Notes under the pieces: generated by a model
Databases searched by the model: none
What the model saw: the letters and a program-made list of their open reading frames with translations, nothing else
Told to the model about the DNA's origin: nothing
Program-made: the position numbers and the translations under genes
Part shown: positions 1-64,000 of the stretch, piece by piece
Layout of the letters: the number at the start of each line of letters is the position of its first letter
Position numbering within the stretch: the first letter of the stretch is position 1
Origin: Benincasa hispida
Lineage: Eukaryota > Streptophyta > Magnoliopsida > Cucurbitales > Cucurbitaceae
Assembly (NCBI RefSeq): GCF_009727055.1
Contig: NC_052360.1
Span: forward strand, 71,194,323-71,258,322
Direction: 5' to 3'
DNA: 64,000 nt

Positions 1-2060
1 CTAGGTGGAGATTTTCAGGGCTGTGGACGGTCGGCTTTTCGATCGACTCCATACGTAGTGAAGTAGGGATGAGTAAATAGTAGAGTAATGTTAGCAATTC
101 CACAGCTTGTATATGGTCGTGTATGAGGAAGTGATGAACCGAAATGGTGGATCTGTTAATGTCATAAAAAGGAAAAGAGAAATATCAGTGATCATGAATA
201 TTAATGCGTGACGAATCATTGAATTTTGACTTGAATTCAAAGGTGACGTAGTTTGATAGATGTTTAATTCTTCAAGACTAGGGACTCAGGAGTGACCTTT
301 TTTTTATTATTTTAAATACCCGCCAGGCATTGAGGTGCTCCCTAGGTAATCAAATGAGAAGTTGTAAGAGTAGCCAGGAACTTAAAAGAATGAGAAGTAG
401 AAGAAAATATAATTTCCCGTTAACCCAATTGGAAGAATGGTGAAATTTGCATAGAACATGTTGGGAACAGGTTAATATTATATTTCTAAAAAAAATGTGT
501 GTTTATGGTTGCAGAAAAAAGAATATGTGTAAAAGTAAAACCGTAAGAATAGTAAAGAGTAAAGATAGGAATTTACATGCAATTCGAACGATTGGGGTAA
601 TCAATTCCTTGACGAATTGCTTGTCGGTGGTTTGAAGGAGTTTTGACCTGTTGTATATGTATTGTTGTTCTGGATAAGCCATCTTTTGTCCATGTTGTGT
701 TGATGAGGGTGTGTAATTATATGTGACGATCGAATCTATGTTGAGTAGTAACTGGAGAGGATGTTTTGCACTTTATCGTTCTTTGTTAGGATGGGGTGTA
801 ATTTTTGTCATGGTTTTTCTCTCTTGACGACTAAAAATTTCGAGAATCTACATAAAAAGATAAAAAACGTTATATAAAGAAATTATAAACAGATTAAGGA
901 TAATATATCACCAGTGGATTTTGTGGTCTAATCCAGAAGTGGCTGGCCATCTGGGAATGCCAGACATGTAGCCTCTGAGGAGTGGCAGGTGAGTAGGGGG
1001 CACATTGGATGCTCATGAATTGGTGGGTAGTGACCTTGTATAAGGTTGAACGTAAATGGGTGATGCTGTGGTAAGGTTGTATCGGGCTGTCGGGGGTTGG
1101 GAGTAGGTGAGAGGTGGTAATCTAAGGGTGTAAGAGGGGGGATGGGGTGGGAGTGTCAGAGGCAGTGCGTCGTATCGGCTCAGGATGGGATGGGTGACTG
1201 GTGTCTCTCATTAAGTGGAACCTTCATTAGTAAAGGAAATGGTGAGTTTCACGAACAACCGTAAAGTAACATAAGAATAAAGGATGAAAGCTGTGCATCG
1301 AATGCAAATGAAGGATGGACGACAATTGCTTTTTTCGTTAGTTTTCTTCCATATGATGGAGACCGATTTATAACCATATACGAGTGAGACTCGTAGATAA
1401 GGCAGTCATGACCGAAAGAGGGTTGAATAGTAGACTCGTATGAGACATTGGCTCATCCCTGGAGGGAGCAACTTAGGAAACTATCATCACGGAAGCTCTG
1501 TACAGGAGTCCTCGATGAAAGTGATCATTGGGTATCACTGTCTCTCTACAAAAGGTGTTACATATATAAAAAATATATAAAGATAGTGTGTATGTCATAT
1601 CTTACAACCTTAATTCCATTCATATTCAGCTCTGTGTACAGATGTCGGAGATATCCAATCTCAACTGACACTCATTATATGGCATGTCAAGATGGTCATA
1701 AAGATAACTTTCATCATACGGAGAATCCCCACTCGTTTGACTTGAGCATTTAGAATATAATATCGCTAGCTTCATTGGATGTCGTTCCACCAGGGTATAC
1801 GAAACTAACCCTTTATCAGATTGAATAAGTGACCTTTATAACTTTATCTGATTAACAACAAGTAAATGGTCGGTGTATTTAAACCAGATAAACATGTTAT
1901 GCTAGAGTAAACTTACATTGTTAGACCTGAATATTTCTCTGGTACTTTGGAGGAAACTGAGTGGGAGCATGAATCTATAGCGGAGGCAAAAGCACTTGCT
2001 CTTGATCAGGAATGTTACCGCTTGATGAGTAGGATATATGTAGTAAGATTAATAAATTAA
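1..2060. other. Unassigned AT-rich sequence, no recognisable gene
   Basis: I see no ORF with a recognisable domain, no LTR end, no PBS and no tRNA. The few open frames are 60-100 codons with unbiased, low-complexity composition and look like chance. The stretch ends directly at an assembly gap, so it need not be contiguous with the element on the other side. It could be decayed retroelement LTR or ordinary intergenic DNA. Confidence 0.5.
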
Positions 2061-2160
2061 NNNNNNNNNNNNNNNNNNNNNNNNNNNNNNNNNNNNNNNN
2101 NNNNNNNNNNNNNNNNNNNNNNNNNNNNNNNNNNNNNNNNNNNNNNNNNNNNNNNNNNNN
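2061..2160. other. Assembly gap of exactly 100 N
   Basis: One hundred consecutive N, the usual placeholder for a scaffold gap of unknown size. It removes the rest of the minus-strand gypsy pol (reverse transcriptase onward), so the true length between the flanks is unknown. Confidence 0.99.
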
Positions 2161-2675
2161 TGGAAAATCCCTCACTACTGGCTGTGAAGTCAAGGTAACT
2201 TCATTCTCCCTAGTGTCTACCACACTGGCCATAAAGCCCCAGGCTCCTTTGTCGAATAGCCTACTGGCCTTCAATGCGGAAACTTCCTTGGGTAGGACTA
2301 CGGTGGCAATCCCTTTAAACTTAAAACCGGCTCCTATAGAAGGCTTAAAGATAACCTCCTTATGAGAGCAATCTATGCTGGCATGGTTAGCAGCTAACCA
2401 ATCCATGCCTAATATAACATCAAAATCGCGCATATCTAAAGTTATCAGGGTTACATCTAATGTGCAGTTGGCTACCTCTACCTGACATGCCTTTATCTTT
2501 TTGTAGCTAACATGATCTCTCCCGATGTAGTGGAAATAGACAATGCAAATGGCAACGGTTCTGAGTCTAACATGGCGTGTCTCACAAATATAGTAGATAT
2601 AAATGAGTGCGAAGAACCAGAGTCAAATAAAAGAAGAGCATGGTGTCCCAAAATGGGAAGTGTACCTGTCACCAT
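2161..2675 (-). pseudogene. Gypsy retropepsin and start of RT, frameshifted
   Basis: The minus-strand frame from 2675 gives a retropepsin core with the active-site stretch LLFDSGSSHSFIS. A second frame from 2433 gives RDFDVILGMDWLAANHASID, the usual second half of gypsy protease (flap and ILG-D region), and then the linker that leads into RT (VVRDFP) at the gap. The two parts lie in different frames with stops between them, so the protease is a pseudogene. In the family this aspartic protease cleaves the Gag-Pol polyprotein inside the virus-like particle. Confidence 0.85.
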
Positions 2676-3898
2676 GGTGCCTCACTTCTAGGCCACATGC
2701 CGAATGGTAGAAAATACCTTTCCCTGTTGTTACTAGCAGTTCGAGCCTCCCTGGAACGATCCTACGGGCTGGCTCCTATGCTTAGGCGCATTCTTCCTTG
2801 GGCATCTATCTGCCATGTGTCCCTTCTGGCCACACCGGAAATAATTCCCAGAGCCAGCTAAACAACGTCCTCAATGTTGCTTACAGTGAGTGGTGCATAT
2901 CGGTCTATCCTCCCTGCCATTCCAGGCCTGGGTGCTCTGCTGTCCCCACTGATGTGGAGTCTGCATGGTGTTCTGACCCCTCTGCTGATGTTAAAGAGTC
3001 TTGTGCTCAGCCTTCCTTTTCTACCCTATGGAGGTCCCAATCCCGAGTGACCTCCTGTATTCCTCTCCCCCTGGGAGTCGGCATCAATGCTCACGGCGGT
3101 TCGCAGTGCCGCGACATAAGTCTTGAGATCCAAGGCATGCACCATGCCTCGCAACCCGCTCCTCAGGCCCTGGATAAATCTCTTGGTCCTCGCTGCCTCG
3201 GTGGCCACTAGCTCAGGAGCAAACTGAGATAGCTTATCAAATTATTGCTCGTACTCCTCCACTGACATAATGCCCTGCTTCAGGTTTAAGAATTCTGCAT
3301 GCTTATTGTATCGGGTGTTGACCGAAAAGTACTTCTCATTAAAACGTTCCTTGAATTAGTCCCAGGTTGCAAGGTCATTTTCAATATCGATCATCTTTTC
3401 TGCTGAACGCCACCAGATTGCCGCGTTACCAGTTAGCATGAAGACTGCGCATTGCAGTTTGTGCTCTTCGGGGCACCTCATAAAATGGAAAATTGTTTCA
3501 ATGGATGACAACCACAGTTTTGCCTTGGTGGGGTCTCCTAACAATCCATCAAAGGGGTGAGGGTCATACTTTCGGAAATCCCTTAAATGTTTGGCCTCGA
3601 GAGACAGGCTCTGCGTGTCCTTGTCTTGCGGACGGGTTTGTCGTAACAGCTTGAGTGGCACCGATTCCTCCTGAGCCTGAGTCTGGGCAGGCTGTCGTGC
3701 CATCGTGCTATGGATCAGTTCTTGCAACTTCCCCATTAGAGCGGTTGCAACAGCTTCACTAATTGAGGCTTCCATTGCCTTTTCATCCACTTGGGTCATA
3801 GGCGGAATTGGCGCCGTCGAAGCAATTTGATTACTCCCCTCTCTCTCTGCTTGTATTTCTTCTCTAATTGTTTTCCTTGTTCTACGTTTAGGTGCCAT
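2676..3898 (-). pseudogene. Gypsy gag (capsid and nucleocapsid), degraded
   Basis: The minus-strand ORF from 3898 begins MAPKRRTRKTIREEIQ. It contains the retrotransposon gag core: KLWLSSIETIFHFMRCPEE, then a stretch on loss or gain of binding sites around LTGNAAIWWRS. An in-frame stop at 3356 interrupts it; the same frame resumes to about 3026 (KRFIQGLRSGLRGMVHALDL), with another stop between. A zinc knuckle lies at 2802-2843, but its first cysteine is tyrosine (YFRCGQKGHMADRC), which should weaken zinc binding. Gag normally forms the particle and binds the element RNA. The start is chosen as the first ATG after the PBS, about 210 bases downstream of it. Confidence 0.85.
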
Positions 3899-4105
3899 GT
3901 CCTGTCATAAATTCGTACGTTAGCTAACTATTTCTTGGCCTCTCTCAAACATCATGCGTTTAAAACACTACATCACTGTCCTCATATACACATGGAAATT
4001 TTCGTTCGTTAGTAGAACGTACCTCGCGATGACGAGGAATTCGTTACTGGCCACAAGGACTATTTAAACTTATATAGTAAGTCAGTCTACAGACCCAAAA
4101 CATGG

Positions 4106-4117
4106 GCTCTGATACCA
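4106..4117 (-). promoter_or_regulatory. Primer-binding site (initiator-Met tRNA)
   Basis: On the minus strand the 12 bases read TGGTATCAGAGC, the standard complement of the 3' end of plant initiator-Met tRNA. It sits two bases inside the LTR end at 4120. Minus-strand DNA synthesis would start here. Confidence 0.9.
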
Positions 4118-4119
4118 AC

Positions 4120-6407
4120 TGTAACGACCCGAACCCCTAGGTCTTAGGTAAGGCCGTTACTAAAATAAATGCATGCAAAGAATTTAAAACGACGCTCAGT
4201 TATTTGAAATAAATGCTAATTAAAACAAGAGAAGTTCAAAAGACATTTATTAAATGCAATTGTTAAAAACAATAATAGGGTACCATGTGGCATAATCATG
4301 AATTCCGCTGAGCCATCGCTGGGGTCAGGCTAGGCATCTATGTCCTCTAGATACCCACCTATGGCACTTAAATACATGTAACAAATAAGAGACTGAGTCC
4401 TATCCTATTGTAGTTATGTATGCCCACAAAAACTGGTGAATCCTGAAGGAAACACAACACTGGTGAATCCTGAAGGAAACACAACACTGGTGAATCCTGA
4501 AGGAAACACAAAACGGGTGAATCCCGAAGGAAACACAAACTGGTGAATTCCGAAGGAAACACCAAAGGAAACACAAACTGGTGAATCCCGAAGGAAACAC
4601 AAAACTGGTGAATCTCGAAGGAAACATAAAACTGGTGAATCCCGAAGGAAACATAAACTGGTGAATCCCGATGAAAACACAAAACTTGTGAATCCCGAAG
4701 GAAACACAAACTGGTGAATCTCGAAGGAAACACAAACTGGTGAGCATCTAACTAATCAATGAGGATATTCACACAGTCTTAACATGCTAAGATTCAACAT
4801 TGTACAGTTCTAAAACATACATAAAAATCCTTGATACCATGGCTTCATCACATACACATATTTCTTAACAACATATTATACATCATCATGCCTAAATTAC
4901 ATCATAAATCCACAACATGCAAGTATGCCTTAACCACCAGCCGATCAGACATCGAACATATGAAAACACATACTTTCACATACTACGATGAAAGTACTTA
5001 GGGGTGTATGGTAACAAATCAGAATTCGTGCCATAACATACTTTGATTCAGGTCATACTGTCAATCATATGCTAACATTTACCATAACATACGCTTATCA
5101 TGCTAGCAATACAACTAAAGCCTGGCCATGGGTAGTTCCAAGTAGTAAGATTACTTACTTTACTCGCAAACTCAGAAACTAGCAAGCTCAACCTCTTCCT
5201 TGTCCAACGAAAACCAAAGCCCACGGGATCAAACTTAATCACCCAAAACAAGACACCAGGACCTCAAGATCCAAACCTAACACCCAACATCATGGCAAAT
5301 TATTTTAGTCGCAGTCCATGGTTCAGTCAAACTTAATCGAGAAATTCATAAACATACAAACATGCTTACACCCACATAAGTTTAGAGCCTTACTCTTCAC
5401 CAAGTTCGTCACATACCCCTTTACTCAGCTGGACGACAAACTTCAGCAACCTAAAATTTTGCCCTTACATCCAAACATGAACGTGTACCAATTCAAGGCT
5501 AAACTCTAGTGACTGCTCAAAATCCTCAAGGAATCCAATCAAAACAATTACACTTACCTTAATCCAAGATTTTGACAAAGACCAAAGCGGAACCCGACGC
5601 AGGAGGGACGATGGCGAACCGACAGTGGTGAGGCTGGGGCGACGGACGACGCTGGAGGGAATTTTGGACGAGCAGGCGGTTGGACGGAGGCTCACAGGCA
5701 GGGGCTGGAGAGCTTCTGGTTGCTCGCGGACGAACACAAATGACTGGAAAGGGACGACGCGACGCAGACGGCGTTGTCTGACTGGCGGGATCTGGTCGGC
5801 CAAAACCACGAATGGCGAGCAACGAAATGGAGGGAGGTCGATGGCTGGGGCGATGGTGGCACGCGGGGGCTGGATCTAGTGGTGCGACGGTTGAAAGCGG
5901 ACGCTGTGGCGCTTCAGAGGTCGACGAACGGTGGTCGGTTGGAGGTGCACGGCGACTGGGGGTGTGGCGGCTGGGTTGAGGCAAGGAAGAAGAAACGGGG
6001 GGGGGGGGGGGGGCTCGCTCGTGAGTGAGGAGAAGGTTGGGGTGTCCATTTTTATTTTTAAAATATACTTAATAATAATAGTAATAATAATATGATAATA
6101 AATATTGATAATAATAAAATAATAAATAATAATAAAAAAAGGAAAATAGTATTAACTCTAATTAGATCCTTTCCTTAAACCCACTTTATACATTTAATTC
6201 CTTTCCTTTTCCAAAAAATAATTAATTCCTGCCATAAACCTTTCTCGCATTGAATAATTTTTTAATAAATTCCACGACAACACTTAAATCCTCGCATTTA
6301 TACTTTAAATTCAGAATTCCAAACATGTCCTTCAACTAAGGACAATTACTGAAAAGGGAAATGTTTTACATTATTAATAAATAAATAAAAAGGTGTGGGA
6401 TGTTACA
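4120..6407 (-). repeat. 5' LTR of the minus-strand gypsy element
   Basis: The 2288-bp segment has TG...CA ends: on the plus strand it starts TGTAACGACCC and ends GGGATGTTACA, a 7-base inverted terminal match (TGTAAC/GTTACA). It is followed on its inner side by a PBS. It carries a 26-27 bp minisatellite and, at 5560-6028, a GC-rich block ending in a run of 17 G. No partner LTR lies in the window. Confidence 0.85.
4432..4744. repeat. Minisatellite, about 11-12 units of 26-27 bp
   Basis: Imperfect tandem units of the form ACTGGTGAATCCCGAAGG plus AAACACAAA fill this stretch of the gypsy LTR, with one short partial unit near 4562. The unit happens to lack stop codons in all three minus-strand frames, so the overlapping ORFs of about 100 codons here are a by-product of the repeat, not genes. 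Confidence 0.9.
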
Positions 6408-7386
6408 GCAATAAACAGATAAGTGAAAATGGAAATGATCAAGACATTCAATAATTCTATTTAGCATCTCATACATGGTTGTTAGTAAGGGGTTTAAGAA
6501 GATGAAATACAATTGATGAATGAGAGTTAGAAGCAAATACAAATAAGCGCCAACGTCTTGGCACAGATCTGGAATGGAGAATTGCTTGCCGATGTCTATG
6601 GAGTGAATGGAAGGATGAGCTTCCCCTTCAGGCTTGGTCAACCGATAGAAGGGATCTAAGTATAGGGCTTCTCGGTGGGGATTTGGCAAAATTGCACTGA
6701 GACTCATCTCTCAGCCTTGTCTCTTCTCTTCCCGAATTTCCTCTGATCAGCACTCAGATCAGCTCTCTCTCAATAGCCTCGTATCAATTATACCCCCATA
6801 TCAAGTACATCTTTCAGTGAATTCTCTAAGGGTATTTATAGGCTGAAGGCTTTGACTCTTTGGCTTGTGGTCCCAACTTTATTGTTATGGAAAGTCCAAA
6901 AATGGTGGAATAAATATTCCTTCTGTTATGCAATCAGTTCGTCGAATATGCACAACGGTTAGTTGTACACATGTCACAATCCTCCGCATTTGGTTGCTCA
7001 TTTGCATCTTTCAATCATGTGTTTGCATGCGGTGTTGTTTTTATTGCCGCAGGCGGTTGAAGTTCAGCTCTGGATCGACTGTCGCATTGCATTATCATTG
7101 CGTTGATCATCTCTTCAGTGTTGATTTGACGGGTGCAATGCAACGGAGATGCGTTGTTCAGTATCTCTCTTAGCCTTGATCGCAAGCAGTGACTTGGTTT
7201 CCTACAAAACAGACTTGAAATATCATTTTCTACCATCTTAATGGTCTTAGTGGGGTGTATTTTCGATAATTTATAATTATTGTATTTCTTAGCTAATTTT
7301 CATTACAATCGACGCATATTTTCTCTCTTTTGTCCGCAATATCTAAATAAGGCAACATAAATAACTTGTATTTCTACAAGTTATCA
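6408..7386 (-). repeat. Family A LTR, minus strand, truncated
   Basis: The plus strand ends ...ACAAGTTATCA at 7386, the reverse complement of the family A LTR start. A TATA box on the minus strand lies at 6833-6840. About 800 bp of the LTR 3' end are missing because the gypsy LTR begins at 6407/6408. Beyond 7386 the sequence is family A 3' internal DNA in the opposite (plus) orientation, so this copy was inserted or rearranged relative to its neighbour. Confidence 0.8.
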
Positions 7387-8186
7387 ATGACTAACACTTA
7401 ATTAATTCGTAGCTATAGCAATGCTTTACCTTTTATCCCTTCAAAATTCTGCTCAAACCTTCTTTTTGAAATTTTGTCTAAGTGTTGTCTATTCTATCCA
7501 AACAACGCAATGAGGACCTTGCACATCTCTAAATTTGGGGGTGTGGGGAAGGTCTGAGCAGATGAGATCAAGTGATGCGGTCATTAAGAAAATTACGCTC
7601 CTTATTTCCATTTAAAAAAAAAAATCATATCAACTCCAATGTCAGCACAAGGGGAAACCTCAAAAACATTCCTAACCTGATAAGAGTTAAGTTGTGAAAG
7701 GAGCCTGCTCATAGTTGGATGTTTGCATGACACTGTGGGAGCAAGCCAAAACGAAGGTGGGTTTCCAAGAACAACGCAATATGAAAAGAAAAAAATGCAA
7801 AAGAAAAGTAGAATAATGCAAGAGACAACTCCTCTGAAATTCATGAGTTAAAGTTGAGATTGACACACAACCATGATCAATAGTCACTAATAAATGATGC
7901 AAAGTTTGACCACCGCATCCAGACACATCAAGTTGTTTTGACAAGAAGAGGTAAACGTTCTTTTTAAAACTAGAAAAACATTTTTAGCAGAAATTTGTAG
8001 TATAGAAGAATAAAGTAGGGCTTTGTTATGAATTAGCAAGGATAGAAGGAAATTGTGTTGTTAAGTAATGTGCCTAGGTGGAGCATCCAGAGCAACCAAT
8101 TGACGCAAAATTTAGGATAGGAATTGAGCATTAGTGCCTTAGTAGAAGATATACTTGAGGACAAGCATATATCTAATTTGGGGGTG
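7387..8186 (+). mobile_element. Family A 3' untranslated internal region, fragment
   Basis: Non-coding sequence that also occurs, by eye, at 15280-16107, 18490-19365, 52960-53827, 58350-59207 and 63080-63893. It contains the internal polypurine-like motif AAATTTGGGGGTG near 7538 and ends with an AATTTGGGGGTG polypurine tract touching the LTR at 8187. No coding capacity. Confidence 0.8.
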
Positions 8187-9781
8187 TGATAACTTGTAGA
8201 AATACAAGTTATTTATACTGCTTTTTTTAGATATTGCGGTTAAAAGAGAGGAAAGTTGCACCAATTGTATGGAAATTGGCTAAGAAATGCAAGAATTATA
8301 AATTGTCACCAATACACCTACTGACACCATCGCAATGGTACAAAAGGATGTTTCAAGTCTGTTTTGCAGGAAATCAAGTCACCGTATGTGTTCATGGCTC
8401 AAGAGAAAAAGATTAACGCATCTACGTCGCATTGTGCCAATCATTCAGAAATGAATAGACGATTAACGCAATGACGGCGCATGCGACAATCGATCAAGAG
8501 CTTTGCGATCAACGCAACTTCAACCGCATGCGGTAATAAAAAACAAAACCGCATGCGGGCGAACGATCAAGCATGCAAAAGAGCAACGCAATTGCGGAGG
8601 ATTCAAACATGTGTATAGCTGACCATTGTGCATTTCTAACGGGATTGATTGCATAGTAGAAGAAATATTCATTCCACCATTTCCGGAATTGCCATAATAA
8701 TAAAGTGGGGTCCACACTGTAAAGAGTCAAAGTTGAGCCTATAAATAGCCTCTGAAATTCTATGAGAAGATATACTTGATACGGGCATATTTTGATATTT
8801 GTATATTGAGAGAGAGACTGGTCTAAGTGCTGATCGGAGAAGATCTTGGAAGATTTAAGAGACAAGGCCGAGAGGTAAGTCTCAGGGAAAATCCTTTCAA
8901 TCCCCACCGTGAAACACAATACCAAGGTCACTCCTACCGAACGAGCAAGCTTGAGAAGGAAGCTCTTCTTTCCATTCACTCCATTCATCGGCAAGCAAAT
9001 CCACCATCCAGATCTATGTCAAGACGTTAGCACTCTTCTGTATTTGTTTCTATCTCTTATCATCAATTGTATTCATCTTCTTAATCTTTATCATTCGCAC
9101 CATGTATCAGACGCTAAATATTAGTATTAAATGTCATGATCATTTTCATCTCCATCTTTTTGTCTATTTTCGTTCCTCCAGTAATCGCTTTCTCCATCAT
9201 GTTTTCTTAATCCCTTGGTAATTAGAATGAATTAAACAAGTAAATTAATCTTTGCTAAAGAAATAAATATGTTTAGCTAAAGCATGCTAGACAACATCTT
9301 CACCTATGAGAGCAGAAGTGAAGATGCCATTCTGCCTGTCGAGAGAAGGTTAGAAGAATGCGTTAACTAAAGCGAGAAGTACTTCCAGAGATGGAAGCAA
9401 CCTTGCGTTCATTATGTTCATCCTTGTTTCACCATAGAGGTGTGGGAACGCGGCCGATCACCGAGNTTCATTATGTTCATCCTTGTTTCACCATAGAGGT
9501 GTGGGAACGCGGCCGATCACCGAGAGGTGTACGCCAAGGGAAAGCAGAATTGTAGTTAAATCTTTAACGAAATTAATGAACTTGGAATGTTGATAACAAT
9601 TACCATTTCTATTTCTATTTCATACATAAAGACTTGCCACCGCATAACACGACCCTTTGTATAATCTTCACAATGAGTCTTAATCTCAGTATCAGTATCA
9701 GTATCCTGTATCTTGTATCATAATAGCTTAGTTTTACTTTTATCGTATTTTATTTTATTATCGCAACTTTACTTTACCGCA
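8187..9781 (+). repeat. Family A LTR, plus strand, 3' end missing
   Basis: Starts TGATAACTTGTAG directly after a polypurine tract. It has the terminal hairpin (8189-8212), the U3 palindrome ACCGCATGCGGT at 8523-8534, TATAAATA at 8740-8747 and an AG|GTAAGT splice-donor-like sequence near 8873. It stops about 330 bp short of the expected end, where another LTR begins at 9782. An assembly seam lies inside (see 9408-9524). Confidence 0.85.
9408..9524. repeat. 58-bp exact duplication around a single N (assembly seam)
   Basis: Positions 9408-9465 and 9467-9524 are identical, separated by one N at 9466. Other copies of this LTR carry the segment once. The pattern is what a scaffolder leaves when two overlapping contig ends are joined without merging. 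Confidence 0.9.
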
Positions 9782-11588
9782 TGATAACTTATAGAAATAC
9801 AAGTTATTTATGCCACTTTATCTAGATATTGCGGGCAAAAGTTAGTGAATATGCGCCGATTGTATGAAAATTAGCTTAGAATTACAATAATTATAAATGA
9901 TCGCAATTACACCCACTAATACCATAAAGATGGAAGACAAGCTGAGTTTTACTTTGTTTTGTAGGAAACCAAGTCACTACTTGCACTCAAAGCTCACGAG
10001 AAACTAATCAATGCATCTCTATCACATTGCGCTCGTCAATCAACAATGAAGAGACAATTATCGTAATGACGGCGCAATGCGACAGTCGATCCAGAGTTAA
10101 CTTTCAACCGCATGTGGTATTAAAAAACAACACCGCATGCGAATTCATGATCGAAAGATGCAATGGGACAACGCAAAAGCAGAGGATTGAGACACGTGTA
10201 CAACTAACCGTTGTGTAGAACTGATGGTTTGATTGCATAACAGAAGGAATAATATCCTTCCATCTTCGGAATTACCATAACCATCAGTGGGGACCACAAG
10301 GCTGGAGTCAAAGATCCTCACCTATAAATACCCCATAGATTTTAGAGAAAAGATATGCTACTTGATACGGGGGTTAAGTGCTGCTAAACTGTTGAGAGAA
10401 AAGGCTGAGCTGAGTGCTTAAGTGAAGAAATCCGTGAAGAAGACGAGATAAGGTCGAAAGGTGAATCTCAGATCCAACCTGCCGAATACCCGATTGGAAG
10501 CTCTATGCATAGATCTCTGCTACCGGTGGAGCAAGCCTGAGAAGGAAGCTCTTACTACCATCAAATCCATCCTATTCGGCAAGCAGATCTCCATTGAATC
10601 AGTGCCAAGACATTGGCACTTGTTTGTATTTGTTCTATTTCTTTCATTGTTGTATTTCACTTTTTCATTATCTTTTCATGCACACATCATGTATCAAACA
10701 CTTAATAGACATATTAAATGTTTCGATAGCTTTCATATACCATTCTCTGTCTATTTTCATTCCTCCATTAATCATTTTCTCCATGATGTCTTCTTAATCC
10801 CCTAATAGTTAATATGAATCAAACAAGTACTTAATCTGTGTTAAAGGTATAAAATGCATTTAGCTAAGGCATGCTAGACGACATCTTCACCTGTGAGAGC
10901 AGAAGTGAAGATGCCATTCTGATCTATCAAGAAAGGGTTAAAAGAATGCGTTAACGAAAGCGAGCAGTACTTCCAGACATGTAAGCAACCTTGCATTCAT
11001 TACGTTATTCTCCGTTTCACCACAGACATGTGGGAACGTGGCCGATCACTAAAAGGTGTAAGCCAAGAGAAGAGCAGAACATTATTTCTAGCTTTAATGC
11101 AATTGATAACTTGCGCTGTTTATATTATTTATCTTTCTCTTTCTCTTTTGTTCATAAGACTTGCCACCGCATTCCACGTTGTTGCACAACTTTCACAGCC
11201 AGCCTTGACCCCGACATCTTGTAATATGAAGCCTGTATCTTGTATCATCTAGCTTAGGTTTATTGTATTTCATTTTATTATCGCATCTTTACTGCTTTAC
11301 TTTATTTTATCGCACTTTATATACCTGTACAAACATGTTTTTAAAGATTGAAAACCTAGTCGCATATATCACGAACATACCACAATAACCTAAAACAGTC
11401 CCTGAGTTTGACCTCGGATCACACCGAGAAACTTGCGGTGGAATTACACTTGGTTCCATCATAAGGAAACTTATGACAACGTATGGTATACTACGTGAAC
11501 ATCCATAATTAACGCATATCTTGCAGTAGTATTGCATCATTTCTAGCATAACACATCATCAATCATACCTATCAAAATCTGCGTTACA
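9782..11588 (+). repeat. 5' LTR of element A1
   Basis: 1807 bp, from TGATAACTTATAG to ...CTGCGTTACA, followed by AGTTTA and the PBS. The first arm of the terminal hairpin carries one change (G to A at 9791) that breaks a pair. A leader hairpin lies at 10880-10915. Confidence 0.85.
10323..10330 (+). promoter_or_regulatory. LTR promoter TATA box (A1)
   Basis: TATAAATA in the context CCTATAAATACCCC, about 540 bases into the LTR. The same context recurs in the other family A LTRs (for example 19909, 34749, 45853, 54368). Transcription would start some 30 bases downstream and define the R region. Confidence 0.75.
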
Positions 11589-11594
11589 AGTTTA

Positions 11595-11612
11595 TGGCGC
11601 TGTTGCCGGGGA
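11595..11612 (+). promoter_or_regulatory. Primer-binding site (tRNA-Asp type), A1
   Basis: TGGCGCTGTTGCCGGGGA matches the complement of the 3' end of plant tRNA-Asp (TGGCGCCGTTGCCGGGGA) except at one base. It lies six bases (AGTTTA) after the LTR end. tRNA-Asp PBS use is typical of several plant Ty3/gypsy (Tat/Athila) lineages. Confidence 0.8.
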
Positions 11613-11813
11613 TTGGTTAACGGTTTATTGTTTCAGTATGTTGTTGGTATTTTGCAGGACAGATCTCATTGTATTGGCTGTTCAACGTGGAGAGCAGTCT
11701 GACGGTTTATAAGTCCTGGTGCTGAACCGGAATTCGAAGTTGACCCTAAGATCGAGCGTACTTTCTTCGCAAGGACATGCCAAAGCCGAATTAGGCGAAA
11801 AAAGGAAACCAAC

Positions 11814-13165
11814 ATGGCGGCAGTACCCGTTGCAAACCAAGGGGATGTTCGATCGGCTGAGGATCCTGTTTTCCTACCAACTGATCACAAATCCCAATGC
11901 GTAATTATGCGGCAACCAATTTATATGATTTTTCGCCTGGAATCTCAAGGCCGACTGTGGAAGAGCATGCGCGTTTCGAAATTAAGCCAGTCATGCTGCA
12001 GATGATTAAAAACACCAGGCAGTTTGGGAGTCTGCAAGGTGAAGACCCACATCTGACCAGCTTTGTCGAGATGTGCGGCGATTTTTCCTTACCTGGCGTG
12101 ACCCCGGAGAATATAAGACTGTATCTGTTCCCTTACACCTTGAGGGACGAGGCTAAGAGGTGGGCTTACTCACTTGAGCCATATAAATCACTTCATGGGA
12201 TCAATTGGTAGAGCAGTTATATGAAGAAGTTTTTCCTACCTGCTGTCAACACAAGGTGACGAAAGGATATTTTGAATTTCGAACAGATGGAGAATGAGAC
12301 CCTAAGCATTGCCTGGGTGCTATTTAGGAGACTGGTGAAAAACTGCCTGCATATTGGGATCCTTAATTGCATCTTGATGGAAATGTTTAATAATGGCCTG
12401 AACAGAGCAACGTAGGTTGTTGCCGATGCCTCCGTGGCAGGAAGTTTTATGGATAAGACATACACAGAGGCTAAAGTCATCCTCGACCACATCTCGCAGA
12501 ATATGGATGACTGGATTAACGATTGATATGGAGGCCGAGGCGCTGAGAGAAGAAAAAGTGAAACAGCCATTGTCCCTACGAAGACAATGACCACGTTGGC
12601 AGCACAAATGGCTACGATGACCTCGATCCTTCAGTCAATGGCAATCAACCAAGGAGCCATTGCTCCACAATCAGCGCAACCTGCTACACCAGTTCAAGTG
12701 GCCGCAATCAGTTGCGTCAATTGTGGAGGGGCTCACGGAGCTGACATGTGCCCATTGAGCCTTCAGTAAGTGTGTTCTATCCAAAACAACCCCTTCAGCA
12801 ACACCTATAATCCGGTTTGGAGGAGCCATCCTAACTTCGGTTGGGGAGGCAATCCCAACCAACGGGGGCCAGTTACTCATTAAGGGTGTAGTAGATGGAA
12901 TCCGCCTTTTCACCACAAACAAGGGCAATCAAGACCGCACAACCAGCAACCATCATCATCTAACGCCTTGGCAAGCTCGATAGAGACACTGCTGAAGCAT
13001 TATATGGATAAAAACGACGCAGTGATGCAAGCCCAATCGTCTTCAATAAGGAATCTGGAGATCCAAGTGGGCCAGCTGGCCTCTAAGCTAAGAAGTCGAA
13101 CACCGGGAACATTGCCCAGCAATTTAGAAGCCCCGGGATCTACAGGAAATGAGCAATTTCCTTAA
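11814..13165 (+). pseudogene. Athila-like gag, A1, frameshifts and stops
   Basis: Fragments in shifting frames give the gag core: RFEIKPVMLQMIKN, then SFVEMCGDFSLPGVTPENIR and LYLFPYTLRDEAKRWAYSLE (11897-12211). A central region follows (LSIAWVLFRRLVKNC; FMDKTYTEAKVILDHIS), then the nucleocapsid CVNCGGAHGADMC (C-x2-C-x3-H-x4-C) near 12715-12755 and the linker SSIETLLKHYMDKNDAVMQA, IQVGQLASKL. Several in-frame stops (for example at 12208, 12766 and 12881) and a frame change near 11895 rule out a functional protein from this copy. The family role is particle assembly and RNA packaging. Confidence 0.85.
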
Positions 13166-13928
13166 GATATTGAGTAGGCAAGTCTGATTGCCTGTGGAAA
13201 TGTGGATTGCGATCACTCATGGCAATGCAATTTTCGGTCCATATCTCAATACTATGTTTAATGCTTTATTGAATTTCTGTCTCTTTGAATTTCGAATTTT
13301 GTCTTCCATTCTTCATTTAATTTTGACTTTATGAATTTATTTCCTCATTTATTTCTTTGCCTTTAATTTTGTCTTGTCTTTAATACCTTGACTTTTTCTG
13401 TAATTAATGCGTTGAGCTTTAAATGGTGAATGATTTAGTAATAAAGAGAAAATTTATTGTCGCAAGTTATAACACTTGCGTTGATAAAAAAAAATCGTAT
13501 AATAAAAATAATTGAACAATTAAAAACAAGAAAGCAAGGCAACAATGGACGCATCTCAAACAAATAAGACCCGCTTTGCGTTCAGCTAACTCAACTGTAT
13601 TAAGTTGAGAGGTGTGTTGCGCTCGTATATGTACTTTGCCCCTCCTTAGTTGAATGCACTATGTTGAGGTATCCTTTAGAAATGCGTTGGTTAAGGGGTG
13701 TATTGCCGGGATATATGCGTTGTTGCCCGTCCTCTGCGAAAATGCAGTTGCGTTGGTGAGCACAATGCGGTAATCTTTATCTTGCGTCCATTCAAATAAA
13801 ATGTTAAAGAAAAATTCTTTTGGAAATTTGAGGGGGGAGTCCAATCGATTCGTATCTCGAAGTAATTATGACGAAAGGACAACTTTATCTGAAATTCCAT
13901 AATGAGGGAGGTGGAACGACGCGCCGCG
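13166..13928 (+). other. Non-coding linker where pol is absent
   Basis: AT-rich sequence with no coding signal, present in the same position in E2 (48684-49490). It contains short repeats around GCGTT and a block near 13620-13780 (GTTGAGGTATCC, GGTTAAGGGGTGT) that also occurs after the integrase of E1 near 57880-58000. The shared block shows that the linker derives from the sequence following pol in the pol-bearing relative. Confidence 0.7.
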
Positions 13929-13959
13929 TTGGGCCCCACCATGACCCAACCTATAAATA
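13929..13959 (+). promoter_or_regulatory. Putative internal promoter ahead of ORF X (A1)
   Basis: TTGGGCCCCACC followed by CCCAACC and TATAAATA (13952-13959), 138 bases from the ORF X ATG at 14090. E2 has the same arrangement with TATAAATA at 49515-49522 and ATG at 49654 (139 bases). TGGGCC resembles the plant site II / TCP-type element. The downstream leader contains AAACCCTAAG, a common plant 5' leader motif. Transcription from here is inference. Confidence 0.55.
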
Positions 13960-14089
13960 CGGCCTCCTCCTTCATTAGGAAGCTCTTTACCTCACTTTGG
14001 CAAACCAGAAACCCTAAGCATCTTGCACCCAGACCTTTCTTTCTCCCCAGCAACTCATGTTTTTACCAGACCTTTCCAAGCTCATATCC

Positions 14090-14941
14090 ATGGCTGACCA
14101 GACTCCCAACCAATTCGCTTCACCTTCCACACCTGACCAAGTAGCCATGCGAGAGGCAGCATTCCTGGCTGCCAGTCGCAGGCTTGCCGCCCAAGCCCAC
14201 ACTATCCCCAGACTCACTAGGAGAGCCTGGAGAAACCCTCTGGCTGTTAGGCCTCCTTTGTTCAAGCGAGGAAAAAGCATCGAGAGCATGCCTATGCCAA
14301 CACCTGCCATCTCAACTGAAAGTGAAAGGAAAAGACGCGATGATGCAAATCCTGAATACCTTGGATCAAGAAGGTGGACTGCTCGAGGCAGGGGTTGTAA
14401 ACCAACCACTGCCTACAGAGGAGGTGGCGGATGGAGTGGTGGCAGATGGAGCAGTGAAAGAAACATCATCACCGCAACCTACCATTCCACCGCCGCAAGT
14501 TGATGACCACACGGTTTGGGTGAAGGCACCTCTGCCCAACCCCAAAACAACACTGGCGAGGCATCGCAGACACAACCCTCCATCACCTCCATGGCTGTTG
14601 AGTTAGCAAAAATGAGAACCCTCTTCTCCCAACAACAACTCTTCTCTCAACAACAACACGTCTTCAACCAGCGATTTGAGGTAGTAGTAGAGCACATTAA
14701 TAATATTCAATGCAGTGCCGCCAAATCAAGAGAGGTGCTGATCAACATGCAGCGCAACATCTATAAAGTCCATATGCACCAGAGAATGATTGCGGTGCGT
14801 AATCAAGAGTACTTCAACTTTCTCACCGCATATCTTCATGATCCAATGGTGCCCATACATCTCCGACAGCACTTAAATTTTGAAGAAGCGCCCCCTGTAC
14901 CACCTCAAAATCTGCCAAATCCCCCTACTCCTCAACCATAA
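14090..14941 (+). pseudogene. ORF X of element A1, internally deleted
   Basis: From the ATG at 14090 the frame gives MADQTPNQFASPSTPDQVAM, then a basic N-terminal region to about residue 90, and runs on to a stop at 14503. Another frame gives the C-terminal part: Q-rich LFSQQQLFSQQQ, then QRFEVVVEHINNIQ, NQEYFNFLTAYLHD and a proline-rich end (TPQP) with a stop at 14939-14941. Compared with E2, the charged middle and the C-terminal globular domain (about 640 codons) are missing, with the deletion near 14400-14470. I cannot assign a function. Confidence 0.7.
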
Positions 14942-16107
14942 TATTTACACTTTCTTCCAATACGATTTTTTTATGTGACCATTCTTTATTTGTATTTAAT
15001 TCATTTATTCTTTGTAAGTTAATCAAATTCTTTGACTCTTGTACAGGCAATGGAAAATTTTGTAATGCGTTCATTTATACTTATTTGTATACATTGTTAA
15101 TATTCAATACAATTAGAGTACATATTCACTCCATTTTTGCCTATTCCTTTTTCTTTATCATCCTTTGTCAATTGTTGTAATGTTCTTAATCTTTTGTTTT
15201 TACGATCTTCATTGTGTTGCTATGATGTAGTACATGTTTATACTTAGAAACATTTCTCAAACTTTGTGATTTTTTACTAACACTTAGTTAATTCTTAGTT
15301 TAGCAGTACTTTACCTTTTATCTTTCAAAGTTCTGCTCAAACCTTCTTTTTGAAATTTTCTTCTAAGTGTTTGTCTAATCTCTCCAAAAAAACGCAATGA
15401 AGACCTTACTCTTCTTTAAATTTAGGGGTGGGGAAGGTCTAAGCAGATGATTAAGAAAATGTGTCTATTTAAAAAAAAAAATTATGCAAAACTTCAATGC
15501 AGTGCAAGGGAAAACCTCAAAACTGTCCGAACCTGATAAGAGTTTAGTTGTGAAAGGAGCCTGCTCGTAGTTGGATGTTCGTATGACACCTGTAGCAGCA
15601 AGCCAAAACGAAGGTAGGTTTCCAAGAACAACGCAATATGAAAAAAAATATAATAATAAAATAATAAATGCAAGAGACAACTTCTCTAAAATTCATGAGT
15701 TAAAGTTGAAATTGGCACACCACCATAGTTAGATGTCCGCATGACACCTGTGGGGGATAAGCCAAAACAAAAAGTGTAACCATGATCAGCAGTCTCTGAA
15801 AAAATAAATGACGAAAAGTTTTGCTCACCACATGTAGATATATCAAGTTGTTTTGACAAAGAAGAGATAAACATTCTATTCTGAAAATCTAGAAAAGCAT
15901 CTTTGTGCAGAATTTTGTCATATAGAAGAATAAAGTAAGACTTGCTAAGAATTAGTAAGGATAGACGGAAAGTACGATGTCAAGAAATGTGCCTAAGTAT
16001 AACATTTGGAGCAACCAATCTTCGCAAAAATAGAGGATAGGAATTGAGCATGATTGCCTAAGTAGAAGATATGCTTGAGGACAAGCATATATCTAAATTT
16101 GGGGGTG
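14942..16107 (+). other. 3' untranslated region of A1 with two polypurine tracts
   Basis: Non-coding. Contains the internal tract AAATTTAGGGGTG (15418-15430) and the terminal tract AAATTTGGGGGTG (16095-16107) directly before the LTR. Between them are two copies, about 158 bp apart, of a 40-bp motif beginning TAGTTGGATG (15567; diverged at 15725). Confidence 0.75.
16095..16107 (+). promoter_or_regulatory. Terminal polypurine tract (plus-strand primer), A1
   Basis: AAATTTGGGGGTG abuts the LTR start TGATAAC at 16108. Plus-strand DNA synthesis would be primed here. The same 13 bases precede the LTRs at 53828 and 59208. Confidence 0.8.
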
Positions 16108-16402
16108 TGATAACTTGTAGAAATACAAGTTATTTATGCCAACTTATCTAGATATTGCGGCCAAAAGTTAGTGAATATGCACCGATTGTATGAAAATTAG
16201 CATAGAATTACAATAATTATAAATGATCACAATTACACCCACTAATATCATAAAGATGGAAGACAAGCCAACTTTTATTTTGTTTTGCAGGAAACCAAGT
16301 CATCGCTTGCGCTCAAGACTCACGAGAAATTGATCAACGCATCTCTGTCACATTGCGCCCGTCAATTAACAATGAAAAGACGATTACCATAATGACGGCG
16401 AA
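16108..16402 (+). repeat. Start of the 3' LTR of A1, cut by inversion
   Basis: The first 295 bases of a family A LTR, with an intact terminal hairpin. At 16403 the sequence switches to the opposite strand of the same LTR family. Confidence 0.85.
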
Positions 16403-17643
16403 ATGTTGTGGTGAAACAAAGTTTGATGTAACGAACGCAAGGTTGCTTCCATGTCTGGAAGTACTACTCGCTTTAGCTAACGCGCTCTTTTGACCTTCTC
16501 TCGATAGATTAGAATGACATCTTCACTTCTGCTCTCACAGGTGAAGATGTCGTCTAGCATGCTTTAGCTAAACATATTTTATAACTTTAATACATATTAA
16601 GTTCTTGGTGATTCATATTTCTCATCAAGGGATTAAGAAAACATCATGATGAAAGTGACTAATGGGTGAACGGAAACAGACAGAGAATGGTAAACGAAAT
16701 CTATCGAAACATTCAATATTTCTACCAAGTATTTGATACATGATGTATGACTGTAGAGATAAAGAAAACATGAAATAAAGTGAAAGGGAGATAGAATAGA
16801 TACAATCAGGTGCCAATGTTTTGGCACATATTCAATGGAGATCTGCTTTCCAGATAGGATGGTTTTGATGGTAGGAAGAGCTTCCCTCTTCAGCTTGCTC
16901 CACCGGTAGTAGGGGTCTCTGCACAGAGCTTCGATCAGACATATAACTGGTCAGATCTGAGATTTACCTCTCGGCCTTATCTCTTTCTCTTCCCGAATTT
17001 CTTCTTTTCAGCACTCAGCTCAGCCTTTTTCTCTCTAAAATCGTACAACACTTAGCCAAGTATCAAATAGCATAATTTTCTCTGAATTCGCTGGGGTGTT
17101 TGTAGGAGCAGATCCTTTAACTCCGGCCATGTTGTCCCCACTTGACGGTTATGGTAATTCCGCAGATGAAGGGATATTATTCCTTCTATTATGCAATCAG
17201 ACCATCAATTCTGCATAATCGTTAGTTGTGCACGTGTCTCAATCCTCCCCTTTTGCGTTGCTCGGTTGAATCTTTTGATCATAGGTTCGCATGCGGTGTT
17301 TGTTTTATTACCGCATCCGGTTGTAGCATAGCTCTAGATCGACTATCCCATTACACCATTACTTCGGTAATTGTCTCTTCAAGGTTGATCGATGGGTGCA
17401 ATGTGATAGAGATGCGTTGATTAGTTTCTCATGAGCCTTGAGTGTAAGCGGTGACTTGGTCTCCTGTAAAACAGAGTAAAGTTTGGCTTGTCCTCCATCT
17501 TTTTGGCATTAGTGGGTGTAATTGCAAACATTTATAATTATTGTCATACAAAGTTAATTTTCATACAATTAGTGCATAATTACTAACTTTTGGCTGCAAT
17601 ATCTAGATAAGATGGCATAAATTTGCATTTCTACAAGTTATCA
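16403..17643 (-). repeat. Family A LTR, minus strand, 3' end missing
   Basis: The start of this LTR (reverse complement) is at 17643, and it runs down to 16403, where it meets the plus-strand LTR. The TATA position reads TGTTTGTAG on the plus strand, so the TATA box is mutated. The leader hairpin (16516-16526 with 16541-16551) is perfect with a compensated pair. The last third of the LTR is absent. Confidence 0.8.
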
Positions 17644-18163
17644 CCCAACTCTTCAGTTTACCCAGTAGCCCCACCTTCACCATTAGCATCATCACCACAA
17701 CCCACCATTCCACCGCTGCAAGTTGATGACCCACACGATTTGGGTGAAGGCACCTCTACCCAACCCAAAAACGATGCTGGCAAGACATCGCAGGCATAAC
17801 CTTCCATCACCGCCATGGCTTGCTGAGTTAGCAGAAATGAGATCTCTCTTTCTCCCAACAACACTCTTCTCTCAACAACAACACCTCTTCAACAACGATT
17901 TGAGGTAGTAATGGAGCGCACTTGATGAGATTCTACGTAGTGCACCACATCAAGAGAGGCACTGATCACATGCGCGCACATTTATAAAGTCCATATGCAC
18001 TAAAGAATGATTGCAGAGCATAATCAAAAGTACTTTCAACTTTCTTACTGCATATTTCATGATCCAATGATGCCTCCTAATCTCTAAGCATCACTTAAAT
18101 TTTGAAGACGCGCCTCCTGCACCACCTCAAAATCCGCCAAATCCCCCTGCTCCTCAACCTTAA
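17644..18163 (+). pseudogene. ORF X C-terminal fragment
   Basis: Broken frames match the last 170 or so codons of ORF X: PQPTIPPLQVDDPHD, then FNFLTAYF and HLNFEDAPPAPPQNPPNP, ending in a stop at 18161-18163. Several frameshifts and stops are present. The fragment begins right at the minus LTR boundary. Confidence 0.7.
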
Positions 18164-19365
18164 TATTTACACTTTCTTCCAATAACGATTTTTTTTTTAT
18201 CCGGCCTATTATTTAAATTGTATTCAAATTCTTTTATTATTTGTAAAGTAATCAAAATTCTTTGACTCTTGTACAGGCAATAGAAAATTTTGTAATGCGT
18301 TCATTTGTAATTTATTTGTATACTTGTTAATAGTCAATACAATCAGAGTATATATTCACTCCACTTTTTACCAGTGCCTTTTTCTGTATCTTCCTTTGTC
18401 AATTTTTGTAATGTTCTTAATCTCTTATTTTTACGATCTTCATTGCGTTGCAATGATGTAATATATGTTTCCACTTAGAAACATTTTCCCTACTTAGTAA
18501 ATTCTGACTAACACTTGGTTAACTCTTAGTTTAGCAATACTTTACCTTTTATCTTTCAAAGTTTTGCTTAAACCTTCTTTTTGAAATTTTCTTATAAGTG
18601 TTTGTCTAGTCTCTCCAAACAACGCAATGGGGACCTTGCTCATCTTTAAATTTGGGGTTAGGGAAGGTCTAAGCAGATGAGATCAAGATTATGCTGTAGT
18701 TAAGAAAATGTGTCCATTTTCATTAAAAAAAAATGCAAAACTCCAATGTCAGCGCAAGGAAAAACCTTAAAAATATTCCCAACCTTATAAGAGTTTAGTT
18801 GTGAAAGAAGCTTGCTCGTAGTTGGATGTTTGTATGACACTCGTAAGAGCAAGACAATACGAAGGTGGGTTTCCAAGAACGACGCATTACAAAAAAGAAA
18901 AAAATGAAAAAAAAAGAAAAAGAAAAAGAAAGAAACAAAAACAAATATAAAAGAATGCAAAAGACAACTCCTCTGATCCTCATGAGTTGAAGTTGAAATT
19001 GGCACACAACCGTAGGGATAAGCCAAAATAAAGAGTGTAACCATGACCAACAGTCTCTAAATAAAGAGATGACGCAAATTTTTGCTCACCGTAGATATAT
19101 ACATCAAGTTGTTTTGACAAAGAAGAGATAACATTCTATTTTGAAAACTAGAAAAGCAACTTTGAGCAGAATTTTGTCATATAAAAGAATAAAGTAGGGC
19201 TTGCTAAGAATTAGCAAGGATAGAAGAAATTGCGATGTCATGTAATATGCCTAAGTGCAGCATTCGGAGCAACCAATCGTTGCAAAAATAGAGGAAAGGA
19301 ATTGAGCATGATTTCCTTAGTAGAAGATATGCTTGAGGACAAACATATATCTAAATTTGGGGGTG
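18164..19365 (+). other. Family A 3' untranslated region
   Basis: Non-coding, collinear with 14942-16107. Internal tract AAATTTGGGGTTAGGG at about 18647 and terminal tract AAATTTGGGGGTG at 19353-19365. A poly-A/GA stretch lies at 18895-18950. Confidence 0.75.
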
Positions 19366-21153
19366 TGATAACTTGTAAAAATACAAGTTATTTATGCCAC
19401 CTTATCTAGATATTGCGGCCAAAAGTTAGCAAATATGCGCCGATTGTATGAAAATTAGCCTAGTATTACAATAATTATAAATTATTGCAATTACACCCAC
19501 TAACACCATAAAGATGGAAGACAAGCCAAATTTTACTCTGTTTTGCAAGAGACCAAGTCACCGTTTGTGCTAAAGACTCATGAGAAACTAATCAACACAT
19601 CTCTGTCACAATGCGCCCATCAATCAACAATGAAGAGACGATTACCGCAATGACGGCGCAATGCGACAGTCGTTCCATAGTTGTGTTTCAACTGCATGCG
19701 ATAATAAAAATAACATCGCATATGAACCCATTATCAGAAGATGCAGCTAAGCAACACAAAAGCAAAGGATTGAAACACGTGTACAACTAACGGTTGTGCA
19801 GAATTGACGATCTGATTGCATAATAGAAGGAATAATATCCCTCCATCTTCAGAATTACCATAACGATCAAGTGGGGACCATAAGGATGGAGTCAAAGATC
19901 TGAACCTATAAATACCCCATTGATTTCAGAGAAAAATATATGCTACTGGATACGAGGTAAGTGTTGCAAAATTGTTGAAAGAAAAGGCTGAGCTGAGTGC
20001 TTAAGAGACGAAATCTAGGAAGAAGACGAGATAAGGCCGAGAGGTGAATCTAAGATCTAATCTGCCAAACACCCGATTGAAAGCTCTGTGCAAAGATCCT
20101 TGCTACCGATAGAGCAAGCCTGAGGGGGAAGCTCTTTCTGTCATCAAAACCATCCTATCCGGCAAGAGGATCTTCATCAAATCAGTGCCAAGATATTGGC
20201 ACTTGTTTGTTTCTGTCTATCTTTTTCATCGTTGTACTTCACTATTCTTTATCTCTTAATTCACACACCATGTATCAAACGCTTAATAGAGATTTTAAAT
20301 GTTTTGATAGCTTCCATTTACCATTTTCTGTCTATTTTCGTTCACCTGTCAATCACTTTCTTCATGATGTTTTCTTAATTCCCTGATAAGCAATATGAAT
20401 TAACCAAGTACTTAATTTATGTTAAAGATATAAAATGCATTTAGCTAAGGCATGCTAGACGGCATCTTCACCTGTGAGAGCAGAAGTGAAGGTGCCATTT
20501 TGATCTATCGAGAGAGGGTTAGAAGAATGCGTTAACTAAATCAAGTAGTACTTCAAGACATTGCAGCAACCTTGCATTTATTATGTTAGTCTCTGTTTCA
20601 CCACAGACATGTGGGAGCACGGCCAATCACCGAGAGGTGTACACCAAGAGAAGAGCGAAACAGTATTTGTAGCTTCAATGCGATTAAGAACTTGCGTTGT
20701 TTATATTATTTGTCTCTCTTTCTATTCTATTCATAAGACTTGTCGCCGCATCCCACGTCTTTGCACAACTTTCACAGCCAGCCTTGACCCCAGCATCTTG
20801 TACATGAAGCCTTTATCTTGTATCATCTAGCTTGGGTTTACTGTATTTTTATTTTAATATCGCATCTTTACTGGTTTACTTTACTTTATTGCAATTTATA
20901 TACCTATACACATATACTTTTAAAGATTGAAAACCTGGTTGCATATATCATGAACGTACCACAATAACCTAAACCAGTCCCCGTGTTCGACCTCGGATCA
21001 CATCGAGAAACTTGCGGTGGAATTACATTTGGTGCCATTGTAAGGAAACTTGTGACAGCGCTTGGCATACTACATGAACATCAATAATTAAGGCATATTC
21101 AGAAGTAGTATCGCATCATCATGAGCATAGAACATCATACATCCTTAACTATC
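19366..21153 (+). repeat. Family A LTR, nearly complete
   Basis: Starts TGATAACTTGTAAAAATAC (loop AAAA instead of GAAA). TATAAATA at 19909-19916 and leader hairpin 20461-20471 with 20486-20496. It ends near CATCATACATCC, some 20 bases short of the expected CA end, and is followed by copia sequence without a PBS. Confidence 0.8.
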
Positions 21154-21189
21154 CAAAAGTGAGTCAACAATCATCAACCATGCAATAAA

Positions 21190-22466
21190 ATGGTGTTGAA
21201 AGAAATTTCAAAAGATGCTACAGATAGAGCTAGTTCATCTACTAAAGTAGTAGATAAAACTAGTACATCTGGTCAGTCACATCCTTCTCAAGAGTTGAGA
21301 ATGCCTCGATGAAGTGGGAGGGTTGTTCATCAGCCTGATCATTACTTGGGTTTAACAGAAACACAAGTCGTCATACCTGATGACGGCATAGAGGATCCAT
21401 CGACTTATAAACAGGCAATGAAAGATGTGGACCCTGATCAGTGGGTCAAAGCCATGGACCTCGAAATGGAGTCTATGTACTTCAATTCTGTCTGGAAACT
21501 TGTAGATCAACCAAATGATGTAAAACCAATTTGTTGTAAGTGGATCTATAAGAGAAAATGAGACCAAGTAGGTAAAGTATAGACTTTTAAGGCTTGACTT
21601 GTGGCAAAGGGTTATACCCAGAGAGAGGGAGTGGACTATGAAGAAACTTTCTCTGCCGTTGCCATGCTTAAGTCGATTAGAATACTCTTATCCATTGCAA
21701 CTTTTTATGACTATGAAATTTGGCAAATGGATGTCAAGAAAGCCTTTTTGAATGGCAATCTTGAAGAGAGTATCTATATGGTTCAACTAAAGGGGTTTAT
21801 AGTTCAGGGTCAAGAACAAAAGGTTTGTAAGCTTGAGAAATCCATCTATGGATTAAAACAAGCTTCTAGATACTGGAATATAAGGTTTGATACTGCAATC
21901 AAATCTTATGGCTTTGAACAAAATACTGACGAGCCTTGTGTTTACAAAAGGATCGTTAATTCTATTATAGTGTTCTTGGTTTTATATGTCGATGATGTTC
22001 TGCTCATTGGGAATGATGTAGGATATCTTACTGACGTCAAGCAATGGCTAGATACCCAATTCCAAATGAAAGATTTATGAAATGCACAGTATATTCTTGG
22101 GATCCAAATTGTTCGAAATCGCAAGAATAGGACACTAGCCATGTCTCAAGCATCTTATATAGACAACATGTTGTCTAGATATAAAATGCAGAATTCCAAA
22201 AAGGGTATGTTGCCTTTTAGACATGGAATTCGTCTATCAAAAGAACATGTCCTAAGACACGTCAAGAAGTTGAGGATATGAGAAATATTCCCTGTGCCTC
22301 CGCAGTTGGAAGCCTGATGTATGCAATGTTATGTACTAGACCTGACATATGCTACTCAGTAGGGATCGTCAGTAGATACCAGTCTAATCCTGGACGTGAT
22401 CATTGGACTGTCGTTAAGAACATCTTAAAGTATCTCAAAAGAAATCGACAAGTATATGTGATATAG
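21190..22466 (+). pseudogene. Ty1/copia reverse transcriptase fragment
   Basis: The frames give a copia linker, then QAMKDVDPDQWVKAMDLEME and VWKLVDQPNDVKPICCKWIY (21346-21561). The RT follows (21601-22080) with the DVKKAFLNGNLEE motif, IYGLKQASRYWN and the catalytic LYVDDVLLIGND. A continuation (YIDNMLSRYKMQNSKKGMLP; MYAMLCTRPDICYSVGIVSR) leads to the start of RNase H, where it ends at 22466. Stops at 21559, 21583, 22078 and 22279 and frame changes show it is dead. In copia elements RT copies the element RNA to DNA in the particle. No gag or integrase of this copy remains on the left. Confidence 0.88.
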
Positions 22467-23315
22467 TGGTTGGTTTTTTAGTTTAGAGATACAACTTTAA
22501 TATTTAAATGTGATTTAAATATCAAGAATATGAGTACGTTTATATTCTGAAGCTCGAAAATAATGGAAATGGTCAAATATGTAAAAAGTCAAAAAGTTGA
22601 CTTTTGATTTTGAAAAGACAAACTTTGACCGACCTTATATTCAAATGTGATTTGAATTTCAAGAAAATGAATGCGGATTCATGCTCAGGAGGTCAAAATT
22701 AGTCAACATGGAAAAAATATAAAAAGTCAAAATGTTGACTTTTTGGTCAAAGCTTGGCTTTAACAAAATGACTATTTTGCCCTTAGACTAAAGTTAGTGG
22801 GAAAATCCAAAATTTTGTTGGATAATTCCACTAACAAAATAGTGGGCTTGGTGTTGGCTTATAGTAGAGATATTAAGCCCACTTAGATAATGGATTTTAG
22901 GTGTTGGATTTTTATGAATTGGTTTCATGCAATTTTTGCATGGCTCTTTTCTATAAATATGTTCTTTCAATTTGGATTAAAAACTTTTGATTTTTTGCAA
23001 AAATTAGTTTTAAAAAATTGGGCTGAAAAAAAACCCATCCCTAACCCAAAATTCATTCTTCTATTTCCATCTCATTCTCTCTCTCAGGTTCTTCATCCAT
23101 CGGGTCCCACAACCCGGTTCTGAGTCCAGAGGATAGTAGGTCAGCTCTAGTTGTTGTCCGGTTCATGTTCGAGTGGAGATAGAAGAGTTTCGGGAGCTTC
23201 AAAGGTAAGATTTCAAGAAAACCCTAATTAATTGATTTAGGGTTATATGTTTAATTTATGCAATTAGAGCAAAATTGTTCCTCATTTCCGCTGCGCATGC
23301 CTATTTTCCATCATG
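22467..23315 (+). repeat. Probable copia LTR
   Basis: Non-coding, AT-rich, with a repeated TTTGAATTTCAAGAA motif. It lies between the end of a copia RT/RNase H fragment and a primer-binding site, where an LTR is expected. The left edge is not sharp and I see no clear TG start. The right edge is near CCATCATG. Confidence 0.5.
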
Positions 23316-23327
23316 TGGTATCAAAGA
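23316..23327 (+). promoter_or_regulatory. Primer-binding site, copia, decayed
   Basis: TGGTATCAAAGA versus the standard TGGTATCAGAGC (initiator-Met tRNA), so two mismatches. Position after an LTR-like block and before a copia gag start supports the call. Confidence 0.6.
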
Positions 23328-25433
23328 ATGTTTTAATTTTACTCAATCGCATGTGATGGGTTTCAATCTATTAGATAAAATTGAGATTGGAATCTAAAAT
23401 GGTTTTTAGGATTTGGCAATTAAATTAAGTTTTTTTGTTGTATTAATTTATAATTGCTCACATGTTTATTAGCACTAATGCATGAAAAAGGGTCTATACA
23501 TTTGCTAGAGTCATTAAAGTTGAAATTAGGATGTAATTGCTCGGTTTCAGGAAAGAGAACTGCTTTATATTTTGAGAAAAAGGGCTCACAGACCCGAATT
23601 TGCTCACAGACCCAACCTGAGCAACGCTCCAACCCGGTTTCTCGCACGCGTGCCTGTCTTTGCACGCCTGCCCTGCCCGAATCTGACTAGCGCACTCGCC
23701 TGCTCTGCTTCACGTGAACCGCGCACCCATGCGCCCGCCCGCTCTGCCTCCGTGACTCGCGCGCCTGTGCGTTTCTGTCGACCCACCCCGCGCTTCCATT
23801 GACTGTAGCAGCGTGCGTTGATCAGCCGGTCTAGATGGTCTGGACCTGTCTGTTTAACTTGGTTGAGTCGGTTTGACCGGTTCAACTTGGCTTTTGGAGT
23901 TTTGGGTTGATTCGAGAGTTTTTTGGCCAGTTCAAGTTGATTCAAAGGTGTTTGAAGCTAGTTAGAGAGCGGTTTTTTGTACTACACCAAATTATTATTG
24001 TAATAATTTAGTTGTTAGCTTAATTTATGAGCCAAAAATCCATTTTAGGGTGTTTAATTAATTATGCATGATGATGTATGTTTTAATTAAATTTTGAATC
24101 TTGTTGTGCATATAATATGCCATATAGATTTAAAATCCTACCATAGGTTGACATGTACATGCATTTGATATATGTTATAATTGTTATAATGTATATAGTA
24201 TGCATGTTAAGTTTTTTTAATATAAAGTGTTATATTAAAGCATGATCATTAAGTATGAATGTATGTTATAGATGTATGATTCTAGGGTGATAATGGTTAT
24301 AATTTTATTTTATAATTGTTATAAAATAACCTAGACTTTAAAATCTATTACAAAGGTAAAAGTTGCATGCTCACCTAGGATTAAATTGGTGCAATTTCAT
24401 TAGGCTTTTCTAAAGAGTTAGAATAGGTCGATTATTTGTTAAACAAAGAGTTATTTACATACCCAGGGAGATCTTGTCTAAGGTTGGGGGTTCTTAAGAT
24501 GACGGTTTACGAAACACCTCCTACTTGGAGATAAAACTGGCGTCTAAGTCAAATAACCCTAGTTTTAATAAGCATGCATGAGAGATGTGAGGTAATAAAT
24601 TTTTTTTTAACACCTAGACATCATAGGTTAAAATCCAGTATAAGAGTTATACATGGATCTATCACCTAGACTTAGGATATGTTTAATTTAGCCGAAATAT
24701 ATCTCTAAGTATTTTTTAATATATACCCTAAACCGTTATAGAACACTTCAGCTAGAGAGAAGTAGCGTACTTTTAGCTCTAGCGTCCCTAAGAGTTCACA
24801 TCGTGAGGTCCATGCAGGTCTTTGAGCCGTGCTTAAGAGTGGACTCCCTTCGGAGAGTGTTTGCATGGATCAATATCAAGGTGACTAGGGGAAGTAGTTC
24901 ATAGTAAGTGGGTGAGGGGTATGTAACAACATATCCCACGGTCTCTTCCATTATGTTGCATTGTGAGATTCCTATAATGCGCCTGCATGTCTGCCCTGGA
25001 GCGACCTTTCCCTTCGGAGGGTTGTATTATAGGATTCGAAACACTGCGAACTCCAAATCTGGATAGACTCTCTTAGATCAGTTTTCATATTGACTTTCCA
25101 TTTTCGGGAGCATGTTGATTCTGGTCTGCAATCCAAAAATGGAAAGGTTACACTTACAAGAATTACTAAGATGATAGTACATTCTCGACCAAAGTAGTGA
25201 TAAAAAAAGTGCTATAAGAATAAAGAGTTATTATGGGGTTACCATCTAGTCAAGATTGTCTTGGTTCAAAAGAGGAATAATCGATTGCCCTTTGGTGGAG
25301 GTTACTATAAACTTTTGAAATATCGTTGCAAAATATAATAATGAAGGGTACATTATTAGTTTTTTTGCTAAACTTGATTGGATTTAAAAGATTAATGTTT
25401 TTTTATTAAAAAGGATATGTTTATCTTTTCAAC
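23328..25433 (+). other. Copia leader between PBS and gag
   Basis: About 2.1 kb without coding signal. A GC-rich block at 23580-23870 is rich in CGC. An AT-rich part and then a block near 24730-25020 (TAGCGTCCCTAAGAGTTCAC) follow. Placement before the gag start makes it the 5' untranslated leader. I see no other element inserted in it. Confidence 0.55.
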
Positions 25434-25565
25434 ATGAATAGCTCGATAATGCAACTCTTAGCTTCCGAGAAACTAAACAACGATAATTATTCGGCATGGA
25501 AATCAAATATAAACACAATACTGGTAGTTGACGATCTAAGATTTGTCTTAACTAAGGAATGTCCT
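25434..25565 (+). pseudogene. Copia gag N-terminus, 44 codons, truncated
   Basis: The ATG at 25434 opens MNSSIMQLLASEKLNNDNYS, then AWKSNINTILVVDDLRFVLT and KECP. This is the characteristic start of plant copia gag (the LNGDNYxxWK pattern). The frame stops at 25566-25568, exactly where a family A-like LTR begins, so the rest of gag was cut off by that junction. Confidence 0.88.
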
Positions 25566-26124
25566 TAATAACTGGTAGAAATGCCAGTTATTATAAGCCT
25601 TTTATTTAGAATTATGAAGGCTAATAAGTAGAAAATGTGGTGATAATACTTAGAATTTGTGAAAAAATTAGGTTTGCGTCGATTAGCACCTAAATCCTCA
25701 CTGACCCCAGTATTATGCGTTACTTCATGCCAAAGTATTTATTTTTGTAGCTATCACAGGAATCAAACGCATGCACTAAAGCCAGGCGACCACAAAGAAA
25801 AATACAGGCGCTGAAAATAGAGCTATCGCATAAACGAATGCATGTGGTGATCGCATGCGTCCATCGCACGGAAGTTGTGGTGATCAAGCGAATGCAGTGA
25901 TCACTTGGAGATTGCGACCATGGAGTAATAGTCTTAATAGAAGAGCGATCGCAAGATGGGTAGAATGCGTTGATACTTCAGCTGGATCAAACTCAGATGT
26001 ATACTTTGGGAGTATCAACAAGATAAAACTATGTCACAATGCTCATACTGCGACAAAAGCAGCAGTGAACCATAATGCAATCATGATAGCTGTCGGCGTT
26101 TAAACTCTATAAATAACCCTTTGG
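25566..26124 (+). repeat. Diverged family A-like LTR, 5' part
   Basis: Starts TAATAACTGGTAGAAATG, clearly related to the family A start but with a paired change in the terminal hairpin (25568-25591). Downstream order of short conserved blocks, including TATAAATA at 26108-26115, matches family A. It is truncated just after the TATA box, where minus-strand internal sequence begins. It represents a separate subfamily. Confidence 0.75.
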
Positions 26125-27239
26125 ACCTCCAACTACAGTTGTGTGCCAATCTCAATTTTAACTCTTGATTTTTCAGCTAAGTTTATCTTTCGCTGGTCAA
26201 AGGAGTTGTCTCTTATATTCTTATTTTTTTTCTCTCTCATTTTTTTCTTTTCATGTTGCATCGTTCTTGGAAACCCACCTTCGTTTTGGCTTGCTCCCAT
26301 GGGTGTCATGCGAACATCCAACTACGAGCAAGTTCCTTTCACGACTTAACTCTTATCTGATTTGGTTTTTTTCCCTTGCACTGACATTGGAGTTTATATG
26401 ATTTTTTTTTTTTTTTTGATGATGAACGCATTTTTCTAAGGATAACCACATCCGCTTGATCGCATTTGCTTAGACCTTCCCCACCCCCAAATTTAGAGAT
26501 GCGCAAGGTTCTCATTGCGTTGTTATGGAAAGAATAGACAAAACACTTAGTTAAAATTTTGAAAAGAAGGTTTGAGCAGAGTCTTGAAGGGTAAAAGGTA
26601 AAACAATGCTATTGCTACGAATTATCTAAGTGTTAGTCAGAAAATACAAAGTGTGAGAAATGATGCGAAGGGTATGCATATTACTCATCATGGCAGCGCA
26701 ATGAATAACGCAAAATATAAGATAAAGGACATCACAATAATTGACAAAGGATGGTAAATAAGAGGCTAATGCATACAAAAAGAATAGTTACTCAGTTGTA
26801 TTAAAAATTAACCAAGTATACAAAGAATTACAAATATCGCAAAACAAAATTTTGAGCATGTACAAAGAATCAAGGAATAGCTTCTATACATAGAAATAAT
26901 GAATGAAATTATCCTTTGTATTTTAATCGGATGGGTGCAAAGTTAAAGATTAACGCAATACATCTGTTACCGCAAATGCATATTTGCAGAGGACGGGAAA
27001 CAACGCATGTATCAGTGCAACACTCCCCTCAACTCAACGCATTTCTAGAGGATGGGTGCAGGGTATTTCTACTGGCGCAACACTACCTCAACATAGTGCG
27101 TTTTTGCTAAGGACGGGCAAAAACACACATAAGAGCGCAGCACACCCTTCAGCATAATGCATTTGGGTAAGATGGACGCAAAGTGTATCTTGTTAGCACA
27201 AGATGTACCCATCATCGCAATGCATACTTGATGTTGATC

Positions 27240-27303
<64 letters not shown>

Positions 27304-27560
27304 TTATTTATTTTATATTTTTTTTTTCATTCATCAACAACGCAAGTCTCGAGGACTTTGAGGTATTCATTTTCTTTTAAACAATCATTCACAGAGAATT
27401 TAAAAAAACGCAATTAATGCAGAAAGTAAGCAAATTGAACAGAGCACAAAAATTAATGCAATTGAATTAAATGAAAAGTAAATTCATAAAGCAGTAAAAG
27501 CTAGTTTAAGAAAGCAATAATTAACGTAATGCATAAAGCAATAAAGAAAGCAATTAAACA
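26125..27560 (-). mobile_element. Family A 3' internal region, minus strand, with microsatellite
   Basis: The reverse complement matches the 3' untranslated internal region of other copies, including the internal tract (CCCCACCCCCAAATTT near 26475-26490). Further on, 26980-27190 matches the block after E1 integrase (near 57780-58000). A (TTA)n array lies at 27241-27302. No ORF. Confidence 0.7.
27241..27302. repeat. (TTA)n microsatellite, about 20 units
   Basis: Uninterrupted TTA/ATT repeats. The array is probably polymorphic in length and its true length may be misassembled. Confidence 0.95.
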
Positions 27561-27669
27561 TAGATTTTAGAGATGCTGTTTGAAAGAAATTTCTCACGAT
27601 TACTGCAATGCACACCTCTCAGGCGGTCAAACTTGCCTGCACAATGTCATCAAGGACATTGTTCACCTC

Positions 27670-28065
27670 TTTGCCTCATCCCGTAATGTGTACGGGAAGA
27701 GATACAATCTAATTTCTTCGAGAGTCACACCAAATATGGAGAATGCATTGCACATTTCTACAAAGCTGGTCAAATGAGCATGCGGGTCTTTTCCTCTCTA
27801 AATTGTCCCGCATTTTGGATCATTTGAAGCATGATCGGCCTTATCTCAAACCTTGCATTCTCCTCAACGGTGGGTCTTGAAATTTTAGAGCTTAATTTTG
27901 TTCTGACGTGTCCCGTTGCGAAAAATACACATGATCTCTTTGTCAGTTTAGAATTTATGGATCAATTCCAGTACTCATAAACTGTCAGCCTGTTCTTCGC
28001 ATTAAACAGACAGTGCAAAGAGATCTGTCCTACAACATACCATAAAAGTATTCAACAGTAACCGT
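27670..28065 (-). pseudogene. Athila-like gag fragment, minus strand
   Basis: Read on the minus strand: PIMLQMIQN region, then SFVEMCNAFSIFGVTLEEIR and LYLFPYTLRDEAKR, the same gag core as in A1 and E2. It breaks off after LRDEAKR near 27670. The PBS lies just upstream (28072-28089), so this is the 5' end of a minus-strand element. Part of the expected DPHAHLT sequence is present with changes. Confidence 0.75.
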
Positions 28066-28071
28066 TATCAA

Positions 28072-28089
28072 TCCCCGACAACGGCACCA
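28072..28089 (-). promoter_or_regulatory. tRNA-Asp type PBS, inner copy
   Basis: Minus strand TGGTGCCGTTGTCGGGGA, preceded by AAGTTTA. It is the second of two PBS-like copies 93 bp apart, and the one nearer gag. Confidence 0.65.
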
Positions 28090-28164
28090 TAAACTTGTAA
28101 CGATAAAAATTAATTCCTTATTATGCATGCAATGTGATGATAGATAATGTGCTACGAGCTCATG

Positions 28165-28182
28165 TCCTCGGCAACGGCGCCA
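28165..28182 (-). promoter_or_regulatory. tRNA-Asp type PBS, LTR-proximal copy
   Basis: Minus strand TGGCGCCGTTGCCGAGGA, preceded by AAGTTTA and by an LTR 3' end (28190-28305 on the minus strand). One mismatch to the tRNA-Asp complement, fewer than the inner copy. Confidence 0.7.
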
Positions 28183-28189
28183 TAAACTT

Positions 28190-28305
28190 GTTGCGATGAA
28201 AATTATGTCTTTATATCTTTAACTTTAAGCATGTGGAAAAATATGAATATGAAGTGCTATATACGCTCAAGTGCTTGCAATAAAGACATTTCTATGCGAT
28301 ACTAC
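28190..28305 (-). repeat. 3' tail of a minus-strand family A-like LTR
   Basis: The reverse complement starts GTAGTATCGCAT, which matches the last part of other family A LTRs, and ends at the PBS spacer. The rest of this LTR is replaced by a plus-strand LTR at 28306. Confidence 0.55.
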
Positions 28306-28566
28306 TGATAACTTTTAGAAATACAAGTTATTTATACTGTTTTATTTAGATATTGCGGCTAAAATAAAGAAAAGTTGCGTCCACAGTATAGAAATTGGCT
28401 AAGAAATGCGAGAATTTTAAATTGTCATCAATACACCCACTAACACCATTGCGATGGTAGAATAGATGTTTAAATTTCTGTTTTGCAGGAAATCAGTCAC
28501 TGCATGCGTTAATGGCTCAAAGATAAAAGAAACAAAGCATCTATGTCGCATTGCGCCCATCTTTCG
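28306..28566 (+). repeat. Family A LTR start, cut by a gypsy LTR
   Basis: The first 261 bases of a family A LTR (TGATAACTTTTAG; one hairpin pair lost). It ends where the TGTAAGACC LTR begins at 28567. Confidence 0.8.
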
Positions 28567-30154
28567 TGTAAGACCCTAACACTAAATCTAAAGTGGGAGG
28601 TTAAATAGAGAAGAAAAATCCTAAGTAAGGATATTGGAACAAAGGGTGGAAAATATTAAAATTATCCAAAAAGGTGACCAAAGGTCCAAACGCCTATGAA
28701 GGGCTTAAAACATGTGGGGCGCAAGAATGCATGGAGGATGGAAGCAAGAAGACTTGAAAAATGGCTAAGGGTTGCATCACTTAAATCTTGTGTTGAGAGC
28801 ATATTTAGAGAGTTACGTTTGAGTTATTAGGCTGCCAAATTGATTGGAGATCAAAAGAAACAAAGGTTGCATTGGTGAGGCATTGAGTCAGTCGGACGCA
28901 TATCTAGTCCACATCCTGCGCGCACGCCTCGCAGTGTTGCGTCCATCCGCACACCTCGCTCGACGCATCTCGCACACTAGCCCAGTGCAGCTGCCTTCCC
29001 CGTGAAACGCATCATGCCCAGCGCAATGCACGCCCAGTGCGTCAACTCCCTGTGCGGCACAACACGCCCACCCTGCCTACTGTCCAACGTCCAGTTGCCT
29101 ACCACGGTCCAAATAATCTCTAAAAAGGCAAACTTGAGGATTTTGGCTAAATTGGAGAAGAGTAAGCTGATATTTTCATTATATAATGGTATTTTGGCTA
29201 TTTTGACATTATTTATTGATATAACAAGTATTAATTGAGGAATTTCCATTGATATGGAGGAATTCTCCAGAAGGTATCCTCAAGGTGATTTTTAGTGGAA
29301 AAACTTGCTTGCGGTGAGTGTTTACTTAGTTTATTGTGTTGATATGTGGATAAATGCATATGTAAGTGCAAAATGCATGTTTATGATGTTATGTTGTTTG
29401 CCATGATATTGTTTGTGAAATTTCTATGGAAACTGAGATTATACCTGGACTACATAAGTTAGCATGCTTAATAAAAGGTGCTTGGTGGGAAAATATAGTC
29501 GACCTCGGTCGACGAGAAATAATAGTCGGTGATGACCAGCAGGAAAGATAGTCAAGTTACCTAAACTTGACTAGCGGGAAAAGAATTGTCGATGTGCACA
29601 TTGGCAAGAAAAGTGGGTTATAGGAAAGTTTCCATAAAAAGTTGTTATGATTCATAATGTGTCCATGATATGAGCATGCCACGTATAGCATGGAACTAGA
29701 GGATGATGATTGAATGAATGTACAGATGATCATGCATAAATTACTGGAATTGTGATTATGTGATTGATTTCCCAAAAATACATTTTGCAAAGTGACTATT
29801 ATTTTTAAAAGAACCACTCACTGGGCTTAGTAGCTCACACTCTTCCAAATGTTTTCTTATATCCCCTCCCCCTCCCCCCCCAGGTAGCAAAGCAGAGCAT
29901 TCAGGAAGGAGTCTACCAACCACCAACACACCAGGACTTGGTAAATTCGCAGGACACGGCTCGGATCATGTAATAAAGAATATAGGAAATTGAACTATGT
30001 GTATGAAAGTTAGATAGAGTGTTGTAAACATGTTGAAATCTTTAATACATAAGGGGGGAAATGTTAAATTTAAATGTTTTGTTGGAATACTACTGGTGTA
30101 CCTTCACGCTCCCTTCGAAGTCTTGGGGGCTAAGGCTAGGGAGGGGGTGTGACA
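28567..30154 (+). repeat. 5' LTR of the gag-only element
   Basis: 1588 bp with TG...CA ends (TGTAAGACCCTAACAC to GGTGTGACA). The first about 210 bases are repeated at 32486-32696 with few differences. Small ORFs inside (for example at 29002) are not conserved and I do not call them. Confidence 0.85.
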
Positions 30155-30157
30155 GCT

Positions 30158-30169
30158 TGGTATCAGAGC
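30158..30169 (+). promoter_or_regulatory. Primer-binding site (initiator-Met tRNA)
   Basis: TGGTATCAGAGC, a perfect match to the usual complement of initiator-Met tRNA, three bases after the LTR end. Confidence 0.9.
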
Positions 30170-30662
30170 AAAGGTTTACGTAAAACCTAGGAAAAAATTT
30201 TGTCTAGCATAAGTATAAATAGAATCTAGGAAAAAGGGATAGGTTAAAGCCAAAGCGGCATCAGGAAAAGGCTTACCTAAGGTAGGGAAGCCAGATAATA
30301 TCAGAAGATAGGCTAGGTCAAAACCTAAAAAGGAATAAATTTAATGAAATATACTAGGAAAACCTAAAGTGGAGTCAGAAAAGGTTAGGAAAAAGAAATA
30401 AGGAATAATAAGTGGACATAGGAAAAAATGAGAAAGGGGAAGTGAAAATAAAGAAATTAGTAAGTAATAACCTGAATAATGTCCAGTGTAGGAAATGAAT
30501 CCGAGCAGACAAGACTGAGGGTGGAATGACTCCGGAAAGCAAGCTGGAGACTGCGACGCTAGCCTAGGGGAAAACCCTGAAAAATCTGAGAATAGTGTGA
30601 AGAATAATACTGAATATCCTATTACCTTGAACAATGCAAATTTAGTGGGATCCTGAACTAAC

Positions 30663-31082
30663 ATGAGATGTCCACAATGTGGTAAAAATCATAGCGGTCT
30701 GTGTCTGAAAGGGACTATAATTTTCTATGGGTGTGGCAAGGTTGGCCATATCCGCAAAAATTGTTATGCTTTTCAGAGAAAAACAAGAGAGATTCAGGAA
30801 AAATATCAACGAGAACTGGCTGGAGGTTTGAGTTCAGGAAGTAACAACATATTACCTGAACTGATAGTGGACCAAGAATGGGTGCGTGCAGCAAAGAAGG
30901 ATATTCCTCGACGTATCGTGATTGAATTCGACGAACAGCCCACCTATGACTCTAACAACGCGGAATCCTATAAATTTTGTATTTTTTGTAAGGAAATAGG
31001 ACATGTTCAAGAGAGGTGTGTATGGAGAAACGAGAGGATGCACCATAACTTTGAAAATTTACGACTATCGAAGAACGAGTAA
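30663..31082 (+). CDS. Extra zinc-knuckle ORF upstream of gag
   Basis: 139 codons, uninterrupted, starting MRCPQCGKNHSGLC. It holds a C-x2-C-x4-H-x3-C cluster (residues 3-14), a knuckle missing its first cysteine (FYGCGKVGHIRKNC, residues 21-34) and a complete CCHC knuckle near the C-terminus (CIFCKEIGHVQERC). The first two resemble the tandem knuckles at the end of gypsy Gag, yet this ORF lies before gag and in its own reading unit. Such domains bind nucleic acid. It could be a duplicated Gag tail that evolved separately, or a relic of an older element. I cannot say whether it is translated. Confidence 0.6.
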   Translation: MRCPQCGKNHSGLCLKGTIIFYGCGKVGHIRKNCYAFQRKTREIQEKYQRELAGGLSSGSNNILPELIVDQEWVRAAKKDIPRRIVIEFDEQPTYDSNNAESYKFCIFCKEIGHVQERCVWRNERMHHNFENLRLSKNE

Positions 31083-31198
31083 ACAAGTAACTATGTAGAC
31101 TGAAAAAAACTACTAATGTAAATAGCAACAATATTCATAAATAAAAATAGTATGTTGATAACATATGTCTAATTTATATGTGAATGATTGTAAACAAA

Positions 31199-32200
31199 AT
31201 GCTGAGAAGTGGAAAACGTAGAACCGAGCAACCCTCTGGGAATGAAAGTGAATGTTCCTCAAGCCATCCAAAAGAAAAATCCAGAGAGGAAGAACAAATC
31301 GATAAATTCACCCAAAGACTTCATGCAAGCTTAGAAAATATACAACCTGATCCCGAAAAGAAATATGAGATAGAACGATTAAAGGCATTGGGAGCCACAA
31401 ACTTTGAAGGAACAAAGGATCCTACAGATGGAGAATCATGGATCAATCAAATAGAAAAATGTTTCGAGGTGATGAGATGTCTTGAAGTAAGTCTTGCCAC
31501 ATTCTTACTACAAAAACAGGCGAAAGATTGGTTGAAGCTACTAAAGAATAGGAGAGGAAATCAAGAAGAAATATGTTGGGAGGAGTTTCGAAAAGCATTT
31601 TTTGAAAGATTCTATCCCCGATCATTCAGGGATATGAAACAAGATGAATTCCTACAGCTCATGCAGGGAAACATGACTGTAGCGGAGTATGAATTAAAGT
31701 ATACGGAGTTATCCAAGTATGCTTTAAATATAATGGTGGATGAAAAAGAACGTTGTCGAAAGTTTGAAACAGGATTGAGACAAGAGATTCAAACTCCTAT
31801 TACAGCAACTGCAGAATGAAGAAAATTTTCAAGACTAATAGAAGCCGTGATGAGAGTAGAAAGAAGTTTAATGATGGAAGAAGTAAGACCGGAAAGAGAC
31901 TCATCAATGAGTCGGTGGTGGAGGGAAGAACCAAGAAATTTTACCCCCAGGGTAGAAAGCAAAAGTGGATGGAAAAGAAAAGGAATTACCAACACTAAAG
32001 CAGACCCTGAACGGGAGAGCCAAATAAAGGAGTCAATGGTGAGCGTTAACCAAAGACCAAGATGTCCGATCTGTAATAAATATCACTGGGGAAGATGTTG
32101 GGAGCAAACCCAAGAACGATCACACACATGTTTTAAGTGTGGCAGACCAGGACACTTTAAACAAGAATGTCCTCAGTTGATGGATACTGGAAATGTATAA
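31199..32200 (+). pseudogene. Gypsy gag with one internal stop
   Basis: MLRSGKRRTEQPSGNESECS at the start, then the gag core: YEIERLKALGATNFEGTKDP (residues about 60-80), SWINQIEKCFEVMRCLE, FLLQKQAKDWLKLL, FERFYPRSFRDMKQDEFLQL and YELKYTELSKYALNIM. A TGA at 31817-31819 (TAE*) interrupts, and the same frame continues to the nucleocapsid with tandem knuckles CPICNKYHWGRC and CFKCGRPGHFKQEC, ending at 32200. One point change would account for the stop. The next 285 bases hold only traces of the gag-protease linker (IYGLTQDRED), then the LTR. Confidence 0.85.
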
Positions 32201-32485
32201 CCAAACAACCCGGGAGGAAGATCAATGACGGTTGAAGGAGGATGAACTATAGGAGGAAGAAAAGAGGAAACAGGAAAAATGACGTTGAGGAAAATATATG
32301 GACTAACTCAAGATAGGGAAGACAATATGTCGGTCGTGGGAAAAGGGAAAGAGAAAGTTTTAGAATACTAGAATAAAAGTTGTGGTATAATAAAACTGTA
32401 TGAGGCAAACTATTAAATAAAAGTTCTGTTCTAAATTAAGTTTCGTTTAATTTCGAGGAAGAAATTATTTTAAGGGGGTGGTAAA

Positions 32486-32696
32486 TGCAAGACCCTAACA
32501 CTAAATCTAAAGTGGGAGGTTAAATAGACAAGAAAAATCCTAAGTAAGGATATTGGAACAAAGGATGGAAAAAATTAAAATTATCCAAAAAGGTTACCAA
32601 AGGTCCTAACGCCTATGAAGGGCTTAAAACATGTGGGACGCAAGAATGCATGGAGGATGGAAGCAAGAAGACTTGAAAAATGGCTAAGGGTTGCAT
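32486..32696 (+). repeat. Truncated 3' LTR of the gag-only element
   Basis: Aligns with 28567-28777 with a handful of differences, preceded by AAGGGGGTGGTAAA (polypurine tract). It breaks off at GGTTGCAT, where family A integrase sequence begins. Confidence 0.85.
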
Positions 32697-33071
32697 ATGA
32701 GAATCAACGCATATGAGAACGCAAAGATTTACAAGGAGCTGGAGGAATGGAGGATCAATGCATATAAGAACACAAAGATTTACAAGGAGCGCGCAAAGCG
32801 TTGGCATGACAAACATATATGCAGCAAGAACCTCCAAGTCGGGCAGAGGGTCTTACTATTCGACTCACGATTATGGCTCTTCCCTAGAAAATTAAAGTCA
32901 CGTTGGTCCGGACCATTCATAGTTAGAGAAGTATTTCTGCATGGTGCGGAAGAGTTATCGAATGATGACGGAACCAACATATTCAAAGTTAACGGGCAGC
33001 GAGTAAAAGTATATCATGGAGAAGGCTGGCATCGCCAAGTCGACTCTGTAGAACTAAGAGACTCTGAATAA
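32697..33071 (+). pseudogene. Athila-like integrase C-terminus fragment
   Basis: The frame from 32691 gives [48 protein letters not shown], and KVNGQRVKVYHGE, ending at 33071. This is the C-terminal DNA-binding end of integrase and matches 57107-57394 in E1. A short in-frame duplication repeats the NAYxNxKIYKE segment at the left edge. The catalytic core is absent, so this is a fragment created by truncation at 32696/32697. Confidence 0.85.
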
Positions 33072-34208
33072 GAAAGAATTAGGTGGTCCCTGCACTATCA
33101 AATAATCAAAATTCATCAGGGACGCAAGTTTTCGGAATCATGAAATCTTCAACTTTTCTCTACTACTCAGAATTTTCATTTCACTATATCTTTTTAGTTC
33201 TTTATTTATTCTTAGTCTACAAGAAAAAAAAGGGGGCAATCGTGCTGAACGATTGCGGTAAAAATTTTGTTTTGTTTAATATTATTTGACCCTCACACTG
33301 TTTTTCTTGCAATGATCGAGGCGAACAATTGCGGAGGCGCCACACGACAAAGCAACTTATCTTATTCTGTCACCGCAATCTAAAGAAAGAAGATCACCGT
33401 AAAGCAGGATACATCAACAAACAATGCGGGTGATAGCGCAAATTTGGGGGTTGTATTCTTCCTTGACTTTATTCCAAATTTTGCACTATCGCATTGCATT
33501 TTAATTTTAAAAGTTTTATCACCGCATCCTCTTTGATTACCATAATCATTTAACATTGATAAATTTAGTAAGTCATCGCATGTTGCCTCTTTGCCAATTA
33601 TGATTTCAATGATGATACACATGCTTCTATTTTTTTTTCTTATATACTAGAATCAGCTTAATCTTAGAAAAGTCACTTCATGAAATATTTCTAGAAGTTA
33701 GAGGTCTGCTAGCTTTCTTTCAAACTCTCTTTACGTAGCTTCATAAGAACATCGCATGACTTCTTTCAATCTTTTGGCAATTGGGACATTGCCGCATTTT
33801 AAATTTGGGGGTGAGGTATTTACTTTCGACCTTGCTATTTTTAGCTTTACAAAAAAAAAAAATATATGTGAGAATAACAACTCCACTGTCAACGCAATAG
33901 GGAAACCGATATTGATAAGAGTTAAGTTGTGAAGGGCACTTACCCATAGTTGGATGTCCGCATGACACACGTGGGGGCAAGTCAAAACGAAAGTAAGTCG
34001 CCAGGTTCAATGCATAAATAAATGACCATGACTCCGCTGCCAAGTAGGTATGAGTTTAGTCTGAGGAAGAGCGCATTTCTCGTAGTTGGATGTCCGCATG
34101 ATACACGTGAAGGCAAGCCAAAACGAAGGCGAGGCACTTGGATCAATCCAAGGTCAGAAAAAAATGATAATGTCAAGAAATATGCAAGGATAAAAATCAT
34201 TTGACACC
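33072..34208 (+). other. 3' untranslated region after the integrase fragment
   Basis: Non-coding. Two AAATTTGGGGGT-like tracts occur, at 33440-33452 and 33799-33813, both well upstream of the LTR. A 40-bp TAGTTGGATGTCCGCATGAC motif occurs twice (33948 and 34084). Unlike other copies there is no good polypurine tract directly before the LTR at 34209. Confidence 0.65.
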
Positions 34209-35267
34209 TGATAACTTGTAGAAATACAAGTTATTTAATTGCCTTATTTAGATATTGCGGCCAAAAAAGAGGAAAGTTGCGTCAATTGTATGAAAATTGG
34301 TTAAGAAATACAATAATTATAAATTGTCGTCAATACACCCACTAACACCATTGCGATGGTAGAAAAGGATATTTCAAGTCTGTTTTGCATGATATTCAGT
34401 CACCATATGCGCTCATGGCTCAAGAGAGAAAGATTAACGCATCTACTCGCATTGTGCCCATCATTCAAGATGAATAGATCAATCAATGCAATGACGGTGC
34501 ATGCGACAATCGATCCAAAGCTGAACTTCAACCGCATGCAGTAATAAAAACAACACCACATGCGGGCACACGATTGAAGATGCAAATGAGCAGCGCAATC
34601 ACGGAGGATTTTGACACGTGTACAACTAACCGTTGTGCATTTTCGATGAATTGATTGCATAACAGAAGGAATATTTATTCCACCATTTTCGGAATTTCCA
34701 TAACAATAAAGTTGGGACCACACAAGTTAGAGAGTCAAAGCTTTCACCTATAAATACCCTCAAGGAATTCACTGAAAGATATACTTGATACACGAGATAA
34801 TTGATACGAGGCTATTAAGATAGAGGTTGATCTGAGTGCTAATCGGAGAAGATTCGAGAAGAAAAGAGACAAGGCCGAGAGGTGAGTCTCAGGGCGAATC
34901 AATCAAAATCCCCTTTATTACCGCATTTTTATCGCTTATCTTTACTTTACTGCACAATTTACTTTATCGCATTTTTAAATACTTGTACAAACAACACTTT
35001 TATTAAATTGAAAAACATCTGGTCGCGTATATCACAAATACAATGCAATTAACCTAAAACAATCCTTGTGTTCAACCTCGGATCACTCCGAGAAACTTGC
35101 GGTGGAATTATACTTGGTTCCAACACAAGGAAACTTGTGACAATGCATAGTATACTACAAGATTCTCATTTATAACGCATATCTAGAAGTAGTATCGCAT
35201 ATCATCGCAATCATCCATGTGTGGACTTGAACCTTGCTTGCATCATTGTATAGTTTATGTAACAACA
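34209..35267 (+). repeat. Family A LTR with internal deletion
   Basis: TGATAACTTGTAG start with a perfect terminal hairpin, TATAAATA at 34749-34756 and a donor-like AG|GTGAGT near 34880. It jumps near 34910 to the LTR 3' part, losing about 700 bp, and ends GTAACAACA followed by AGTTTA and the PBS. Confidence 0.8.
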
Positions 35268-35273
35268 AGTTTA

Positions 35274-35291
35274 TGGCACCGTTGCTGGGGA
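35274..35291 (+). promoter_or_regulatory. tRNA-Asp type PBS, LTR-proximal copy
   Basis: TGGCACCGTTGCTGGGGA, two mismatches to the tRNA-Asp complement, six bases after the LTR end. Confidence 0.7.
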
Positions 35292-35348
35292 ACTGGTAAC
35301 GGGGACATGCACTTGTGGCTTAGATTAAAATTTCTGTCATGAAGTTTA

Positions 35349-35366
35349 TGGCGCCGTTGCCAGGGA
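35349..35366 (+). promoter_or_regulatory. tRNA-Asp type PBS, second copy
   Basis: TGGCGCCGTTGCCAGGGA, preceded by AAGTTTA just like the first copy, 75 bp downstream. One mismatch, so the inner copy is the better match here. Confidence 0.7.
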
Positions 35367-35560
35367 TTGGTTAATGATTATTGTTTGAGAATGTTTGTGG
35401 TATTTTTCGGGAAAGATCTCTTTGTACTGGTTGTTCAACGCGAAGAGAAGTCTAACAGCTTATGAGTGCTAGAGTAATCCAGAAATTCTAAGCGGACCCA
35501 AAGATCAGGTGTATTATTCGCGCGAAAGTACATCAGGACCGAATTAATTGGGAAAGAAGC

Positions 35561-35722
35561 ATGGCTAATAATAATGAGGCATTCGTATGAAATCAAAGGG
35601 AAATTAACCAGCGTAAGATTCCATATTTCTTCCTACTTACGGCAACATTCCAATGAGAGACTATGCGGCACCGAATTTGTAAACCCAAGACTTTCCTTGG
35701 ATTATTTGCTCTTATCACACAT
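35561..35722 (+). pseudogene. Family A gag start, truncated
   Basis: ATG at 35561 gives MANNNEAFV then a stop. The following codons (YFFLLTATF region; TMRHRI) are frame-shifted versions of the E2 gag start (MADNNDNAVPVANQ). It ends at the border of the next element near 35723-35730. Only the extreme N-terminus is left. Confidence 0.6.
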
Positions 35723-35729
35723 TGTAGGA

Positions 35730-38037
35730 TGTTGGATTTAAGTTATTGTTGTTCCATTGTTGAAGAAAATGGCAAAGATTTTGGTTGAAGTTGTCTTTAA
35801 TAATTTTTAGAAAGAAAAGAAAAGAAAAGAAAAGGAAAAGGAAAAGGAAAAAGGGAAAAAAAATGAAAGAAATTGGAAACCCATTCGGTGCTTAGGGTTT
35901 AAAGTGAGAACCCACTCATTTCAGCCCATTTCTCCATCATTTCCCATTATATTTTCAAAGAAATTCGAGAGAGAGAGAGTGAAGGAAGAGGAAGAAGAAG
36001 TTGCTGCAGGTTGGAGGTTGAAGAAGGGAGGAAAAGCTCATGCAAGTGCAACCATTGAAGAATTTGAGTTCAACCTACCTATCTCAGGTTTTTAAGTCGG
36101 TTTGAGCTATACAAGAAGAAATAAGAGGTGAGGCCTGACTTTCTTGAAAGTTAATCTATTTTCCAACAAGTTTCATGAAGGGAGCTTGAGCTAAATTTGA
36201 TGTTAAGTTAATGGTTTTTGAAAAGGAAAAAAGAGTACAGAATTTTCGTGCAAATCAAAAGGATCTCTGCTTTTCTCTGGTTTTTCGAACATTCTGGGGT
36301 GTACAGGTTGGATTAGAAGCTCAATTGGTATGGTTGGAAAGCTTGTTCAATTTCCTATAACTTTCATGAAGAATTCGTGGGCCAAAATGACTAGAAGTAG
36401 GTTTAATTTCAGGAGGAAGGAAGAGGGTAGCAGAGAAGCACGAATCTGCATTTGCTGTGTTCGAGGGATTTCTGGATACAATAGTTAGGAATCTCGTTTT
36501 TATTCCTTCAGGTAAGTTGTAGAGGGTTCCAAAACGAAGAGTTTGATATATAGTACATTAATATTTGTCAAGTATTGAGGAAGTTATGAGTGTTGGAAGT
36601 TAGGGTATTGAATCTGGAAAATCTGGAAAGAAAATGTGAAGTGTGATTGTATTTCTAGAATTTAGAATTCATGAGCATGGAAAGACAAGACGATTTATAG
36701 TTCTGATGCTTGGTTTCGGTTGTTTGACAGGCCAAGAGGAAATAGGCCAAGTCTACAGACCAGGGAACTAGCCAAGACTGTGAGTGATAAAACAAATTTC
36801 AAAAATGATTTCTAAACTGTAATTTATGCTTAAATGGTTTATATGCTTGAATATGAACTTATGAATGATACATGATTTCTATGAATGGTTTCAAGCATAA
36901 GTTTTGAGCTTATATTTTCTAATGAGGTTTATATACGAGCACGTGATTATTGACTTCCTGGAAAGTACTTGAAACGATACCATTTAAGATAAAGTATGTA
37001 GAAAATAAGCAGGCATGTTTTAATGTTTTCATGTGGTTTCAAGCATAAGTACTGTTTAAATATTTTCAGTTTTCCACGAGCAAGCTGAGTAAGCTTGAGT
37101 TTTACGAAAGATAAAGATAAGCAGGCATGTTTTAATGTTTTCATATGGTTTTATGAGACTTTTATTGACTACATGATTGAGATATTGAGCCCGAGGCTAT
37201 ATGGTACCGTGTGCACACAGGTTATATTTCGTTGTTGACGTTGAATGTACTCCATGACAACGATGCTATTGGGAGTGTTGGGCGAGCTCCACTACATCGT
37301 AGAGCTAGTAAACGTTGGTTGTACTGGGCGTGCCCTACACAACGTTGATTTTTCATGTTAGTTAAAGTGTTTTATATACTTGATATGCCTTGCTAGATTT
37401 TAATGACGTACTTGCGGAACATTTGAGAAAGCTTTTAGCATTACACGTTTATGTTTAACGCTTTGAGTGAACAGATTTATACGTTTAAAGGTTTATCACG
37501 TGATTCTGATTTGCGGATTTATAGTTTTAAATTGTCACTCACTGGGATTCGTAGCTCACTATTTCAAAATGTTTTCCCACTTTTCAGGTAGAGATCGAGC
37601 TCCCGGTGCCTGGTAACTGCCAAAGTCTGTTTTCTCTTAAAAGCTTCCAAATCAAGCTTCATACATTGGTAGAGTTGTGCATTGTGTCTGTTTATATTAT
37701 AAATGTCTTTGTAAGAACTGGATAGTTTATGGTTGTGTAAGCACTAGATGTTGTGGTTGTGTAAACCCCAGTTGGATATGTTTTTGGTAGTGATATATCT
37801 ATCAGGTTATTTTCCAAAGAGAGTTATGTCAGGACTGCACTTCATGTGTGTCTAAAGGTTTTCAGGGATTCCGCTTTGTTGTGTTACCTGTAAAGTATTT
37901 TATATCTAAGATTAGTATGTTTATCAAGTTCAACGATTCAGCAGGGTCAATAGGTATCGTTAGAGGAGGATGATGTCTGTTGGCTTCACGTCATCTCCCT
38001 GACTAAGCTAGCAAGTAGTCTGGGAGAGGGTGTGACA
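35730..38037 (+). repeat. 5' LTR of the gypsy element
   Basis: About 2.3 kb, starting TGTTGGATTTAAG (a start at 35723 is also possible) and ending GGTGTGACA. It has a purine-rich AAGAAAAG tract at 35810-35870 and duplicated short segments near 37010-37145 (GCAGGCATGTTTTAATGTTT twice). No partner LTR is in the window. Confidence 0.7.
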
Positions 38038-38040
38038 ACT

Positions 38041-38052
38041 TAGTATCAGAGT
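38041..38052 (+). promoter_or_regulatory. Primer-binding site, decayed
   Basis: TAGTATCAGAGT versus TGGTATCAGAGC, two mismatches, three bases after the LTR end. Confidence 0.7.
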
Positions 38053-38273
38053 GGTTAGCTCCATGGGAAATGAGATAGAGCAGTTAGTGCTTAGAAGAAT
38101 CTAGGAATTAAATAGTTAGACGTTGAGTCAGTTCAGATAGAACTAGCATAGTATGGTCCAAGTATGGATAAGAGTGAGTCCAGTCGGGACTATAATGTGG
38201 GTAGAAGTTTAGTATCATGCATTTGAGTTAAGTATCTATAGCATATCTGATGTGTTGACATGTTATATGAGTC

Positions 38274-39100
38274 ATGCCACAACGTACCAGCAAACGACGT
38301 AGGCAGAATCAAGATGGGACCCAGGATCCTACCCAAGGTCAATCTGAAAGGGGAACCAGTAACCCGAGAGTTCAGACCACAGCAGGAAACAAGCAGTTTT
38401 CTAGATTTTCACAGGAGGTAGGTAGGCCAGAGAGAGCAGGGCCTCGTGATCTAGAAAAGATGTATGGAATAGAACGGCTGAAGAAATTAGAAGCCATAGT
38501 GTTTGAGGGTTCCACAGATCCAGCTGACGCTGAGGTTTGGTTAAAAGTGCTTGAGGAATGCTTCGATGTGATGAGTTGTCCTGAGGAGCGAAAAGTCAGA
38601 TTGGCCACATTCCTGCTGCAGAAAGAGGCAGAGGGATGGTGGAAATCCATATTAGCAAGGCACAATGATTCACGTACGTTAGACTGGCAGACTTTCAGAG
38701 ACATATTCAAAGACAAGTATTATCCCAGTACATATTGTGAGGCCGTCAAGACTTTAAGTGTCGGTCTAGTGGCCAATCATCAAGGCAGATGAGTTCAGGT
38801 AGTGCCTATTAGAGGCAGAGCCAGAAAGCACCCAGTCAGTCTGCTAGTTTAGCAGCAAGACCGCGGATGGAGTCCGTTGCTTGTGAAACCAGGAGAACCC
38901 CATGTGCAAGTTGTGGCAGGAATCATCGGGGTCAGTGTCTTGTTGGTGCCGGTGTGTGTTACTAGTGTGTACAGTCAGGGCATTTCAAGAGAGACTGTCC
39001 ATAGCTGAGAGCAGCAGTTCAGAGGGACCAGGGCGTTGAGTCCCACACAGTTGAGCAACCGAGAGTCTTAGCAGCTGCAGGAGAAAGCACCAGCGGTGCA
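38274..39100 (+). pseudogene. Gypsy gag, internally deleted
   Basis: MPQRTSKRRRQNQDGTQDPT opens the frame. The gag core follows: YGIERLKKLEAIVFEGSTDP, EVWLKVLEECFDVMSCPEER, FLLQKEAEGWWKSILARHND and FKDKYYPSTYCEA. At about 38740 it jumps out of the core (the usual YERKYTELSRYA part is missing) and reaches a stop at 38790-38792. A nucleocapsid remnant follows near 38890-39005 (CASCGRNHRGQC, then SGHFKRDCP) with stops. Only a deleted Gag could be made from this copy. Confidence 0.85.
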
Positions 39101-39115
39101 AAACAGAAGGGAGTT

Positions 39116-39685
39116 GTGGGGAAACCTAGGCAGCAGGGAAAAGTCTACGCTATGACTCAACAAGAAGCGGAGGATGCACCAGACGTGATTGCTGGTATGG
39201 CTTTTATTTGTAATGTACCTGCACGTTTTTTATTAGATCCAGGTGCTACGTATTCCTTTGTTTCTAGTATGTTTCTAATTAAGCTGAATAGGATGCTAGA
39301 GCCTTTATCTGAGGGATTAGTTATATACACTCAAGTTGGTGATGTTTTACTAGTCAATGAAGTGCTGCGTGATTGTGAGGTTTTAGTAGAATGTCTCAGT
39401 ATGCTTGTGGATCTTCTTCCACTATAGTTGCAGGCGTTGGATGTAATTTTGGGAATTGATTTCTTATTCACTCACTATGCTTCTATGGATTGCCATAGAA
39501 AGGAAGTGACTTTTAGGAAACCAGGTTTGGCTAAAGTGGTTTTCAGGGGTGAGAGGAAGATTATTCCTACGAGTTTGATTTTAGCTCTGAAAGCTGAGAA
39601 GTTGTTGAGAAAGGGTTGCATAGTGTTTCTTGCACACGTAGTAGAGGTGCAGGAAGAAAAGCTGAAACCAGAAGAGTTCCTGTAG
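39116..39685 (+). pseudogene. Gypsy retropepsin, one stop
   Basis: KVYAMTQQEAEDAPDVIAGM, then the active-site stretch FLLDPGATYSFVSSMF (Asp in DPGAT) and a continuation to a TAG at 39425-39427. The same region goes on with LQALDVILGIDFLFTHYASM and DCHRKEVTF to 39685. The expected codon at the stop in relatives is one change away. The frame then shifts into RT. Confidence 0.85.
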
Positions 39686-40368
39686 TGCACGAATTCCTTG
39701 ATGTTTTTCCACTTGATCTCTCAGGTTTGCCACCTGATAGAGAGGTGGAGTTCGCTATTGAATTGTTACCAGGAACAACACCTATTTCACAGGCGCCGTA
39801 CAGAATGGCTCCGAGCGAGCTTAAGGAGCTGAAGGTGCAGTTACAAGAACTAGTTGACAAGGGATACATCAGGCCTAGTGTATCACCTTGGGGAGCTCTA
39901 GTGTTATTCGTGAAGAAGAAAGATGGTACCCTCAGATTATGCACTGATTATAGGCAGTTAAACAAGGTCACGATACGTAACAAGTATCCTCTACCACGCA
40001 TTGATGACTTGTTTGACCAGTTAAGGGGAGCAGCATTGTTCTCTAAGATTGATTTGAGGTCAGGTTACCACCAGTTAAAGCGTAGGGAATCAGATATTCC
40101 TAAGACAGCATTCAGGACGAGGTATGGGCACTATGAGTTTTTAGTGATGCCATTCGGTTTAATGAATGCGCCAGCAGTTTTCATGGACCTCATGAACATG
40201 ATTTTCCATCAGTACTTAGATCAGTTTGTGATAGTATTCATCGATGACATACTAGTTTTCTCAATTGATAGGAAAGCCCATAAGGAACATCTGAGAATTG
40301 TTCTACAGACACTACATGATAAACAGTTGTACGCTAAGTTCAGCAAATGTGAATTCTGGTTGAAATAG
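39616..40368 (+). pseudogene. Gypsy reverse transcriptase, catalytic core present
   Basis: [115 protein letters not shown] and the catalytic FIDDILVFS. All main RT blocks are present in one open frame from 39616 to a TAG at 40366-40368. It lies in a different frame from the protease, so the original Gag-Pol frame is broken near 39680. Confidence 0.9.
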
Positions 40369-40371
40369 GTA

Positions 40372-40988
40372 GTGTTCTTAGGGCATGTAGTTTCAGCGGA
40401 CGAAGTTAGTGTTGATCCGCAAAAAGTGGAAGTTGTTGTCAACTGGGAGAGACCAGCTAGTACAACAAAAGTACGTAGTTTCCTAGGTCTGGCCGGATAC
40501 TACAGACGTTTTGTTAATGATTTCTCACAATTAGCATTACCTTTGACAGCTTTGACAAGGAAGAATGCTAAGCTTGAGTGGTTGGATAAATGTGAATAGA
40601 GTTTCCAGAAGCTGAAGAAGAGATTAGTGACAACACCTATTCTGACATTTCCTGTAACAGGGAAGGAGTATGAGATTTATTGTGATGCTTTGAGGCAAGG
40701 ATTAGGTTGCGTGCTTATGCAGGAAGGGAAGGTAATAGCTTATGCTTCAAGGCAGTTGAAGAAGCATGAGTGTAATTACCCTACCCATGATCTTGATCTA
40801 GCAGAAGTTGTTTTAGCATTGAAGATCTGGAAACATTATTTATTCGGTGAGAAGTGCCACATTTTCATAGATCATAAGAGCCTGAAGTATATCTTTGATC
40901 AAAAAGAGCTGAATCTGAGATAGAGGCGATGGCTAGAACTGATTAAAGACTATGACTGTACCATTGAATACCATCCGGGTAAGGCTAA
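40372..40988 (+). pseudogene. Gypsy RNase H and start of integrase, stops
   Basis: Continues RT ([40 protein letters not shown]) to a TAG at 40597-40599. RNase H follows: [40 protein letters not shown] and [20 protein letters not shown], to a TAG at 40921-40923, then RRWLELIKDYDCTIEYHPGK. The acidic residue in HDLDLAEVV is Asp where relatives usually have Glu. Cut at 40989 by the inserted LTR. Confidence 0.88.
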
Positions 40989-42300
40989 TGTCACACCCCC
41001 TCCCAAGCCTTAAACCCCAAGACCGAGAAAGAAGCGTGAGAGTAACTAATAGCATCCTAAGACAATACTCATGTTCAATATTTCTCCCCATATTTATTAC
41101 AAATTTTAATAAGTTTACAACATTCCCCCTATCTATCTATTCATATAATTAAATTTTCTTTCTATTCATGTTCTGAGACGTGCCCCGAGAGTTAACCCAA
41201 TCCTTAGCTGGTGTTGGTGGGTGATGGACTCCTCTTCGAACGCTCCGCTTTGTTATCTGGGGGGGGGGGGGGGGGGGGGGATATAAGAAAACATTTGGAA
41301 AACATGAGCTAATAAGCCCAGTGAGTATTTTCTTATAAACGAAACCTTGGCTTATCAAAAATAAACTATTGGGGAAAACAGCATGCAATCAACAACACAT
41401 TAATATCATCTCAAATTCATTCCCTCAGCCAAGCCGCTGAAATCATTTCCTGATACCAGTCAACTACTGTCAACATAACAACAACAATTTTATAGAAACT
41501 TTCCCTATACCCAATTTTCCCGCCAATGTGCACATCGACCATTTCTTTCCCGCTAGTTATGCTTAGGTAACTTAGCCCTATTTTCCCGCCAGTCGTCACC
41601 GTCTATCATTTTCCGCCGATCAAAGCCGACCATATTTTCCCGTCAAGTTCCCTTTTCAAGCATACTAACCATATCCCGGGTATAATTCTAGTTTCTATCA
41701 CAATATAACATGCAATATCACCGCAATCACAACAGAAATCATGCATCCCTACTCATGCACATTTGACATTACCCTCTACGTACAAGGCTCATATATACAT
41801 ATACATACATAAATCAAAACAACACATAGTAACCACTCAACGTCAGCAAATCCTTCTAATGCAATTTACTCATAAATATCTTCCCTACTCAGACCAAATT
41901 GGAATTTGAGCAGCACCTCCTTCCAATTTCCTTCCTTCCACACCAACGGTAGCCTATTCACTAAAAACTCACTCTCTCTATAGGATTTTTACTACTGGAA
42001 TTTGTTTTGGAATGAGTTTGCCGGGCCTTCTATTTATAGCTGTACCCAGCTCCTTTCTATGCGACAACTCACCATACAAATGGCTTTTCCTTAAGTTACC
42101 CACGCTAACTTGGGCTAATTGAGCTTTGAGTTGTCTAATTCTGAGTTTGCCACCAAAATTACCTTAATTTGCATGTAATCTTAGCCGTACACTACTTTCT
42201 TAAGTCTTCCTGCATGAAATCTCCCTTTTCCACATCAACAACTTAATTTTCGAATTAAATATCCAAATTATTAATGAACGCGTCTAGCCCCTTTAAAATG
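40989..42300 (-). repeat. Minus-strand LTR of the 28567 family
   Basis: The reverse complement ends in GGGAGGGGGTGTGACA, as does the LTR at 30154. It shares the blocks at 29470-29640 (TTCCCGCCAATGTGCACATCG here) and 29818-29880. A minus-strand TATA-like TATAAATAG lies near 42026-42034. The distal start (TGTAAGACC) is not found, so this is truncated or diverged near 42300. It is probably a solo or partial LTR inserted in the gypsy pol. It contains a run of 22 G at 41259-41280. Confidence 0.7.
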
Positions 42301-42413
42301 CGTCCGTTTGTTCAATCTCGCTCTCTCCACTCTTGTGGCTCTCGCTCTCTCCATCTTTCTCGCTGGTTCTGCTCTCGTGGCTCTCGCTCTCTCCCCTTTT
42401 CTCACTCTCAAAG
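42301..42413. repeat. CT-rich imperfect repeat at the E1 left border
   Basis: Repeats of CTCGCTCTCTCC and GTGGCTCTCGCTCTCTCC lie between the minus LTR and the first recognisable E1 gag codon. Origin unclear; may be filler DNA at a junction. Confidence 0.5.
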
Positions 42414-43720
42414 TTGCTGATGCCTCCACAGCAGGTGGATTAATGGACAGATCATATACAGAAGCCAAGAGCATATTAGATCGCATCTCATGACATTCTG
42501 ATGAGTGGATTGATACCGAGATTTAGGAAAGTGGTCTAGAGCAAGAAAGAGTAGAAAGTGCTGATGTGTCAACTGATACAATGAGCACACTGATAGATCA
42601 AATGACCACGATGATCACACTTCTTCAGACGATGGCTAATCAGCAGAGAAATCTCTCTCGAGGTTCAGCGCAATTTAATGAATTGACGCACGTGGCCGCA
42701 ATGAATTGAGTTCAATGTGGGGAGGGACATCCAGCAGAAGTCTGCCCGTGGAATCAACAGGCCGTATATTCCGTCTATAATGAGTTATTTGGCAACATCT
42801 ACAACTCTGGTTGGTGGGATCACCCAACTTTAGGTTGGGATGGGAATCACAACCAAATGAGCCATGATTTCTATCAGAATAGTTATCAAGGGGATTGAGG
42901 CAACCCTCTGGTCTTCATTAATCTGAACTATAGCCCAAGTAACTCTCAAAGTATACCACCCTATGACCAACCGTTATTGTATGATACCTCTTGCAGTACC
43001 TCGTCTCTAGAGAATTCACTGAAGCATTATATCGAAAATAATGAGACAATTAGACAATCGCAAGTTGACTCCCTTAGAGATTTGGAAGAGCAGATTGAAT
43101 AGCTTGCAATTGAGTTGAAAAATAAAATGCCTGGTATCCTGCCTAGCAGTTCAGGAGCATCGGGGCCACGAGGTAAAGAGCAACGTCATGCAGTGACATT
43201 GAGGAGTGGTAAAACAACAGCCCCTGCGCTACCAGTACCAGATCAAACAACAAGGCTAGTAGATCTAACTGTCGATAATGACCAGTCAACCAGTAGTGGA
43301 AAAATTATCAGCTCAGGAGTAAGTACACCTATAAAAGATGAAGCTCCTCAAGACTTGAATTCTGAATCAATGCAACCTCCAACTAACGAAACACAGCAAG
43401 AACAGGACCTAAAAAAACAGTCAACTAAACAAGAGGTAAGGCGGGATCCTCCACCTTTCCCCTCTAGGCTAAAGAAGAAAAATGATAGCAAGCAATTCCA
43501 GAGGTTCCTGTACGTTCTCCGAAAACTACACATCAATATTCCCTTAATCAAAGCTCTGGAACAGATGCCGAGCTATGTAAAATTTCTCAAGGATATTCTT
43601 GCTAATAAAACAAAGATCGAGGAAAATGAAATGGTTGCGCTAACGTATGAATGTAGTGCACTGTTTCAAAACAATATCCCCACCAAAATGAAAGATCCTA
43701 GGAGTTTCACATTGCCCTGA
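42414..43720 (+). pseudogene. E1 gag C-terminus and gag-protease linker
   Basis: Begins in the gag segment VADASTAGGLMDRSYTEAKS, matching A1 and E2. The nucleocapsid is damaged: the first cysteine codon of the knuckle is a stop (near 42708; *VQCGEGHPAEVCP). SSLENSLKHYIENNETIRQS and a stop follow. The open stretch 43115-43720 has RGKEQRHAVTLRSGK, a polar acidic linker and RDPPPFPSRLKKK, FLKDILANKTKIEENEMVAL, the usual lead into Athila-type protease. Stops at 42492, 42525 and 43100 break it. Confidence 0.85.
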
Positions 43721-44143
43721 TCAATAGGAGGGAAAAAGGTCGGGACACGCTGTGAAATTTAGGGGCGAGCATAAATTTAATGCCTTTATCGATCTTTAAA
43801 AAGCTGGATATCGGCAACGCAAGACCAACCACGATCACACTACAGTTGGCTGATAGATCGATAACGCATCCTGAGGGCAAGATAGAGGATGTACTCGTGC
43901 AAGTGGATAAGTTTATCTTCCCGACGGACTTTATCATATTGGATTATGAAGCTGACAGAGAAGTACCTATCATCTTGGGTCGCCCATTTCTCACAATAGG
44001 GTAAGCGCTGATCGATGTGCAAAAAGGAGAACTCACCATCAGAGTTGACGATCAAGAAGTGAAGTTCAACGTTTTCAATGCGTTGAAGTACCCAAGTGAT
44101 GTGGAGAACTGCCCATATATTGAGGAACTGCGGGAAGAACCTT
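43721..44143 (+). pseudogene. E1 retropepsin, active site frameshifted
   Basis: SIGGKKVGT leads to the active-site region, which in relatives reads C-D-L-G-A-S; here the stretch at 43748-43775 is out of frame with stops, so the catalytic Asp is not encoded in frame. The rest is well preserved: [60 protein letters not shown] and [10 protein letters not shown], then a stop at 44002 and a continuation DVQKGELTIRV. Confidence 0.85.
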
Positions 44144-44459
44144 GACACGAGCCCCTAGAGGAGCTGGAGGAAGAAGATTTTGGAATCGGCGCAATGTTGA
44201 AGGAGGATTGCACTGCAATTTACGTTGAATCAAAATTTGAACCACTCAAGTTATCTGAATGAACTTCACAACGCACTACGCCATCTTTGGAAGAACCATC
44301 TGTGCAAGAGTTAAAGTCGTTGCCTGTGCACCTCAAGTATGCTACTTAGGAGGTAACAACACGTTACCGGTTATCATTTATGCTTCGCTGAGTAAGGAGA
44401 AAGAAGATGCACTTATATAGATCCTGAGAAATAATGAAAAGGCTTTAGGATGGACCTTG

Positions 44460-45313
44460 GCAGACATTCAAGGAATCAGTCCCTCATACTGCATGCACAA
44501 GATTCATCTGGAAGAAGGAAAGACAGGATCGATAGAAAGGCAATGACGCTTGAACCCTGCCATGAGGGAAGTAATGAAGAAGGAAATAGTGAAGTGGCTG
44601 GACGCAGGTGTCATCTACCCAATATATGATAGCAGCTGAGTGAGACTAGTGCAGTGTGTTCTGAAGAAAGGGGGGATGACAGTCATCACTAATGACAAGA
44701 ATGAATTAATTCCCACAAGAACGACTACGAGGTGGAGAATCTGCATGGATTATCGTAAGTTAAATTTTGCCACGAAAAAGGACAACTTCCCACTCTCGTT
44801 CATTGATCAGATGTTAGACAGACTTGCTGGGAATGAATTCTTTTGTTTTCTTGATGGCTATTCAGGGTACAACCAAATAGCAATTGCGCCGAAGGATCAA
44901 GACATGACAACCTTTACGTGCCCATTTGGTACGTTTGCATTCTGACGCATACCATTTGGACTCTGCAATGTGCCAGTCACTTTCCAACGCTGTATGATGG
45001 CAATCTTTTTAGATTACTTGGAAGAGTCAGTCAAGATATTCATAGATGATTTTTCAGTTTTCGGCAATAATTATGACTCTTGTTTAGCTAACCTCGAGAA
45101 AGTCTTGAAGAGATGTGTGGCAACGAATCTTGTTCTGAACTGGGAAAAATGCCACTTTATGGTTGAAGAAGGGATTGTTCTGGCACTTTATGATCAGGGG
45201 AAAATCGAAGCAATTTCCAAGCCACCTCCACCAATGAACGTGAAAACACTTAGGAGCTTTCTGGGAAACGCTGGGTTTTATAGAAGATTTATTCGCAACT
45301 TCTCCCAGATCGC
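44460..45313 (+). pseudogene. E1 reverse transcriptase, N-terminal part
   Basis: SPSYCMHKIHLEE, MREVMKKEIVKWLDAGVIYP, then the open stretch from 44640: VQCVLKKGGMTVITNDKNEL, RWRICMDYRKLNFATKKDNF, FFCFLDGYSGYNQIAIAPKD and TTFTCPFGTFAF. A TGA at 44943 is followed by RIPFGLCNVPVTFQRCMMAI, the catalytic FIDDFSVFG, LRSFLGNAGFYRRFIRNFSQ. The stop sits where relatives have Arg (RRIPFGLCN). A small loss after MVEEGIVL is likely. Athila/Tat-type wording. It is cut by E2 at 45314. Confidence 0.9.
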
Positions 45314-47116
45314 TGATAACTTGTAGAAATACAAGTTATTTATGCCACCTTATCTAGATATTGTGGCCAACAATTAGTGAATATGCACCGATTGTATGAA
45401 AATTAGCCTAGAATTATAATAATTATAAATGTTCGCAATTACACCCACTAACACCATAAAGATGGAAGACAAGCCAAATTTTACTCTGTTTTGTAGGAAA
45501 CCAAGTCATCGTTTGCGCTCAAGGTTCACGAGAAACTGATCAACGCATCTCTATCACATTGCGCCCGTCAATAACAATAAAGAGACGATTACCGCAATGA
45601 CGGTGCAATGCGATAGTCGATCCAGAACTGTATTTCGACCACAGGCGGTAATAAAAAAAACACCACATATGAATTCACGATCGAAAGATGCAGCTGTGCA
45701 ATGCAAAAGCAGAGGAATAAGATATGTGTACAACTAACGATTGTGCAGAATTGACGGTCTGATTGCATAACAGAAGGAATAATATCCTTCCATCTTCGGA
45801 ATTACCATAACCATTAGTGGGCACCACAAGGTCGGAGTCAAAGGCCAGCACCTATAAATACCCCATAGATTTCAAAGAAAATTTATGCTACTTGATACGG
45901 GGCTAAGTGCTGCTAAATTGTTGAGAGAAAAGGCTGAGCTGAGTGCTTAAGTGAAGAAATATGGGAAGAAGACGAGAGAAGGTCGAGAGGTGAATCTCAG
46001 ATCTAACTTGACATACACTCAATCAGATGCTCTGTGCATAGATCTCTGCTATCGATGGAGCAAGCCTGAGAGGGAAGCTCTTCCTACCATCAAATCCATC
46101 CTATTCGGCAAGCAGATCTCCATCGAATCTGTGCCAAGACATTGGCACTTGTTTGTATCTATTCTGTCTCTTCATTGTTGTATTTCACTGTCTCTTTATT
46201 TCTTCATTCACACACCATGTATCAAACGCTTAATAGAGATTAAATGTTTCGATAGCTTTCATATTCCATTCTCTGTCTATTTTCGTTCACTCGTTAATCA
46301 CTTTCTCCATGATGTTTTCTTAATTTCCTGATAGTTAAAATGAATTAACCAAGAACTTAATCTGTGTTAAAGATATAAAATGCGTTTAGCTAAGGCAAGC
46401 TAGACGGCATCTTCACCTCTGAGAGTAGAAGTGAAGATGCCATTCTGATCTATTGAGAGAAGGTTAGAAGAATGCGTTAACTAAAGCGAGTAGTATTTCC
46501 AGACATGGAAGCAACCTTACGTTTATTACTTCAGTCTCTGTTTCACCAAAGACATGTGGGAGCGCGGCCGATCACTAAAAGGTGTACGCCAAGAAAAGAG
46601 CAGAACAGTATTTGTAGCTTCAATGCAATTGAGAACTTGTGTTGTATATATTAATTGTCTTTTTCTTTCTATTCTGTTCATAAGACTTGTCGCCGCATTC
46701 CACGTTCTTTGCATAACCTTCGCAGCCAGCCTTGACCCCAGCATCTTGTATCATGAGCCTGTATCTTGTGTCATCTAGTTAGGTTTACTGTATTTCATCT
46801 TATTATCGCATTTTTACTACTTTACTTTACTTGACCGCAATTTTAATACTTGTACAAACATACCTTTAAAGATTGAAAAACCTGGTCGCATATATCATGA
46901 ACATCTCACAATAACCTAAAACAGTCCCTGTGTTTGATCTCAGATCACACCGAGAAACTTGCGGTGGAATTACACTTGGTTCCATCGTAAGGAAACTTGT
47001 GACAACGCATGGCATACTACGTGAACATCCATGCTTAACGCATATCTAGAAGTAGTATCACATCATTCGAGCATAGAACATCATACATCCTAGTGTTAGC
47101 CTATACATCATCATCA
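45314..47116 (+). repeat. 5' LTR of E2
   Basis: 1803 bp, TGATAACTTGTAG to CATCATCA. Perfect terminal hairpin 45316-45339; TATAAATA at 45853-45860; perfect 11-bp leader hairpin 46406-46416 with 46431-46441. Donor-like AG|GTGAAT near 45985. Confidence 0.88.
45853..45860 (+). promoter_or_regulatory. LTR promoter TATA box (E2)
   Basis: TATAAATA in the context ACCTATAAATACCCC. It should drive the full-length E2 RNA. The copy in the 3' LTR is at 54368-54375. Confidence 0.75.
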
Positions 47117-47122
47117 AGTTTA

Positions 47123-47140
47123 TGGCGCCGTTGTCAGGGA
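47123..47140 (+). promoter_or_regulatory. Primer-binding site (tRNA-Asp type), E2
   Basis: TGGCGCCGTTGTCAGGGA, two mismatches to the tRNA-Asp complement, after LTR end plus AGTTTA. Single copy here, unlike the elements at 28072 and 35274. Confidence 0.8.
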
Positions 47141-47341
47141 CTGGTTAACGATTTATTGTTTGAGTATGATTTCGGTATTTTGCAGGACAGATCTTATTGT
47201 ACTGGCTGTTTAACGTGGAGAGCATCCCAACGGTTTATAAGTTTTGGTGCTGAACCGGAATTCGAAGCTGACCCTAAGATCGAGCGTACTTTTCGTACAA
47301 GGGCACATCAGAACCGAATTAGGCGAAAGAAGGCAACTAGC

Positions 47342-48683
47342 ATGGCGGACAACAATGACAATGCGGTACCAGTTGCAAATCAAGGGGCTGTTCGACCGGC
47401 TTAGAATCCTATCTTCCTGGTTGCTGATCGCAACATCCCAATGCATAATTATGCGGCACCCAATTTGTATGCTTTTTCGCTTGGAATCTCGAGCCCGATT
47501 GTGGAAGAGAACACGCGTTTCGAGATTAAGCCAGTCATTCTGCAGATGATTCAAAACGTCGAGCAGTTTGGAGGTCTAAAAGGTGAAAATCGACATGTGC
47601 GACAATCTTTCCTTACCTAGCATGACCCCAGAAAATATGACTGTATCTGTTCCCTTACACCTTGAGGGATGAGGCTAAGAGGTGGGCTTACTCACTGGAG
47701 CCAAATGAGATCACTTCATGGGAGCAACTGGTGGAGCGGTTCATGAAGAAGTTACTCCACCTGCCATCAATGCAAGTCGACGAAAGGACGTGTTGAACTT
47801 TTAAAAGAAGAAGAATAAGACCCTGAGCACCGCCTGGGTGGGATTCAGAAGACTGGTGAAAACTGCCCGCATATCGGGATCCCTGATTGCGTCTTGATGG
47901 AAACATTTTACAGTGGTTTGAACAGAGCAACGTAGGCGGTTGCTGATGCCTTCGTGACAGAAGGTTTTATGGATAAGACAGACACAGAGGCTAAAGTCAT
48001 CCTCGACCGCATCTTGCGGAATATTGATGACTGAATCGACGATGGTTATGGAGGCAGAGGCACTAATAGAAGGAAAAATGAAACAGCCATTGTCCCCGCG
48101 GAGACAATGACCACGTTGGCCGCATAGATGGCCATAGTGACCTCGATCATCCAGTCAATGGCAATTAACCTAGGAGCCATTGCTCCATAATCAGCACAAC
48201 CCACTGCACTAGTTCAATTGGTCGCAATCAGTTGCGTCAATTGTGGAGGGGCTCACGGAGTTGACGTGTGCCCATTGAACCTTCAGCAAGTGTCGCTATC
48301 CAGAACAAACCCTTCAGCAATACCTATAATCCAGGCTAGAGGAACCATCCCAACTTTGGTTGGGGAGGTAATCCCAACCTACGGGGGCCGATTAACCATC
48401 AAATGTGCAGTAAAGGGAATCCTCTTTTTCACCACAATCAAGGGAAATCAAGACCGCATAACCAGCAACCATCAACATCTAACACCTCGGAAGGCTCATT
48501 AGAGATGCTGCTGAAGCAATATATGGATAAAAACGATGCAGTGATACAAGCATAAGCGTCTTCTATAAGGAATCTGGAGATCCAAGTGAGCCAGCGGCCT
48601 CTGAGCTAAGAAGTCGAACACCAGGAACATTGCCCAGCAATTCAGAAGCCCTAGGATCTATAGGGAAGGAGCAATGTCCTTAA
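47342..48683 (+). pseudogene. E2 gag, frameshifts and stops
   Basis: ATG at 47342 opens MADNNDNAVPVANQGAVRPA, then a stop. Frames further on give RFEIKPVILQMIQN, LFPYTLRDEAKRWAYSLEP, then EQLVERFMKKL, KVILDRI, and the nucleocapsid ISCVNCGGAHGVDVCPLNLQ near 48228-48287 (C-x2-C-x3-H-x4-C). It ends after the linker SLEMLLKQYMDKNDA with a stop at 48681. A deletion after QFGG removes part of the DPHLTSFVEMC region. Collinear with A1 gag, so both descend from the same pol-less parent. Not functional as it stands. Confidence 0.82.
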
Positions 48684-49490
48684 GACATTGAGCAGGCAAG
48701 CCTGATCGCTTGCGGAGACGTGGATTGCGATCACTCAGGACAACGCAATTTTTGGTCCATATCTCAATACTATGTTTAATGTTGTACTGAATTTCTGTCT
48801 CTTTAAATTATGTATTCTGTCTTCAATTTTTCATCTAATTCAATTTTGACTTTATGAATTTATTTCCTCATTTATTTCTTTACATTTAATTATGTCTCAT
48901 CTTAAATTCCTTGACTTTTTCTATAATTAATGCGATGAACTTTAAATAGTGAATGATTGAGTAATAAAGAGAAAATTTATTACTGCAAGTCACAGCACTT
49001 GCGTTGATGAAGAATATTTAATAAAAATAATAAAAAAAAATTAACAACAAGAAAGCAAGGCGACAATGGACGCATCTCAAACCAATAAGGAATGCTTTGC
49101 GTTCACTTAACTCAACTATATTAAGTTGAGGGGTGTGTTGCGCTCGCATATGTCCTTTGCCTGTCCTTAGCCAAATGCACTATGTTGAGATATCCTCCAG
49201 AAATGCATTGGTTAAGGGGTGTGTTGGGGATATATGCACTGTTACCAGTCCTCTGCGAAAATACAGTTGTGTTGGTGAGCACAATGCGTTATTCTTTATC
49301 ATGCGTCCATTCAAATAAAATATTGAATAAAAATCCTTTTGGCAATTTGGGGGGAAGTCCAATCGATTTGTATCCCCAAGCAATTATGACTTGGCAGACG
49401 AAAGGACAGCTTTATCTGAAATTCCATAAATAAGGGAGGTGGAACAACGCGTCTGTTGAGCTGCTCGAGGCCTGTCGTCGAAAAAATCGC
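48684..49490 (+). other. Non-coding linker where pol is absent (E2)
   Basis: Collinear with 13166-13928 of A1. No coding signal. The shared left edge (CTTAAGA followed by ATTGAG then CAGGCAAG) directly after the gag stop marks the pol deletion joint. Confidence 0.7.
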
Positions 49491-49522
49491 GTTGGGCCCC
49501 ACCACGGCCCAACCTATAAATA
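49491..49522 (+). promoter_or_regulatory. Putative internal promoter ahead of ORF X (E2)
   Basis: TTGGGCCCCACC, GGCCCAACC and TATAAATA (49515-49522), 139 bases before the ATG of ORF X. The block and the spacing match A1 although the surrounding linker has diverged. Confidence 0.55.
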
Positions 49523-49653
49523 CGGCCTTCTCCTTCGTTGGAAACTCTTTACCTCACTTTGGCAAACCAGAAACCCTAAGTGTCTTGCACCAATCTCTTT
49601 CGTCTTCCCCCAGTAACTTAAGCTTTTTACTAGTCCTTTTCAAGCTCGTATCC

Positions 49654-52579
49654 ATGGCTGACCAAACCCCAAACCAATCTGCTTCACCTTTCACCCCTGA
49701 ACAAGTAGCAATGCGAGAGGCAACATTCCTGGTTTCCAGTCGCAGGATTGCCGCCCAAGCCCACACTGTCCCTAGACTCACCGAGAGAGCTCGGTGAAGT
49801 CCTTTGGCTATTAGGCCTCCTATGTTCAAGAGAGGAGGAAACACCGAGAGCATGCCTATGCCAACACCTACCGTCTCCACTGAAAGTGAATGGAAGAGAC
49901 ACGATAATACAGAGGTGTTTAGCATCATCCTGAGTACCTTGGAGCAAGAAGGTGGACTACCAGAGGTAGGGGTTGTAAACCAACCACTGCCTATGGAGGA
50001 GGAGGCGGTGGTAGTGCCAGATGGAGTAGTGAAGGATGGAGTAGTGGTGGTTGAAGAAGAAGAAAGGGGAATGATGTTTTGGTCCCAGAGACTTAAGAGA
50101 CAACTGTCATCACAGAAGCCTATGACAGACCTCCAAGAAGAGAAGAAGAAGAGATTGCGATCAAGGAAAGAGAAGAAGAAGAGATTGTAATTGAGGAGGC
50201 CAAGGAAGCTGAGGTTGCATTGGAGACCCCTGACATTGCGATGGAGAAGGTTGCATGGGATACGCAACCAGAAGGGGCTGAGAAGAAAAAGAAGAAGAAG
50301 AAGAGCAAGGGAAAGAAGGGAGAGGCAAAATCTTCACATCATCGCAAGGAAAGAAAGAACAAAGAGAAAAAGGATGATGATGAAAATGAAGAGGCCAAGA
50401 AGGAGAAAGAAGAGAGAAAATTGCGCCGACATGAAGAGAGGTGCCTAAGAAAAGAATAAGAAACAAGGTAGAGGGCTGCGAGCCCTGAGAAGGATGGAGA
50501 ATCAACCTCCGTAAGGGAGGATAGGGGGGAAACGGTGCAGTTGATGGAACCAACGCAATCTAAAGAAAAGCAATTGGTTGCGATGGATGAAAGAGAAGAA
50601 ACAGAAGGAACCCTCCTAATGCGGCGTCACAGGGAGAATGCGCCACAAGGGTCCAACATTGACCCTCAAAGATTAATTTTGGCATTGGAAGAGGAAGAGA
50701 GAAAAAGAAAAAAAGAAGAAAAGAAGCAAGAAAAGATGGTGAGAGGCAAGCTCATCATTGCAGAGGGAAATAGAAGAAGAAGATTGGAATTCAAAGAGAT
50801 GCGAAGCAACAATGAGCTTGCCAGAATTGAAGGGATTTAGAAGCGCGAGGAGGAACAGCACCTATTGCTGGCCTCTGAGCAATTTGAAGAGGAGTTTGCA
50901 AGAGAAGAAAGAGAAGAAGAAGAAGAAGAGAGGAGGAAGAAAGAACAAGAGGACAGATTATTGTTGGAAGAGAAAAGGATGAAGTGCGAAGCCAACAAGA
51001 GGCGCTTATATAAGAGCAAGGGCAAAGAACTCGCTGAGCGCAAGAAAAAAGAACAGCACAAGGAGCGGGAAAAGAGACTAAGGCAAGCAGCCTGCCTTGC
51101 GTTGGCAAAAGGCAAGGCTATAGCAGAAAGCAGCGAACCCACAGTGACTAGGAAGCGATCATCAAAGAAAAAGGAGAACGATGATATGTTGATCGAGATG
51201 GGCTTCTTTCCTACGCCAAATCCACTACCTGACCTCGTCACGAGCGTAATTATGGAACATGGGTGGGACACAATCTTCCAGTGCCCATCCATCATAGTGC
51301 CTCAGGTAGTGCGAATCTTTTACCGTGGGTGGCTACATGGAGATATAAATGCGGTGACCTTTAAGAGAGAAACAGTATACTTCAGCGCGAAGGACATCAA
51401 TGAAATTTATCAGATGAAGGACAACTCTGATGCACCAGGGAACAAGATTATTGATGATCCTACAGAAGAAAAGATGGCAGACGCACTGAGGGTATTAACG
51501 CAACCGGGCACAAGATGGTTGGTTTCACTTAATAGCATCCGCACCCTAGAGTCCAATCCTTGATTCAGGAGGGAAGGCTCTGGATTTATCAGGTCAAGAA
51601 GCGACTGATCCCAACAATGCACGATAGAACTGTATCAAGGGATTGGGTAATGGTCGCATACAGCATCGCTCTTGGCATTCCTATCGACATGGGGCAGTTG
51701 ATCGCAAGGCAGATCAGAGTATTGGTGGGGTATATACGGGGGCAGTACTTCTTCTCATGGATCGTTTGAAGTTAATGCCTAACTATGGGTGTAGGCATTG
51801 ATGAAGAGCCCATGCTAGAAGTCCACGGCCTCATCAACATCAAAATTTTGAGGTTGCTTCTAAAAGATTCCCCAGACTGCCTCGAGCTGCCAGCAAAGAG
51901 GCCTACGATCGATTTGAATGCGCCTCAAGAGCCAAGGCCCAAAAGAGAGCGAAGAAAAGGTCCAAGAATCACCAACGCAAAATCCGGAACCTATGGACCC
52001 TCTTCCTTTATTCATCCGGCCTCCAAGCCCTCCGACCCGCCAGCGTAACCCTCTTCTCCCTTACACGAGCATTTTACAAACTTTCTTCTTGTCCCCAACT
52101 CTCCTGTTGTTCACCCAGTAGCCCCATCTACACCAACAGCTTCATCACCGCAACCCACCATTCCACTGTCGCATATTGATGACCCACATGATTTGGGTGA
52201 AGGCACCTCTGCCCAACCCCAAAACGATGCTGGCGAGACATCGCAGGCACAACTATCCTTCACCTTCATGGCTATTGAGTTAGCTGAAATGAAAACCCTC
52301 TTCTCTCAATAGAAAGAGCTTGTCTCTCAACAACATCCCTTCTTCAATCAACGATTTGAGGTACTAATGGAGCGCATTGATGAGATTCAACACAGTGTTG
52401 CGACTTCAAGGGAGGCGCTCATCAATATGCAGGGCAGTGAGCATAAGATCTTCCTACACCAAAGACAGCGTAATTAAGAGTATTTTAATTTCCTTACCGC
52501 ATATCTGCATGGTCTGATGGAGTCTCCGCATCTAAGGCAACACTTATTGTTTGATGACGCTTCTGTTACACAACCTTAA
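49654..52579 (+). pseudogene. ORF X of E2, full-length form, about 975 codons, damaged
   Basis: Starts MADQTPNQSASPFTPEQVAM. Regions in order: N-terminal basic part (residues 1-90, one TGA at 49795), acidic EEEAVVV stretch, then a long Lys/Glu-rich probable coiled coil (about 50220-51130; AEKKKKKKKSKGKKGEAK, LEEEERKRKKEEKKQEK, EREEEEEERRKKEQEDR). A globular part follows (51180-51860) with DDMLIEMGFFPTPNPLPDLV, QCPSIIVPQVVRIFYRGWL, INEIYQMKDN, IYQVKKRLIPTMHDRTVSRD, VAYSIALGIPIDMGQLIARQ and HGLINIKILRLLLKDS. The C-terminus is Q-rich and ends in FNFLTAYLHG and a stop at 52577-52579. Stops at 49795, 50190, 50457, 50838, 51560 and frame changes near 50195 and 51560 kill this copy. The globular part resembles, from memory, the plant domain called putative plant transposon protein. 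It sits where Athila elements carry an env-like ORF. Function unknown. Confidence 0.75.
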
Positions 52580-53827
52580 CAGCCTCCGACGGATCCTCTG
52601 CTCCTCAACCTTAATGTTTACACTTTCTTCCAATACTATTTTTTTATGCGGCCATTCTTTACTTTGTATTCAATCCATTTTTTATTTTGTAAGTTAATCA
52701 AATTTTTTTTTACTCTTGTACACGCAATAGAAAATTTTTGTAATGCGTTCATTTGTACTTTATTTGTATACTTTGTTAATATTTAATACAATTAGATTAC
52801 ATGATTTACTCCACTTTTTTGCTTTTTTCTTTCTCTTTATCTTCCCTCGATTAATTTTTGTGACATTCTTAATCTTTTATTTTTACAATCTTCATTGTGT
52901 TGCTATGATGTATTATATGTTTATACTTAAAAGCATTTCTTATACTTAGTAATTTCTAAATAACACTTAGTTAATTCTTAGTTAGCAGTACTTTACCTTT
53001 TATCTTTCAAAGTTCTGCTCAAACCTTCTTTTTGAAACTTTCTTCTAAGTGTTTGTCTAGTCTACCCAAACGACGCAATGAGAACCTTGCTCATCTTTAA
53101 ATTTGGGGGTGGGGAAGGTCTGAGCAGATGAGATCAAGAATATGCAGTATTTAAGAAAATGCGTCCATTTTCATATACCAAAAAAATAAAAAAAAAAAAT
53201 TATGCAAAACTCCAATGTCAATGTAAGGAAAAACTACAAAATTGTTCCCAACCTGATAAGAGTTTAGTTGTGAAAGGAACCTGCTCGTAGTTGGATGTTT
53301 GTATGACACCCGTAGGAGCAAGCCAAAACGAAGGTGGGTTTCCAAGAACAATGCAGAAAAAAATATATATAGAAAAAAATAATAAAAGAATGCAAGAGAT
53401 AACTCCTCTGAATATCATGAGTAAAGTTGAAATTGGCACACAACCGTAGTTGGATGTCCGCATGACACCCATGGGAATATGTCAAAACGAAGAGTGTAAC
53501 CATGATCAATAGAATCTAAGTAAAATAAATGACGCAAAGTTTTTGCTCACCGCATATAAATACATCAAGTTGTTTTGAAAAAGAAGAGATAAACATCCTA
53601 TTTTGAAAACTAGAAAAGCATCTTGGAGAAAAATTTTTTACATAGAAGAATAAAGTAGGGCTTGCTAAGAATTAGCAAGGATAGAAGGAAATTGTGAGGT
53701 TAAGTAATGTGCCTAAGTGTAACATTCAGAGCAACCAATTGTCACAAAAATATAGGATAGGAATTGAGCATGATGGCCTTAGTAGAAGATATACTTGAGG
53801 ACAAGCATATATCTAAATTTGGGGGTG
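52580..53827 (+). other. 3' untranslated region of E2 with two polypurine tracts
   Basis: Non-coding. Internal AAATTTGGGGGTG at 53099-53111 and terminal AAATTTGGGGGTG at 53815-53827, identical 13-mers 716 bp apart. The TAGTTGGATG motif occurs at 53288 and 53447. Confidence 0.78.
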
Positions 53828-55593
53828 TGATAACGTGTAGAAATACAAGTTATTTATGCCACTTCATCTAGATATTGTGGCCAAAAGTTAGTGAATATGC
53901 ACCGATTGTATGAAAATTAGCCTAGAATTACAATAATTATAAATGTTCACAATTACACCCACTAACACCATAAAGATGGAAGACAAGCCGAATTTTACTC
54001 TGTTTTGCAGGAAACCAAGTCACCGCTTGTGCTCAAGGTTCACGAGAAACTGATCAACGCATCTCTATCACATTGTACCCGTCAGTTAACAATAAAGAGA
54101 CGATTACCGCAATGATGGCACAATGCGACAGTCAATCAAGAACTGTATTTCGACCGCATGCGGTAATAAAAACAACACTGCATGCAAATTTACGATCGAA
54201 AGATGCAACTGTGCAATGCAAAAGCGGAGGATTGAGACATGTGTACAACTAACAGTTGTGTAGAATTGGCAGTCTGATTGCATAAAAAAAGGAATAATAT
54301 CCCTCCATCTTCGGAATTACCATAACCATTAGTGAGGACGACAAGATCAGAGTCAAAGGTCTGCACCTATAAATACCCTATAGATTTCAGAGAAAATTTA
54401 TGCTACTTGATACGGGGCTAAGTGCTGCTAAATTGTTGAGAGAAAAGGCTGAGCTGAGTGCTTAAGTGATGAAATATGGGAAGAAGACGAGATAAGGCCG
54501 AGGGAAGTGAATCTCAGATCCAACCTGCCATACATCCGATCAGAAGCTCTGTGCATAGATCTCTGCTACCAGTGGAGCAAGCCTGAGAGGGAAGCTCTTC
54601 CTACCATCAAATCCATCCTATCCGGCAAGTAGATATCCATCAAATCTGTGCCAAGACATTGGTACTTGTTTGTATCTGTTCAGTCTCTTCATCATTGTAT
54701 GTCACTGTCTCTTTATCTCTTCATTCACACACCATGTATCAAACGCTTAATAGAGATATTAAATGTTTCGATAGCTTTCATATTCCATTCTCTGTGTATT
54801 TTCGTTAATCACTTTGTCCATGATATTTTCTTAATTTCTTGATGGTTAATATGAATTAAAAAAGGACTTAATCTGTGTTAATGATATAAAATGCATTTAG
54901 CTAAGGCATGTTAGACGACATCTTCACCTGTGAGAGCAGAAGTAAAGATGCTATTCTGATCTATCGAGAGAAGGTCAGAAGAATGCGATAACTAAAGTGA
55001 GTAGTACATCCAGATATGGAAGAAACCTTGCGTTTATTACGTTAGTCTCTATTTCACCACAGACATGTGGGAGCGTGGCCGATCACTGAAAGGTGTATGC
55101 CAAGAGAAGAGCAGAACAGTATTTATAGCTTTAATGCAATTGAGAACTTGTATTGTTTATATTAATTGTCATTTTCTTTCTGTTTTGTTCATAAGAATTG
55201 TCTCTGCATTCCACATTCTTTGCATAACCTTTGCAGCAAGCCTTAACCCCAACATCTTGTATCATCTAGCTTAGGTTTACTGTATTTCATCTTATTATCA
55301 CATTTTTATTGCTTTACTTTACTTGACCGTAATTTTAATACTTGCACAAACACACCTTTTAAGATTGAAAAACCTAGTCATATATATCATGATCATCTCA
55401 CAATAACCTAAATTAGTCTCTGTGTTCGACCTCGAAACTTGCGGTGGAATTACACTTGGTTCCATCATAAGGAAACTTGTGACAACGCATGGCATACTAC
55501 ATGAACATCCATGCTTAACGCATATCTAGAAGTAGTATCGCATCATTCGAGCATAGAACATCATACATCTCAGTGTTAGCCTATACATCGTCA
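53828..55593 (+). repeat. 3' LTR of E2
   Basis: 1766 bp. Terminal hairpin has one mismatch (ATAACGTGTA). U3 palindrome ACCGCATGCGGT at 54153-54164, TATAAATA at 54368-54375. Ends CATCGTCA, then E1 pol resumes. Confidence 0.87.
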
Positions 55594-57394
55594 AAAATCT
55601 CAAGGCTCCTAAGTGTGCTCCTTGAAGCTGACCGAGAATATAATTTTGATGATGCATGCACCAAAGCATTCAACCCATTGAAAGATGCGCTCATCACCGC
55701 ACCAATCCTGGTTTCGTCGGACTGGACGCAACCATTTGCGTTGATGTGCGATGCTAGCGGTTATGCAGTGGGCGCAATGTTTAGTCGGTGCAAGGACAAG
55801 GTATTGCATCCTATCTATTATGCGAGCAAAACATTGAATAATGCGTAGGAGAACTATACAGCTACGGAGAAGAAAATGCTCGCAGTGGTATTTGCACTGG
55901 AGAAATTTCGTCAGTACTTAATCGGAACAAACGTTGTGGTGTATACGGATCACTCTATGATCAAATATCTGATGACAAAGAAGGATGCGAAACCAAGGCT
56001 TACAGTGGGTGTTACTCCTGCAAGAGAACCAAGTCGTTGATCATTTGTCAAGATTGGAGAACTACGAGGTTCAAGGGAAAGAAAAAGATATTGAGGAAAG
56101 ATTCCCCGATGGTTGTTGATGTCAGTAGATATTAATGTTCCCTGGTATGCGGACATTGTGAACTTCATTGTTTGCGGTCAAATACCAGATGACTATACTT
56201 ACCAGCAGAAGAAGAAGCTAGAACACGACGTCAAATTTTATTTCTTGGACGACCCATTCCTGTATCAACTTGGACCTGATGATATTCTACGTCGATGCAT
56301 TCCTGAGCATGAAGTCAAGCACATTCTAGATCTTTGTCATGAGTCCCCTTATGGAGGACATTTTTAGGGGCAACGGATTGCCCCAAAGGTCCTACAGTGT
56401 GGCTATTTCTGGCCAACACTGTTTAAGGATGCCCATGCCCACGTTGTGCAATGGAACAAATGTCAGAGAATGGGGAATATGTCTAAAAGAAATGAAATGT
56501 CATTAATGTAAATCTTAGAGGTTGAGTTATTCGATGTTTGGGGAATTGACTTCATGGGCCCCATTTCCACCATCAGAAGGTCATCACTATATCCTGATCA
56601 TGGTTAATTACGTATCAAAATGGGTTGAGGCCATCGCATGTGCTAAGAATGATGCGGCCACAATGGCGAAGTTTCTTAAGAAGAATATTTTTGCTCGATA
56701 TGGGACCCCACGGGCCTTAATCAGCGATGAGGGCTCTCACTTTATCAACCGCATAATCACCAACCTGTTGACTAAATTTAACATCAACCATCGAGTTGCA
56801 ACTGCTTATCACCCATAAACTAATGGGCAAGCAGAGATTTCTAACCGAGAGATCAAAACTATCTTGGAGAAGGTAGTCAATACTTCCAAGAAGGATTGGT
56901 CACCCAAGCTTGATGAAGTGCTATGGGCATACAGAACTTCTTATAAAACATCAATTGGCATGTCCCCGTATGCCCTGGTCTTTGGAAAAGCTTGTCATCT
57001 ATCGCTCGAGTTGGAACATAAGGCAATGTGGGCATGCAAGAAGCTGAAGTTTGATTTAGCAAGTGCGGGGAAAGCCCGGAAGATGCAACTGAACCAGCTG
57101 GTCGAATGGCGAAGGGATGCCTATGAAAATGCCAAAATCTATAAGGAGAAAACTAAGAAGTGGCATGACGACAGAATAAATGACCGGACATTCGTCGAAG
57201 TTCAACAGGTATTACTCTTTAACTCACGTTTGCGATTGTTTCCAGGGAAATTTAAGTCTCGTTGGTCTGGGCCATTCAAAATCAAGACTATCTCTCCCCA
57301 CAGTGTAGTGGAACTAACAACCTTGGATGGAAACAACGCGTTCAAAGTCAATGGTCAACGGATTAAGCCTTACTACAAAGGTGACATAGATTGA
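55594..57394 (+). pseudogene. E1 RNase H and integrase, right half of split pol
   Basis: RNase H: ISRLLSVLLEADREYNFDDA, PFALMCDASGYAVGAMFSRC, IYYASKTLNNA, stop at 55846, then [20 protein letters not shown] and [19 protein letters not shown]. Integrase: HILDLCHESPYGGHF, a stop at 56365, GYFWPTLFKDAHAHVVQWNK with the first Cys of the zinc-binding pair replaced by Trp, FDVWGIDFMGP in another frame, LISDEGSHFINRIITNLLTK (second Asp), AYHP stop [13 protein letters not shown] (Glu), [20 protein letters not shown] and a C-terminus [31 protein letters not shown]. Ends at 57392-57394. All three catalytic acidic residues are recognisable but not in one frame. Confidence 0.88.
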
Positions 57395-59207
57395 CGCATG
57401 GATACCATTGTCTTGGGCAAGCAGGATTAACCACTTGCAGGGGATGAGATTGCGGTAATTCTGAGAACTTTTTTTTTTTCAATCAGCACCCCTATCTATG
57501 TTTACTTGCTTTATTTACAACTTTCCTTTACTGCTTTCTAAATTGCGTTATTTACTGCTTATTAGAATTAGCTTTTAATGCTTTCTGTATTTACCTTCAA
57601 TTCAATTTAGTTGAGTATTTCCATGTCATATTTAATTTCTTTAATTTGTATGCATTAGTAGCGTTGTTTTTAAATTTTGTGAATGACTGGATGAAACATT
57701 GAACATCGCAAAGTCTTTTCGACTTGCATAATTGATGAAGTGAACAGGAAAAAAGTGGTATGTAATGCAATGATGGGTGTATTGAGGGACAATAAGAGAC
57801 ATCTTGCATCCATTACACTCAACTGCATTGTGTTGAGTGGTGTTGCACGCATGTGTGTCCTTTGCCCGTCCTTAGCAAAATGCACTATGTCGAGGTAGTT
57901 TTGCGCTAGTAGAAATACCGTGTGCCTGATCCTCCAGAAATGTGTTTAGTTAAGGGGTGTGTTACGGATATGTATGCGTTATTGCCCGTCCTCAGCAAAA
58001 ATGTATTTGCGTTAATGGAAGCGCGGTGTTAACTTTTGATCGTGCACCCATATGAATCAGATTCAAAAGATAAATTCAGTTCATTATTTTTCTGAGTTAA
58101 AGAAATTCTTTGATTCTTTGTACAGGCAGCAATTTTTGTATTGCGTTATTTTTAATTATTTGTATACTTAGTCAATATTCAATACAACTAAGTAGTAATT
58201 CTCTTCTTTTTGCCTGTGCCTTTTTCTTTATCATCTTTTGTCAATATTTGTAATGTTCTTGATCTTTACTTTTGCATTATTCATTGAACTGCCATGATGT
58301 ATAATATGCATTCACTTAGAAAAATTTCCCATACTTTGTAAATTCTAACTAACACTTAGTTAATTCGTAGCTTAGCAATACTTTACTTTTTGCCCTTCAA
58401 AATTCTGCTCAAACCTTATTTTTGAAATTTTTTCTAGGTGTTTGTCTATTCTGTCCAAACAACGCAATGAGAACCTTGCACATCTCTAAATTTGGGAGTA
58501 GGAAAGGTCTGAGTAGATGAGATCAAGATTATGCGGTCATTAAGAAAAATGCGTTCATTTTTCATTTAATATATATATATATATATTCATATCAACTCCA
58601 ATGTCAGTGCAAGGGAAAACCCCAAAAACATTCCCAACCTGATAAGAGTAAGTTGTGAAAGGAACTTGCTCGTAATTGGATGTTCACATGACACCCGTGG
58701 GAGCAAGCCAAAATGAAGGTAGGTTTCCAAGAACAACGCAATATGAAAAGAGAAAAATGCAAAAGAAAATAAAAGAATGCAAGAGACAACTCCTTTGAAA
58801 TTCATGAGTTAAAGTTGAAATTGGCACACAACCGTGGTTGGATGTTCGCATGACACCCGTGGGAACAAGCCAAAAGGAAGAGTGTAACCATGATCAACAA
58901 TCTCTAATGAATGACGCAAAATTTGACCACCACATACAGACGCATCGAGTTGTTTTGATAAAGAAGAGGTAAACATTCTTTTTAAAACTAGAAAAACATT
59001 TTTTTAGCAGAAATTTGTAGTATAGAAGAATAAATTAGGGCTTTGCTATGAATTAGCAAGGATAGAAGGAATTGCGTTGTTAAGTAATGTGCCTAAGCAG
59101 AGCATTCAGAGCAACCAATCGATACAAAAATATAGGAAAGGAATCGAGCTTTATTGCCTTAGTCGAAGATATGCTTGAGGACAAACATATATCTAAATTT
59201 GGGGGTG
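57395..59207 (+). other. 3' untranslated region of E1
   Basis: No ORF X. The part from about 57560 to 58030 matches the E2/A1 linker that follows gag, and the part from 58090 matches the region after ORF X in E2. So E1 has both flanks of the ORF X cassette joined directly. Internal tract AAATTTGGGAGTAGGAAAGG near 58488; terminal AAATTTGGGGGTG at 59195-59207. Confidence 0.75.
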
Positions 59208-59527
59208 TGATAACTTGTAGAAATACAAGTTATTTTTATTGCCTTATATAGATGTTGCGGCCAAAAGAGAGGAAAGTTACGTCAATTGTATGAAAATTGG
59301 CAAAGAAATACAATAATTATAAATTATCATCAATACACCTACTAACACAATTGTGATGGTAGAAAAGGATATCTCAAGTCTGTTTTGTAGGATATCCAGT
59401 CATCGTATGCGCTCATGGCTCAAGAGAGAAAGATTAACGCATCTACATTGCATTGCACCCATCATTCAGGAATGAATAGATTAATCAACGCAATGACAGC
59501 GCATGCGACAATCGATCCAGAGCTTAA
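59208..59527 (+). repeat. Start of the E1 3' LTR, cut by another LTR
   Basis: First 320 bases, perfect terminal hairpin at 59210-59233. A further LTR start follows at 59528, so a second copy was inserted in or recombined into this one. Confidence 0.82.
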
Positions 59528-60827
59528 TGATAACTTGTAGAAATACAAGTTATTTATGCCACCTTATCTAAATATTGCGGCCAAAAGTTAGTAATTATGC
59601 ACCAATTGTATGAAAATTATCCTAGTATTGCAATAATTATAAATGTTTGCGATTACACCCACTAACACCAAAAAGATGGAAGACAAGCCGAACTTTACTC
59701 TATTTTGCAAGAGACCAAGTCACCGCTTGCGTTCAAGGCTCACGAGAGACTAATCAATGCATCTCTGTCAGATTGCGCCCGTCAATCCACAATGAAGAGA
59801 TAAGCTCTTCCTACCATAAAATCCATCCTATCTGGCAAGCAGATCTCCATCGAATCAGTGCCAAGACATTTGCATTTGTTTGTATCTGTTCTATTTCTTT
59901 CATCGTTTTATTTCACTTTCTCATTCTCTTTTCATTCACACATCATGTATCAAACGCTTAATAGACATTTTAAATGTTTCGATAGCTTTCATATACCATT
60001 CTCTGTCTATTTCCGTTCCTCCATTAATCATTTTCTCCATGATGTCATCTTAATCCCCTGATAGTTAATATGAATCAAACAAGTACTTAATCTATGTTAA
60101 AGGTATAAAATGCGTTTAGCTAAGGCATGCTAGATGGCATCTTCACCTGTGAGAGCAGAAGTGAAGATTCCATTCTGATGTAGAATGCGTTAACTAAAGT
60201 GAGTAGTACTTCAAGACATGGAAACAACCATGCGTTCATTACGTTATTCTCTGTTTCAGCACAGACTTGTGGGAACGTGGCCGATCACTAAAAGGTGTAA
60301 GCCAAGAGAAGAACGGAACAATATTTCTAACTTAAATGTAATTGAGAACTTGTGCTGTTTATATCATTTATCTTTCTCTTTCTATTCTGTTCATAAGACT
60401 TTCCGCCATATTCCACGTCGTTGCACAACTTTCACAGCCAGCCTTGACCCCAGCATCTTGTAACATGAAGCCTGTATCTTGTATCATCTAGCTTAGATTT
60501 ATTGTATTTCATTTTATTATCGCATCTTTACTGCTTTACTTTATTTTATCGCAATTTATATACCTGTATAAACATATTTTTAAAGATTGAAAACCTGGTC
60601 GCATATATCATGAATATACCACAATAACCTAAAACAGTCCCTGAGTTCGACCTCGGACCACATCGAGAAACTTGCGGTGGAATTACACTTGGTTCCATCA
60701 TAAGGAAACTTGTGACAATGCATGGCATACTATGTGAACATCCATAATTAACGCATATCTAGCAGTAGTATTGCATCATTTCAAACATAGCACATCATCA
60801 ATCATACCTATCAAAATCTGCGTTCCA
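59528..60827 (+). repeat. Family A LTR with deletion of the promoter region
   Basis: TGATAACTTGTAG start; near 59803 it jumps about 500 bp forward in the LTR (to AAGCTCTTCCTACC), losing the palindrome and the TATA box. It continues to about CGTTCCA at 60827, the normal end with one change. No PBS follows. Confidence 0.78.
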
Positions 60828-61020
60828 ATTGTCGAAAAAAAAAATCATATAAACTCCAATGCCAGCACGAGGGAAAAAAACCAAACCTGATAAGAGTTAA
60901 GTCGTGAAAGGAACCTGCTCGTAGTTGGATGTTTGTATGACACTTGTGGGAGCAAGCCAAAACGAAGGTGGGTTTCCAAGAACGACGCAATATGAAAAGA
61001 AAAAAATAGGAAGGAAAAAA
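60828..61020 (+). other. Misplaced 3' untranslated fragment
   Basis: Matches part of the family A 3' region (TAGTTGGATGTTTGTATGAC; CCAAAACGAAGG), now lying between an LTR end and the middle of ORF X. Either a rearrangement or an assembly join. Confidence 0.6.
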
Positions 61021-62412
61021 AAAAAGAAGAAGTAAAGGGAACACCCCTAATGCGGCGTCACAGGTAGAATGCGCCGCAAGGGTCCACAATTGACCCTCAA
61101 AGATTAATTTTGGCATTGGAAGAGAAAGAGAGAAAAAGAAAAGAAGAGGAGGAGAAGCAAGAAAAGATGAAGATGAGCAAGGTCATCATCGCAGAGGGGG
61201 ATAGAAGAAGAAGATTGGAGTTTGAAGAAATGCGACGCAACAATGAGCTTGCCAGACTTAAAGGGATCCGGAAGCGCGAGGAGGAACAGTGCCTGTTGCT
61301 GGTCTCTGAGCAATTCGAAGAAGAGCACGAGAGAAGAAAGAGAAGAAGAAGAGAGAAGAGAGAAGGAAGAAGGAAGAAGAGGACAGATTGTTGTTGGAGA
61401 AGAAAAGGAAGAAGCGTGAAGCCAATAAGAAGTGCTTATATAAGATCAAGGGCAAAAAGCTCGCTGAGCATGAGAAAGAAGAGCAATGCAGAGAGTAGGA
61501 AAAGAGAGAACGACAAGCAGCCCACCTTGCATTGGCAAAAGGCAAGGCTATAGCAAAAAGCAGGGAACCCACGGTGGCCAAGAAGCGATCATCAAAGAAA
61601 AAGGAGAACGATGATATGTTGATCGAGATGGGCTTCTATCCTATGCCGAATCCACTACCTGACCTCATCACGAGCGTAATTTTGGAGCACAGGTCCGACA
61701 CATTCTACCAGTGCCCATCCATCATAGTGCCTCAGGTAGTACGAAGCTTTTATCATGGGCGCTTACATGGAAATAGGGATGCAGTTACCTTTAAGGGAGA
61801 GACAGAATCCTTCAACGCAAGGGACATCAACGAAATTTATCAAATGAAGGACAACCCTGATGCGTCAGGGAACAAGATTATTGATGTTCCCATAGAAGAG
61901 CAGATGGAGGACACGTTGAAAATACTAGTGCAATCGAGCAAAAAGTGGTCGGTCTCGTTCAAAGGCATCTGCACCTTGGAGTCCAAGTCGTTGCTACCGG
62001 AGGGAAGGCTCTGGGTTTATTTGGTCAAGAAGCGGCCGATCCCAACAACGCATGACAGAACCATATCAAGGGATCGGGTCATGGCCGCATACTGCATAGC
62101 CCGAGCATTCCTATCGATGTTGGGTAGTTGATCGCGAGGCTGATCAGAGCATTAGTGGGACATGTTCGAGGGCAATACTTCTTCTAGTGGATCATTTCAA
62201 GTCTATGTCTGACTATGGGTGTAGGCATTGATGAGGAGCCCATGCCAGAAGTCCATGGCCTCATCAACATAAAAATCTTGAGGATGCTTCTTAAAGATTC
62301 TCCACACTGCCCCGAGCTACCAACAAAGAGGCTTGCGATCGATTTGAATGTGCCTCAAGAGCCAAGGCCCAAAAGACAGCGAAGAGAAGATAAGGGAAAA
62401 GAGAAGGTCCAG
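61021..62412 (+). pseudogene. ORF X fragment: charged middle plus globular domain
   Basis: Collinear with 50600-51960 of E2. MRRHR, LEEKERKRKEEEEKQEK, GDRRRRLEFEEMRRNNELAR, then frame changes near 61325 and 61500. The globular part is the longest intact stretch in the window (61532-62131): KRSSKKKENDDMLIEMGFYP, QCPSIIVPQVVRSFYHGRLH, GETESFNARDINEIYQMKDN, LLPEGRLWVYLVKKRPIPTT and SRDRVMAAYCIA. The next part (62215-62412) gives HGLINIKILRMLLKDSPHCP. It ends exactly at adapter sequence, so the stop at 62413-62415 is not natural. Comparison with E2 shows amino-acid conservation of the globular part greater than of the charged part. Confidence 0.72.
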
Positions 62413-62415
62413 TAA

Positions 62416-62447
62416 CTGTCTCTTATACACATCTAGATGTGTATAAG
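62416..62447. other. Nextera mate-pair junction adapter, partial (32 of 38 bp)
   Basis: CTGTCTCTTATACACATCT (the 19-bp Tn5 mosaic end) followed by the first 13 bases of its reverse complement. This is library adapter, not plant DNA. The join between its flanks is therefore suspect. Confidence 0.97.
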
Positions 62448-62621
62448 TACCCGATCGGAAGCTTTGTGCATAGATCTCTGCTATCGGTGGAGCAAGCCTG
62501 AGAGGGAAGCTCTTCCTACCATCAAATCCATCCTATCCGGCAAGCAGATCTCCATCGAATCGGTGCCAAGACATTGGCGCTTGTTTGTATTTTTTCTATC
62601 TCATTAATCGTTGTATTTCAC
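62448..62621 (+). repeat. Family A LTR fragment between two adapter copies
   Basis: 174 bases matching the transcribed part of the LTR (compare 10482-10655). Bounded on both sides by adapter sequence, so its position here is most likely a chimera. Confidence 0.85.
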
Positions 62622-62659
62622 CTGTCTCTTATACACATCTAGATGTGTATAAGAGACAG
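62622..62659. other. Nextera mate-pair junction adapter, complete 38 bp
   Basis: The 19-bp mosaic end CTGTCTCTTATACACATCT immediately followed by its exact reverse complement. That precise 38-bp duplicate is the circularisation junction made by the Nextera mate-pair kit. Confidence 0.99.
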
Positions 62660-62760
62660 GTCCAATGGTGCCCCTACATCTCCGACAGCACTTAAATTTT
62701 GAAGAAGCGCCCCTTGCACCACCTCAAAATCCGCCAGATCCCCCTGCTCCTCAACCTTAA
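62660..62760 (+). pseudogene. ORF X C-terminal 33 codons
   Basis: VPLHLRQHLNFEEAPLAPPQ, then NPPDPPAPQP and a stop at 62758-62760, matching the end of ORF X in A1 (14850-14941). It begins right after the adapter, so it should not be read as joined to the fragment ending at 62412. Confidence 0.7.
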
Positions 62761-63893
62761 TATTTACACTTTCTTCCAATACGATTTTTTTTTATGTGAC
62801 CATTTTTTATTTGTATTTAATTCATTTATTCTTTGTAAGTTAATCAAATTCTTTTACTCTTGTACAGGCAATGAAATTTTTTTTAATGCATTCATTTATA
62901 CTTATTTGTATACGTTGTTAGTATTCAATACAATTAAAGTACATATTCAATCCATTTTTGCCTATGCCTTTTTCTTTATCATCCTTTGTCAATTGTTGTA
63001 ATGTACTTAATCTTTTGTTTTTACGATCTCCATTGTGTTACTACGATGTAGTACATGTTTATACTTAGAAACATTTCCCAAACTTAGTAATTTCTGACTA
63101 ACACTTAGTTAATTATTAGTTTAGCAGTACTTTACCTTTTATCTTTCAAAGTTCTGCTCAAACCTTCTTTTTGAAATTTTCTTCTAAGTGTTTGTCTAAT
63201 CTCTCCAAACAATGCAATGAGGACCTTGCTCTTCTTTAACTTTGGGGGTGGGGAAGATCTAAGCAGATGATTAAGAACATGCATCTATTTTCATATAAAA
63301 AAAAATTATGCAAAACTCCAATGTCAGCGCAAGGGAAAACCTCGAAACTGTCCCAACCTGATAAGAGTTTAGTTGTGAAAGGAGTCTGCTTGTAGTTGGA
63401 TGTTCGTATGACACCTGTAGGAGAAAGCCAAAACGAAGGTAGGTTTCCAAGAACAACGCAATATAATAATAATAATAAAAATGAAATAATAAATGCAAGA
63501 GACAATTCCTCTGAAATTCATGGGTTAAAGTTGAAATTGGCACACAACCGTAGTTGGATGTCCGCATGACACCCGTGGGGATAAGCTAAAACGAAGAGTG
63601 TAACCATGATCAGCAGTCTTTAAAAAAATAAATGACGAAAAGTTTTGCTCACCGCATGTAGATATATCAAGTTGTTTTGACAAAGAAGAGATAAACATTC
63701 TATTTTGAAAATATAAAAGAGCATTTTTTAGCAGAATTTTGTCATATAGAAGAATAAAGTAAGGCTTGCTAAGAATTAGCAAGGATAGACGGAAAGTGCG
63801 ATGTCAAGAAATGTGCCAAAGTGTAACATTCGGAGCAACCAATCGTCGGAAAAATAGAGGATAGGAATTGAGCATGATTGCCTTAGTAGAAGA
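62761..63893 (+). other. Family A 3' untranslated region
   Basis: Collinear with 14942-16075. Internal tract AACTTTGGGGGTGGGG near 63238. It breaks off in TAGTAGAAGA, about 40 bases before the expected terminal polypurine tract. Confidence 0.75.
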
Positions 63894-64000
63894 TGTTGGA
63901 TCGATATGACAACCCTAGAGGAGGGGTGAATAGGGTTTAATTAAACTTTTTTTTCTAAATTAACCCAATTAAACTAATTAATATACTTTTTATAAATAAT
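63894..64000 (+). repeat. Probable start of another LTR, runs off the window
   Basis: TGTTGGATCGATATGACAAC followed by CCCTAGAGGAGGGGTGAATA replaces family A sequence abruptly. TG start and the abrupt join suggest the 5' end of an inserted LTR. The motif with GGGTGAATAGGG is one I recall from plant retrotransposons. Too little sequence to classify. Confidence 0.45.

Follow-up and report, generated by a model that had tools for sequence, protein, structure and literature searches.

Mate-pair circularization adapters border a retrotransposon LTR piece in an assembly of Benincasa hispida

Adapters and retrotransposon pieces at the locus

The window, which is the whole 64,000-nucleotide stretch of Benincasa hispida DNA that was analyzed (C12:71194323-71258322), is rich in copies of one type of LTR retrotransposon. 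Towards the right end of the window, two pieces of such an element enclose positions 62416-62659, where a short LTR piece is positioned between two adapter sequences. The features of the locus, and the copy from another element of the window (element C) to which they were compared, are as follows.

61021-62415, plus strand: left flank; internal part of an LTR retrotransposon, decayed and referred to as "ORF X", with a TAA at its end directly before adapter 1
62416-62447, no strand assigned: junction adapter 1, incomplete, with the first 32 of 38 bases (the 19-base mosaic end and 13 bases of its reverse complement)
62448-62621, plus strand: 174-bp retrotransposon LTR piece between the adapters, recognized by its LTR homology and very probably a misplaced filler
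62622-62659, no strand assigned: junction adapter 2, a complete 38-base palindrome
62660-63894, plus strand: right flank; 3′ portion of an element of the same kind, recognized by homology to other copies
50590-53790, plus strand: comparison copy in element C, with homologues of the left and right flanks 551 bp apart and no LTR piece between them

The sequence at 62622-62659 is a 38-mer identical to its own reverse complement, in which the 19-base mosaic end of Tn5 directly abuts the reverse complement of the same mosaic end. It agrees with the Nextera mate-pair junction adapter in 38/38 bases. The sequence at 62416-62447 agrees with the start of the 38-mer in 32/32 bases and differs from the full adapter in that the last six bases are missing. 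The coordinates and description of the two adapters in the initial annotation were exact. A scan of the window for the mosaic end, with up to three mismatches tolerated, found three matches, all of them exact, at 62416-62434 (+), 62622-62640 (+), and 62641-62659 (-), and none elsewhere in the window. Shuffled controls (100 shuffles) had a mean of 0.06 matches, and 0/100 reached three; an exact 19-mer is expected by chance in 64 kb of even composition with a frequency of about 5e-7. The 12-mers of the 38-mer were searched across the window, and none was found outside the spot at 62416-62659.

Other adapter types were also searched for in the window. There were no matches to TruSeq, P5, P7, or Nextera index-side adapters, with one mismatch (for 13-15 bases) or three allowed, and none to small-RNA, full Cre-lox, or PacBio adapters. 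A part of loxP, 13 bases with one mismatch at 31700-31712, is taken as a chance match. A candidate TruSeq start at 62453 (GATCGGAAGC) was rejected; it lies inside the LTR homology, and nearly the same sequence is present in the copy at 10487. A literature search with the peptide translated from the adapter found no paper.

According to an excerpt of PMC4248319, the mosaic end is a hyperactive end used in vitro in place of the natural ones; an excerpt of PMC5765368 describes it as a synthetic combination of the outside and inside ends found in nature. According to a section of PMC6298255, tagmentation adds the junction adapters of mate-pair libraries, the DNA is circularized and sheared, and the reads are trimmed by NxTrim; the data set published there contains such libraries of 2, 5, and 12 kb. 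By contrast, a section of PMC7357533 prints the same 38-mer as a biotinylated ring adapter, with which sheared fragments of ~4 kb are circularized by ligation. The sequence at the locus is that of a mate-pair circularization adapter. The initial annotation ascribed it to Nextera, and Illumina's Nextera kit is the likely source; however, the sequence is no proof of this origin, as the identical 38-mer serves as a ligated ring adapter in the other protocol.

The stop codon of the ORF X fragment had been noted as lying at the junction. A TAA is present at 62413-62415, inside the poorly aligning last bases of the left flank, and it touches adapter 1; however, it includes no base of the adapter, and the codon consists of non-adapter sequence.

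Homology breaks and the order of the element pieces

The filler at 62448-62621 is 92.1% identical to 46022-46196, 91.4% to 10487-10660, 89.4% to 54536-54713, and less similar to other LTR copies. The homology of the copy at 10487-10660 covers exactly 62448-62621, from adapter edge to adapter edge. The remaining LTR copies start to match the filler at least one base later, and those at 46022-46196 and 54536-54713 match on to 62630, nine bases into adapter 2, because the natural LTR at this place resembles the first nine bases of the adapter (62622-62630). The filler both begins and ends inside the LTR, at neither LTR end. On the other side of adapter 2, the homology of the right flank to other copies starts no more than one or two bases from the adapter end. 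Thus, in three of the four arms, homology is lost at an adapter edge or only a few bases away from it. In the fourth arm, to the left of adapter 1, the BLAST homology ends at 62389, so that 26 bp remain up to the adapter, and the alignment of the last bases is poor. No sequence identical to the 174-bp piece, and thus no exact source, is present in the window, where the best copy is the one with 92.1% identity, in the 10 kb upstream, or in the readable part of the 20 kb downstream, the rest of which is N; a downstream copy located ~8.7 kb past adapter 2 (L132 7325-7498) is 91.4% identical.

Element C extends over ~45.3-55.6 kb of the window, and its LTRs, at ~45.3-47.1 and 53.8-55.6 kb, are 89.2% alike over 1,806 columns. 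In a BLAST comparison, 61021-62389 of the left flank shares 84.1% identity with positions 50590-51959 of element C, and 62659-63894 of the right flank shares 82.8% with positions 52511-53790, with the two pieces in the same order and on the plus strand as at the 62-kb site. The right flank (62661-63894) is also 92.4% identical to 14842-16070 and 81.3% identical to 18063-19328. The homologues of the flanks in element C are separated by 551 bp, whereas positions 62390-62658 lie between them in the local copy. The stretches 14464-16405 and 17644-21143 align to element C without interruption, beginning at 52142 and 52094, respectively, and thereby include the right-hand portion of the 551 bp. An LTR piece at the corresponding place is absent from element C over the whole span and from the stretches 14464-16405 and 17644-21143 over the right part. 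By comparison with these copies, the flanks are non-adjacent to the sequence that they border, as the LTR piece between ORF X and the tail is missing from them at that place. The joining of repeat pieces that other copies do not hold adjacent is a property expected of a mate-pair junction adapter.

The initial annotation regarded the whole order of ORF X fragment, LTR piece, and ORF X tail as a probable chimera. The part of this claim that concerns the LTR piece holds, with the LTR piece as false filler; however, the ORF X fragment is followed by the tail in element C as well (50590-51959, then 52511-53790). On the basis of sequence comparison, the outer order is probably true and only the filler at 62416-62659 false, because the same order and strand are found in one other copy, element C.

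A piece of the left flank, translated with stops read as X, matches the Pfam family PF20167, "Putative plant transposon protein", with an E value of 1.2e-10 and 42 bits, where the curated cut-off is 45. A piece of element C between the 5′ LTR and ORF X has a weak match to Retrotrans_gag of 23.7 bits relative to a cut-off of 24.1.

The surroundings of the locus have further irregularities. The local copy stops matching the other copies at ~63894, shortly before the start of their LTR (53828 in element C), and is followed by non-matching sequence at 63895-64000, for which an insertion or a further false join is a possible explanation. A piece at 60835-61028, beside the place where the ORF X fragment begins, is similar to the tail of this element type (80% to 63297-63493), so that the fragment has an irregular upstream border as well. 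An apparent element at 9782-21157 has LTRs that are 85% alike, at ~9782-11577 and 19366-21157, and contains an inverted LTR copy at ~16403-17644. The window includes a run of exactly 100 N at 2061-2160 and a single N at 9466; from the run of 100 N it follows that the assembly was scaffolded with gaps.

Adapter copies in the source assembly and in public sequences

The assembly from which the window originates comprises 912,946,352 bases in 1,791 contigs. An exact search for the 38-mer in the whole assembly, which the initial annotation had proposed as a check, found 9,991 copies, a mean of one per 91 kb, and the control search with the reversed 38-mer found 0 copies. There was no further copy in the 10 kb upstream of the window and in the readable part of the 20 kb downstream. 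Among the first 50 of the 9,991 places, which were listed and are all within the first 6.1 Mb of C1, many form close pairs or exact tandem loops, and 9 of the 49 pairs of neighboring starts are at most 300 bp apart. A close pair of adapters, as in the window, is usual in the assembly. Twenty stretches of the genome, 17 of them at the listed places, were sampled non-randomly and picked towards clusters; 21 own-genome loci, some of them overlapping, contain 32 complete and three incomplete junctions.

The exact 38-mer was also detected in seven stretches of viral contigs and at least 120 stretches of prokaryote contigs, which together provided a public set of 127 loci (not deduplicated) with 154 complete junctions. 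It is present in assemblies of Enterococcus sp. 10A9_DIV0425, Scytonema tolypothrichoides VB-61278, and Ideonella sp. MAG2. As at the locus studied here, many of the fetched loci have several sites within a few hundred bases, and incomplete sites like adapter 1 occur among them. Of 65 distances between neighboring sites, complete or incomplete, 46 are shorter than 600 bp, with the sites directly adjoining in two of these cases, in loci whose shortness favors short distances. The named public remnants are from prokaryotes, whereas the copies reported here are in a 913-Mb assembly. Matches to the adapter of 38-42 bases with 97.6-100% identity are found in the plasmid records NZ_MF918372.1, NZ_MF589339.1, NZ_KY978628.1, NZ_MT039157.1, and NZ_CP032357.1, at up to six places per record.

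Origin of the sequence between the flanks

The stretch 62416-62659 is almost certainly an assembly artefact, formed by untrimmed mate-pair reads that bridged a gap in a repeat. The proposal of the initial annotation that mate-pair circularization adapters were left in the assembly is strongly supported by the exact synthetic sequence, its 9,991 copies in the assembly, and the homology breaks at three of the four arms. In the preparation of a mate-pair library, fragments of some kilobases would have been circularized through the 38-bp adapter, and a read across the adapter would lead from the far end of a fragment through the adapter to the near end. Such reads, if untrimmed, would have entered the assembly or, as we infer, its gap filling. 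One read would have continued from the end of ORF X through adapter 1 into the LTR piece, and a second one from the LTR piece through adapter 2 into the tail of the element. The two reads may have overlapped via the repeated LTR sequence or via the palindromic adapter, and together spanned the gap in the repeat. By analogy with the layout of element C, adapter 2 fits a circle of ~2.2 kb, from the tail at 52511 to the 3′ LTR at ~54.7 kb, and adapter 1 fits a circle of ~5.9 kb, from the 5′ LTR at ~46.0 kb to ORF X at ~52.0 kb. The circle order is an easy fit at both junctions, because LTRs stand on both sides of such elements.

Circularization predicts that the left arm of a junction recurs downstream and the right arm upstream, both on the same strand. 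The 308 arms of the public set were reduced to 235 by dropping 12 at edges and 61 that contained adapter or N. A second copy in the locus is lacking for 179 of these arms, three have several, and 53 have a single one. All of the single second copies (53/53) are on the same strand, and 44 are in the predicted direction, with nine against it. The predicted direction was found in 20/28 cases at distances of at least 300 bp and in 24/25 nearer ones. The far cases are the fairer test, because in most of the near ones a single sequence is present on either side of the adapter, so that both arms record one event and the direction is almost given. In the source genome, 29 junctions from 18 loci provided 56 arms (58 less two with adapter or N), of which 33 have no second copy, 11 have several, and 12 have a single one. 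The single copy is on the same strand in 11 of the 12 arms, and nine fit in both strand and direction, whereas two have the wrong direction and one the wrong strand. The counts in both sets are not independent, since one duplication is often registered by both arms of a junction.

Ordinary tagmentation leaves one mosaic end, which is followed by index adapters. By contrast, the two head-to-head mosaic ends at the locus imply circularization, and P5, P7, TruSeq, and Nextera index-side sequences were not found in the window at the mismatch limits given above. These two observations argue against a standard tagmentation library but not against the ligation of ring adapters, for which the identical 38-mer and the ~4 kb fragments in PMC7357533 are a precedent. 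It is unlikely that the adapters were derived from either of these sources instead of the Nextera mate-pair kit, and the fault would still be that of an untrimmed adapter. A real nested insertion of the LTR piece in ORF X, with only the adapters at its edges false, is very improbable. Nested and truncated copies of this LTR retrotransposon family do occur in the window; however, the LTR piece is bounded by adapters at positions inside the LTR instead of at its ends, and the insertion would have to coincide with the missing counterpart of the 551 bp of element C.

The number of 9,991 copies is one that a natural repeat could also attain, which would be in agreement with a Tn5/IS50-like or other transposon that has these ends and was inserted and spread. 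The 19-base length of the ends and the transposase system are shared with the natural outside and inside ends of Tn5/IS50. The duplication of the target by Tn5/IS50 is 9 bp long. Among the 29 own-genome junctions, none (0/29) has eight or nine equal positions in the flanking 9 bp, and the maximum of 7/9 was reached in one. Moreover, the two ends are directly joined, which leaves no body of a transposon, and the window site lacks a target duplication. Similarity among the 100-base arms of the same junctions (56 arms) was found in 41 pairs, of which 36 are within one locus and only five join different loci. The 38-mer is also present in unrelated bacteria, plasmids, and viral contigs. The mosaic end itself is a hybrid made in the laboratory from the outside and inside ends that occur naturally, according to excerpts of PMC4248319 and PMC5765368. 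The lack of a body and of a target duplication, together with the synthetic end, in the main refutes a natural Tn5-like element, and its probability is negligible.

With untrimmed mate-pair reads as the source of the stretch, the locus is a technical error without biological novelty, and its use is limited to the quality control of the assembly. With its recognition, one false nested insertion can be struck from the record. It is fairly probable that raw mate-pair reads used in gap filling made thousands of false joins in the assembly, which could be mistaken in the annotation for nested insertions, broken genes, and tandem repeats. Before use, any broken gene, nested repeat, or short tandem repeat that lies close to one of the 9,991 adapter copies should be checked.

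At C1:2861251-2861789 (L135 1252-1790), four complete adapters are arranged with an exact spacing of 167 bp and with three identical 129-bp segments between them. This array looks like a gap-filling loop, in which the assembler looped through the palindrome, and not like a natural tandem repeat.
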